64,000 nt of DNA from Physcomitrium patens (taxonomy: Eukaryota > Streptophyta > Bryopsida > Funariales > Funariaceae): contig NC_037275.1 in assembly GCF_000002425.4 (NCBI RefSeq), positions 9,038,533 to 9,102,532 of the forward strand, given 5' to 3'. Positions 1 to 64,000 of this stretch are shown piece after piece. Position numbers and translations under genes: made by a program. Numbering within the stretch: the stretch's first letter is position 1; each line of letters starts with the position of its first letter. The notes beneath the pieces are model-generated. The model saw only the letters and a list, made by a program, of their open reading frames with translations, was not told the DNA's origin and searched no databases.

Positions 1-846
1 TGGGGGTTGTGCTCCTTCTTGAGGTCAATTGAGCAATCATAGGGACGATGTTCCAGGAGTGTATCCGCATTCTTTTTTTTTGAATACATCTTGAAATTCT
101 TGATATTGGCTTGGAATGCCACTTGAAGTCTTTCTACCAGTAGAAACAGGTGTGGCATAAATAATATATGGTGATTCTTTCACAGCATCATATAAAAAAG
201 CTTTTGCACCTATAAATACGGGTTTAATTGAACTGGACTTATGACTCTCTACTTGATTAACTACACTGTTAGTTATACTTTTAGAGAAAATAAGAGTTCG
301 AGAAATCCAATCTATTTGAAGATTATATTTTTCTAACCACGATAAACCTAAAATGACTAGATTAGAGAGAGATCTAATGATATTAAATACAACAAAGCTA
401 TTATGACCTTTGATTATTACTTCTATAGGAAGGGTTTTGTGAGTAATATCTCCAGAAGACAATGGACGACCATCTATGACTTCTACATGAACAGGTTTAA
501 TTTTCTTTACTAAAGATATGCTATGTCTTTTAGTAAATTCTTCATCTAAGAAATATGCCGAGGCTCCTGAATTTAACAAGGCAGAGGCTTTGTAATATTT
601 AGGTCCTAAAATAAAATTTAATGTAAAACAAGGAAAGGGCTCTGAAGAGAGAATAGGACCTTTAGTAGATGTTGTGCAAGGTTCCAACCGCACGGTTGCT
701 ATTGTAGCTGGACAAACTCGTTTTCTGACATATTGTCTTCTTTCATAGCCATACTCCTCATTTTGTGATTGCATCGTTTCTTTGGAAAATATTGAGTAGT
801 ATGCTTTGGTTCTCCACAATATAAACATAATCCTTCTTAACGACAA
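1..846 (-). pseudogene. Family R Ty3 protease/early pol pseudogene (left arm)
   Basis: Minus-strand protease region of a Ty3/gypsy polyprotein. The aspartic protease signature reads LNSGAS, with the catalytic Asp of D-S-G changed to Asn, followed by the retropepsin-type VILGLSWL segment. The frame runs to about position 37, where a run of A residues shifts it relative to the reverse transcriptase frame. The translation differs from the right-arm copy (5814-6623) by a single residue (Ser/Leu). It continues off the left window edge and is not functional. Confidence 0.85.
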
Positions 847-1709
847 TGAGTCTTTTCTTGCTCAATAAGAGGTTTGAAATGTACTGCATCAATTTGCATA
901 TCCTCTACTTCCGAATGTATGTGTTGAAGAAGTATTGGTATTTCCATTGAATTATAGTAATGTTGAGGTCCACTTGTATGATTTTCAAATCAAAATTCAA
1001 AAAGGCGATTGTCGCACTTCACAGCAAAGTCAATTTCTTGACTCAATGTTTAAGGATCAAGTAAGTTGAGCATTAATATTTTTACCTCATATTGTAATCC
1101 GTAGAGAAATTGGCTTATAAGTGCAGCATCATCTTTTTTGATACCAGTTACAAGTTGTCAAAATTGTGAAGCATACAACATTACTGATCGATTGCCTTGT
1201 CATAAAATATGGATCTTATTGGTTGCAACACGAATTGCATCATGTTTTCCATACATGGATCGAAACTCTACTAGAAAAGCCTCTAAATTATCCAATATTG
1301 GATCTCGTCATTTAAGAAAAGATGAAAATCACGATAGTACTGAACCTGAAAGAAGCGTACCAATGAATCTAACTTGCGATCTTGGAGTTGGATAGCTTTG
1401 GGGTTGAAGTTCAATCACGAGTTGCACTTGATTAATAAATCCTCGAAACTTAGATCTAGTGCCATCAAACTTCTCAGGTAGGACAATTCTTGGTTCTCTA
1501 ACATTGGAAGGGCGTTCCACCATAGGAGCAAGAATATGATTTGGTGCAGATGTTGAAGCATCTCCAACTATATCTATATCTTCACTTCCTGCCAATCTTG
1601 TTGCTCCTTGTGGTGGTAAATTGAATTGATGCATCACAAGCATTAACTCCTTTAATTGCTCTTGCATTTATGCCATTACACTCTTCATTTCAACAAGTTT
1701 TGCTATGAT
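699..1709 (-). pseudogene. Family R gag pseudogene (left arm)
   Basis: Mirror of the gag region at 4951-5961. It encodes the capsid-like block (EKFDGTRSKFRGFINQVQL) and ends in a decayed CCHC zinc knuckle. Several in-frame stops and a lost initiator codon are shared with the right arm. It overlaps the protease frame, which lies in the -1 frame relative to gag, as in the better-preserved copy at 37746-39142. Confidence 0.8.
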
Positions 1710-1918
1710 AACACTTAGAAAAGAGAAGATGTCTAATATCGCTCAAGGCAAATAGAAGAAAAAACTTGAGAACAAAAAAAATACTAAGGACAATATCAGT
1801 TTAGAAGAGGGTAATTTGTAACTTCTAATATGCTTATATCTTATCAAGGAAAAGGGGTAATCCATTCTTAATCAAGATTAGACAAAAATCTGATATTGTA
1901 GGTATACTCTTGTCAACC

Positions 1919-2473
1919 TGTCAAGGATAAGAACTTGATGAAAAAGCAATTCAGTCGAGTGAGCCTTCAGTCAAAGAAAGGTAATAAAATATAAATAAAT
2001 AAATATGTATATTGAAAGAGAAATTGGAATGGCTATTGCCAAAAGATAAGAAAACTAGAGACCCTTGAAACTAGACTAGAAACAAGAAAGGAGTTGACAA
2101 GAGTGAAGAAGGCTTCATTCTTGTCTCTATATATACTATCTAAGTAGTGGCTACATGGCGACGTTCTATAGGACCTCCAATATGTGTTGACTTTGTAGGA
2201 CACATGCCTTGACTTATAAGGTAAGTTTTTCTACATGTGGGTTACATAATTAGCTTGATCTTCAAGCTAACAATATGTGTGGCACATGGCCAACTTGTTG
2301 ACCACGCTTTTAATCCAAAAAGTCAATTAAAGACACCTATGTAGTCAAAACAGCATCTATGAAGCTTTTAGCAGCTTTCATATTAAATACTATAGAATTA
2401 ACTTATTTTTACCTACTTTTACTTACTTCCATCTATTTATATATGTAATTAATAACTTAGTATGTCCGTGACA
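1919..2473 (-). repeat. Family R LTR, minus orientation (left arm)
   Basis: Starts (minus strand) TGTCACGGACATAC and ends TTATCCTTGACA, matching the 557-base LTR at 4185-4741 apart from a two-base difference near the start. It contains the tatatatag TATA-like core shared by all family R LTRs. Confidence 0.88.
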
Positions 2474-2534
2474 TGTATCCTACAAAGTCAATACATATTG
2501 GAGGTCCTTTAGAATATCACCACGTAGCCTTTAA

Positions 2535-2945
2535 TTAGATTATAATCTACTATCATTAATATCGAATCATAAGAACTTGAGATTCGAAGATCTGTGATAA
2601 AATCTATAGAAACAGAAGACCATGGTTGTTCTAGAATGGGTAATGGTTAAAGAAATCCCTAAGATTGATGAGAGAGAGTTTTTAATCTTGATCTAATGTT
2701 GCATGATTGAAATAAATTATTCTACTTTCACACCTTTTTATATTTGTGGCCACCAAAAATCTATAGATATAAGCTTTAAAGTCTTGTTGTATCTAAAATG
2801 TCATGTTGCTAGAGAGTTATGATTTGCTTGAAGAACATATAATCGTGCATCTCCTTTTGGAACATATAATTGATCTTCAAAATGGAGTAGGTTGTTTTTG
2901 AAATCAAACTTAGAAGTATCTTGAGACTTAGATGAAGGTCCACTT
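2535..2945 (-). pseudogene. Decayed family R integrase fragment at inverted-repeat apex
   Basis: The reverse complement matches the integrase segment of the better copy around 40940-41260, from the zinc-binding N-terminus to the first catalytic Asp region. Many stops and indels are present. About 80 bases of it (2535-2618) are also found, inverted, at 4051-4125 in the right arm, so the boundary of the inverted duplication lies inside this fragment. Confidence 0.7.
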
Positions 2946-3715
2946 ATCCATTTCTTAGATCAAAATTCAAAAAGTCGATTGTCATACTTCACAACAAAAA
3001 ATAATATTTGTCTCAATGTTTGTAGATCAAGTAAGTTGAATTGCATCATGTTTTCTATACATGATCAAAACTCATCTTTACCTCATATTGTAATCCATAG
3101 AAAAATTGGCTAATAATTGCAGCATCATCCCACTTAATATTAGTTGCAAGTTGTCAAAATTGTGAAGCATATAATGTTATGGATTGAGTGCCTTGTTGTA
3201 AAATACAGATCTTCTTGGTTGTAACATGAGTTGCATCATGTTTTCTATACATGGATCAAAACTTTGGTAAAAAAGCCTCTAAATTATCCAATATTAGATC
3301 TTATCTTTCATAAAAAGATAAAAATTATGATAATGCTGAACCTAAAAGAAGTGTATTATTGAATCTAACTTGTGATCTTAGAGTTGGATAGCTTTGGAAT
3401 TGAAGTTCAATCATAAGTTGTACTTGATTGATAAATCCTCAAAACTTAGATCTTGTTCCATCAAACTTCTCAAGTAAGGCAATTCTTGGTTCTCTAGTAT
3501 CAGAAGGATGTTCTACCATAGGAGAAGAGACATGATTGGATGTACATATTGAAGCAGCTCTAATTATATCTATATCATCACTTCCTGCCATTCTTGTTGC
3601 TCCTTGTCATGATAAACTAATTTCATGCATTGCAAGCATTAACTCCTTCAATTACTCTTCTGTTTGAATCATTGCACTCTTAATTTCAACAAGCTATGCC
3701 ATAATAATGCTTAAA
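2946..3715 (-). pseudogene. Decayed family R gag fragment in the spacer
   Basis: Minus-strand gag remnant matching 37746-38470 of the better copy, with many transitions and indels. It directly adjoins integrase sequence at its 3' side, so protease, RT and RNase H are missing between them. It belongs to an older copy than the arms that flank it. Confidence 0.7.
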
Positions 3716-4049
3716 AAATAAATATCTAATATTACTCAAGATAAGTAGAAGAGGGGACTTGAGAATAAAAAAGTTACTGAGAATAATATTAATTTAGAAG
3801 AAGATAATCTGCAACTTCTAATATGCTCATGTCTTATCAAAAAAAGGGGTAATCTACTCTAAATCAAGAAAAGACAAAACTCTAATATTGTAAGTGTATT
3901 CTAATCGATCTATCATGCATATGAACTGAAAGATGCGTATATCTAAAAAACCTATGTAAAAAAAAAAGTGACAAAATAATAATAAATTAGTATGTATATT
4001 AAAAAGAAATTCGAATGGCTATTGCCAAAAGATAAGGAAATGAAAAACT
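3716..4049 (-). repeat. Family R leader and partial LTR (minus), spacer of inverted repeat
   Basis: 3716-3905 resembles the untranslated leader between LTR and gag. About 3910-4049 resembles the U5/R part of a family R LTR in minus orientation. The same LTR appears to resume at 4126-4184 and, across the R1 insertion, at 10576-10848. Confidence 0.6.
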
Positions 4050-4184
4050 CTTCTGTTTCTATAGATTTTATCACAGATCTTCGAATCTCAAGTTCTTATG
4101 ATTCGATATTAATGATAGTAGATTGTTTTGCTACGTGGTGATATTCTAAAGGACCTCCAATATGTATTGACTTTGTAGGATACA

Positions 4185-4741
4185 TGTCACGGACATACTC
4201 ATATAAGCTAATTACATATATAAATAGATGGAAGTAAGTAAAAGTAGGTAAAAATAAGTTAATTCTATAGTATTTAATATGAAAGCTGCTAAAAGCTTCA
4301 TAGATGCTGTTTTGACTACATAGGTGTCTTTAATTGACTTTTTGGATTAAAAGCGTGGTCAACAAGTTGGCCATGTGCCACACATATTGTTAGCTTGAAG
4401 ATCAAGCTAATTATGTAACCCACATGTAGAAAAACTTACCTTATAAGTCAAGGCATGTGTCCTACAAAGTCAACACATATTGGAGGTCCTATAGAACGTC
4501 GCCATGTAGCCACTACTTAGATAGTATATATAGAGACAAGAATGAAGCCTTCTTCACTCTTGTCAACTCCTTTCTTGTTTCTAGTCTAGTTTCAAGGGTC
4601 TCTAGTTTTCTTATCTTTTGGCAATAGCCATTCCAATTTCTCTTTCAATATACATATTTATTTATTTATATTTTATTACCTTTCTTTGACTGAAGGCTCA
4701 CTCGACTGAATTGCTTTTTCATCAAGTTCTTATCCTTGACA
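4185..4741 (+). repeat. R1 5' LTR
   Basis: Begins TGTCACGGACATAC and ends TTATCCTTGACA (TG...CA). It carries the LTR TATA-like core tagtatatatagagac near 4525. It is the same length as the 3' LTR. Confidence 0.9.
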
Positions 4742-4950
4742 GGTTGACAAGAGTATACCTACAATATCAGATTTTTGTCTAATCTTGATTAAGAATGGAT
4801 TACCCCTTTTCCTTGATAAGATATAAGCATATTAGAAGTTACAAATTACCCTCTTCTAAACTGATATTGTCCTTAGTATTTTTTTTGTTCTCAAGTTTTT
4901 TCTTCTATTTGCCTTGAGCGATATTAGACATCTTCTCTTTTCTAAGTGTT

Positions 4951-5961
4951 ATCATAGCAAAACTTGTTGAAATGAAGAGTGTAATGGCATAAATGCAAGA
5001 GCAATTAAAGGAGTTAATGCTTGTGATGCATCAATTCAATTTACCACCACAAGGAGCAACAAGATTGGCAGGAAGTGAAGATATAGATATAGTTGGAGAT
5101 GCTTCAACATCTGCACCAAATCATATTCTTGCTCCTATGGTGGAACGCCCTTCCAATGTTAGAGAACCAAGAATTGTCCTACCTGAGAAGTTTGATGGCA
5201 CTAGATCTAAGTTTCGAGGATTTATTAATCAAGTGCAACTCGTGATTGAACTTCAACCCCAAAGCTATCCAACTCCAAGATCGCAAGTTAGATTCATTGG
5301 TACGCTTCTTTCAGGTTCAGTACTATCGTGATTTTCATCTTTTCTTAAATGACGAGATCCAATATTGGATAATTTAGAGGCTTTTCTAGTAGAGTTTCGA
5401 TCCATGTATGGAAAACATGATGCAATTCGTGTTGCAACCAATAAGATCCATATTTTATGACAAGGCAATCGATCAGTAATGTTGTATGCTTCACAATTTT
5501 GACAACTTGTAACTGGTATCAAAAAAGATGATGCTGCACTTATAAGCCAATTTCTCTACGGATTACAATATGAGGTAAAAATATTAATGCTCAACTTACT
5601 TGATCCTTAAACATTGAGTCAAGAAATTGACTTTGCTGTGAAGTGCGACAATCGCCTTTTTGAATTTTGATTTGAAAATCATACAAGTGGACCTCAACAT
5701 TACTATAATTCAATGGAAATACCAATACTTCTTCAACACATACATTCGGAAGTAGAGGATATGCAAATTGATGCAGTACATTTCAAACCTCTTATTGAGC
5801 AAGAAAAGACTCATTGTCGTTAAGAAGGATTATGTTTATATTGTGGAGAACCAAAGCATACTACTCAATATTTTCCAAAGAAACGATGCAATTACAAAAT
5901 GAGGAGTATGGCTATGAAAGAAGACAATATGTCAGAAAACGAGTTTGTCCAGCTACAATAG
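4951..5961 (+). pseudogene. R1 gag pseudogene
   Basis: Structural polyprotein of the virus-like particle. The initiator ATG of the better copy (37746) is ATA here. The capsid-like block at 4993-5331 (112 codons) is open, then stops occur around 5329, 5350 and 5458. The C-terminal knuckle CLYCGEPKHTTQYF has lost its last Cys (Tyr-Phe in place of His-Cys). The gag frame ends with TAG at 5959-5961. The pol frame (-1) overlaps its end. Confidence 0.85.
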
Positions 5962-8900
5962 CAACCGTGCGGTTGGAACCTTGCACAACATCTACTAAAG
6001 GTCCTATTCTCTCTTCAGAGCCCTTTCCTTGTTTTACATTAAATTTTATTTTAGGACCTAAATATTACAAAGCCTCTGCCTTGTTAAATTCAGGAGCCTC
6101 GGCATATTTCTTAGATGAAGAATTTACTAAAAGACATAGCATATCTTTAGTAAAGAAAATTAAACCTGTTCATGTAGAAGTCATAGATGGTCGTCCATTG
6201 TCTTCTGGAGATATTACTCACAAAACCCTTCCTATAGAAGTAATAATCAAAGGTCATAATAGCTTTGTTGTATTTAATATCATTAGATCTCTCTCTAATC
6301 TAGTCATTTTAGGTTTATCGTGGTTAGAAAAATATAATCTTCAAATAGATTGGATTTCTCGAACTCTTATTTTCTCTAAAAGTATAACTAACAGTGTAGT
6401 TAATCAAGTAGAGAGTCATAAGTCCAGTTCAATTAAACCCGTATTTATAGGTGCAAAAGCTTTTTTATATGATGCTGTGAAAGAATCACCATATATTATT
6501 TATGCCACACCTGTTTCTACTGGTAGAAAGACTTCAAGTGGCATTCCAAGCCAATATCAAGAATTTCAAGATGTATTCAAAAAAAAAGAATGCGGATACA
6601 CTCCTGGAACATCGTCCCTATGATTGCTCAATTGACCTTCAAGAAGGAGCACAACCCCCATTTGGACCAATCTACAGTTTATCACAAAATGAGTTGACTG
6701 AACTCAAGGAGTATATTGAAGAAAATCTAGCCAAGAATTTCAGATGCCATTCTAAATCTCCAACAAGAGCTCCAATTCTATTTGTGAAGAAAAAAGATGG
6801 ATCATTGTAGATGTGTGTTGATTATCGAGGACTCAACAAGATTACCATCAAGAACAGATATCCACTATCTTTAATATCTGGACTTCTTAATCAACTGAAT
6901 CAAGCTAAGATCTATACAAAAATAGATCTTTGGGGAGCATATAATCTATTATGCATCAAAAAAAGAGATGAATGGAAGACTACATTTCAAACTAGGTATG
7001 GATATTTTGAATACAACGTCATGCCTTTTGAACTTACAAATGCACCAGCAGCTTTTCAACATCTAATGAATGATGTTTTTTGAGAGTTTTTGGACGATTT
7101 TGTGGTCTATTATCTAAACAACATCTTGATCTATTCTAAGAATCTAGAAGAACATAATCTTCATGTTCATCGTGTATTACAAAAATTAAGAGATGTAGGA
7201 CTCTATGCTAAGATAGAAAAGTGTGTATTCCATACTACTCAAGTCAATTTCTTAGGTTACATCATTTCAAATGATGGACTTATGATGGATCCTAAGAAAG
7301 TTCAAACTATTATAGATTGGAAGATCCCAAAAACGGTAAGAGATGTCCAATGCTTTTTGGGATTTGCCAACTACTATCGGATCTTCATCAAGGACTTCTC
7401 TTGAGTTGCAGCTCCACTTACACGTTTGACTTATAAAGACAAACTCCAATGGAATCAAGAAGCAGAAGTTGCTTTTGAATCTTTGAAGATAACATTTGTT
7501 TCTACACCAATCTTGTATCGTGTTGTTTTTTCCAAAGCATTCTTTATGGAAACAAATGCATCAGACTTTGCTTTGGGTGCAATTTTATCACAAATGGAAA
7601 TAGATGACAAACTTCATCCAGTAGCCTTTCATTCAAGAAAATTCTCAGTAGCAGAAATCAATTATGAGATCCATGACAAAGAACTTCTTACAATTTTGGA
7701 TTCTTTTCAAGAATGGCATCATTATCTCAAAGGCGCTTCCAGTCCAGTCATCATATATACGGATCACAAGAACCTCGAGTATTTTATGTCAGCATGCATA
7801 TTAAATCATTGTCAAGCTCGTTAGAGCATGACTTTATCAAGATTCAAATTCATCATCACTTATCGGCCAGAAAAACAACAAGGTTTGTCCAATGCCTTGT
7901 CTAGACGTTCTTATCTTGTACCAAAAGAAGGAGATGCAGCTTTTGAGCAACAAAGAATGGTTCTCTTGAAGCCGGAGTAATTTCATCTTCGAGCAATAAA
8001 ATCAACATTGACTGTTGATTTAACTTTTTTTAAGCAAGTCCAGTTAAGTATGTCTTCAGACCTTCTTGTTCATGATATCAAGAATAATTCTTCTAAATCT
8101 CATGATCCCTCTAAATTTGAATTCAAGAACAACCTACTCTATTTCAAAGGATGCCTATATGTTCCAGAAGGAGAAGCACATTTATGTATTCTTCAAGCTC
8201 GTCACGACTTCCCAGCAATAGGACATTTTGGATATAATAAGACTTTGGAATTGATATCTAAGGATTTTTGGTGGCCTCAAATATGGAAGGCAGTCAAAGT
8301 TTTTGTACAATCATGTAATGTTTGCTCAAGATCAAAAACTCCTCATCATCAACCTTACGGACTTTTTAAGCCATTACCCATTTCAGAACAACCATGGTCT
8401 TCTGTTTCTATGGACTTCATCATGGATCTTCTAATCTCAGGTTTTTATGACTCTATATTTGTGATAGTAGATCATATTACCAAGATGGCATATTTTGTAC
8501 CATGTACAAAATCTATCACAGGTGAAGAAATAGCTAAGCTCTTTCTTGACAATATCTATCGCTATCATGGATTACTCAAGGATATTATATCAGATAAGGG
8601 AACTCAATTTGTATCAAGATTTTGGCGAACTCTTTTCAAGATTCTAAAAGTGGATATAAAACTATCTTCGGCATTCCATCCTCAAACTGATGGACAAACG
8701 GAGCGTGTTATTCAAGTTTTGGAGCAATATTTAAGTTGTACCATTAACTACCAACAAGATGATTGGACAACTCTTTTGCCATTCGCAAAGTTTGCTTACA
8801 ATAATACAGTACATTCTTCTACAAAATAAACACCTTTCTTTGCTAATTATGGTTATCATCCATGACTTGATACTTTTGACTTTTTAAAAGTTGATAATCC

Positions 8901-9455
8901 TACTACAAAAGATTTGGCGATTCATTTATCAGAGCTACACGCAACGATGAAGGCGTAGTTAAAAGAGGCTCAAAAATAACAAAAGGTCAATGCGGATGTC
9001 TATCGAAAGGAACAACCACCATTCCTCTTGGGTGAAAAGATATGGCTACTTTATCGTAATATCAAGACTACTCGTCTTTGTGATAAGTTGGACTATCGAA
9101 GACTTGGACCATTTTCTATTTTTGCACAAATCAATCCAGTTGCATATCGTTTACATCTACCGGAGTCAATGAAAATCCATCCAATATTCCACGTGTCTCT
9201 TCTTGAACCATACAAGAGAGTGGACATACCAAGAAGATGACAAGCTCCACCTCCTCCTATAGAAGTGGACAATAATGAAGAGTTTGAAGTAGAAGAAGTC
9301 TTAGATTCAAGGTGGCGTTGAAATAAATTGGAATATCTTGTCCATTGGCACGGATATGATATTAGTGAATGCACATGGAAGCCAATAAAGAATCTTGCAA
9401 ATGCAACAAAGGCGATGGAGGCTTTTCATTGACGACATCCATCAAAAATAAGATG
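5814..9455 (+). pseudogene. R1 pol pseudogene (PR-RT-RH-IN-chromodomain)
   Basis: Domains in order: protease 6060-6360 (NSGAS in place of DSGAS); RT 6640-7450 with [14 protein letters not shown] and [18 protein letters not shown] motifs; the catalytic loop reads YLNN instead of YLDD; RNase H 7426-7824 (METNASDFALG); integrase 7990-8830 with HHCC zinc finger (GHFGYNKTLELI...C..C) and DGQTERVIQ; chromodomain 9260-9430. A lengthened A run near 6580-6588 shifts the frame between protease and RT. Stops occur near 6808, 7081, 7402, 7822 and others. Two of the three RT catalytic Asp residues are lost. Confidence 0.9.
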
Positions 9456-9550
9456 AAAACTTTTTTTATAAAAGAAACAACATCTAGACAAGATAACATT
9501 CTACTTTCAATCTTTGTTCGTAGCTTCTTTATAGTTGTGACGCTCAAGAG

Positions 9551-9973
9551 ATGGAGAACCAACAACTAGCAGATTCGACTCAAGGGCCTTTATTTGCTAA
9601 CTTATCGGACGAGACATTATGATTGTCACAACCTTCAGGACAACGGAATTGAGATGAAGATCTTCAAGAACGACATGTTCTTCCTCGAATAGATGGCAAG
9701 ATACAATGCAATTGGTATCACGATTTGGAAAGGGACTCCCAATGTTTGGTGATTTTGCTAGAGGTAGGAACAACTCCTGATGGTGTTCCAAATGTTCTAT
9801 TCGAAGGAAATTATAAAGGCATCAACAATGATCAAATAATTGGGTGGTCTTCCTACCTTGGTATGGGATACTAGCGATAGTTGAAAGGCCCTATCAATCA
9901 TCTTCGGCAAGAAAAAAAATCAGAGTATATAGCGAATACAATTCATCGCATCATAGATTTTTTCAACATATGA
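9551..9973 (+). pseudogene. R1 third frame (ORF3) between pol and 3' LTR, with stops
   Basis: 140 codons from ATG to TGA, aligned without any indel to the copy at 42339-42761 despite about 14% base differences (mostly transitions). Internal stops at several codons correspond to Arg, Gln or Trp codons in the other copy. Recognisable conserved blocks are DEDLQERHVLPR, LEVGTTPDGVPN and IIDF. There is no membrane segment, so it does not look like an env gene. Function unknown. Confidence 0.65.
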
Positions 9974-10013
9974 TGATCGCTTCTCGTGGAATTCGTCCCT
10001 AGAAGGGAGATAA

Positions 10014-10570
10014 TGTTACACACATACTCATGTAAGCTACTTATTTCATATACAAATAGGTGGAAGTAAGTAAAAGTAGGTAAAAGTAAGTTAATTCTAT
10101 AGTATTTAATATGAAAGCTTCTTAGAAGCTTCATAGACGTTGCTTTGACTTCATAGGTGTCTTTAATTGACTTTTTGGATTAGAAACGTGGTCAACAAGT
10201 TGGCCATGTGCCACACATGTTGTTAGCTTGAAGATCAAGCTAACTATGTGGCCCACACATAGAAAAACTTGCCTTGTAAGTCAAAGCATGTGTCCTACAA
10301 AGTCAACACATATTGGAGGTCCTATAGAACGTTGCCATGTAGCCCCTAGTTAGATAGTATATATAGAGACAAAAATGAAGCCTTCTTCACTCTTGTCAAC
10401 TCCTTACTTCCAGTCTAGTTTCAAGGATCTCTAGTTTTCTTGTCTTTTGGCAATAGCCATTCTAATTTTTCTTTCAATATACATACTTATTTATTTATAT
10501 TTTGTTATCTTTCTTTGAATGAAGGATCACTTGTCTGAATTACTTTTTCATCAAGTTCTTGTCCTAAACA
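10014..10570 (+). repeat. R1 3' LTR
   Basis: Begins TGTTACACACATAC after the purine-rich agaagggagataa tract and ends GTCCTAAACA. It is followed directly by the target duplication ataca. TATA-like core near 10358. Confidence 0.9.
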
Positions 10571-10575
10571 ATACA

Positions 10576-10848
10576 TGCTTTAACTTACAAGGTAAGTTTT
10601 TCTATATGTTCACCGCATAGTTAGCTTGTTCTTCAAGCTACCAACATGTGTGGTTCATGATTGACTTATTGACTAAGTTTTTAATCTAAAAGTCAACAAT
10701 AGATACCTATGAAGTCAAAGCATTATCTATGAAGCTTCTAAAATGCTTTTTTAGAAGATATTATAGAATTAATTTACTTTTCATACTTCTATCTATTTCT
10801 ACCTATTTATATACATAATTATTAGCTTACATGTGTATGCCTGAGATA
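10576..10848 (-). repeat. R2 partial LTR (minus), split by R1
   Basis: Matches the first half of the family R LTR on the minus strand (ends near ttacatgtgtatgcctgaga, the decayed TG... end). The other half lies across R1 at 4126-4184 and 3910-4049. Confidence 0.7.
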
Positions 10849-10879
10849 ATTTACTTGATTAAAAAGTTCTAAATTTAAA

Positions 10880-11130
10880 GATAAAAGATATCTTTTATTG
10901 ATGGAAATCTTGTTGAATCCTCGATAATATACATATATCTATAGAAAGCCATCTTTTTTCTTCATAAATAAGATAGGAGCTCCTATTAGAAATTTAGACT
11001 TGAATATGAAGTTTTTAGCTATATTCTCATGAATATATTTTTTGAGTATAATAAACTTGTTTTGTGATAGTATATAGATTGATCCAAATAGTGATTGAAT
11101 TTCTTGAAGATTGATGAAATAAATATAGAA
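10880..11130 (-). pseudogene. R2 RT N-terminal remnant
   Basis: The minus-strand translation gives a decayed IGAPILFMKKKDG block, equal to the AGAPILFVKKKDGSL segment that opens RT in the better copy. Stops and frameshifts follow. The catalytic YLDD part is absent. Confidence 0.65.
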
Positions 11131-11148
11131 ATAATACTTTAAAAGAAT

Positions 11149-11150
<2 letters not shown>

Positions 11151-11198
<48 letters not shown>
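11151..11198. repeat. (AT)n microsatellite
   Basis: About 24 uninterrupted AT units inserted between the RT and protease remnants of R2. Confidence 0.97.
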
Positions 11199-11201
<3 letters not shown>

Positions 11202-11209
11202 CAAAAATA

Positions 11210-11800
11210 TCTTGATAATCTTAGTATTGGCTTAAAATGTCACTTGAAATCTTGTCTCTATCAACAATAGATGTGATATATATAGCAAAAATTGACCTTT
11301 TTTTGCAACATGTATAAAAACTATTGCATCTATCAATAATGGTTTGGAAGTATTGTTCTTATGGATTTCTACTTGCCTACTATGAAAAAAATCAAGATTA
11401 TGAGAAATCCAATCTATTTTAGAGTTATATTTTTTTAGCCATAATAATCTTAAAATAATTAGATTAAAAGAAACTTTAATCATATTAAATATTATTAAAC
11501 TATTATGAATATTAATTACTACATTTAAAAGAACAGTTTCATGATTAACATCTTCAAAAGATAATAAAAAACTATTTATTATTTCTACATAGATAGGTTT
11601 GATTTTCTTAACCAAAAATATTTTTTATTTTTTTGGACAAATACTTTGTCTATAAAATAGGCTGAGGCTCTTAAAACTAATAAGACTAAGACTTTATGAT
11701 TTTTTGGTTCTAAATAAACTTCTATTGTCAAATAAGGTGAAGGATTTGAGGAGACAATAAGACCTCGATTAGATATTACATAAGATTCTAGTCACATGGT
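11210..11800 (-). pseudogene. R2 protease remnant
   Basis: 11232-11615 stays open for 127 codons and carries decayed versions of the family blocks VKKIKPVHVEVIDG and VILGLSWLEKYN (here KKIKPIYVEIIN and IILRLLWLKKYN). The protease active site region lies at about 11640-11700 and is frame-broken. Confidence 0.7.
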
Positions 11801-11806
11801 TCCTAT

Positions 11807-11812
<6 letters not shown>

Positions 11813-11840
<28 letters not shown>
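11813..11840. repeat. Poly(A) tract
   Basis: Uninterrupted A run of about 28 bases inside the R2 protease/gag junction. It is a simple expansion. I see no retroposed gene attached to it. Confidence 0.95.
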
Positions 11841-11841
<1 letters not shown>

Positions 11842-11849
11842 TTATTTTT

Positions 11850-12900
11850 CAATATATTGTCTTCTTTGGCAACCATGCTTCTCATTTTGTGATTTTATTG
11901 CTTCTTTGGATAAGATTGAGAAATATTCTTAGATTCTCCATAATATAGGCATAAAGCTTCTTAACAACAACAAATCTTTTTTTTAGTAAGAGATTTAAAA
12001 CATATTATGTCAATTTTTATAAGCTCTAACCTCAACAGATAAGCTTTCAAAAACTTAGAAGGTGTTGCCATGGCTTGACTTATACCTCTTTTATTACATC
12101 TTTGATTTTGGCATCTTTCTATAAATCGATTATTGCATGTAATGACTTGAGCAATAAATTACTTTATTAAATTTATTCTTGACATTATCAATAATAAATC
12201 TTTGATATTATCTTTTAATACATATTGAAATTGATTGATAAGGCTTTGTCATTCCAATCTATATCACAAGTAAGATTTTGGAATTCAACAACACATATAG
12301 TGGCTAAATGTGATCTTTGACATAGAAATCTAAGCTTGATATTTGTTATCATTTTTTAGTTACTTTCTCTAAATATGGATATAATACTTCAAAGAATGAA
12401 TTCAAATTATAGAGTAGTCTTGAATCTTTTTCCAACAAATGTAAAAACTAAAAAAGAAAACTTCTAAAAAAAAATACTCCTATGAATCCAACTTGAGTAA
12501 ATCTATCAAGGTATTGAGAAGGATTAAACTTTAGATAGAGCTTTACTTATTGTAAAAACCCTCAAAACTTTGATCTTGTTCCATCAAACTTCTTCATCAT
12601 ACTTATGCTTGTCTTTTTTATACTTATATTAGTAAAATTTCTTGGATTCAATTCTAAACTTAATATACTTGTTTCTCTTTATTGCATAATTTCTTGGCAT
12701 AGACTTTAAACTTCATTGTTCACTTCTTCTATAGATATAGGAATAGTACCTCCATCATTTATATTAAAAATACATGAGATTTCTATCCTAAGAGTATTGA
12801 TAAGCTGATGGAGATTTGTAATAGTTGCAAATCTATTCTCACTTCTACCAAGAGTAGTATCCATAATTTTTCTTTCTATAAAAAATTCAAAAAAATTCAA
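11850..12900 (-). pseudogene. R2 gag remnant
   Basis: Weak minus-strand similarity to gag: the CCHC/basic region at about 11850-12010 and the capsid-like block near 12540-12620 (decayed FDGTRSKF). 12706-12900 stays open for 64 codons. No intact frame. Confidence 0.6.
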
Positions 12901-13126
12901 AAAATTAAATTAGAGGAGGATAATCTATAACCTCTAATATCAAATAAAAATTTCTAAAAAGAAAGATAATCCACTATTTTTAAGAAAAAAAATTAATGAT
13001 AAAAAATTAAACTATTTCTTTAAAGGTAGATAGTCTATAACCTTCAAAATACAATAATAGAAATTAGATAATCCACTTACTTCTAAAATAAGATAAAAAT
13101 ATTAAATTAGTATTTTTGTCAATTTA

Positions 13127-13626
13127 TCAAAGATATAAATTGAAGAATTGAAAGATTAAGATATTCTCATGTCACTTGAAAAGACTAGATAATCACTCAA
13201 AGATGATATAATATTAAATTAGAATGGCTATTGCCAAAGACAAGAAGAGTAGAAAGTCTTGAAATAAGACTAAAGACTATAAAGGCATTTATAAGGATAA
13301 AGAAGGCTTCACTATTACTTCTTTATATACTATCTAATTAAAAGCTACGTGATAATGTTCAATAAGACCTCTAACACATGTTGACTTTGCAAGATACATA
13401 TCTTAACTTGTAAAGCAAATTTTCTATATGTGTATCATATAATTAATTTATTTTATAAGCTATCAACATGTGTGGTATGTGGTTAATTTGTTGACCAAGT
13501 TTCTAATCTATGAATTAACCATAAACACATGTAAAGCTTTTTGAAAGTTTTTTTAGAAGATATTATGAAATTAATCTATTATTATTAACTTCTATCTAAT
13601 TACGTAGGTAGTTATTGGAATAAATA
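13127..13626 (-). repeat. R2 5' LTR (minus)
   Basis: Minus-strand family R LTR with recognisable ggctattgcc and cttctttatatactatctaatt segments, strongly diverged. Confidence 0.7.
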
Positions 13627-13639
13627 TATAAGTTTGTGA

Positions 13640-14211
13640 AAACATATAATTGCTGCTCTTTGTGGAACTTGTTCCAAGAAGGAAGAATAATATCATAGAC
13701 ATACATATTTACTTAGATAAGAAATATTAGATAGAAAATAAATGTATGTAGATTTGATATTATCTTGTGACAAAGCTTTTTAGAAGCTTTATAGTTGCAT
13801 ATTTGACTTTAGATATGTTTATAGTTGATTGATAGCTTAAAAACTTGGCCAACAAATTAGCCACATATTACACATGCTAGTAGTTTGTGGAAGAAGCTCA
13901 TTACAAGGCACACATATAAGAATTTTGTTTTGTAAGTTAAATATGTGTCTTACAAGTTGAACACATGTCAAAGGTCTTATAGAATGTGGCCATGTAGCTT
14001 CTAGTTAGATTGTATATATAGAAGCAAGAATAATGCCTTTTTTACTTTTTTTAATATTTTTTTAATCATCAATCTTATTTCAAGTTTTTTTAGTCTTCTT
14101 ATCTTTGACAATAGCTATTTTTATCTAATATTATACCACCATTGAGTGTTTTTTTAATTAACACAAGAGAATATTAATTTTTTAGTTTTTTAAAATTCAT
14201 GTCCTTGACAC
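13640..14211 (+). repeat. Family R 3' terminus plus LTR (plus strand), old
   Basis: 13640-13690 matches the stretch just before the 3' LTR of R3 (gctcctcgtgaaactcg... purine tract). About 13691-14211 is a plus-strand LTR ending catgtccttgaca. The rest of that element is missing, so this is a truncated 3' end. Confidence 0.7.
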
Positions 14212-14779
14212 CAATGTCCGACATTCTTTCTTGCACTTATCTTTGTACATATAAAAAAATAAATTGATTCCAACATATACAAGATTTTTTACTTATGAAT
14301 TTTTGATTTATTTTTGTATTATTAAATTATATTCTAAATTATTTTTCTATCTTTATACTTGCATTCTAATTAAATTTTTAGTGGCAAGTAATATTAATCA
14401 TATTTTGGACCCTCTTTTTTTTTCTCTATTATATCTTTACTTACGTACTAATCTTTGTGAAGAATTTTCTTCCAAATAGATTAGTTATGTTGGTACAATA
14501 TGGAGTTTTGCCTCCAACTGATCATTCTTTGAATGTTGGACTTTTTTTATCTTTTCTAAGAAAAGCTAGTTCTATAAATATATTCCATTCTATTTGCAAA
14601 AGATTAAAGTTTGAGGTTTAAATGAGTTAGGGAGAACATAAGAAGAATGTAAAGGATTTTAGTCGTGCTGATTTTACCTGGTTCAGGACCCTGGATGAAG
14701 CTAAGGATTACTTGCTAAGTTATTACTAGAGTTGTTGGATTTCTTCTAGGGCTTTTAGATTTAGTTTTTTTCTTCAGCT
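14212..14779. other. No gene seen; possible copia 3' flank/LTR
   Basis: AT-rich sequence with scattered short frames and no recognisable product. Because copia RNase H reaches about 14790 on the minus strand, the copia 3' LTR should lie here, but I could not find a matching 5' LTR near 20350 to prove its limits. Confidence 0.4.
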
Positions 14780-14789
14780 TTCAAATTTC

Positions 14790-15500
14790 GTTCTTCCTAG
14801 AGCTTTGGTGAGAATATTTGCTAGTTGCTCTATAGTAAGAACAAATTCTATGTTGATTGTTTTGTCTTCTATTTTTTGCTTAATAAAGTGCCAATCTATT
14901 TCCAAATTCTTTATTTTATCATGAAATATGGAATTTTTGGCTATTTTTATGCTACTCTGATTTTTATAGTCTAAATAAGTTGGTTGATTGTTCTAAATTC
15001 TAATTCTTGAATTAGTCTTCATAGCTAGATGGCTTCAGAAGCACATTTTGCTAAGGCCCTACATTCCAATTCACATGACGACCTTGTTTTTGTATTCTGT
15101 TTCTTTGACCTCCATGATATTGGAGTTTGACCAAAGTGAAATAATTATGCTCTGGTGGATGTTCGATCGTCCAAGTCACTAGCGTAGTTTGCACCTGAGA
15201 AGCCATACAACCTATTCTCCTCTCTCTTTGGGAACCAAAATCCAAATGACGAGTTTCTTTCAAGATAGTGAACAATTTGCACGGCCGCATTGGATTGAAG
15301 GACTTGGGGTTTATGCATACACCTGCTAGTGAGAGATGCCAAGAAACCTATATCTGGACGGATTATTGTAGCATAGTGTAACTTTCCTACAAGAGCTTGG
15401 TAGGGTGCCTTGTTGGTAGACAATGTCTTGGTGTCCTTCTGGACACGAATAAGTTCATTTAGCGGAACTGGTGTAGTTGGGGTACTGGGTGAGGAGTAGT
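14790..15500 (-). pseudogene. Copia RNase H remnant
   Basis: On the minus strand, TNKAPYQALVGKLHYATIIRPD and HYLERNSSFGFWF match the copia RT thumb/RNase H junction (usual form YRSLVGSLLYLT.TRPDI). DLDDRTST is the usual GDLDDRKST motif, and farther on come decayed FHDKIKNLEIDWHFI and EQLANILTKAL blocks. 15145-15534 is the longest open part (129 codons). Several frameshifts and stops are present. Confidence 0.8.
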
Positions 15501-15502
15501 TT

Positions 15503-15557
15503 AATTGTAGAAGATAAAATAGAACTTGTAACAAGTTCTATTTTATCTTCTACAATT
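15503..15557. repeat. 55-base perfect palindrome inside copia pol
   Basis: Two 27-base arms (15503-15529 and 15531-15557) are exact reverse complements around a single central base. It lies exactly at the RT/RNase H break of the copia element. The first 33 bases occur again, once, at 16706-16738. The outer AATT on both sides could be part of the arms or a target duplication. Confidence 0.95.
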
Positions 15558-16705
15558 GAAACGTTTCAGATGCTCTAGACAATCTATTTGATGAAGAAGA
15601 ATGCCGGCTGTGGTTTGTAAAACTTGAACGCGGAGAAATTTTTTCATCAGTCCTAGAGTTGTCATTTTGTACTCTCGGCCAAGGTCGTTTTGGATTGCAG
15701 AGATAGAGGCAAAATCGAAGCTGGTTAGGAACAGGTCATCAATGTAAAAAATGTGGATCATACTGGAGGGTCCGATTCTGAGATAATAGACATTGGGATT
15801 AGAGTTTGTCTTTTTCATACCGCAGCGACGAAGGTCAATGTCCAGTCTGCTATACCACATGCGAGGACTTTGCTTGAGTTCGTATAACGATCGATGGAGC
15901 TTGCATGTGAAATGCTCGTTATCAGGTTGGATGTACCCTAGTGGTTGGCGCATGAACACTTCGTCTTCAACGAAGCCGTTGAGGAAGGCAATGGCTATAT
16001 CAAGATGATAAATGGACCTCCCGTAATAGGCGGCAATGATTAGTCGTATGGACTCCATCTGACAATCGGATCGAAAGTTTCTTACAAGTTGATGCCATGT
16101 TGTTGCTTGAACCCGCGAGTAATAATATGGGCTTTGTAGCGCGCGGGACTGCTATCTACTTCGGGTTTGATTTTAAAAATCCATCATGCTGAGATTGGTC
16201 AAATTCCAAATGGAGCAGGAATTAGATCCCACATGTTATTTTTCAAGATTGAGGTATATTCGGACGCCATTGCTTGGATCTAGCCGGGGTCTCTTTGTGC
16301 TTCGACAAATGTTATTGGTTTGCCTCCTTCCACAATAGTACCAATGAAGGTTTCCAGCAGATCATCGGAGAATTTTGATATATCTCATTTGACTCCAATA
16401 AAGAGTTTGAGTGCTTATCCAATTTTTGCTTGCTCGGTTTGTGGTTCATGATGTGGCAAGCTACATAGATTGCGTCTATCTAAAGATTGACTAATAAGTC
16501 ACTATTTGCAATTAGATTTCAAATGATGTTGAGAATTGTTTGATTGCATCTTTCTACAATCCTATTTTGGTGCAGAATAAAGATTTGATTGTATTGTCTT
16601 TTGATTTTATGCTTTATGCATTGTGTAGTAGTAGTAGAATTCCAAAGAGGTAAACTTGTCATTGTCATGTTTTATGAAGTTTTCTTGAGAATGCATCAAG
16701 CACTC
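15558..16705 (-). pseudogene. Copia integrase C-terminus and reverse transcriptase
   Basis: Minus-strand RT. 16300-16060 shows a decayed WIFKIKPEVDS..RYKAHIITRGF.QQ start. The open frame 16058-15543 has LDIAIAFLNGFVEDEVFMRQPLGY, LYELKQSPRMWY and the catalytic loop FYIDDLFL (usual YVDDL). 16300-16700 holds the integrase end (decayed APQ.NG..ERCNQTI). Stops are found upstream of 16058. Confidence 0.85.
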
Positions 16706-18300
16706 AATTGTAGAAGATAAAATAGAACTTGTAACAAGAAGATCCTAACAACTTTAATACAATCCTAAATAAATTCTAATTAAATTATAACAATGCTAAT
16801 CAATCTTTAATTAAATTCTAAAACACTTTTAAAGACTTTACAAAAGAAACATAAAAAAATTATAAATTAATCTTAAAGAAATATATATAATAGAAAATCC
16901 TAAAGAAATATTTTTAAAATCTTTAAAATTAACAAAAATAGAAATTTTAATTGAATCCTAATCAAATCTTAATAATATCCTTAATAAACTTCAATAAAAT
17001 TCTAAATAAATCCTAATCAAATCTATAAAAATTCTAATAAAATTCTAAATCAATTGCAATCAAATCCTAATTAAATCTTAATAAAATTATAAACAAATCT
17101 TAATCAAATCATAATTATATTCTAATCAAATTCTAATAAAGTTTTAAATCAATCCTAAATAAATCCTAAATCTTAACCAAATCTTAGATCAAAACTTAAT
17201 CAAATCTTAAATCAACTCTAATAAAATTTTAATCAAATATTAATTAAATCTTAAACCAAATCCTAACCAAACTTAATGAATTTTAATCAAATTCTATCCA
17301 AACTTTAATAAAATTCTAATGAATCCTAATCAAATTCTATCCAAACTTTAATAAAATTCTAATGAATCCTAATCAAATTCTTAACAAATCCTATAACAAA
17401 TTGAAACCTCATTTGGATATTGAATAGCCTCTTTTTCTAAGCTTAATGTTGAGTACCCAACACTAATATCTCTTTTTTAAACCATTGAATTGCTCTCAAA
17501 ATTCACACAAATATTAAAAATTAAGTTTATTACGTATAAAAATAAATTTTATTTCAATTCAACTAATAGATTACTAAAGTTCTTAGAAACTCTCACTGAC
17601 CTTCTAACTCTAATTATTGAGACCTCAATCCACTTGAACTTTAATAATATTCAACCTAATTATTCAATTAAGTTTAAATTCATAGCATATATTTAAGACA
17701 ATTATACTCACAAATCTATAAATTTTCATCCCAAGACCTATTACAAAACTTTCAATATTATTCAAAATATAAACCTTGTATTATTTTATAAAAATCAGAG
17801 CCACCCAAAACAACCTAGACTTTATAAAGCTCTTACAAAGTCATTACAAACTCAAATCTTTCAAAATTAATGCTCAAAGTAGTCTAATCCTTGTTTGCTT
17901 TCTAATCTCATTCTTTGATTTACTAAAGAACCTTGGAGTTGTCATAGGTACTTGGTTTTGTACTTTAGGATCTAATTTTGACTCTTATTGGCAATTGGTT
18001 CTCTTCAAGTATCAATTCTCATTTTCATGGGATAATTTTTATTAAAATCAATACCAAATTCTCTCTTACATTTGCTTATATCCTTTATTTTTTTAATCTA
18101 TCTTATTTTGCCTTATTTATGATCATATACAATAAGTAGAATCTATATTCATAAAAAGCAATTCTAATACTAAAAAATTTTACCTTCTGCCTATCTTTTA
18201 TTTATATTTTTCTACTATGTCTTTTTGATTAGGCTCTTCTATAATAAAATATTTTCTTTCTTCCTTCACCTAATAGCCATGTTATCGCACAACATAGCCA
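16706..18300. other. AT-rich insert splitting copia integrase
   Basis: About 1.6 kb of very AT-rich sequence rich in short variants of taatcaaatcc/ctaataaaattct, with a 43-base unit repeated in tandem at about 17284-17370. It begins with the 33-base half-palindrome (16706-16738). Open frames at 17490-17696 and 17776-18045 have no recognisable product. The right boundary is approximate, placed where copia integrase similarity resumes. Confidence 0.6.
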
Positions 18301-18329
18301 TTATCCATTCTATTCCAATGGTGATGATT

Positions 18330-18869
18330 TTGTGGTTGGTGATTTTTCTACTTCATGATGAAAAGATCTCAAGTTTGAAAAGCACTCATGTTATGACTCG
18401 AAAAATATATCCATGTGCTGAGTGAAAAATCATCTTGTAAGTAACAGTCACCTCCTAGAGATTGCAACGTGAATGGACCGGCTATATCCGAATGGACTAG
18501 CACTAGGATCTTCACAGAAAAATTGGTCCTAGATTTTGAAATTCTGTGAGGTGTCTATTTGCTTGATATGCAGCTTAGGCACGGATTATTATTGATTACA
18601 ATTTTGGGTAGATCGGTTACTGCTCCCGATTCCATCATACGTCGAAGTCCTTGAAGATGATAATGGCCAAGCCGTTTGTGCCATAGAGTGGCCTCTCAAT
18701 GTTTATTGCTGTTGTAGGCTTCATACGGTTGGAGATAAAATGCTAAGATTTTGGAGCAGTTGTGAAGAGTCTCTTTGTTCAATCTGTACAATCCATTCCT
18801 TGGATCCCTTGTTGCGATAGCCACTACAGCATTTGAATTGTTTCAAATGAGACACATTTTTCACAAATT
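18330..18869 (-). pseudogene. Copia pre-integrase and integrase N-terminal remnant
   Basis: The minus-strand translation contains ATLWHKRLGHYHLQGLRRM, then C-L-S-C of the HHCC zinc finger, then LVHSDIAGPF with the first catalytic Asp of integrase, and a shortened DDFS block. Stops interrupt the frame near 18690 and 18560. Confidence 0.78.
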
Positions 18870-19240
18870 CTAGACTGTATTTCTGTCTGACAGAAATCCA
18901 ACAGACAGCAGATTCTTTTTAATACCCAGGGAGTAGAGAACATGATTGATTTTTTGAATTTCACCCAGGGGTAAGCGGATGGCTACATTGCCGATCCGTG
19001 TTACATCATGGCTGTGTCCACCTGCTGAAATAACATGAGTTCCTGTACTAGGTTGCAATGATGAGAATATAGTAGCATCTCTCAAAATGTGGTTTGACGC
19101 CTTAGAGTCCAAATACCATGGTGCGATAGAGGAAGGGAATTTTTTTGTGTTGATTACCTCAATAATGTAGGCATCGGCCACTTGTGAGGCAGCGAGCTCT
19201 TCCTTGCCTTGGTTATCCTCCTCTAGGTTGAGGTGGTTGT
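18870..19240 (-). pseudogene. Copia protease remnant
   Basis: 103 codons open at 19181-18870. The protease signature WYLDSKASNHI replaces the usual W.LDSGASxHM (Gly to Lys), which would disable it. VLYSLGIKKNLLSVGFL is the typical motif after protease (usually VLYVPGLKKNLLSV). Confidence 0.85.
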
Positions 19241-19276
19241 CATCGCCAGATTTGATTTCGAGATTATGGATCTGCC

Positions 19277-20343
19277 CTAAGCTTTTGCGTCGTCTTTCTC
19301 TGTCGTCTGTCTATAATTTGCTCTTAATTGATCGCAGTTTGCCTTCCAGAGAATCAGTTGTAGATCTGATTTCTGTTCCTGTTCTTTGACCGCTGTGTTG
19401 TTCGTTTCGGCGACTTGGGGAATAGTATGAGCTTCCAGATCCATTGTAGGAGTCTTTGGTGCTCGAGTAAGTGCCTCCTGAGCTTGTGTATGATCCTTCC
19501 GAGGATGAGTCCTGTCCTCCCATTCCTTGACTTTGGTATGCACGATGGTTATTGTGTGTACTGTGTTGACCATAATTGGATCAACTGTTGTTGTTCGTTC
19601 TCCCTCCATAATAGTGCTGAGGTCTCCTGAAATTGCTTCGCAATGTGAGCAGCGCTTCTCCATCGTGATATGTTTCTGCAGACTTTCCTGATAATCTCCT
19701 CGTTCAGAAGACTCGCTTCTAGTTCCAGGTAGGTCGGTAGTTTTTTGTCGTTGAGTATCATCTATTTGATGATTTTGTATTATTTGGGCAGATTCTTGGT
19801 GGTGTAGAATACCACTACTGGCTCAAGAAGGCCAACATCTAGCTCTTCCATTTCATCAGCTGCCTCTTTCATATTGGCCAAGTACTCATCCATACTATTT
19901 GTTCTGCGGATACTGAAAAACTTGTCAATAATAAGAATCTTGCGAGAGTGACTGTCGGATTCATACCTTGCTTTTAGAGAGGTCCAGCAGCCAAATGGAT
20001 CCTTGTATCTCTTGAGTAGTTTTATTGCTACTCCACCCTTTATTCTCCAGTTGATGGCGCTCATGGCTTGGCGTCTTCCGATGTACTCTTGGTCTGCCAT
20101 TGGATCACTCGGTGGGTTGGTGCAGTAGTCACAGAGATTGTCTCGCAGAAGGACATTCTTCATGCAAAGAGCCCAGGTTCCATAGTTTTCTACACATGTA
20201 AGACGGTGGGACTCCATAATGGTGGTTTGGTTGCTAACCGAAATGTTGCGTGATATTATTGGTGTATCTATTTGAGCCATCTTGCCCTGAGCAGTGACTT
20301 TAGTTTGTTGTACACTACATGTGACTTCAGAATCTGAAGACAT
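19277..20343 (-). pseudogene. Copia gag pseudogene
   Basis: 187 codons open from ATG at 20343 to 19780. N-terminal capsid-type features: ENYGTWALCMKNVL, AINWRIKGGVAIKL, FGCWTSLKARYES, MDEYLANMKEAADEM, typical of the copia gag (UBN2/Retrotran_gag) fold. A stop (TTKNLPK then stop) and frame changes break the rest (19761-19277), which includes a Cys-rich scrap RCSHCEA and a Ser/Gly-rich tail. Start chosen at the first ATG before the conserved part. Confidence 0.8.
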
Positions 20344-22690
20344 GCCCTCTTGTATAGCTGGATTGTGACTACAGTGTACTCAAAACCGTTCTGCTCTTTT
20401 AGTTGCTTTGATACGAATGGAGCGCTGCAATACTACGAATGTAAAGAACTAAAGTTCAAAGTTAAGAGAATACATGTGTACTAAAATATTAGGTTGGAAA
20501 CTAAAGTAGGATGGAAACACTCGCGTTCCCAGTAACAGTTTCATTTAAAGATAGAAAGTAATCGAAGAGGAGGGCAATGTCCAACATATATACCTATCAG
20601 TGGCGCCAGGTACTGGAAGGTTGGAGAGCATACATGTGTGAAGCCTCCCCCCCATATGCATTGGCAAGGAGAGGAGAGGATTGCAACTACATATACAAAG
20701 TTGGAGAAGATAAAAGGCATGTCTTTAAATAAACCCAAAGATTGCATCAAAATAAAGATATACTATTCCACGGGGACGACACTTGGACCCAAACGGCATC
20801 CCACATGCCGGATACAACACCCTACAGTTTGACGTGGAACTCATCTTTTAGACAAAGCTCGTGCTGCGATAGGACTGTCAAGCCGCTCTTTGCTCTTCAT
20901 GAATTGTTTGTGGTTCCGGTGACTCTTTCTCATTCGCAAGGTGTGACGCGTTGATGGAGGGAATTCATCATAATTCACAATAACGGGGAGGACTGACTGG
21001 AGTGACGGATGTTCATGTTGGTACAGTGCTCTTCTTGATCTTAACGTGGTGCTAATGAACATGGTTAATGGGTGACAATGTTTGTGCAAATTTGCAATGA
21101 GAAATGTCGAGAGTTGGGCAAATGATGAACACTGCCTCCTCAAGCATGTGGCGGACCCGCTTTCGTTGCTTGGTCACTTGGTGAATGTCGTAAGGCTGTA
21201 AGTTGAATACTGAAGAATTAGAATTATGCATAGAACATTTACAAAGTGCGTTTACGGATGCACATGACACGAAGGCTGTTCCAATTCAGCATAGCGCATA
21301 AATTCCATTACTTGGCACTGTCAACTAAAGCTCAAGACTACTAAAGAACTTGCATACTGCCACCGACAACAAACCTCGTATGGTTATCAATGTCTATCGT
21401 TCACTGCAAATAATTAAACACCTACAACAAAGACGCAAACTACTGCGAAAACAAGGAATTGAAAGGTGGCATACCTGATTGTTTTTAATGGTCAAGTAGT
21501 GACCAGTGCGCTCCAAATGCGCCACCTGCATAAAGGGTACACCTGCACATGGTAGCCTTGTTGCTTCCCATGATCGCATCGCAGAATCTCGTATTGGTGC
21601 ATTGGCGGTGTGAGAGAAAGCGTGTATCATTGTATTGAATGATTGATAACCTCAAGAGAAGGAGCCGTCGCTTACAATGAGTTAATAGTTATTGTCTAGA
21701 TTTCTCTAAATTTTCAGGAGTGTGAAGCCGGTGTTGTGCTCCATGGGATGCTAGGGCATAGATCATTTATGCCATAGTCTTGAGTTTTTCAACAAGAAGG
21801 AAAAGTGGTTTTAGAGTTTTTGGGAGGGTGCGTTTTCGATACTCAACCTCAATTGTGCTTAATAGGATCAATATCACAAATTCAAGCTCCTTCGTTTCTA
21901 TAAGTGCAACGTGTTTGCAAGGCTGCTGGGTATTGTATGCCGAAGGATACCTACTTCTACTGGAAGTAGCTTCTTCTTCATAATCTGCATATGAGTTGGA
22001 CTTTGTGCACAGAAAAGTTTGAGATGTCATGACTTATTCTTTTTTCACATTTCAGTTGTCAATATAGGAAATAGGCTCCACAGTTGAGTTTGTTAGCCGT
22101 GGCAATCATCGTGTAGAGAGCAGTCGGTGAAATATTCCTCTCGTCAAGTTTGGTCACCACTCTCGTCCTTATTTTACTTAACTGAAAAGCACATCGTGCC
22201 CCTGCAATCTGCAGCTTGACGTTTACACGTCTACATTCGACCATTCTTCAAGTCTTACCGGTGCATAACGTGACTGAACCAAAAATAAATTCAATTTGCA
22301 ACGGTCCTAGAGATTTATTTTATGTGCAAGGTCTACCTATTGTTGAGTGGAGCGCATTTGTTGAAGCAAGTTACATCTCGTTTAGAGTTTGTGAGAATTT
22401 GATAGTGGATATGGCCTGCTCAAAAGATCACTGATTTTACTTTTCTAGTTCATGCGCATCCTATGCTTTTTGGCCTTAATCTTGTGCTCTTTACTCCGCC
22501 ATTTTTCCCCATTTGGAAGTTCTTCTCTCCCTTGTTAATATCCACTGCTATGTTCGTGATTTTGCTCTTCACCATGGGACAGAAAGGCATCGCCAACACT
22601 CAAGCTGATGGAGAGTCGTGAGAGGAAACGAGTGAATAAGAAACATGAGAGAATTATGTTTGGAAGCGAATGAAAGCCGATTGATCTGGA
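20344..22690. other. No supported gene
   Basis: Mixed-composition sequence with only short overlapping frames on both strands (up to about 100 codons), none with a recognisable motif. 20344-20700 probably includes the copia 5' untranslated/LTR side, but no second LTR copy was found. Confidence 0.5.
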
Positions 22691-22731
22691 AAGACTGGGT
22701 TCAGCGAATCGAAAAATCAAGTTCATGATGG

Positions 22732-23563
22732 ATGCACAGGAGTAATCAATGGAAGGGCACCTTCTCAAATAACACCATTTCTGTTTTGAAAGAAGCAACT
22801 TGGGTAAAGCGCGGAGACTTCAATCCTTACGAGCAGGAAGCCGCATCCACTAAGGAGGTGGAATGTTCATCTTTGCGCTTGCTTGATAAGAACATTAGTA
22901 GCAAATTTGTACCGACTATGATGACTCCTTTCGAGCTTTTTAGGGTTAATTCTGGTTTACATGAAGTTGCAGGTCGAGTTTCTGAGGATTTAGGTGATGA
23001 TGCCCTAGATCTGGAAGATGTGGAAGAGTCTAAGTCTGTGGCAGTTCCTTCTCGTCCAACCGATGATCTATTGAAACTCTCTGCCAGCCGTTGAACCGTA
23101 CGCTAGCCTATCAACAATCTACCCAAAAGAGTGCTGTCGGAGACTTCGGAAGTTGACAGCCCTGCAACGGACGTCAACGACTCTCCTGCCATCGGCAAGT
23201 ATAAAAAGTCCATGTTCTTGAATGTGAGAAAGGACTCTGTGAGCGCGAATACTTCAGACTCTGATACTCCTATTGAGGAGGAAGTGAGATTGTCTGGAAA
23301 GTTAGATTATTTGGGAAGCTTGGGAGATTTTATGGATGAGTCAGCAGACGCGGAGAAGGTCGAAAAGAGATCCCAAGAATTAGCAGTCTTGGAACCTACG
23401 ACTAGCGAACAAGTTTAGGATGTGAAGAACCACATTCAGAATTTCGTTACGGACAAGCAAGCAGAGGAGAAAATTTCACCAAAACACAACAGCCTTCTAG
23501 AAAAACCTCTGCAAAACTCTGACCACTCATCAGAAACAGACTGCAGCTCTCTTTCCATGTAGG
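22732..23563 (+). pseudogene. Unidentified coding-like remnant
   Basis: A single frame stays largely open for about 275 codons with stops only near 23092, 23104, 23416 and 23560. Composition is protein-like and acidic: SEDLGDDALDLEDVEES, SDSDTPIEEEVRLSGKLDY, FMDESADAEKVEKRSQEL. I recognise no family. It could be a broken gene or part of an exon of a gene I cannot assemble. Evidence is limited to frame length and composition. Confidence 0.35.
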
Positions 23564-25500
23564 GCAATGGTACTAAACTCTAAAAAACCTTACTGACTGC
23601 AATCCAAGGACAAATATGAAGATCTACCTTGCCAGCGAATCTGTGAGGGCGAAAGTGCATCATCCTATCAAGGTCAACATCTTCAAGTACGGAAAAACAA
23701 AAAATGACATCACCAACACGAGACGCTTCGGAGGATTGAAACGGCTTGTAATTAATGACTGCAGGCAGTTTTCTAGTCTGATAATAGCACTGAAGACAGA
23801 ATCCATTAAATGTGAAGCAAACCCCAATGAAAAATGACAATACCAGAGTATGTGTATGTATGATTTTATATATATATATATATATATATATACAAAAGTA
23901 TGATTCACTGGCATTGCTACATCTAGGTCGGTGAATGGACCTACCTTGTTAATCCAGCGCACAACCGTCAAGTCCGAATAGCCCATGACTGAACTCTATC
24001 GACCGACAAGCTTGGGAGATTCTCTCCCTCGCTCGCTGGCTGAGAGATCGCACGCGGGTACGATACGATGGGATCGCCTCCTCCGGGCTGCAGCTACGAT
24101 CTTGACGTGTCAATGAGGAACTTCAATGTCATTAGCTGGGAAGTGTCGACAACACAGGTAGGTAGTTACAGCGGCCACAGAGATCGAAATTGCTGGAAGG
24201 TCTGAAGCAGATTGGTTCCTGCTGTACCCTAACACTTTGAATGAACCTGTGGTCTTCCCAATGCTGGTCTCATCTCTGGACAGCATCGTGGCTGAACCCA
24301 GCTCCTCTCATCGCATCAGAAACTGCCGCAAAGTGTCAATCCGAAACGTAGAGGTTCTTTTCTATCAATGCGACGGATATTCCACAGTTGTTTCAAAGAA
24401 AAGAAAGAAAAGAAACGCAGAGATACATGAGAGACTAAAGTTTGTCAAAGATCACCTTCACTGGTTTACACTAATTTCCGGATGAACGGTTGTGCTCGAC
24501 TTGGGGGTCCACAGGGCAACAACCCTTAGGAGCGACTTTGGTTGGAGCGGAAAAATATCGTTGGTCTTTTGCTGAATGTAGGGAGATCCGCAGTGGTGCA
24601 ACTCTGTCAATGTTGGCTTAGATGTTCGACGTTAGTTCATATCTAACTGCACAACTCAATGAGACGTTGATTCTTAGCCGCACATCGCATCGCACTGATA
24701 ATTTCAACTAGCGTGTCTGAAATTTTCGCCATCGAGAATGGGTTGTAACCTTCGAATAGAACACGATGCTCCAAAATGAAGTTTAGAGAAGTTAAGTTCC
24801 GAAACAGAATTCCAGAAAGGCGGCATTGTCATGTGAATCTAATTGGCACCGGGAAAGCCATGTCTCGCAAACTTGGAAGACGAGGGATGAATAACATGGG
24901 CGTAACGGAAATGCTTCTGCATGGTGTCATTGTAGTGAATGACTTGGCATTGTGCAGAATGGTAAGGGAAAGCCAGTTTGCGATAGTCCATGCTGCCTCT
25001 CTGACGTGGTCTGAGCAACTTTAACAATATTCTTGGATTAATTCCACTTGATGGATCAAAACACTGGTGTCAGAAATACTGCAGGTCTCGGTCAGTCACT
25101 TTCCAGTGACAGAGGCCCGTCAATTTGCACTGTAATCAACTGAGTGCAGAACAGAATGAACTGCATCAGTGGAGCAATCTCCCGATCTTTCATTCTAGCC
25201 GTTACAGCTCATTCCAATTTGCAGTGGTTAGAAATCTTAGGGGGTACTTATGAGTCGGAGAGAAGGCATTAGATCACAACTTTCATGCTTTGAGAATAGT
25301 TGGCTTTATGTTTAGGAGACGGACAGTAATCATGATAGATGACTTAGAATGCACTTTTTTTATTTTTTATGTTTCTACATGGTAAGATTAATGTTCTCCC
25401 TGAAATTTATATTTGACCCAAGAATGTGGCATTTTAAAAAATAATTCAAGAAATCATGGGATCCTTATAAGCCGTTCGGACCATGGCCTTTACAGTTGAC
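23564..25500. other. No supported gene; contains TA microsatellite and possible orphan exon
   Basis: 23867-23892 is a (TA)n run. At 24068-24157 an ATG opens 30 codons followed by a good splice donor (CAG then GTAGGT), preceded by a CT-rich leader-like stretch, but I could not find a matching next exon. Other frames (24237-24485, 24776-25024) show no recognisable product. Confidence 0.4.
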
Positions 25501-25507
25501 TTCACTG

Positions 25508-25516
25508 TATAAAAAG
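25508..25516 (+). promoter_or_regulatory. TATA box of arabinose-5-phosphate isomerase gene
   Basis: TATAAAAAG lies 88 bases upstream of the chosen ATG (25604). A start site about 30 bases downstream would leave a short leader of roughly 60 bases. Confidence 0.6.
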
Positions 25517-25603
25517 GCCCCTTTGAGTTTCTAAGTTCGATCACCACTTAGCTGTTGGACTCCCTTACGTCTCAGAACGGTGAGGGCCGAGACTCCCACG
25601 GCC

Positions 25604-26922
25604 ATGATGTCAATGGACGTGGTTCCCGTCGCTGAGAAGACGATAATCACATCGCCCAATTTTGCTGCCAAGCGGCTGGGAGAGTACACAAGGGACAAGC
25701 TAGAAACGAATCAGGGAATGCTAAAGCTGCGCCAGCTCTTTGCGGAGCAGAAACGCTACTTGGACTATTTCTTTGACCACATCGATTACAGCCAACTGCA
25801 GAACTTCACGCAGCTGCTGCTGGAGTGTAAGGGCGTGATCTTCTTCTCGGGGATAGGCAAGAGCGGCTTCATCGCGCAGAAGATCTGCCAAACGTTGGTG
25901 TCCACGGGTACAAAATCGGTCTTCCTTTCACCCACCAACGCACTACACGGCGATATTGGCATCGTGGGGCCCAAGGACATCGTCGTGGTATTCTCCAAGA
26001 GCGGTGCTACCGAGGAGCTCCTCAAGCTGGTCCCGTGTGTCCGTGCGAAGGGCGCGTACATCGTTGGTGTGTCTTCCCACAACGAAAGCATGGTCGCAGA
26101 GTTCTGCGACATGCATGTATACCTACCCCTGGAGCGCGAGCTTTGCCCTTTCGACCTGGCACCAGTTACCTCCACTGCAATTCAAATGCTCTTCGGTGAC
26201 ACTGTCGCGATTGCTCTGATGCAGGCCAAGAATCTGACGCGCGAAGAGTATGCTATGAACCACCCTGCTGGTCGCATCGGCAAGCGCCTCACCCTCAGGG
26301 TACAGCAACCCAAACCTCTCTGGGTTTTGCTACCCTTGGCTTGGAGCTACCGACGCAACTTGGATGTTAACGGTCAGATGCTGAGGCCGACGCGGTGGTT
26401 TGATGGAATCCTTGTGTCGATGGCTGCGCAGGTGCAAGACGTAATGAAGAAGGGCGCCGACTTGCCGATCTGCAGAGAGAGCGACCTAATGATAGAGCAG
26501 CTGGTGGAGCTCAGTGCCAGGGGCTGCGGGTGCCTCCTGGTCGTCGACTCTGCGAAGCGTCTCGTTGGAACTTTCACCGACGGCGACCTCCGCCGCTCCC
26601 TGCACCCATTCGCCGAGACCATCTTTAAGGTGACAGTTCGGGAGCTGTGCAACAGGTAAACGCACCCACTCCCCACACCTCCGCAACTCCGCCCGACGAC
26701 GAGAGCTGCTGTGGATGTGTGTTTTGCTATCGCCAACGGTTGTGTACTTGGATTGGACTGGATTGCAGGTCGCCGAGGACGATTCTGGTGGACGCCATGG
26801 CGAGCGAGGCCATGACGAGGATGGAGCAGCAGCCAGTGGTGGAGTTCCTGCCCATTGTCAACCATGCCAACATCCTGGTGGGATTGGTCACTCTCCGTGG
26901 CCTCGTCGCAGCAGGATTGTAG
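25604..26922 (+). CDS. SETH3: Arabinose-5-phosphate isomerase (SIS + two CBS domains), three exons
   Basis: Isomerises D-ribulose-5-phosphate to D-arabinose-5-phosphate, the first step to Kdo used in rhamnogalacturonan II of pectin. Exons: 25604-26299, 26432-26655, 26769-26922, all GT-AG, giving 357 residues (the plant family is about 350). SIS domain in exon 1: FFSGIGKSG at residues 81-88, ALHGDIG 113-119, SKSGATEE 131-138, [11 protein letters not shown] 218-228. CBS pair in exons 2-3: [20 protein letters not shown], then [21 protein letters not shown]. Exon 1 ends on a complete codon. Intron 1 (132 bases) is a multiple of three without stops, so it reads through as 44 extra residues if retained; it is treated as an intron because homologues lack that insert. 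ATG 25604 is the first in frame; the next Met codons (25607, 25613) are alternatives. The gene is GC-richer than its surroundings. Confidence 0.92.
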
Positions 26923-27887
26923 CGATGGAAGCAAAGCAGGAGGAGAAGAAGCCTGCGTTGATGATCTCTGTTGTTTTCCTTTCATTCAAAGTATACTTTC
27001 AGAGTATATTGTGAGGATTTTTGTTGAAGAATTCTAATGCACGGCATGTAGGTCAAATTCATGTGCAACATTTCGTAAATAAGTTCCAGCAAAGTAACAT
27101 GTGAAAGTTTATGCACATTGATGATTTATTTATTTAAACAAATTCTACTCATGTTATACTTGTAATATTCATGTGCTTTTATGTATGTGTATTACTATCT
27201 ATATACACATGAAAATTTTATAGAAAATTAAGGACCCACACAACTAGTATGAGGCATTGATCTTTCTTTTGAAAGAAAAAAAGGTGGTACATTACAAGTG
27301 TTCGCCAATCATCACATATTTAACAAGATTGCCATCAAGAATAATCCCTATCCACACCAATGTGGAAACTGACAATCCATGGTGATTAACAACGCAATAT
27401 CTATTCACGTTTGGATGACTTGGCGAGACTAGATCTAGATGCTCTTCTGGAAACTCACACTTCATTCATCCTACAAATGTGGCTGCAAATTTTGCCATTA
27501 GAAAATTCGTCATGGTCATGCCACCACACGCACCGACAGCGTCACCACATTCTAAGAGTTACGTCACCATCTGACGCTTTTTCCCGTTCGGTAGGAATGC
27601 GTTTTCAGCCACGTGACAAGAGTTTGGCTCAACCGATGCCTCAGTAAGAATATGAGTGGCCAGCATTGATTTCTATGCAAGGCGTGGCAACTGGAGCACA
27701 AATTGCGTGAGCCTCCATAGACGAAGCTCCGGCCGAGCTACTGAGCGAGAGAGCGAGGGACTGGGTGAGGCTTCGAAGCTCGGGGGAATTGGATGTGAGA
27801 ACGAGGTGGAGAAAGCGAGCAAGAGAGATTTCTTGGTGGTGCAACCAGAAGCGAGATCGAAGTGAGAGACCAACCTGAATTGGAGAA
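26923..27887. other. Intergenic region between isomerase and SDR genes
   Basis: AT-rich 3' flank of the isomerase gene (to about 27400), then a more GC-rich stretch with GA-rich runs (27720-27870) just before the SDR ATG that is probably its 5' leader. No clear TATA box and no other gene seen. Confidence 0.6.
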
Positions 27888-29574
27888 ATGGGGGAAGGGT
27901 CGCCGTTCAAGGATACAGTGCTCAAAGGTAAGGTGGCACTGATCACAGGCGGAGGATCCGGGATAGGGTTAGAAATCTCCACCCAGTTCGGACTCCATGG
28001 CGCCAGTGTGGCGATCATGGGCCGGCGGAGACATGTACTTGACGAAGCTGTAGCGTCGCTCCAGAGTCTCGGCATTCAGGTATGAATGTGTGCTTTCTTT
28101 CAATGAAGTGAGTTAATTTTTATGTTTTTTGTCCAGTTGTTTTAGTGGTTTGCATCATGCGCGATGCTTGTGTGAGCAGGCCATGGCCTTGGAGGGAGAT
28201 GTGCGCAAGAAGGAAGATGCTCGCCGGGTTGTCGAGACGGTAGTGAATGCAATGGGCAGACTTGATATTCTCGTGAATGGCGCCGCTGGCAATTTTCTTG
28301 TTGCTCCTGAGGACCTTTCTCCCAATGGCTTCAAGACGGGTATGGCTGTTTGGTTGAAGGGTATGCCTTGGAGTGAAATACAGGAAATTGGTCTCGGCCG
28401 CTCTGATTTTAGCTCATTTCAATTTTATTCTTTTGGGTGAGCACTGAGTGGAGACCTTATTTTAGTGACAATCTGCGCAGTTATGGACATCGACACGCTT
28501 GGAACTTTCACGATGTGCCATGCTGCCGTGGAATACCTGAAGAAGGGAGGCAAAGGAAAGGACCCTGCCGAAATCGGTGGACTTATCATCAGCATAAGTG
28601 CCCTTCTGCATTACGGAGCAAATTGGTATCAAATCCATGTTGCCGCTGCGAAGGTGTATCTCTTGCTTCACTTTCTGAAGTTTTTGCCCTCTTTGGTCTG
28701 CTTTTGTGTAATTTAATCCTGGTGGACTTCAGCTATCAGCATATTCACACTTGGGTTGTCCTAACTGTGAAGTTCGAGTTAGTCACTCGCACGAAATGGC
28801 TGGATGTTGCTGATCATTTAGATTTTATATATGTATATATTCCTGAAGCTGTTTTTTAAACAAATGCGATGCAGGCAGCAGTCGATAGTCTTACGAGAAG
28901 CTTAGCTTTGGAGTGGGGTACAGATTATAACATCCGGTGCAATGCTATTGCTCCAGGTCCAATAGCTGACACTCCAGGCATGGATAAACTAAATCCAAAA
29001 GAATCCGAACTTTCAGCTGAACAATTGGGAATCCCCCTTCGAAGAGTTGGCGAAAAGTGGGACATTGCCATGTCTGCTGTTTATCTTGCAGCTGAGACAG
29101 GTAAAATTTTGTTATGAAAGATGTCAACAGTTTACGAGACCTCCACCATTCCTCATCTTCTGTCGGTTTCATTGATGCAATTTTTACTCGAGACATCTTG
29201 CTTGACACTTATGACCCCTCGTTTGATTAAGAGATGGGAGAAAATGAATATTCTCCTGCGCAAAATATTGTTAGTCCAGTTCACAAAAACATCTTCGGTT
29301 TGAACTACTAGATTGAATTCCCCATCCATGCTCGTGCTTATCTAACGCTCATCTTTTCGAAGCAGGCCATTGTGAGCCTACTCCAACACTGATGGTCTGA
29401 ATATTTTAGCGGTGTGTATGGCCAGGTAAATACGTGAATGGCCATGTCCTGGTGGTAGATGGTGGCTCATGGTTGGCCAAACCTCGCCCCATTTCCAAAG
29501 GGCAATTGCGCCAATTTGGTCGTGCAATTGAACAGAGATCGAGGACAACAAAGCTGCCGAGCAGCAAGCTGTAA
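27888..29574 (+). CDS. SDRB: Peroxisomal 2,4-dienoyl-CoA reductase-type SDR, five exons
   Basis: Short-chain dehydrogenase of the DECR2/plant SDRB type, expected to reduce 2,4-dienoyl-CoA with NADPH during beta-oxidation of unsaturated fatty acids. Exons 27888-28079, 28180-28339, 28481-28653, 28875-29100, 29426-29574 (GT-AG) give 299 residues, the family length. The cofactor motif TGGGSGIG is at residues 20-27, LVNGAAGN near 95-102, the active-site region HYGANWYQIHVAAAK at 161-175 (this subfamily lacks the standard Y-x3-K spacing) and IAPGPI in exon 4. The last residues are SSKL, a type 1 peroxisomal targeting signal. It lies downstream of the isomerase gene on the same strand and convergent with the apyrase-like gene, about 700 bases away. 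Confidence 0.92.
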
Positions 29575-30282
29575 GGTTTTTGTTTTATTTCTTCTTCAGC
29601 TTTCCTACTTCTTAGCTTCTGATGCGAAGTGGCCCAAGTCAGTTCAAGCTTCTGGAGATTAGCGAAATATAAGAACACATACAATCGCAGATCCTGTTCA
29701 TCAGCCTCATGTTATCCATGAAAAGATATATTTTACTTATATTCTTTATTTTAGTTTTTTTTTAGAGATGGAGCTTTTTGTTGAATAGGATAAGATCACA
29801 GCATAATGCAATGAACTAAAAGATTCTATTTCTATGAAATTAGGGCAATCTCACTGAAAAATTTAGCCATATATAGAAGAAATATGACATTATGTGTTCT
29901 ATTGATATAATACAAGTGCATGAATTACATGTTGAAAATCCGCATTCTCTACACTTCATCCAAAACAGAATTCAAAAAATGCAAGAATAAGCAGTCGGCA
30001 GAAGATGAATTTGCACAAAATCTACACTTACATTTATAGAATACTTATTCTCAGTCCATTGTTTTCTCACAATCTGAATGCTACAGAATTTCACAAACAA
30101 TGAACGGCTTAACACAAGTAAAATGAGGAAGATGTCCATGTCTTCTCAAGGCACACTGAGCAATCCATCAACAGAGAAACCAGTAAGAGAAGTGCAAAGC
30201 ATGAGTAGTTAATGGAAATATAGACGATCAAGATGATCAAGAAGATCAAAAAGCGAATAAAATGCAGCAACTCGGAAATCAA
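29575..30282. other. Convergent 3' flanks; no gene seen
   Basis: AT-rich sequence between the SDR stop and the end of the apyrase-like gene on the other strand. It should hold both 3' untranslated regions and poly(A) sites. No frame of interest. Confidence 0.6.
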
Positions 30283-33014
30283 TCACCGACCACGACCAGC
30301 AGTCGTTATGTACCTACCTTTCTCTAAATCATAGATGGTTTTTAGCTGTGGCCTTCGCCATCTTGCTACAAACCACAACAACACACCACAGAAAGCTAAT
30401 AGCCCCAGAAATAAGACCAGGTTACCGAAAAGCTCCCCATTCTTAACTACAGGTGAGGAAAACACAAAATTTTCCTCTAAAAGTTTGGATGTGAAGAATC
30501 CGAGGCCGAACTGCACTGGCACACTGTTGACTGCATCGGTAAACATCACCCTGTGAAAGAGAATTCATACAGCAAATGAGGTCAGAGTCTCCAGATCCAA
30601 GTGAAAAAATGCACTTAAGCTGTTCAAATTAACTGATTAATTCCTCACAAGTGCATGATTAGAAGAGAGGAATTTACTTGTTATCGGAGAGTGGAAGACC
30701 TAAACTGTCGTGTAAAAATGCCACGATATAGGCAGCTGAGAAGCAAGGCTTCTGCACAGCCTTGTACTCTGGGTAGGGGTCTTTGGAAACACCTACACCC
30801 CACTCCTGGTTACAGTATTTCTCCCCAGCAGATACAAGGTCTGCTATTGTTGCCGTAGCAGGCAAGCTAAAATACTGTGGTCAAAGTAGGCCAATAAACC
30901 ATCTCAATGAGTTAATAATTCAGTAGAATAAAGAACTGATCGAGGCATTCGTAAGCACCCAGATTAAAAAAAAGAAAAGAAAGGTACGGAAATAAATATT
31001 ACCTTTGATGTCTGGTAAAATTTCCTAGTCGCTATAAAATTCCCACGAAACTCAGGAACAAGAGTGATTCCTACAACAGCCAAAAGCAAAGCAACCATGA
31101 GCATAAAATAATCCTTAAAAGGAAAAGAATAACCTAAGCGTTCATGAACTGGTTCGCATAAAGAACTCTGAGCTGATTAAATGATACGTCATCTCAAAAG
31201 TCTAAAAAGGCAACAGAATAATTGATTGACAAAAGAAGAAATGCCATATGGCTTACGGCTGCAACAAATACGCATACCTTGCCCCATTTGGAGCAGCCTA
31301 AGTGACTCAGCTCGGCAAGCAGTGAAGTTGCCAGTAGCCAGAACAGGACGAACTTTTATTTCGGTAGCAATGCCCTCTGTAGTGCCTTCGGTACCGGTGC
31401 GTTCTGCAGCCACAGATGCCTCGGTCCGATTATGCTTCGGTATTACGTATCCTCGTGGAGTGCATGTGTCACCCACATCCCCACTAACGTTTCTTGATTG
31501 CATGAGATTCAGCAAGTCCTCTGATGCCGCTTCCTAAACATTCAAAGCCAAGGAACATCGTTGAGAGATCTGTTTTGAACTATCAAACTAACAGGATCCA
31601 TGACTTAAGATGAATTCACAAATATTCCTTCGCAACCTCGTTCTAGAATATTTAGGATAGTTTGCTATACAATGGGAACGCCAGAAATCCCTGTCGTCCT
31701 ATTTTGAAGCCAGGGAGGCAAGGTTGGAAAGAGCGAATGCCCGTGAAAAAACCATAACATTCGTTGGGAGAAGATAGAACCCCAACCAGGCCCAGTTTCG
31801 CAAAGCCATGAGAATAAAGGTAATGCGTTGTCCCCTGGAGCTCAATCTTGTAAAGGTCCGTAGGAAGGGGTACTACGTTCGAAACAAAAGTCACCTGCAC
31901 ACCAAATGCGAAGACTAACATTACACTTTTATCCTGTCCCTCACTTGAATAATTTGCGAAAAAAGAAAAAGAAAACAGCTTATAATTTGTGTGTCACTAG
32001 CGTGGTCACCCAATCCAAGGAGGAGTCAGGACAACGTTGAAGGGAGGTGAGCGTAGTGAAAGACCTGTGCTGATTGATCGCCTAAAGTGAGGACACCAAT
32101 TGTGTCTGAGGGGTCGTTTTGTAGCATGCCATGAGCATAATTAGCTGCCACCCATTCGTACACTCCTTCATCTCTGCCTGCCACACAAGGTCTTCTATCA
32201 ACTTCTACTACAAGCCAAGTGCAGAACTCTAAAATATCCGACAGCAAAGGTTCAATAATATTACCCATGAATTGTAACAAGAATGTGGGCACAGGAAGTG
32301 TAACTCACCATCGATCACTGTAGCCCAATCATCACGAAATTGAAAATCCGATCCATGAATAATTTTTCGACACTCCTCAAGTAGCTTCGGCAACTTCCGT
32401 ATCCATCCACTGGGTCCTTCCAATCCTCCGCTACCGAGAATATAAACTCTGGTTCGGGATCTTTCCCCCTGTGGTATGTACCGCCTCGCATACTCAAGAT
32501 GATCAAAGACTAGAGCTGATGCATCGTAAGATGAGCTATTAAAACCATTATTGCTCGAGGCGACAAAACTGGATTTACTACCTAAGACTTCAACAGCTAA
32601 TGTTTCAGTAACTGCATACTCAAACACATCGATCTTCGCCTCTCGACTACTGATGCCAACAACAACACCAAAACCCTTGTGATGTTCGTTGTGGGAGCTT
32701 TGAGTCTCGTACTGGCCCCTTCGGAGCAAGAACCAAGAGAGACAAAGGAGAGAGCTCAGACACAGTAGAAGGGTCACCCACAGGTTTCTCTGGCACGGAG
32801 ATCGGTTGGGTACATTCAAGTAGTGCGGGTTTTGATATCTGATTGGGGAAGGTGCTTTAAAGGATGAACCTCTCTGCAAGGGCTTCGGCAGCTTCGGAAG
32901 CTCCATGAACGAGTCAGAATCCAAGGCACGAGAAATCCTTCGTGGGCTGTTAACCCCACTAGTCTGCAGCCTTCGCGAAAAGTATTGCCCTATCTCCCCT
33001 CCATTTCCCACCAT
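30283..33014 (-). CDS. Apyrase-7-like GDA1/CD39 membrane protein with degenerate catalytic motifs, seven exons
   Basis: Nucleoside phosphatase family, membrane-anchored. Exons (minus): 33014-32309, 32177-32065, 31894-31787, 31533-31278, 31070-31003, 30874-30678, 30550-30283, giving 571 residues. Residues 77-97 form an N-terminal membrane segment after a basic, Ser/Pro-rich cytosolic part; a second one lies at about 524-545 with a short basic tail. Apyrase conserved regions: ACR1 is VVGISSREAKIDVFEY where DAGSSGTR-like is expected; ACR3 GRDEGVYEWVAANY is good and keeps the Glu; ACR4 GVLTLGDQSAQ replaces the usual D.GGAS.Q. Loss of phosphate-loop residues suggests weak or no hydrolase activity. 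Exon 5 could instead start at 31172 (in frame, 34 more residues). The donors GTCTTT (exon 2) and GTTGGG (exon 3) are weak, so these edges are less sure. Start: ATG 33014; a longer frame upstream has no ATG. Confidence 0.85.
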
Positions 33015-34600
33015 TATTTTACATCCCTGCCTCGCTGCGCGGTCAGTTGAAGTCACCCTACAACCCTTTGAATCTCCTTCCCCGGTCTACTTGCTGTTAA
33101 CAAGGAATTGGTGGTCGACAACACTCCCCCAATTGTTTGATCTAATCCCATTGGAAATTCCGATAATACTCCACTGGTTTCATCGAACAGTTGCTGTAAC
33201 TAAACCTACCAAAACAAGCATCCAGATTGGAATCAACCGGTCTTCCTCGAACCCCTGGTTCAATTGAATAATCAAATAAAATTATATTTGTCTCAATCTA
33301 CCCTGCAGCCACAGCCACGAAGCCCCATCACAACGAGAACGTGACCTAAAACGAAAATCCAACACATAAACTCATCTGCTAGGGTGATCGGATCTGGCAG
33401 AGTCATCACTCAGGGCACCGACAACTCCTACTTCGCATACCAAAAACAAAAAAAAAAAAAAAAAAAAAAAGCCTCAGTTTGCGTGGTTGATCCAATCCGT
33501 CGCGATCTTCAAAACACAAACAGAATGTAACTGTTCCAGAATGCTTCTATTGAAAGAGAGACAAATACATGTGAAGAAGGCGATTTAGAAGGGCTGTGAG
33601 CGGCTGCTGATTGAAAATACACCACTCAACCTAATGAAGCGATCTTGCAAGTTGCATTCATCCTCGATACGGAGGGCCTCTGCATCTGAGAAACAAGGTG
33701 CAAAACCATGGGAGACCTGTCAGTCTGAGCCTGTGTGGGGGCAACGCAAGCACATAACAAGTAGCCCAAAACTGGATTGATTCTCCGTGATTCCTACCCA
33801 TGGTTTCGATCTGCTCCGGCGTCATATCGGACGGTTATAGTAATATCTACACTGCAGAGAATCACTCCCCACGTTCAAACCTCGGAAGGGAAAATGCCAA
33901 GGTTTATGTACCCAATGCAAGTGGTTGAGTGTTAGAGTTCACACCTCATGCATAAGAGCTTACTGGAAGAATCCCTCCGTGGGTCCATTCATTGTTAGTT
34001 TAATTTCCCGAGTGATTTCCAAGTGAATATAGACAAACCAGGACACTCCACGAGTCAAGCCACATTCCGAGACGAAACCAGCCTTGGGATTGAAACAGAA
34101 CCCAACGCAGGGCCTGTCAATCGGAAATCATCCATGAAGCAGATTGGAAACGAGGGAACAAGGGAGAATCAGCACAATGTAGGAATCTTAGCTCGGCAAC
34201 TGATGCAGTGTAAAAATGTATTGACTCGATCCGAAGCAGAGTTGGTAACCAAATCCGCACCCATAATTTTACCCCCTGTTATAAAACACCCTTTATTATT
34301 TTGTTCGCCCGGTATTTTAAGGCATACCCTTGGTTTTCATAACTCGTCATGTGAAGTATAACTCGTCCTCGGTAACACGCCTCATCTCACCCCGAGATTG
34401 CCCCTCCAAAAGCAGAATACGATAAGATGCGGCATTGGAACGAGGACATGGGCTGCATTGTTGAGGCGATCCGGAAATCATCCACCTCCCAACTTCCATC
34501 CGTGAACTCCACGAGCATTGATGAAGCGGGAATCCTAAAAATATCGGCGCACCCACAAAAACAGGTTGTTTTCAAACACAGATCTTGATTATTCAAATCC
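33015..34600. other. Upstream region of apyrase-like gene; no supported gene
   Basis: Contains the presumed leader and promoter of the minus-strand gene, an A-rich run at about 33447-33470 and unassigned sequence. A 71-codon minus-strand frame (34602-34387, beginning MDLNNQDLCLKTTCFCGC) has protein-like composition but no recognisable family, and is not called as a gene. Confidence 0.5.
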
Positions 34601-34603
34601 ATT

Positions 34604-34634
<31 letters not shown>

Positions 34635-36164
34635 GTCAGAGTATATTTTATTATATAATAGAATCACATATATATATATATATAAATATATGTAATGACA
34701 TATATATAAATAAATAAATAAATAAATATATATATATATATATATATACCATATGATAAAATATTGTGTAGCTCATGTATTGCAATTAAGATTTTAATAA
34801 ATGAAAAAAAAATTATTATACTTTTTTTTAATCCTATTTTATAGATAAATAAAGTGGTGAAAAACTCAACTACTTCCAATAAAGTGGGAAATTTATAAAT
34901 TATTATTTTTTGCAACAAAACTTTAGACTGTGATTAGATCAATTGTTAAATGATCTATTACAAATATTGTTAAAGATAAAATTATGATTAAAAAGTTGAA
35001 AAATCATATTTAATTTATACCACGAATTATTTTGCTTTATAGAATAAATGGACATACTTTTGCATTGGAATATATAAAAAAATATTATTGTGTGTTACAT
35101 ATGCAATGACAATTAGTAAGATACAATAAAATACATTAAAATTACCTTGTATTGATGGAAAGAATCTTTCCACATAGATAATTGTATTTTACATTCAAGC
35201 GTGAAAAATCTTTAGAAAACATCAAAGTATTGTTAAAAAGAATTATAATGGGAGTTGTTAGAATGATGTATTATATTATATTCAACAAAACTTTATAATA
35301 GTCAATGTGGTTGAGATGTAAAATATTTTGTATATATAAATATAAACAATAGTATGCTTATATATATAAAGAAATGCTAAATTAATCCCACCAACTATTG
35401 TTTTAATCCACCCATTATTAAAATGATTGAAAACTATATCATTATTTAATGACAGTAGTATCCATGTGAGTATTAAATTCAAAATTAGATTGTTAAGGTA
35501 TAATATGTCATGATAAATATAATTGGCTTCACAATTCGATTAATTATGATAAATATTTGTGTGAATACAATGCATTTGTAGAAACATAACTGGTAAAATA
35601 ATTCAAATTTGATATCAATAATAAATAGTAATAATGGCTTTATAATGTTTAAGTCAATTAATTCATTGTTTTTTCTAAATTTATAATATTTTTGTTGACC
35701 TTCTTCTACTCTCATAATCTTAGTTTGTAACTTTATATTGTATTAATTCTTATTTAAAAAGAGAAGTAGTGGACATCTTGGTATTCTTTTATTTTAAAAT
35801 AGAAAATGTGATGGATATGGATCATCTACCAAAAGAATCATTTGTCACGTACAAAGAAATGAAGAGATGCTTAGATCAATTTTTGCACATCCATAGTTAT
35901 ATAATTTTTTGATGTCGCTTTGACAAAGACTCCTTCATCTTTAAATGCGATAATAATAGCACTTACAATGGATCTAAAGAAAATTCTTTTCAACATAATT
36001 CAACCATGCCACTCACAAAGTATTCATTTGAACTATATACTTATTATTAGTATATTGAGAAATGCTCATATTTGTGGTTTTGAAATAGAAGTCAGAATTA
36101 TGGACCTTTGGCATTGCTTGTAGGATATTCAATTACTTATTGCATCTATCTTATTGTGAAGCAT
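34604..36164. other. AT-rich region with TA microsatellites; no gene seen
   Basis: Several (TA)n and (TAAA)n runs at 34604-34624, 34669-34692 and 34700-34750, followed by AT-rich unassigned sequence. Short frames only. Confidence 0.7.
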
Positions 36165-36684
36165 GTGAATCTCAGAGAAAGAAATATTCAATTCATTCTT
36201 AAATCATTGAAAAGAACTAAAAAGTCACTCAAAAATGATATAGTATGAAACTAAAATAGCTATTGCCAAAAATAAGAAGACTAGAAAGTCTTGAAATAAG
36301 ACCAAGGACTAAAAAGGCATTGACAAGAATGAAAAAAGCTTCACTCTTGCCTTCATATATACTCTTTACTAGTATCTATGTGGTGATATTCTATAAGACC
36401 TCCAAAACCTGTTGACTTTGCAAGACATGTATCTTAACTTGCAAGACAAGTTTTTCATATGTATACTACATAATTACCTTGTTCTACAAGCTATCAACAT
36501 ATAGTTAACTTCTTGACGAAGTTTCTAACCTATCAATCAATTACAAACACATGTAAAGCCAAAGTAACATCTATAAAGCTTCTAAGAAGCTTTTCTAGAA
36601 GGTATTATAAATTTAATCAACTTTTATCTACTTTTATTTACTTCTATCTAATCATATATGTATTTAATAGAATATATATAAATA

Positions 36685-36689
<5 letters not shown>
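36165..36689 (-). repeat. R4 3' LTR (minus)
   Basis: Diverged minus-strand family R LTR (agctattgccaaaaataag, cttcatatatactcttta). Its U3 end runs into the TA microsatellite. Confidence 0.72.

Positions 36690-36733
<44 letters not shown>
36689..36733. repeat. (TA)n microsatellite
   Basis: About 22 TA units at the junction of the R4 LTR and its internal region, expanded from a tatata stretch at the LTR edge. Confidence 0.96.
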
Positions 36734-36735
<2 letters not shown>

Positions 36736-36934
36736 ATAACATTATCCTCCCTTTTAAAGACAAGTTCTACGAGGAGCAATCATCATGTATTGATGAAATC
36801 CAAGATGCTGTAAATTATATTTACTACATACTTTGATCTTTATTCTCTTTGAAGATAGTAAATAGGTTTTCTTAGCCATTGGTAGTATCCTATACTAGAG
36901 CAAAAATACCACCTTGTTATTTGATTGTTCTTGA

Positions 36935-36939
36935 GGCCT
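36935..36939 (+). other. Target site duplication of R3 (left copy)
   Basis: ggcct here and at 43355-43359 directly border the two R3 LTRs. The joined flanks recreate ORF3 of R4. Confidence 0.9.
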
Positions 36940-37533
36940 TATCACGGCCATAATCATGTAAGCTAATAATTACATATAGAAATAGGTAGAAGTAAGTAAA
37001 AGTAGATAAAAGTAAGCTAATTCTATAATATTTAATATAGAAGCTTCCTAGAAACTTCCTAGATACTGCTTTGACTTCATAGGTGTCTTTAATTGACTTT
37101 TTGGATTAGAAACGTGGTCAACAAGTTGGCCATGTGTGACACATGTTGTTAGCTTGAAGATCAAGCTAACTATGTGGCCCACACATGTTGTTAGCTTGAA
37201 GATCAAGCTAACTATATGGCCCACACATAGAAAAACTTGCCTTGTAAGTCAAGGCATGTGTCCTACAAAGTCAACACATATTGGAGGTCCTATAGAACGT
37301 TGCCACGTAGCCCCTAGTTAGATAGTATATATAGAGACAAGAGTGAAGGCTTCTTCACTCTTGTCAACTCCTTTCTTGCTTCTAGTCTAGGTTCAAGAGT
37401 CTTTAATTTCTTGTCTTGTGGCAATAGCCATTCCAGTTTCCTTTTAATATACCTACTTGTTTATATTTTGACTTATTATATCGAGATAGCCTTTTGGTGT
37501 ATATTTTCCCTCATCGAATCTTTGTCCTTGACA
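36940..37533 (+). repeat. R3 5' LTR
   Basis: Begins TATCACGGCC (the TG end mutated to TA) and ends TCCTTGACA. It contains a 42-base tandem duplication and the TATA-like tatatatag near 37327. No TGG-starting tRNA primer site is evident directly after its end. Confidence 0.92.
37326..37334 (+). promoter_or_regulatory. LTR TATA-like core promoter
   Basis: tatatatag in the setting gttagatagtatatatagagac, conserved in every family R LTR in the window (near 4525, 10358, 43147), consistent with the Pol II promoter at the U3/R border. Confidence 0.5.
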
Positions 37534-37745
37534 GATTGACAAGTGTGCACTTACAATATCAGAGCTTTGTTTTTTCTTGAGTAAGAGTGGATTACCTCTT
37601 TCTCTTGACAAGACATAAGCGTATTAGAAGTTTGCGGATTACCCACTTCTAAACTGATATTGTTCTTAGTATCTTCTTTGTTATCAAGTCTTTCTTTTCT
37701 TTTGTCTTGAGCAATATCAAACAAATTTTTCTTCTTAGTGTCATT

Positions 37746-38750
37746 ATGGCAGAGCTTGTTGAAATGAAGAGTGCAATGGCACAAATGCAAGAGCAAATGA
37801 GGGAGTTAATGCTTGCGATGCATCAACTCAATTCACCAACACAGGAAAGAACAAGAATAGCAGAAAGTGGAGATATAGAGATGATCGGAGCTGCTTCAAC
37901 ATCTACAACAAATCACGTTCCTTCTCCAATTGTACAACACCCTATAAGCACTAGAGAACCAAGAATTGCCTAACCCGAGAAATTTGATGGTACGAGATCT
38001 AAATTTCGAGGGTTCATCAATCAAGTACAATTGGCAATTGAACTTCAACCGCAAAGCTATCCAACTCCAGGATCACAAGTCAGGTTTATTGGCACTCTAC
38101 TTTCTGGTTCTGCATTATCGTGGTTTTCGTCTTTTCTTGAACAACGAAATCCAATATTGGACAATTTGGAAGTTTTTTTGGCGGAGTTTCGATCTATGTA
38201 TGGTGAACACGATGCAACTCGTGTTGCAACAAATAAGATCCGAATTCTGTGACAAGGAAATCGCTCAGTAACAGTATATGCTTCACAATTTCGACAACTT
38301 GCAATTGACATCAAGTGGGATGATGCTGCACTCATCAGTCAATTTCTTTATGGATTGCAATACGAAGTAAAGAAATTGATGCTCAACTTACCTGATCCTC
38401 AAACTTTGAGTCAAGCAATCGATTTTGCGGTAAAATGTGATAATCGACTTTTCGAATTTCGATCCGAGAATCATTCACGGGAACCTCAACGTTATTACTC
38501 AATGGCAACATCAACATCTTTGCCAAACGTACATTCAAAAGTAGAAGACATGCAAATTGACGGGGTACGTTTTAAACCTCTAATTGAGCAAGAAAAGATT
38601 CGTCGTCGTCAAGAAGGATTATGTTTATATTGCGGAGAACCTAAGCACACTGCTCAACATTGTCCAAAGAAACGACGCAACTATAAAATGAGGGGTACGA
38701 CGGTCAAAGAAGACAACATGTCGGAAAACGGATTAGTCCAGCTACAATAG
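37746..38750 (+). pseudogene. R3 gag (two in-frame stops)
   Basis: Structural protein that forms the particle. From ATG 37746 (MAELVEMKSAMAQMQ) to TAG at 38748-38750, 335 codons, interrupted by TAA at 37971 and TGA near 38250 only. Capsid-type block EKFDGTRSKFRGFINQ, then DPQTLSQAIDFAVKCD, then an intact CCHC knuckle CLYCGEPKHTAQHC near codon 295 followed by a basic tail. The pol frame overlaps in -1. No convincing slippery heptamer was found. Confidence 0.9.
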
Positions 38751-38755
38751 GAACC

Positions 38756-41700
38756 GTGCAGCTGGAACCTTGTACAATTCTTAATGAAGGTCCTATCCTC
38801 TCCTCAGAACCCTCTCCTTGTTTTATAATAGACTTATATTTAGGACCTAAGAATTACAAAGCCTCTGCTTTATTAGATTCGGGAGCCTCAGCATGTTTTT
38901 TAGATGAACAATTTGTTAAAAGTCGTAAAATACCCTTTGTACAGAAACCTAAACCAGTACATGTAGAAGTCATAGATGGTCGTCCCTTGTCTTCTGGAGA
39001 TGTCATTCATGAAACTCATCCTATAAAAGTAACAATAGACGGTCATGATAGCTACATAGCTTTTAACATAATTAAATCCCCGTCCAATCCAGTTATTTTA
39101 GGTTTATCCTGGCTAGAAATATATAACCCTCGAATAGATTAGAATTTGCGTAAACTTGACTTTTTCCAAAGCGTTATTAATAGTTCTACCAACCAAGTAA
39201 AAAATTATAAGTCTAGTATAGTAAAACCCGTACTGATAGGTGCAAAAGCATTTATACACGCAGCAAAAGAAGGATCAACTTTTGCTATTTATGCTGCACC
39301 TATTTCTGAAAACGTAAAGACTTCAATTGGCATTCCAAGTCAATATCAGGAGTATCAAGACGTTTTTGAGAAAAAGAATGCAGATATTCTTCCTGAGCAT
39401 CGTCCATATGATTATTCAATCGACCTCAAGGAAGGAACTCAGCCACCATTTGGACCAATTAACAGTTTATCGCAAGATGAGATGGCTGAACTCAAGACAT
39501 ATATTGATGAGAATTTAGTGAAGAATTTTATACGCCATTCAAAATCTCCAGCAGGAGCTCCAATTCTATTCGTAAAGAAAAAAGATGGATCTTTACGAAT
39601 GTGTGTTGATTATCGAAGACTCAACAAGATCACAATCAAGAACAGGTATCCATTACCTTTGATATCAGGACTCCTTGACCAGTTGAATCAAGCTAAGATC
39701 TATACAAAAATAGATCTAAGAGGAGCATATAATCTAGTACGGATCAAAGAAGGAGATGAATGGAAGACTGCGTTTCAAACCAGGTATGGACATTTCGAAT
39801 ATAATGTCATGCCTTTTGGACTCACGAATGCACCAGCTGCTTTTCAACATCTCATGAATGATGTATTTCGTGAATTCTTAGACAATTTTGTAGTCTGCTA
39901 TCTAGACGATATCCTCATCTATTCTAAGAACGTTGAAGAACATGAAATACATGTTCGTCAAGTATTACAAAAACTTAGAGATGCAAGATTGTACGCCAAG
40001 ATGAAAAAGTGTGTATTTCACACTACTCAAGTTGACTTTTTAGGATACATCATTTCAAATGATGGTCTCATGATGGATTCTAAGAAAGTCCAAACAATCA
40101 TGGATTGGAAGATTCCAAGGACAGTAAGAGATGTCCAATGTTTCTTGGGATTTGCCAATTACTATCGGATCTTCATCAAAGATTTCTCACGAGTTGCAGC
40201 TCCACTTACACGCTTGACTAGTAAAGATAAATTCCAATGGAATCAAGAAGCGGAAGCAGCATTCGAAGCCTTGAAGACATCGTTTGTCTCTGCATCAGTC
40301 TTATATCGTGTTGATTTTTCCAAGGCATTTTTTATGGAAACAGATGCATCAGATTTTGCCTTGGGTGCAGTTTTATCACAAATGGGATCAGATGACAAAC
40401 TTCATCCGATAGCTTTTCATTCAAGAAAATTCTCAGTAGCCGAGATCAATTATGAGATCCACGATAAAGAACTTCTTGCGATCGTGGATTCCTTTCAAGA
40501 ATGGCATCATTATCTAGAAGGCACTTCTAGTCCAGTCACTGTGTATACAGATCACAAGAACCTCGAGTATTTCATGTCAGCATGCGTGTTGAATCGTCGT
40601 CAAGCTCGTTGGAGTATGTCTTTGTCAAGATTCGAGTTCATTATCACTTATCGGCCAGGAAAACAACAAGGTTTGTCCGATGCATTGTCTAGACGTTCTT
40701 ATTTTGCACCAAAAGAAGGAGATGCAGCTTTTGAGCAACAAAGAACGGTCCTCTTGAAACCGGAGCAATTTCATCTCCGAGCAATGAAATCAACATTGAG
40801 TGTTGATTCAACTTTTCTCAAGCAAATCCAGTCGAGTATATCCTTAGATCCTCTTGTTTATGATATCGAGAATAATTCTTCCAAGTCTCATGATTCTTCT
40901 AAGTTCGAGTTCAAGAATAATCTATTATATTTTGAAGGACGCCTATATGTTCCAGAAAGAGAAGCACGTTTACGTGTTCTTCAAGCACGTCATGACTTTC
41001 CAGCAGCAGGGCACTTTGGATATAATAAGACTTTGGAACTCATATCAAGAGATTTTTGGTGGCCACAAATGAAGAAGTCAGTCAAAGACTTTGTACAATC
41101 ATGTGATATTTGTTCAAGATCAAAAATTCCTCGTCATCGACCTTACGGACTTCTTCAGCCATTACCTATACCAGAACAACCATGGTCTTCTGTTTCTATG
41201 GATTTCATCACAGATCTTTCAAGCTCAAGATCTTATGATTCTATATTTGTGATAGTAGATCGTTTCACCAAGATGGCACATTTTGTGCCATGTATAAAAT
41301 CTATCACAGGTGAAGAAACAGCTAAGCTTTTCATTGATAATATCTATCGCTATCATGGATTACCTGAAGATATCATATCGGATAGGCGAATTCAATTTGT
41401 GTCAAGATTTTGGAGGACCCTTTTCAAGATTTTAAAAGTGGACATAAAGCTATCTTCGGCTTTCCATCCTCAAATTGATGGACAAACAGAGCGCGTAAAC
41501 CAAGTCTTGGAGCAATATTTAAGGTGAACTATCAACTATCAACAAGATGATTGGACAATCCTTCTGCCATTGGCAGAGTTTGCTTATAATAATACGGTAC
41601 ATTCTTCCATGCAACAAACACCTTTCTTTGCCAATTATGGCTATCATCCACGACTTGATACTTTTGATTTTTCAAAAGTTGATAATCCTGCAGCAGAAGA

Positions 41701-42244
41701 TATGGCAAATCGGTTGTCAGAGTTACATGCAATAATGAAGACGCAATTGAAGGAAGCTCAAGAACGACAAAAGATAAACGCAGATCTATATCATAAGGAG
41801 CAACCACAAATTAACGTGGGTGATAAGGTATGGCTACTTCGTCGCAATATCAAGACTACTCGACCTTGTGACAAGTTGAACTATCGTAGGCTTGGCCCCT
41901 TTTCTGTTTCTGAACAGATCAACCCAGTTGCATATCGGTTACATCTACCGGAGTCAATGAAGATCCATCATGTATTCCACGTATCTCTTCTTGAACTATA
42001 TAAGACAGTGGATATACAAGGAAGAAGACAAATGCCACCGCCTCCTATAGAAGTATATAATAATGAAGAATTTGAGGTGGAAGAGATATTAGACTCAAGG
42101 CGGCGCCGAAATAAGCTGGAATATCTTGTTCATTGGCGCGAATATGAAATTAGTGAATGCACATGGGAGCCATCCAGGAATCTAGCAAATGCATCAGCTA
42201 AAGTCAAAGTTTTTCATCAACGACATCCATCAAAACCAAGATGA
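38756..42244 (+). pseudogene. R3 pol: protease, RT, RNase H, integrase, chromodomain (two stops)
   Basis: Polyprotein for reverse transcription and integration. Protease LLDSGASACFLDE (GAT 38876); stop TAG at about 39140 (a Trp codon in R1). Then 793 open codons 39146-41527: RT with [34 protein letters not shown] and catalytic YLDD at 39899-39910; RNase H METDASDFALGAVLSQ near 40335; integrase HHCC finger (GHFGYNKTLELI... CDICSRSK) 40990-41130, core Asp in SMDFITDL, DIISDR, and Glu in DGQTERVNQ. A stop TGA at 41525 is followed in the same frame by the integrase C-terminus and a chromodomain at 42060-42220 (EVEEILDSR, LEYLVHWREY, CTWEPSRNL). Stop at 42242-42244. The frame is open upstream of 38756 and overlaps gag. 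Confidence 0.93.
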
Positions 42245-42338
42245 AAATCTCTCTTATAAAAGAGACAAGATTGAGGCAAGATAACATTCAATTTCCTATC
42301 CTTGTTTGTAACTTCTTTACATTTGTGATGCTAATTAG

Positions 42339-42761
42339 ATGGAGAGCCAACAACCAGCGGATTCAACTCAAGAACCTTCGTTTGCTGACCTATCGGATGA
42401 GACATTACGATTGTCACAACCTTCAAGACGACGCAATCGAGATGAAGATCTTCAAGAACGACATGTTCTTCCTCGAACAGATGGTGAGATACAACGCGTT
42501 TGGTATCACGATGTGGGAAGGGACTCTTGATGTTTGGTGATTTTGCTAGAAGTAGGAACAACTCCTGATGGTGTTCCGAATATTCTATTCGAAGGAAGTT
42601 ATGAAGGCCTCAATAATGATCAAATAACTGGGTGGTCTTCCCGCCCTGGTATGGGACACTACCGATGGTTGAGAGGCCCTATCAATCATCTTCGAAGAGA
42701 ACAGAGATCAGAGTATGTGGCGAATACAATTCGTCGCATCATAGATTTCCTCAACATATGA
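42339..42761 (+). CDS. R3 ORF3: unknown 140-codon frame after pol (one internal TGA)
   Basis: Starts ATG (MESQQPADSTQEPSFADLSD) 95 bases after the pol stop and ends TGA 42759-42761, with a single internal TGA at 42534-42536 (CAA, Gln, in R1). It has the same 140-codon length as 9551-9973 with no indels, and a third decayed copy is split by the R3 insertion in R4. The product would be hydrophilic, Arg/Asp/Glu-rich in the first half (RRRNRDEDLQERHVLPR), with GTTPDGVP and RPGMGHYRWLRGPINHL later. No signal peptide or membrane span, so not env-like. I do not recognise a family. Confidence 0.65.
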
Positions 42762-42788
42762 TGACCGCTCCTCGTGAAACTCGTCTCT

Positions 42789-42802
42789 AGAAGGGGGGGT
42801 AA
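42789..42802 (+). promoter_or_regulatory. R3 polypurine tract
   Basis: agaagggggggtaa lies directly before the TG of the 3' LTR, the usual place for plus-strand priming. R1 has the similar agaagggagataa before 10014. Confidence 0.75.
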
Positions 42803-43354
42803 TGTCACGGCCATAATCATGTAAGCTAATAATTACATATAGAAATAGGTAGAAGTAAGTAAAAGTAGATAAAAGTAAGCTAATTCTATAATATATAATA
42901 TAGAAGCTTCCTAGAAACTTCCTAGACGCTGCTTTGACTTCATAGGTGTCTTTAATTGACTTTTTGGATTAGAAACGTGGTCAACAAGTTGGCCATGTGC
43001 CACACATGTTATTAGCTTGAAGATCAAGCTAACTATGTGGCCCACACGTAGAAAAACTTGCCTTGTAAGTCAAGGCATGTGTCCTACAAAGTCAACACAT
43101 ATTGGAGGTCCTATAGAACGTTGCCACGTAGCCCCTAGTTAGATAGTATATATAGAGACAAGAGTGAAGGCTTCTTCACTCTTGTCAACTCCTTTCTTGC
43201 TTCTAGTCCAGGTTCAAGAGTCTTTAGTTTCTTGTCTTGTGGCAATAGCCATTCCAGTTTCCTTTTAATATACCTACTTGTTTATATTTTGACTTATTAT
43301 ATCGAGATAGCCTTTTGGTGTATATTTTTCCTCATTGAATCTTTGTCTTTGACA
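42803..43354 (+). repeat. R3 3' LTR
   Basis: TGTCACGGCC...TCTTTGACA, 552 bases, single copy of the segment that is duplicated in the 5' LTR. Followed by the target duplication ggcct. Confidence 0.93.
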
Positions 43355-43359
43355 GGCCT

Positions 43360-43600
43360 TCGTAACTTTATTCAAATAAAATATTAGGAACACCATCAAG
43401 AATTGTTTTTACTTCTAATAAAATCACCAAACACTGAAAGTCTCTTCTAAGGTTGTGATATCAAATAAGTTGCATCTTGCCATCTATTCAAGGAAAGACA
43501 TGTCAATCTTGAGGATCTTCATCTCAATTATAATATCTTCATGGTTATAACAATTGCAATGTCTCATCTAATAACTTAGCAAGTGAAAGCTCTTAAATTT
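43360..43600 (-). pseudogene. R4 ORF3 remnant (rest at 36740-36934)
   Basis: The minus-strand sequence matches ORF3 of R3 and R1 (gatgagacatt, gaagatc, ttggtgatttta). It was split by R3. This is the third copy of the extra frame in the window. Confidence 0.65.
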
Positions 43601-43799
43601 AATCTATTAATTATTGATTTTCTATATTCTTAATTTCACAAATACATAGAAGCTATAATGAAGCATAGAAGATAAAATGTTATCTTCTTTGGATCTTGTT
43701 TCTTTTAGAATAAAGATTTTCTATTCTATATTCTAATTTTGATAAATGTCATTGATGAAAAGCCTCAATTTTCTTTGCTGCATTTGTAAGATTCTTTGT

Positions 43800-45184
43800 T
43801 GGCTCACATGTGCATTCACTAATATCATATCTGTACCAATAAATAAGATATTCCAACTTATTTTGATGCCAACTTGAATCTAAGATTTCTTATACTTTAA
43901 ACTCTTGATTATTATCCACTTCTATAGAAAGAAGTGATATTTGTCTTCTTCGTAAAATATTCACTCTTTTATATGGCTTAAGAAAAGATATGTCAATTAT
44001 GGAATGGATCCATATAGACTTTGATAGGTATAATTGATAAGTAACAGGAATGAGTTGCTTATTAATATGAAAAGATCCAAGCCTATGATAGTCCAACTTA
44101 TCACAAAGACCAATACAGTTAATATTGCAACAAAATAACTATATCTAATCATCTATGTTGAATTGTGGTTATTCCTTACGATAGGCATCTGCATTATTTT
44201 TATGTTGTTCTTGAACTCTCTTTGACTGCGCTTTTATTGTTGCAAGTAGCTTTAATAAACAAATTGCCAAATCTTTTGTCGCATGATTATTAACTTTTGA
44301 AAAGTCAAAAGTATCAAGTCATAGATGATAACCATAATTGAAAAATAAATAAATAAATAAATCTTTTGAATGGAAGAATGTAATGAATTATTGTATGCAA
44401 ACTCTATCAATTCTAAAAGAATTATCCAATCATCTTGATGGTAGTTAATGGTGAAATTCAAATACTACTTCAAATCTTAATACACTCATTCTATTTTTCC
44501 ATCCATTTAAGGATGAAAAGCCAAAGAAAGCTTTATATCTATCTTTAGAATCTTGAAAAGAGCTCTCCAAAATCTTAATGTAAATTGAGTCTCTCTAAGT
44601 AATATAATATCTCAAGACGATCTTTGATAGAAAAAAATATTGTTAAAAAAAAGCTTAGCTATTTCTATACTTGTGATAGATATTATATATGGTACAAAAT
44701 ATGCCATCTAGATAAAACAATCTACTACTATAAATATAGAATCACACAAACCTAAGACTAAAAGATCTATGATAAAATCCATAGAAACTAAAATCCATGG
44801 TTGTTTTAGAATAGATAAATGCTAAAGAAGTCCATAAATTCAATAGCCAAGAGTTTTGAATCTTAAACAAATATCACATGATTGTACAAAATCTTTGATT
44901 GCCTTTCATATTTGAAGCCACCAAAAATCTCTTAATATTAGTTCCAAAGTTTTTTTATATCCAAAATGTCCAGATGCTAGAAAGTCATAACAAGTTTGAA
45001 GAACATGTAATTGTATTCTATCTTTTGAAATGTGTAGTTGTCCTTTGAAATAGAATAGGTTGTTCTTGAATTCAAATTTTGAAATATCATGAAACTTAGA
45101 AGAATTATTCTTGATAATATAGACAAAGAGATCAAAAGATATACTTGATGAAATTTTCTTGACAAAGATTGAATTAACAATCAA
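43800..45184 (-). pseudogene. R4 integrase and chromodomain remnant
   Basis: Minus-strand integrase. 45184-44906 keeps the zinc-finger N-terminus (SGHFGYKKTLELILRDFWW); 44461-44252 and 44096-43890 keep the C-terminal part (VTYQLYLSKS, FLKPYKRVNILRRRQ) and the entry to the chromodomain. Many stops and frameshifts are present. Confidence 0.8.
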
Positions 45185-45189
45185 TGTTG

Positions 45190-45600
45190 ATTTTATTACT
45201 CAAAAGTAAAAATGCTCTGGCTTCAAAAAAAATTATTCATTGTTGATCAAAAGATGCATTTCTTTCTTTTAGTACAAGATAAGAATATTTAGAAAAGAGT
45301 TTTGACAAATCTTGATGTTTTTTGAATTGACAGGTAATCTTGATAAAGATATGTTCTATCGAGCTTTGCAATAATTCAAAATATGTACTAGCATGAAGTA
45401 CTTGAGGTTCTTGTGATTTATATACATAGTGATTGGACTCAAGGGGCCTTCTAGACTATGATGCCATTTTTAAAATGAATCCATGATTGCAAAGAGATTT
45501 TTATTATGGATTTCAAAATTGATCTTTATAATTGAAATATTTTTGGAATAGAAAGCTACTAGATAAGATATGTCATTTGCTTCTATTTGTGATAATATAG
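45190..45600 (-). pseudogene. R4 RNase H remnant, minus-strand copy
   Basis: Minus-strand RNase H (decayed INFEIHNK, LFAIMDSF, LEGPLSPITMYT). The stretch 45340-45600 is repeated in inverted orientation at 46140-46420 and shares derived changes with it, such as LEGP for the LEGT/KGAS of other copies. Confidence 0.75.
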
Positions 45601-45610
45601 CACCAAAGGC

Positions 45611-46420
45611 TTGCCTTTTAGATTTAGGAATGTATCATTTAGTTTTCAACATTTAATATATGATGTCTTTCGTGAGATTCTTGATGATTTTGTCATCTTT
45701 TATTTGGATGACATCTTAATCTTTTCTAAGAACATAGAAGAGCACGAAGTTTATATTTGTTGTGTGTTACAAAAACTTAAAGAGGCAAGGTTATATGCTA
45801 AGTTAAAAAATTATGTATTCCATATAACTCAAGTTGACTTCTTAAGATACATCATTTCCAATGAAGGACTAATGATGGATTAAAGAAGGTCCAGACTTTC
45901 ATGGATTGGAAGATTCTAAGAACAATAAGAGATGTACAATGTTTTTTAGCTTTGCTAATTACTATTGGATCTTCATCAGGAATTTTTTTCAAATAATAGC
46001 TCCACTTGCACATTTGACTTATAAAGACAAACTTGACTGTAATAAAAAAGTCAAAGTATTGTTTGATGTTTTAAAAAAGGAATTTATCTCTTCACCAATT
46101 TTTTTATCATGTTGACTACTTCAAGGTAATTTTCATGGAAACAAATGCATCACACTTTACCTTGAATGTAGTATTATCACAAATAGAAGCAAATGACATA
46201 CCCTATCTAGTAGATTTCTATTCCAAAAATATTTCAGTTGTCAAGATCAATTTTGAAATCCATAATAAAAAGCTCTTTGCAATCATGGATTCATTTTAAA
46301 AATAACATTATAGTCTAGAAGGTCCCTTAAGTCCAATCACTATGTATACAAATCATAAAAACTTCAAGCACTTCATGCTAGTATATATTTGGAATTGTTG
46401 CAAATCTCGATAGAATATAT
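45611..46420 (+). pseudogene. RT and RNase H remnant, plus strand, across inversion
   Basis: 90 open codons 45611-45883: FSFQHLIYDVFREILDDFVIFYLDDILIFSK, with the catalytic YLDD intact. Then a frameshift, the RT thumb (ANYYWIF, LTYKDKL) and RNase H (METNASHFTLNVVLSQIEAND) to about 46420. It lies head-to-head with the minus-strand half of R4. Confidence 0.82.
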
Positions 46421-47270
46421 CTTTATGAAGATTATCTACTATTGTTCTCATTGTGTTCAAGCTTCAATATACCAAAGCAATTAAAGTAATAGAGATGGAT
46501 TCAAACACAAAGAAAGAATGGTTATATAAATTGGGTCTGTTAGTATCACAATTGACTGTACTCTTGCTATCAAAAATCAATTATCAAACTCCAAAACACC
46601 AAGGCTTACTACTCTCGTCTTAATTCAACACATAATCCATTCTACGAATATCAATTCAACAATATTTCTATATTTTTATTAGTTCATCTTCCACTTACTT
46701 TCTTTGTGGTTTATATATATTCAATTACTGATCTCCAGCTTACTTATTATATTCAGTTTTTCAATTCATCACACAAAATTCAATATCTTCACTTAACACA
46801 ATATAATTTAATAATCTCAATTCTCAAGGTCACAGATTTTCTCCAAAACTATCAGTCCAAAGTCATATTTCACAATATTCTAATCACAGTTTCAACAATA
46901 CTTCTCTCAATCATAATTCTTCATAAGCAAATAATAAAAGCAAAGAAAATAAAAAAGTAGCACTAAGCTTATCCCGGCTTATGACTTTCATAGTCTAGCT
47001 ACGATCTCCCTTTTTTCAACCCCTTTATCCTACCAAAAGATGGATCGTCGACCAGCAGATTTCAAAGGTTATGAACCTTTGAATTCTTAGCGATTTATTC
47101 TACTAACAACCTACTGTTATCAACTAAACTACCTAACCATAAGTCTAATTCTTAAGGTTATCAATAACCAACCAATAACTTATCACAAAATTTATTTACA
47201 TATTCTACATAGTCCCACTCCTAATTATGCAGCACCCTTGCAAACATTATTTAGCCTCAACTTATCAAGA
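46421..47270. other. No supported gene
   Basis: AT-rich sequence after the R4 remnant. 46706-46960 is open for 84 codons but low complexity. Possibly an unrecognised repeat edge. Confidence 0.55.
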
Positions 47271-47279
47271 TGTAGCAGC

Positions 47280-47733
47280 GTTGGCTTCTTAAATCAATGG
47301 CATTGGCTTACCACCCTTTGAATTGGCGACTTCCTCCTCTGCTATATCTTCGTCGTCTGACTTGGTGTTTAAAGGTTCTCTATCCAAACGTACCATTAGA
47401 TCTTCATTCAACAAACCCAATTCCTGTACTACAGACTCAAGATGGACAATTCAATTATCGCACTCTTTCAACATCTTCTATCATTCTTCTGTCGGTTTCA
47501 AAGGTATCTCTGAAGGTATTCTTGCTGAAACTGGCATATTGGTCTGCATTAAATTATTGGCCTTCTTTTCTAATGAGGCTAGTTTAGTGTGCAACATCAC
47601 AACCTCTACTTGCAACCGCTCTTGTCATTCCTTCCAATTGGTCTCCATCTTTGCTTTCTCAGACATCATGTTCGCCACCTTCTCCTTTTCCACCATCTAC
47701 TTCTCCTTAACCCTAATCTCTACCAGCGCTGTC
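47280..47733 (-). pseudogene. Coiled-coil pseudogene fragment, minus strand
   Basis: The minus-strand frame from about 47733 down to a TAA near 47300 reads as a charged helix despite five stops: KEKVANMMSEKAKMETNWKE, QERLQVEVVMLHTKLASLEK, then VQELGLLNEDLMVRL and a Glu/Asp-rich end (SDDEDIAEEEV). Leu/Met at heptad-like spacing suggests a coiled coil. It is cut at its 5' side by the LTR starting at 47730. Family unknown; it may be gag-like or a host gene piece. Confidence 0.5.
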
Positions 47734-48963
47734 ATGTTGTAACACGAATATACTGTGAAAATATAAAGAAAGGAGACTTTTATTAATGTTCAGTTACCTC
47801 AAATATTAGGAGCAACGACCAACTCCAGTACAAATACTGAGTGGCCAGGTTCAGTCACCCCGTTACAATCAGACGGGGCATACTAAAATGCTCCATTTGA
47901 TTCCAATAACGGGAGTCAGCAGGAAGGGAAAGGACCAATTCATATGACGGATGAGCCTGGTTTAAAGAGCCAATTGGATCCAATTTCAAGAATCCAATCC
48001 GGATCACCTTAACCAATATGAGACCTGAATTGGGCGGACAACCCAATGCAGTCTAATTATGGAAAAATCCAGGTCTTACTACGGGCCTCAGCCAATCTGA
48101 CATGAAGGACCAATTTGATCCAATTACTGGAACATCCGGGTCTTACTACTGGACTCTTAGCCAATATGAGACCTGATTTGGTTGGACGAATCAATGTGGT
48201 CCCGATTACGAGGTTTCGTTTTTATTTTAGGCTGTCTTGTTCTCTGTGCCATTTCAGGGAACATTCTTTTCGGTAAAAGGATCTCTTAAAGGTAAAAATG
48301 GAGGAGAAAGCTCTGACGGTGGGAGCCAATTCCGGATCCAAGACGAAGAATTGAAGAAATTCAGAATTAAGGTTAAGAAATGAGAGGGGAGAGAAGAAGT
48401 TTTGGAGAGTTTTTGAAGAATCAGAGAGCTAACTTCATGCTTCGGGTGGGGAAAAAAGACAGAGAATTGGATTTTTTTTCTTCATAGGATTTTGGGAAGA
48501 CTGAGACAATCGTTGCTGAAGTCAATGTTGTAATGGTGAATCGGGATTTTTAATGAAGTGGGTTTGATTACTCTTGACTGTTTTGTGAAATCGAGTTACG
48601 TCTGTGATTGAAGAATTAAAAGGGTGTCTATAGGATTGAGTATGCGGAGTGAATGAAATTTATTGGGTTAATCTAACAAGACAGTCAGTGGATACAAGAT
48701 CATAAGTACAAAGCGGTATCGGAGATTAGCAGTTTGGGTTGTTCGAGGTTCTCTGTAACATCTAGAGACCTATCGGTTGGGGCAAAAAAGACTTTGACAA
48801 GCAGTCGAAGGGCATCCGTATAGATTTACGGTGTATTCTTGCAGTCGTTTATATTCCAGTAGTCAAAAACTGATAGACTGCTTGACTATTGGCGAATCTC
48901 TATACTACCTTCTATAGCTAGACGCCTGGCGTGTTCTCGAGCAGGAAAGCACGTAATACGAGA
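47730..48963 (+). repeat. E1 5' LTR
   Basis: Begins TGTCATGTTGTAACACG; its end (GTAATACGAGA) is inferred by comparison with the other family E LTRs. It is about 130 bases shorter than the E2 LTRs, partly because it has fewer of the tandem units carrying ccaatatgagacctg. Confidence 0.85.
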
Positions 48964-48967
48964 AAAG

Positions 48968-48980
48968 TGGTGAACCTGAC
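48968..48980 (+). promoter_or_regulatory. Candidate primer binding site of E1
   Basis: tggtgaacctgac begins with TGG (complement of a tRNA 3' CCA) four bases after the LTR. The mirror site of E2 is 61210-61222. I cannot name the tRNA. Confidence 0.45.
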
Positions 48981-49033
48981 GTGAAAGCTTGAGGTGGAAG
49001 GTATTGGATTTCGGTTGATTTTATCTTTATTTT

Positions 49034-50518
49034 ATGGAAAACGAAAATAAAAATTTTGAAGGATTTTTGGGAGGAGTTTCTGGTGGGGAGTCTTCTAAAG
49101 GACAAGGTATGTACATGGATCCATCTATTGCTAGTATGTTTCAAGCTTTCTCATTATCAATGCAGCAACAACAAAGCAATGATCGAAAGGAAGCTTTGGC
49201 AACCAAAGCATTGCAAGCAGTGGTCAATAAAATTGATCAATTTGATAGAAGAAATATTTCAAGGTATTTAAGATGTTATGTTCGTGAAATGGAATTAAAT
49301 CGGGTTTCTGAGAAGAAAATGGTTGAATTATTTGGACTTGCCACGATATCGGAGATAAGAGACCACATTACATCGATTACGGATCATTATGGGAATTCAT
49401 GGGAGGTTTTTTTATATGCATTGAAAGACGAATATTTCTTGGAAGATGCTGATCGCGTTACTAAGAAGCTGTTTCTGGAATGGATTGAATGGCCTAATAA
49501 GAATTTGTAAGCAACAGAGCTACTAAGGGAATTTGAGAGGCAGTACTCTCAATTATCGAAGGTAGAAAAATTGACATTGGAGCCGAACAAAGTTGATCTA
49601 TTTCTTCAAGCTGTTGATGGAGAATTGTAAGGGAAATTAGAACTCCTTCTTGAAGACAAAGAAGAAGATGAAGGATTGACAATAAAGTAGAAGAACGTTG
49701 AAGATGCGGTGGGATTGCTTACAAAAAGAGAAAGGAGGAAGGATAGGAGCAATATCCCGAAAACAGTACAAGCATCCAAAGCTCCAGTACGTACAACACC
49801 ACCAACAATGCCTACAGTTCAACCTTCGACATCCTTATCAAAGAAAGCAGATATAGGGATGGAAGAAATTATACGAGGAATGCGAGATCTTCAAATCAAA
49901 TTAGTAAGACTTGAAGAGAATACTTCTACAAACAATTCGAAGAATGTTTCAAAACAAGAATATGTACAAAGATGCATTTGGTGTGATGATGCTTCACACA
50001 CTAGAAAAGATTGCAATGAATTTAATAATATGATACGACAGGGAATTATTTGCTGGAAAGATGGGAAGATAGCATTGAAAGATAGAGAGGATCTTCTTCA
50101 AACCAATTTTGGCAAGGGAGGAATGAGAGCATTGGTTCAAGATTACCTAAAAGAGCATGAAACAGCAGCACAAGAAAGTGCAAGTTATGGTGCTAGAGTA
50201 GATGATGAAATTGGTGGAAGTACGGAAACTAGCAAGTTTTGGGCTTTTGCCGTTTATACAATGCAAGAAGGGAAATTACCTCGAGAAGCGTTATTGAGGA
50301 CTGCAGCTACAATACAAGGTAGAACAGGTTGGGGGGATCCTATTGAGTCTCTTTCAGTTCATGCATATATTGCTAAGAGCCAACATGAAGCTTTGATGGA
50401 AGAAAAGAAACGAGGAACTTTTGATGATACTAGAGAAGGAAATTCTTCTAAGAGGCAAACTCGAGGAGACAAGGCTCGGGAGGCAGCTTCACAAGAATTT
50501 CTTGTAAAGGATACCTGA
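49034..50518 (+). pseudogene. E1 gag
   Basis: Starts ATG 49034 (MENENKNFEGFLGG). The capsid-type region includes FDRRNISRYLRCYVREMEL and DHYGNSWEVFLYALKDEYF. Stops TAA 49508, TAA 49628, TAG 49688 interrupt the frame, which reopens at 49709-50518 with a CCHC knuckle (CIWCDDASHTRKDC) near 49977. The stop TGA 50516-50518 is followed in frame by the protease part. Every one of these stops is also present in E2. Confidence 0.85.
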
Positions 50519-50524
50519 GCATCA

Positions 50525-51409
50525 TTGGAAGAAAAAACGAAGGAGACAAAAGATAAGGGCAAATCAATTGCTTATAAGCTACTTTCTAACATTGAAGCGG
50601 CAACAAATTTGAAAGGGATGTTGGAAGAACGTATATTAAACGCTAAGGTAGAATTCACATTGAAAGAAGTCTTGGGAATAACAAAGAAGGAGTTTCATGG
50701 TGTTATCATTGACAGCATTAAGCGAAAGAGGCAATTAATGGGTGAAACGGGAATGAGTCATGCTATTGATGCAAGAATATATAAAGTAGAAGAAGAAGAG
50801 GTTGATATTGATTACAAGCAACCAACAAATGAAAAGAATGGGTATAATCAACGAGTACATTTCGAAGATTATAGTGACAAGGAAATGGAAACTTTGAGTC
50901 ATTATACTCGAAAGCATTGGGCAAGGGCAACTACTGAGGTATTGGTGAAAGTAGGAGATATAGATGAACCAATAGTTGCTTTACTCGACCATGGTTCTGA
51001 AATAAATCTCATGTCTAAAGATCTTTATAAGAAGCAAAAATGGCCAATTGATATGGAACATGGATGGCCAATACGAGCAACTAATAACACACGGGGCGAA
51101 TTATATGGAGCTTGTCCAGATGTCAAAATTTGGATTGGGGATGTTGCGACGGAGCAACATTTCTTTGTTCAAGATACAACGTCTTATCCGTTGATTTTAG
51201 GACAACCTTATATTACGGCAACACGGATGGAAACAAAAGTACTTAACGATGGTTCTGCTTATGCAAGGGTACGGAGCGAGGATGGGAGGAAAGCTATACA
51301 AATTCTAACAATACCTCCTAACCATGAATGGAATCGAGATAGGTTGAGGGAGAAACCATTGCCAAAGATTGTTGAAGGATTTAAGGATTTTGGGGAGGTA
51401 CCATTGTAA
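50525..51409 (+). pseudogene. E1 protease region (gag frame)
   Basis: 294 codons in the gag frame. The retropepsin signature is ALLDHGSEINLMS (GAC at 50987), with His in place of the usual Ser/Thr of D-S/T-G. YPLILGQPYITATRMETKVL forms the second half. Both copies here have DHG, so it may be a lineage trait rather than damage. The frame ends TAA 51407-51409 and pol continues in -1. Confidence 0.8.
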
Positions 51410-51414
51410 AGCGA

Positions 51415-52947
51415 GATTATGGAGGTACAAAAGAGGAGGTACTCTCGCGAGATGAAGGTGCCTTTGATGCGAGTTTTATTGGTATATTGGAGAATGGAAA
51501 TATTATGTATAAGAAAGTTGATGATTTTAAAAGAAAAGAAAGAAAAAGATTATATGATATTGAAGGACAGTTATGGAAGTTAGGTACATTGCAAGATGAT
51601 GAGAGGATTTTAGGTGTTTATGAAGAAAATGGACTGGAAGATTCATTGGAATTGATTACATCTATTGGGTTAGGGGATAATGATAAGATTGTTGAGATTC
51701 ATTCAAGAGAGGTTTATACCATGCTTGAATCTTTTCAAGCACGAGAAGTCACTATAGAGACGAGATATAAAATGGCAGATAAGAAGGTAAAGCCTGTTGT
51801 CGGACCATTACCAAAAGATTCTAAAGAACAAATAGGAGAAGCACCAAAAGAAGCAAGTTTAAGAGTTCCAATGAGTATTGGACATCTGTTTACTAAAGAA
51901 ACTTTTGAAGAATTGAAGATTGGTTCTGATGGTTCTTTATTGCCGGAGGAAATTACTTGCTTCAAAAGGATGTTGGCTAAACAAGGTAGATCGTTTGCTT
52001 TTGAATCTCATGAAATTGGGTGTGTGGATCCAAATATTATAACACCTATGGTTATCTTCATTGTACCACATGTACCTTGGAATCTAAGACCAATTCCAGA
52101 ACCGAGGGCACATTTACCTAAATTTGTTAAACTATTAAAAGAAAAGATAAAGATGAAAATATTGGAACCCTCGTTTGTGCCGTATTCTAGTCGATGGTTT
52201 ACGGTACCTAAGAAGAATGGGTCACTACGGTTTACTCAAGATATGCAACCGGTGAATGTAGTAACTGTCAGGAATGCAAGAATTGGGCCTATTGTAGATG
52301 AATTTGTTGAGGCATTTGCTGGAAGGGCGATCTATTCAATGGATGACTTGTATTCAGGTTATGATCAATTTCAACTTACCGAAGGAAGTAGAGATATGAC
52401 AACAATGAGGACACCACTTGGATTGGTTAGAATGTGCACTCTTCCTCAAGGCGCGACCAACTCAGTTGCGCATATGATCAATGAGATGAATAAGGTATTG
52501 AGAGATTTTATTCCGGAAAAGACTATATCTTTTCTGGATGATGTTTCTATAAAAGGGTGCAGAGAAGGAGACAAGGGTGAAACTTTAGATATGAGGGGGT
52601 GTCGCAAATATGTTGTTGATCATATACAAGATTGTGAAAAGATTTTAACTCGGCTTGGAGAAGTTCATCTTACATTATCGGGTATGAAGTCCGTATTTGG
52701 AGTACGAGAGGTTGTGATTGTTGGACATTTATGTGGAACTTATGGAAGAAAATCAGATCCAACTAAAGTTGATGCAATTGGAAGGATAAAAGAGGATTGT
52801 GATTCTTTAACAGAGGTTCGCAGGTTTTTAGGTGCATGTGTATTTTATTGAATCTGGATCCCTCATTATGCTCACATAGCAGATCCATTATATGAACTGT
52901 TACGCAAAAGCTACCGATTTAAATGGGAAGAAAGGCATATTCAGGTA
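51415..52947 (+). pseudogene. E1 reverse transcriptase
   Basis: In the -1 frame relative to gag-protease. Open to TGA 52849-52851 (shared with E2), after which the same frame continues. RT blocks: VPYSSRWFTVPKKNGSLRF, RAIYSMDDLYSGYDQF, RTPLGLVRMCTLPQGATNS and the catalytic loop SFLDDVSIKG (52531-52542; FLDD where most Ty3 elements have YLDD/YIDD). A Cys/Arg-rich insertion follows the loop (MRGCRKYVVDHIQDCEKIL). Confidence 0.85.
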
Positions 52948-53875
52948 ATGCAAAGATTGAAGAAATTATTGATGTCACTTCCAATATTGAGGAAGGTTGA
53001 TTATAAGTGCAATAGACCAGTGATTCTTATTGTGGACGCTAGTCCAATTGCCATTGGATGGACTGTGGATCAAGATGATTCAAATGGGAATAGATTTGCA
53101 GTTCGATTTGGGGCTAAAGTTTTAAGTATTCGTCAGCGTGCATATTTGCAAGTCAAAAGAGAACTTTGGGGAGTCGTTTCGGCTATGAAAGCTGAAAAGG
53201 ACTATTTGATTGGGGCAGTAGTAGTAATTAAAACAGATTGCTTGCCATTGCTTGGAATGATTATTAACTGTTCAACGCCAGATATTGCAATGTTGAGATG
53301 GATTGCTTATATTAAGTCACTAAATCTAGAATTTAAGCATATTATTGGGAAAGACAATTTAATAGCAGACATGCTATCTCGAGCAAGATACGAGAAGGAG
53401 GATGAAATGGTTGAAGACATTGATGACGTCGGATTGAAATTCTATTCAATATCAAATCTCAACAGAGAAGACAAGCTATTTCTTGAAGAATCTTATGAAG
53501 GAGAATTATTGGATATTGGTCATTACTTGAATACCTTGACTAAGCAGGGGAATTGGTCTACAGAAAAATTCAAACAAATAAGAAAAAAAACATATGGATT
53601 TTTACTTCGAGATGGATTCTTATGGAAGAGACCAAAGAAAGGAATTGGGGTGCCACAACGAGTGATAGGTGAAAAGGAAGAAAAAATAAAATTATTAAAG
53701 GAGTTTCATGATAGTTTATGGGCAGGGCATAGAGGAATTTGGGCTACTTTTGCTAAACTCAAGGAACGATATTGGTGGAAAAATATGTATCGAGATGTGC
53801 TCTCATTTGGAGAGTCGTGTGAAATCTGTCAATGGTATTCTAATATCCGACATCGAGATGGTTTTCATCCTATGT
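52948..53875 (+). pseudogene. E1 RNase H and integrase N-terminus, cut by E2
   Basis: RNase H (VILIVDASPIAIGWTVDQDD, LPLLGMIINCSTPDIAMLR, DNLIADMLSRARY) is followed by the integrase zinc finger (EFHDSLWAGHRGIWATF, CEICQWYSN). The frame is cut after the codons for DGFHP at the E2 insertion and resumes at 62595. Confidence 0.88.
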
Positions 53876-55242
53876 TGTCGTATTACGTACTTTTCTGCCC
53901 GAGAACGCGCCGGGCGTCTGGCTGTAGAAGGTAGTATGGAGATTCGCCAATAGTCAAGCAGTCTATCAGTTTTTGACTGCTGGAATATAAACGACTACAA
54001 GAACATATCGTAAATCTATACGGATGCCCTTTGACTGCTTGTCGAAGTCCTTTTTGCCCCAGCCGGTAGGTCTCTAGACGTTACAGAAAACCCCGAACAA
54101 GCCAATCTGCTAATCTTTGATACCGCTTTGTACTTACGATCTTGTATCCACTGACTGTCTTGTTAGATTAATCCAATAAATTTCATTCACTCCGCATACT
54201 CAATCCTATAGATACCCTTTTAATTCTTCAATCATAGACGTAAGTCGATTTCACAAAACAGTCAAGAGTAATCAAACCCACTTCATTAAAAATCCCGATT
54301 CACCATTACAACACTGACTTCATCAACAAATCCCTCAGTCTTCTCAAAACTCTATGAAGAAGAAAAATCCAATTTTCCATCTTTTCTTCCCCCACCCCAA
54401 AGTATGAAGCTCCTCTTCAATCCCCTTGATCTTCAAAAACCTCCAATGAAACCGAACTAGTAACTTTGCAAAGAGCTTGAAGCTAGCTCTTTGATCCAAA
54501 ATCCCCCCCCCCCCTTGATCTAAAAAAAAACCTCCCCTAAAAACTTATTCTCCTCCTAACCTTTTCCTTTGAATTTCTTCAATCTTCCGTCTTGGATCTG
54601 AAATTGGTTCCCGCCGTCAGAGCTTAGATCCAAAATTGGCTCTCGCCATCAAAGCTTTCTCCTCCGTTTTTACCTTTATAAGATCCATTTACCAAAAACA
54701 ATGTTCCCTGAAATAGAGAATAGGATAGCCTGAAACAGAATCGAAACCTCGTACTTGGGTCTACATTGAGTCGTCCAACCAATTCAGGTCTCATATTGGA
54801 TAAGAGTCCAGTAGTAAGACCCAGATTTTCCCGTAATTAGACTGCATTGGGTTGCCCAACCAATGTAGGTCTCATATTGGGTAAGATGCCCGTAGTAACC
54901 TGGATGTTCCCGTAATGAGACTACATTGGGTTGCCCGACCAATGCAGGTCTCATATTGGGTAAAAGGACCCGGATTGGATTCTCGAAATTGGATCCAATT
55001 GGCTCTTCAAATCAGGTTTACTCGTCGAGTGAATTAATCCTTTCTCTTCTTGCTGACTTCCGTTATTGGAATCAAATGGAGCATTTCAGTATGACCCGGC
55101 TGACTGCAACGGGGTGACTGAACCTGACTACTCAGTATTTGTACTGGAGTTGGTCGTTGCTCCCAATATTCGAGGTAACTGAACATTAATAAAAGTCCCT
55201 TTTCTTTATATTTTCACGGTATACTCGTGTTACAACACGACA
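53876..55242 (-). repeat. E2 3' LTR
   Basis: On the minus strand TGTCGTGTTGTAACACG to GTAATACGACA. Contains about three tandem units of 75-80 bases with aggtctcatattgg at about 54765-54975 and a C run near 54505. It differs from the E2 5' LTR by roughly 6% over the first 340 bases. Confidence 0.9.
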
Positions 55243-55256
55243 TCCACCCCCTCTGA
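55243..55256 (-). promoter_or_regulatory. E2 polypurine tract
   Basis: On the minus strand agagggggtgga directly precedes the TG of the 3' LTR. The E1 counterpart is at 63658-63670. Confidence 0.7.
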
Positions 55257-55304
55257 ACCTGTGCATCCTCCGGTATGCACCAATTTACCCAATTACTGTT
55301 TGAT

Positions 55305-57338
55305 TCAGAATATATCCTCTACGTCTTTGCCCAATTCATCATCGTCACATTCATTATCCAAATCACTTTCATCTTCTTGCTGCAGAATCTCTATACCTTC
55401 ATTAAGGTTTTCCATATTCATCTCCGCGTCTCTTCGTTTAAATATTTTTACTCGCTTCCCTGCAATTGGTATTTTCAATTTTGTACCATCTAACTCCCGT
55501 AACGAGTAAGTCGCATTATCATGAACAATTGTTACCACATATGGTCCAAACCAACGTTTTGAAAATTTTCGCAAAGTACTATGTTGATTATCCAGACTAT
55601 TGTCATAAACAAGTACCCAGTTACCTTCCTCGATTGCTTTTGGTCTCAATCGATGTTGCTTATCGAATTGCACCTTATTTTGTAACCTTGCTATTTTTAA
55701 CCTTCTCAATGCTATCTGGACATCTTCCGTTCTTTGCTCCAATTGTCGAATCCTAATAGCTAGAAGTTCTTCTCTTGTCAATCCAGCTTCCCATGGTAGC
55801 ATACTCCAAGTAAGTACCTTTTCTTCAATCGGCATAATTGGTTTTTGACCTGTCATAAGTTCTACTAGCATATATCCTGTCACCAAACTATGTGTTGTTC
55901 GATCAGCCCATAATGCAAATGACAAAAGCCGTGGCCACTCTTTAACTTTCCCATTACAAGCTTTAACTAATGCTTTCACAATAGGTGGGTGACCGCGTTC
56001 GCTTTTTGCATTCCCTTCTGGATTATAAGTAGCAGTCAGAGATAGTTTAACTCCACATCTTTCAAAGAACTTACGAGCTTCTTGTGCATTTAATTCTCCA
56101 CAATCTGCAGTGATTTTTCCTACGCATCCGTAGCGGCAAATGACATCTTCAAGCAAAAATCTACAAATCTCCTCTGTAGATTTTGTCCTAAATGCTCTTC
56201 CTTCTACTTGATTTGATAAATCTTCACGAGCTAAAACCAAATATCTCATCAGCCATAATCCAACTGGCATAATAACCAAATCAACAATCCATTTAAAATA
56301 AATAGCCAGAGGATACGTAGGATGAAGACCATCTTGATGTCGGATATTAGAATACGATTGACAGATTTCACATGACTCTACAAATGAGAGCACATCACGA
56401 TACATATTTTTCCACCAATATCGTTCCTTGAGTTTAGCAAAAGTAGCCCAAATTCCTCTATGCCCTGCCCATAAACTATCATGAAACTCCTTTAATAATT
56501 TTATTTTTTCTTCCTTTTCACCTATCACTCGTTGTGGCACCCCAATTCCTTTCTTTGGTCTCTTCCATAAGAATCCATCTCGAAGTAAAAATCCATATGT
56601 TTTTTTTCTTATTTGTTTGAATTTTTCTGTAGACCAATTCCCCTGCTTAGTCAAGGTATTCAAGTAATGACCAATATCCAATAATTCTCCTTCATAAGAT
56701 TCTTCAAGAAATAGCTTGTCTTCTCTGTTGAGATTTGATATTGAATAGAATTTCAATCCGACGTCATCAATGTCTTCAACCATTTCATCCTCCCTCTCAT
56801 ATCTTGCTCGAGATAGCATGTCTGCTATTAAATTGTCTTTCCCAATAATATGCTTAAATTCTAGATTTAGTGACTTAATATAAGCAATCGATCTCAACAT
56901 TGCAATATCTGGCGTTGAACAGTTAATAATCATTCCAAGCAATGGCAAGCAATCTGTTTTAATTACTACTACTGCCCCAATCAAATAGTCCTTTTCAGCT
57001 TTCATAGCCGAAACGACTCCCCAAAGTTCTCTTTTGACTTGCAAATATGCACGCTGACGAATACTTAAAACTTTAGCCCCAAATCGAACTGCAAATCTAT
57101 TCCCATTTGAATCATCTTGATCCACAGTCCATCCAATGGCAATTGGACTAGCGTCCACAATAAGAATCACTGGTCTATTGCACTTATAATCAACCTTCCT
57201 CAATATTGGAAGTGACATCAATAATTTCTTCAATCTTTGCATTACCTGAATATGCCTTTCTTCCCATTTAAATCGGTAGCTTTTGCGTAACAGTTCATAT
57301 AATGGATCTGCTATGTGAGCATAATGAGGGATCCAGAT
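55305..57338 (-). CDS. E2 RNase H and integrase (open frame, 645+ codons)
   Basis: The longest intact frame of family E (57242-55305). RNase H VDASPIAIGW, then HHCC zinc finger (H-x3-H in DSLWAGHRG with CEICQSYSN), integrase core with Asp in FKWIVDLVIMP, Asp in ITADCGELNA and Glu in YNPEGNAKSERG, then a GPY/F-type module (KRWFGPYVVTIVHDN, LREL.GTKLKIPIAGKRVKIF) and an acidic tail (EDESDLDNECDDDEL). No chromodomain. It is the distal part of pol: the frame is open upstream to the TGA at 57339, so it would need readthrough of that stop. Confidence 0.85.
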   Translation of the reverse strand: MWIPHYAHIADPLYELLRKSYRFKWEERHIQVMQRLKKLLMSLPILRKVDYKCNRPVILIVDASPIAIGWTVDQDDSNGNRFAVRFGAKVLSIRQRAYLQVKRELWGVVSAMKAEKDYLIGAVVVIKTDCLPLLGMIINCSTPDIAMLRSIAYIKSLNLEFKHIIGKDNLIADMLSRARYEREDEMVEDIDDVGLKFYSISNLNREDKLFLEESYEGELLDIGHYLNTLTKQGNWSTEKFKQIRKKTYGFLLRDGFLWKRPKKGIGVPQRVIGEKEEKIKLLKEFHDSLWAGHRGIWATFAKLKERYWWKNMYRDVLSFVESCEICQSYSNIRHQDGLHPTYPLAIYFKWIVDLVIMPVGLWLMRYLVLAREDLSNQVEGRAFRTKSTEEICRFLLEDVICRYGCVGKITADCGELNAQEARKFFERCGVKLSLTATYNPEGNAKSERGHPPIVKALVKACNGKVKEWPRLLSFALWADRTTHSLVTGYMLVELMTGQKPIMPIEEKVLTWSMLPWEAGLTREELLAIRIRQLEQRTEDVQIALRRLKIARLQNKVQFDKQHRLRPKAIEEGNWVLVYDNSLDNQHSTLRKFSKRWFGPYVVTIVHDNATYSLRELDGTKLKIPIAGKRVKIFKRRDAEMNMENLNEGIEILQQEDESDLDNECDDDELGKDVEDIF

Positions 57339-58770
57339 TCAATAAAATACACATGCACCTAAAAACCTGCGAACCTCTGTTAAAGAATCACAATCCTCTT
57401 TTATCCTTCCAATTGCATCAACTTTAGTTGGATCTGATTTTCTTCCATAAGTTCCACATAAATGTCCAACAATCACAACCTCTCGTACTCCAAATACGGA
57501 CTTCATACCCGATAATGTAAGATGAACTTCTCCAAGCCGAGTTAAAATCTTTTCACAATCTTGTATATGATCAACAACATATTTGCGACACCCCCTCATA
57601 TCTAAAGTTTCACCCTTGTCTCCTTCTCTGCACCCTTTTATAGAAACATCATCCAGAAAAGATATAGTCTTTTCCGGAATAAAATCTCTCAATACCTTAT
57701 TCATCTCATTGATCATATGCGCAACTGAGTTGGTCGCGCCTTGAGGAAGAGTGCACATTCTAACCAATCCAAGTGGTGTCCTCATTGTTGTCATATCTCT
57801 ACTTCCTTCGGTAAGTTGAAATTGATCATAACCTGAATACAAGTCATCCATTGAATAGATCGCCCTTCCAGCAAATGCCTCAACAAATTCATCTACAATA
57901 GGCCCAATTCTTGCATTCCTGACAGTTACTACATTCACCGGTTGCATATCTTGAGTAAACCGTAGTGACCCATTCTTCTTAGGTACCGTAAACCATCGAC
58001 TAGAATACGGCACAAACGAGGGTTCCAATATTTTCATCTTTATCTTTTCTTTTAATAGTTTAACAAATTTAGGTAAATGTGCCCTCGGTTCTGGAATTGG
58101 TCTTAGATTCCAAGGTACATGTGGTACAATGAAGATAACCATAGGTGTTATAATATTTGGATCCACACACCCAATTTCATGAGATTCAAAAGCAAACGAT
58201 CTACCTTGTTTAGCCAACATCCTTTTGAAGCAAGTAATTTCCTCCGGCAATAAAGAACCATCAGAACCAATCTTCAATTCTTCAAAAGTTTCTTTAGTAA
58301 ACAGATGTCCAATACTCATTGGAACTCTTAAACTTGCTTCTTTTGGTGCTTCTCCTATTTGTTCTTTAGAATCTTCTGGTAATGGTCCGACAACAGGCTT
58401 TACCTTCTTATCTGCCATTTTATATCTCGTCTCTATAGTGACTTCTCGTGCTTGAAAAGATTCAAGCATGGTATAAACCTCTCTTGAATGAATCTCAACA
58501 ATCTTATCATTATCCCCTAACCCAATAGATGTAATCAATTCCAATGAATCTTCCAGTCCATTTTCTTCATAAACACCTAAAATCCTCTCATCATCTTGCA
58601 ATGTACCTAACTTCCATAACTGTCCTTCAATATCATATAATCTTTTTCTTTCTTTTCTTTTAAAATCATCAACTTTCTTATACATAATATTTCCATTCTC
58701 CAATATACCAATAAAACTCGCATCAAAGGCACCTTCATCTCGCGAGAGTACCTCCTCTTTTGTACCTCCA
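57339..58770 (-). pseudogene. E2 reverse transcriptase
   Basis: Mirror of the E1 RT frame, 454 codons open at 58703-57339, with FLDDVSIKG near 57650. The RT differs from E1 by a single residue (Glu for Lys in PLPEDSKEQ). It ends at the same TGA. Confidence 0.88.
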
Positions 58771-58780
58771 TAATCTCGCT

Positions 58781-59665
58781 TTACAATGGTACCTCCCCAA
58801 AATCCTTAAATCCTTCAACAATCTTTGGCAATGGTTTCTCCCTCAACCTATCTCGATTCCATTCATGGTTAGGAGGTACTGTTAGAATTTGTATAGCTTT
58901 CCTCCCATCCTCGCTCCGTACCCTTGCATAAGCAGAACCATCGTTAAGTACTTTTGTTTCCATCCGTGTTGCCGTAATATAAGGTTGTCCTAAAATCAAC
59001 GGATAAGACGTTGTATCTTGAACAAAGAAATGTTGCTCCGTCGCAACATCCCCAATCCAAATTTTGACATCTGGACAAGCTCCATATAATTCGCCCCGTG
59101 TGTTATTAGTTGCTCGTATTGGCCATCCATGTTCCATATCAATTGGCCATTTTTGCTTCTTATAAAGATCTTTAGACATGAGATTTATTTCAGAACCATG
59201 GTCGAGTAAAGCAACTATTGGTTCATCTATATCTCCTACTTTCACCAATACCTCAGTAGTTGCCCTTGCCCAATGCTTTCGAGTATAATGACTCAAAGTT
59301 TCCATTTCCTTGTCACTATAATCTTCGAAATGTACTCGTTGATTATACCCATTCTTTTCATTTGTTGGTTGCTTGTAATCAATATCAACCTCTTCTTCTT
59401 CTACTTTATATATTCTTGCATCAATAGCATGACTCATTCCCGTTTCACCCATTAATTGCCTCTTTCGCTTAATGCTGTCAATGATAACACCATGAAACTC
59501 CTTCTTTGTTATTCCCAAGACTTCTTTCAATGTGAATTCTACCTTAGCGTTTAATATACGTTCTTCCAACATCCCTTTCAAATTTGTTGCCGCTTCAATG
59601 TTAGAAAGTAGCTTATAAGCAATTGATTTGCCCTTATCTTTTGTCTCCTTCGTTTTTTCTTCCAA
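58781..59665 (-). pseudogene. E2 protease region
   Basis: Mirror of 50525-51409, one residue different (TVPPN for TIPPN). DHGSEIN signature near 59200. Confidence 0.85.
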
Positions 59666-59671
59666 TGATGC

Positions 59672-61156
59672 TCAGGTATCCTTTACAAGAAATTCTTGTG
59701 AAGCTGCCTCCCGAGCCTTGTCTCCTCGAGTTTGCCTCTTAGAAGAATTTCCTTCTCTAGTATCATCAAAAGTTCCTCGTTTCTTTTCTTCCATCAAAGC
59801 TTCATGTTGGCTCTTAGCAATATATGCATGAACTGAAAGAGACTCAATAGGATCCCCCCAACCTGTTCTACCTTGTATTGTAGCTGCAGTCCTCAATAAC
59901 GCTTCTCGAGGTAATTTCCCTTCTTGCATTGTATAAACGGCAAAAGCCCAAAACTTGCTAGTTTCCGTACTTCCACCAATTTCATCATCTACTCTAGCAC
60001 CATAACTTGCACTTTCTTGTGCTGCTGTTTCATGCTCTTTTAGGTAATCTTGAACCAATGCTCTCATTCCTCCCTTGCCAAAATTGGTTTGAAGAAGATC
60101 CTCTCTATCTTTCAATGCTATCTTCCCATCTTTCCAGCAAATAATTCCCTGTCGTATCATATTATTAAATTCATTGCAATCTTTTCTAGTGTGTGAAGCA
60201 TCATCACACCAAATGCATCTTTGTACATATTCTTGTTTTGAAACATTCTTCGAATTGTTTGTAGAAGTATTCTCTTCAAGTCTTACTAATTTGATTTGAA
60301 GATCTCGCATTCCTCGTATAATTTCTTCCATCCCTATATCTGCTTTCTTTGATAAGGATGTCGAAGGTTGAACTGTAGGCATTGTTGGTGGTGTTGTACG
60401 TACTGGAGCTTTGGATGCTTGTACTGTTTTCGGGATATTGCTCCTATCCTTCCTCCTTTCTCTTTTTGTAAGCAATCCCACCGCATCTTCAACGTTCTTC
60501 TACTTTATTGTCAATCCTTCATCTTCTTCTTTGTCTTCAAGAAGGAGTTCTAATTTCCCTTACAATTCTCCATCAACAGCTTGAAGAAATAGATCAACTT
60601 TGTTCGGCTCCAATGTCAATTTTTCTACCTTCGATAATTGAGAGTACTGCCTCTCAAATTCCCTTAGTAGCTCTGTTGCTTACAAATTCTTATTAGGCCA
60701 TTCAATCCATTCCAGAAACAGCTTCTTAGTAACGCGATCAGCATCTTCCAAGAAATATTCGTCTTTCAATGCATATAAAAAAACCTCCCATGAATTCCCA
60801 TAATGATCCGTAATCGATGTAATGTGGTCTCTTATCTCCGATATCGTGGCAAGTCCAAATAATTCAACCATTTTCTTCTCAGAAACCCGATTTAATTCCA
60901 TTTCACGAACATAACATCTTAAATACCTTGAAATATTTCTTCTATCAAATTGATCAATTTTATTGACCACTGCTTGCAATGCTTTGGTTGCCAAAGCTTC
61001 CTTTCGATCATTGCTTTGTTGTTGCTGCATTGATAATGAGAAAGCTTGAAACATACTAGCAATAGATGGATCCATGTACATACCTTGTCCTTTAGAAGAC
61101 TCCCCACCAGAAACTCCTCCCAAAAATCCTTCAAAATTTTTATTTTCGTTTTCCAT
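59672..61156 (-). pseudogene. E2 gag
   Basis: Mirror of 49034-50518 with the same ATG, the same stops and an identical translation in its two long open parts (61156-60680 and 60481-59672), including the CCHC knuckle near 60210. Confidence 0.88.
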
Positions 61157-61226
61157 AAAATAAAGATAAAATCAACCGAAATCCAATACCTTCCACCTCA
61201 AGCTTTCACGTCAGGTTCACCACTTT

Positions 61227-62594
61227 TCTCGTATTACGTGCTTTCCTGCTCGAGAACACGCCAGGCGTCTAGCTGTAGAAGGTAGTATAGAGATTCGCCA
61301 ATAGTCAAGCAGTCTATCAGTTTTTGACTACTGGAATATAAACGACTGCAAGAATACATCGTAAATCTATACGGATGCCCTTCGACTGCTTGTCAAAGTC
61401 TTTTTTGCCCCAACCGATAGGTCTCTAGATGTTACAGAGAACCTCGAACAACCCAAACTGCTAATCTCCGATATCACTTTGTACTTACGATCTTGTATCC
61501 ACTGACTGTCTTGTTAGATTAACCCAATAAATTTCATTCACTCCGCATACTCAATCCTATAGACACCCTTTTAATTCTTCAATCACAGACGTAACTCGAT
61601 TTCACAAAACAGTCAAGAGTAATCAAACCCACTTCATTAAAAATCCCGATTCACCATTACAACATTGACTTCATCAACAATTGCCTCAGTCTTCCCAAAA
61701 CTCTATGAAGAAGAAAAATCCAATTTTCCGTCTTTTCTTCCCCGACCCGAAGCATGAAGCTCCTCTTCAATCTCCTTGATCTTCAAATACCTCCAATGAA
61801 ACCGAACTAGTAACCTTGCAAAGAGCTTGAAGCTAGCTCTTCGATCTAAGAAAAGCCCCCCCCCCCGTGATCTGAAAAAAAACCTCCCATAAAAACTTAT
61901 TCTCCGCCTAACCTTTTCCTCTGAATTTCTTCAATCTTCCATCTTGGATCCGGAATTGGCTCCTGCCGTCAGAGCTTAGATCCAAAATTGGCTCTCGCTA
62001 TCAAAGCTTTCTCCTCCGTTTTTACCTTTAAGAGATCCATTTACAAAAAACAACGTTCCCTGAAATAGAAAATAGGACAGCCTGAAACAGAATCGAAACC
62101 CCGTACTCGGATCCACATTGAGTCACCCGACCAATTCAGGTCTCATATTGGATAAGAGTCCAGTAGTAAGACCCGGATTTTCCCGTAATTAGACTGCATT
62201 GGGTTGCCCAACCAATACAGGTCTCATATTGGATAAGATGCCTGTAGTAACCTGGATGTTCCCGTAATGAGACTACATTGGGTTGTCCGACCAATGCAGG
62301 TCTCATATTGGGTAAGAGGACCCGGATTGGATTCTCAAAATTGGATCCAATTGGCTCTTCGAACCAGGCTCACCCGTGGCGTGAATTGGTCCTTTCTCTT
62401 CCTGCTGACTACCGTTATTGGAATCGAACGGAGCATTTGAGTATGCCCCGGCTGAGTGCAACGGGGTGATTGAACCTGACTACTCAGTATTTGCACTGGA
62501 GTTGGTCGTTGCTCCCAATATTCGAGGTAACTGAACATTTATAAAAGTCTCCTTTCTTTATATTTTCACGGTATACTCGTGTTACAACACGACA
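61227..62594 (-). repeat. E2 5' LTR
   Basis: 1368 bases, TGTCGTGTTG to TACGAGA. Its gag-proximal 440 bases are almost identical to the E1 5' LTR (about 48525-48963), while the rest is clearly more diverged. Confidence 0.9.
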
Positions 62595-63608
62595 ACGTAT
62601 CCTCTGGCTATTCATTTTAAATGGGTTGTTGATTTGGTTATTATGCCAGTTGGATTATGGCTGATGAGATATTTGGTTTTAGCTCGTGAAGATTTATCAA
62701 ATCAAGTAGAAGGAAGAGCATTGAGGACAAAATCTACAGAGGAGATTTGTAGATTTTTGCTTGAAGATGTCATTTGCCGCTACGAATGCGTAGGAAAAAT
62801 CATTGCAGATCGTGGAGAATTAAATGCACAAGAAGCTCGTAAGTTCTTTGAAAGATGTGGAGTTAAACTATCTCTGACTGCTACTTATAATCCAGAAGGG
62901 AATGCAAAAAGCGAACGCGGTCACCCACCTATTGTGAAAGCATTAGTTAAAGCTTGTAATGGAAAAATTAAAGAGTGGCCACGGCTTTTGTCATTTGCAT
63001 TATGGGCTGATCGAACAACACATAGTTTGGTGATAGGATATATGCCAGTAGAACTTATGACAGGTCAAAAACCAATTATGCCGATTGAAGAAAAGGTACT
63101 TACTTGGAGTATGCTACCATGGGAAGATCGATTGACAAGAGAAGAATTTCTGGCTATTAGGATTCGACAATTGGAGCAAAGAATGGAAGATGTCCAGATA
63201 GCATTGGGAAGGTTAAAAATAGTAAGGTTATAAAATAAGGTGCGATTCGATAAGCAACATCGATTGAGACTAAAAGCAATCGAGGAAGGTGACTGGGTAC
63301 TTATTTATGACAATAGTCTGGATAATCAACATAGTACTTTGCGAAAATTTTCAAAACGTTGGTTTGGACCATATGTGGTAACAATTGTTCATGATAATGC
63401 GAATTACTCGTTACGGGAGTTAGATGGTACAAAATTGAAAATACCAATTGCAGGGAAGCGAGTAAAAATATTTAAACGAAGAGATGCGGAGATGAATATG
63501 GAAAACCTTAATGAAGGTATAGAGATTCCGCAGCAAGAAGATGAAAGTGATTTGGATAATGAAGGTGACGAAGACGAACTGGATAAAGACGTAGATGATA
63601 TATTTTAA
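62595..63608 (+). pseudogene. E1 integrase core and C-terminus, distal part
   Basis: Continues the E1 integrase after E2: catalytic Asp in WVVDLVIMPV and in IIADRGELNA, Glu in NPEGNAKSERG, GPY/F module KRWFGPYVVTI, acidic tail ending DDIF. A stop at 63231-63233 replaces the Gln codon of E2. About 13 of 199 residues differ from E2 in the first part, far more than upstream of the E2 insertion. Confidence 0.88.
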
Positions 63609-63670
63609 ATCAAACAGTAATTGGGTAAATTGGTGCATATCGGGGGATGCATAGGTTCGGAGGGAGTGGA

Positions 63671-64000
63671 TGTCGTATTGTAATACGAGTATATCGTGAA
63701 AATATAAAGAAAGGAGACTTTTATTAATGTTCAGTTACCTCAAATATTGGGAGCAACGACCAACTTCAGTACAAATACTGAGTAGCCAGGTTCAGTCACC
63801 CCGTTACAATCAGCCGGGGCATACTAAAATGCTCCATTTGATTCCAATAACGGAAGTCAGCAGGAAGGGAAAGGACCAATTCATATGACGGATGAGCTTG
63901 GTTTGAAGAGCCAATTGGATCCAATTTCAAGAATCCAATCCGGGTCCTTTTACCCAATATGAGACCTGAATTGGTCGAGCAACCCAATGCAATCTAATTA
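63671..64000 (+). repeat. E1 3' LTR (cut by window end)
   Basis: TGTCGTATTGTAATACG after the purine tract ggagggagtgga. The first 330 bases differ from the E1 5' LTR by about 6%. Confidence 0.92.

Follow-up and report, generated by a model that had tools for sequence, protein, structure and literature searches.

Gene conversion in plant LTR retrotransposons has been described by Jedlicka et al. 2020 (PMC7251063), with tracts that were sought in LTRs and are mostly 100-1000 bp long. In Physcomitrella, concerted evolution of tandem genes has been proposed, with gene conversion suggested (PMC3045890), and the species is included in a survey of nested plant LTR retrotransposons (PMC6911290); TE families of this moss have been described as well (PMC7466625, PMC11899658). 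Homologous recombination is reported as frequent in Physcomitrella (PMC13120521), and such repair is called infrequent in haploid bryophytes (PMC6739443). In the palindromes of willow sex chromosomes, conversion keeps the near-identical inverted arms similar (PMC7023750). A search of the open-licence literature by title and abstract opening, combining conversion or concerted evolution with plant elements, palindromes, nesting, orientation or distance, gave no match.

It is instructive to compare these systems with two copies, E1 and E2, of one Ty3/gypsy LTR retrotransposon in Physcomitrium patens, E2 being nested in E1 on the opposite strand. As in the plant elements of PMC7251063, we most likely see homology-driven copying after insertion between LTR-element sequences, a process described there within as well as between elements; unlike the tracts sought there in LTRs, that of E1 and E2 is about 5.3 kb long, includes part of the LTR together with the body, and joins nested elements. 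As in PMC3045890, neighbouring repeats of Physcomitrella are more similar than expected, but the passage in question concerns genes and comes without tract borders or distance dependence. The inverted arms resemble the willow palindromes, although here they are the product of a nested insertion, and nearness seems to matter, not the palindrome. Nested gypsy elements in the same kind of genome are the subject of PMC6911290, which treats insertion sites and not homogenised bodies.

Two nested elements and a bounded tract of near-identity

The window, i.e. the whole stretch of 64,000 nucleotides that was analysed, corresponds to C23:9038533-9102532, and the genome-wide searches covered 470,438,890 bases in 101 contigs. 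The reading frames of E1 and E2 contain PF00078 (reverse transcriptase), PF17917/PF17919 (RNase H) and PF17921 (integrase zinc-binding), all over their cut-offs, whereas the integrase core PF00665 remains under its cut-off (21.2 vs 32.6 bits). This Ty3/gypsy domain order between LTRs, together with short target-site duplications, identifies both as Ty3/gypsy LTR retrotransposons. The LTRs of E2 are 1,366 and 1,367 bp long, and its insertion point lies in the integrase region of E1. The features are listed in Table 1.

Table 1. Positions of the elements, the near-identical tract and a second inverted pair in the window
Feature	Position	Strand	Remarks
E1, whole	47730-64935 (extends past window end)	+	flanked by GCGC and GCGC
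E1 5' part	47730..53875	+	5' LTR 47730-48961, then gag/pol to within integrase
E1 3' part	62595..64000 in window (on to 64935)	+	vs E2: 3.6% in 62595-63670, 9.4% in 63671-64000
E1 target-site duplication, 4 bp	GCGC at 47726-47729		partner just beyond E1 end at 64935, outside window
E2, complete nested element, 8,719 bp	53876..62594	-	5' LTR 61229-62594, 3' LTR 53876-55242
E2 target-site duplication	ATGT 53872..53875 left, ACGT 62595-62598 right	.	differs at one base of 4 bp
Near-identical tract, E1 arm	48517..53792	+	core 48916-53299, 2 differences
Near-identical tract, E2 arm	56398..61673	-	core 56891-61274
Final 83 bp of E1 ahead of E2	53793..53875	+	diverged again, 7/83 (8.4%)
Other window pair, different gypsy-like family	1-2619 / 4049-6660	inverted	99.2% alike

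A sequence-only reading of the window had claimed that E1 and E2 pair base for base (x with 110190-x) without indels and with few residue changes. This is borne out, as the pairing is gap-free from 48448 to 53875 and only 4 of 1,460 codons in the five arm reading frames differ in their residue up to 53792. According to a two-changepoint fit the tract holds 10 differences in 5,276 bp, the core accounting for its two over 4,384 bp, while to the left of the tract E1 and E2 diverge by 11.7% (91/775). The fit improves the log-likelihood by 166, the maximum in 40 shuffles being 12.7. The outer (left) border falls within the 5' LTRs rather than at the element edge, and the right border is 83 bp before the E2 insertion point. 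The arms thus do not end exactly at the insertion, as had been proposed; a sharp step in divergence is indeed present, but at 53792 and not at 53875.

Beyond the insertion point divergence is higher, as the same reading had stated: 14 of 200 codons differ over 62634-63233, and the nucleotide differences amount to 39/1076 (3.6%) in the internal part and 31/330 (9.4%) in the LTR portion inside the window. A tenfold jump at the insertion is nevertheless too strong a description, since divergence from E2 begins at 2% (8/400) in 62595-62994, which is lower than in any of 19 other copies over element positions 6301-6600. Perhaps this low value reflects a closer relationship of the two elements, or an exchange that was older or only partial. 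Nor does pairing between the arms become impossible past the insertion, because 62595-64000 still forms an inverted repeat with E2 54913-56318. What ends at the insertion point is continuous homology, because there E2 interrupts E1.

Both arms continue into copy-specific sequence on either side. The near-identity is confined to a limited region in which two paralogous copies are more alike than elsewhere, the mark of a conversion tract. The residual differences in the tract are nine transitions and one transversion, without indels (transitions make up 81% in the family), and they are clustered: five of the ten fall in LTR positions 1107-1320 and three in 53300-53396, which makes one single conversion event doubtful. 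An assembly artefact would also produce near-identical arms, whether because both had been built from the reads of one arm or because the assembled molecule was a fold-back. Such inverted arms are difficult to assemble and there are gaps nearby (an N run just left of the window and 100 N at 98595-98694), but the copy-specific sequence at either side of both arms, the family-like share of transitions and the lack of indels speak against it. Moreover, reads would be easily separable if the true divergence were 4-5%, and in other clusters divergence is graded with distance. An artefact of this kind therefore appears unlikely.

The sequence-only reading had also offered an inverted duplication, i.e. 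the copying of a single element after its insertion. The inverted orientation and near-identity of E1 and E2 would agree with it, and the other inverted pair in the window has a common flank of about 140 bp. For E1 and E2, however, the target-site duplications differ, each element having its own 4-bp duplication (that of E2 inside E1, that of E1 outside), homology does not extend into the flanks, and the outer ends of the two elements have diverged by 9-12%. We consider this explanation very improbable.

LTR evidence on the timing of the probable exchange

The two LTRs of one insertion are identical at the time of insertion. Outside the tract (LTR positions 1-852) the LTR pair of E2 now differs at 63/850 positions (7.4%) and that of E1 at 45/698 (6.4%), so both are old insertions. 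Inside the tract the LTRs are related differently. At 11 sites the two 5' LTRs share one base and the two 3' LTRs another, and one site (1236) sorts by element although it is inside the tract; outside the tract only 2 sites group 5' with 5', 33 sort by element and 3 are crosswise. The tract base at all 11 sites is present in 1-6 of 19 other copies, hence these bases are not all unique mutations. Even so, the 11-site pattern requires either an exchange between the two 5' LTRs or parallel changes. Taken together, the diverged LTR pairs and the common 5'-LTR bases date the identity to after both copies were in place.

As a control with direct repeats, the within-element LTR pairs of the 19 fetched copies have about 0.6-7% mismatches (one pair is at 90% identity with gaps), values in which age and possible short conversions are mixed.

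The same observations bear on the idea that E1 and E2 are recent siblings whose bodies were near-identical at insertion. The internal 3' part of E1 is closer to E2 (3.6%) than are the 19 other fetched copies (mean 5.7%, lowest 4.8%), and closer kinship or an older exchange between the two is possible. Recent insertion is nonetheless hard to reconcile with LTR pairs that started identical and differ by 7.4% and 6.4%, or with 11 bases common to both 5' LTRs and found in neither 3' LTR, and we give this idea hardly any credence. The intrachromosomal gene conversion proposed by the sequence-only reading agrees with both points: two elements that are old by their LTRs have common 5'-LTR bases in the tract that are absent from both 3' LTRs.

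Comparison with the 19 other copies gives a similar contrast along the element. Over element positions 1233-5618 a base is common to E1 and E2 only in 59 of 4,383 columns and private to one of them in 1 and 0, whereas the internal region beyond the insertion has 7 shared columns against 11 and 9 private ones, of 1,073. In the genome-wide search the two arms scored 9,651 and 9,574 bits and the next full match 8,446 (best 28 of 8,603 candidates scored), the 26 other scored copies having 94-95% identity. Selective constraint on the body was considered and rejected, given that other fetched copies are 3.4-6.9% from E2 in 300-bp windows over element positions 1501-6000.

The direction of the transfer is less clear. 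Comparison with the 3' LTRs gave 16 sites that match E1 and 14 that match E2, and both shared-base sites that are rare elsewhere match E1; the nearest relatives among the 19 other copies carry no signal on the donor. From these two sites we would lean weakly towards E1 as the donor.

We therefore read the tract as the result of non-allelic gene conversion after insertion, with similar local homogenisation seeming to act on neighbouring copies, a reading to which we assign a probability of about 0.83. Long ago E2 inserted into E1 in reverse orientation. Much later one of the elements would have been repaired by homologous recombination templated by the other, and about 5.3 kb copied across, presumably by synthesis-dependent strand annealing or a related pathway without crossover. 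Alternatively, repeated conversions may have kept both alike, the number of events being conjectural. Copying would have stopped near the end of continuous homology, that is, just before the E2 insertion on one side and within the indel-bearing 5' LTRs on the other.

Similarity between neighbouring copies

A comparison of 230 pairs (from the 19 fetched copies, E2, and E1 as two pieces that were not set against each other) gave only one other tract longer than about 1.1 kb. It joins two copies on opposite strands of C19 (C19:11512430-11521230 and C19:11469021-11477821) that are 41.7 kb apart, and has 25 differences in 7,257 bp, with 7.1% divergence outside. The 5' flanks of these copies are unrelated, their own LTR pairs have diverged by 7.5% and 5.3%, and 23 LTR sites group the 5' LTRs while 3 sort by element. 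When 6,001 bases of one copy were searched, its partner was the top genome match (10,742 vs 9,718 bits for the next; best 25 of 8,593 candidates scored).

The other inverted pair in the window (Table 1) is less simple. Beyond the N run its left copy continues for 1,413 bp at 99.4% identity and drops to 96.0% in the final 1,028 bp, which include the 3' LTR; the LTRs of the right copy are 90.6% alike. Because of the common flank of about 140 bp, a duplication followed by later change is possible for this pair. The N run ends at the first base of the window, and the left copy reaches to about -9600, with a further copy nested in it at about -5844. In both this pair and that of C19 the homogenised stretch comprises the 5' LTR and the body, and the likeness is lost close to where the 3' LTR begins.

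A stretch of 120 kb surrounding the locus, with 3,254 N included, contains three self-matches of at least 400 bp and at least 99% identity, all inverted and from two pairs, and the top direct self-match is at 97.5%. Another inverted pair, 44625-45335 / 72306-73014 (the second beyond the window), has 97.0% identity over 711 bp at a distance of about 27 kb.

With up to 2 mismatches allowed, a 36-mer from the family matches the genome at 2,230 sites. From the first 100 listed, all exact, 24 copies were sampled and 400 bp of the reverse-transcriptase region compared; the listed matches contain 12 adjacent pairs less than 15 kb apart, one of which, C1:20335603/20347051 (11.4 kb, inverted), was left out. 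The 24 copies include 14 pairs closer than 15 kb, 10 of them inverted and 4 direct, in 8 clusters; all 14 have divergences of 0-2.01%, and E1 and E2 have no difference over the same 400 bp. Unlinked or more distant pairs have a median of 5.25% (n=970; the 24 and 21 earlier copies); some unlinked copies are equally close, since 7 of these 970 pairs do not exceed 2.01%. With permuted positions none of 20,000 runs came down to the observed mean of 0.94%, the lowest being 3.48%, and for 19 of 19 copies with a neighbour within 15 kb the closest relative within the 24 is that neighbour. Genome-wide, the neighbour is the best match for three of four queries (best 40 of 2,544-2,916 candidates scored per query), with scores against the next of 718 vs 655, 686 vs 659 and, by a thin margin, 680 vs 675 bits. 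For the fourth query the neighbour is absent from the best 40 scored; it aligns with a gap and 5 differences in 367 columns.

The likeness fades by about 30 kb, as seen in four pairs: three direct ones differ by 2.27% at 19.6 kb, 3.25% at 28.4 kb and 4.75% at 40.3 kb, and an inverted one by 4.75% at 31.5 kb. The C19 pair, at about 42 kb, is the one exception (0.0% over 400 bp). Judged from these comparisons, homogenisation of this local kind seems to affect neighbouring members of the family beyond E1 and E2. The comparison covers 400 bp per copy in these clusters, which may have arisen by local duplication instead of conversion.

The sequence-only reading had placed the conversion between the arms of a palindrome. 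If the palindrome were the driving factor, conversion would be promoted by a hairpin or cruciform and not by nearness. E1/E2, the C19 pair and the other near-identical window pair are all inverted, as are all three self-matches mentioned above, and the listed adjacent matches less than 15 kb apart are 10 inverted to 2 direct. However, all four direct pairs within 15 kb are also alike (0-1.5%), and the members of the C19 pair are separated by 42 kb. The advance prediction of a palindrome-only model, namely that inverted neighbours are much more alike than direct ones, failed. The evidence from direct orientation is thinner than the count suggests, because two of the four direct pairs have an inverted copy between them in the cluster and one (7.3 kb) is spaced like an LTR-sharing tandem. 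Conversion itself is supported, while the palindrome as its cause is weakened by the direct-orientation neighbours, few as these are, and the geometric argument at the insertion was wrong. The palindrome is probably not the cause of the likeness of E1 and E2, and conversion driven by such a structure is in our view rather improbable.

The inverted excess among close adjacent matches (first 100, exact, on C1 and C2) is suggestive only: the inverted to direct ratio is 10:2 below 15 kb (P 0.04), 8:4 at 15-50 kb, 14:14 at 50-200 kb and 28:18 beyond. Recombination may remove direct pairs that lie close together; alternatively, elements that insert into another copy may do so preferentially on the opposite strand.

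Meaning for the family and its host

Gene conversion between elements is a known process, and the interesting part here is its local, family-wide reach. We incline, if only slightly, to the view that neighbouring copies of this large retrotransposon family evolve in concert over about 10-30 kb in both orientations, so that a copy is most closely related to the one beside it rather than to its sibling by transposition. In clustered copies the element bodies are unreliable for trees or dating. Physcomitrium patens is a host with efficient gene targeting, and the link between targeting and natural ectopic repair therefore becomes testable. If the local effect is genome-wide, thousands of natural repeat pairs could serve to measure how ectopic gene conversion depends on distance and orientation, and their divergence, plotted against both, could be read as a map of ectopic repair in vivo. 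If neighbouring copies do evolve in concert in this way, the choice of nearby templates in a plant dominated by its haploid phase would overwrite insertion history throughout the genome.
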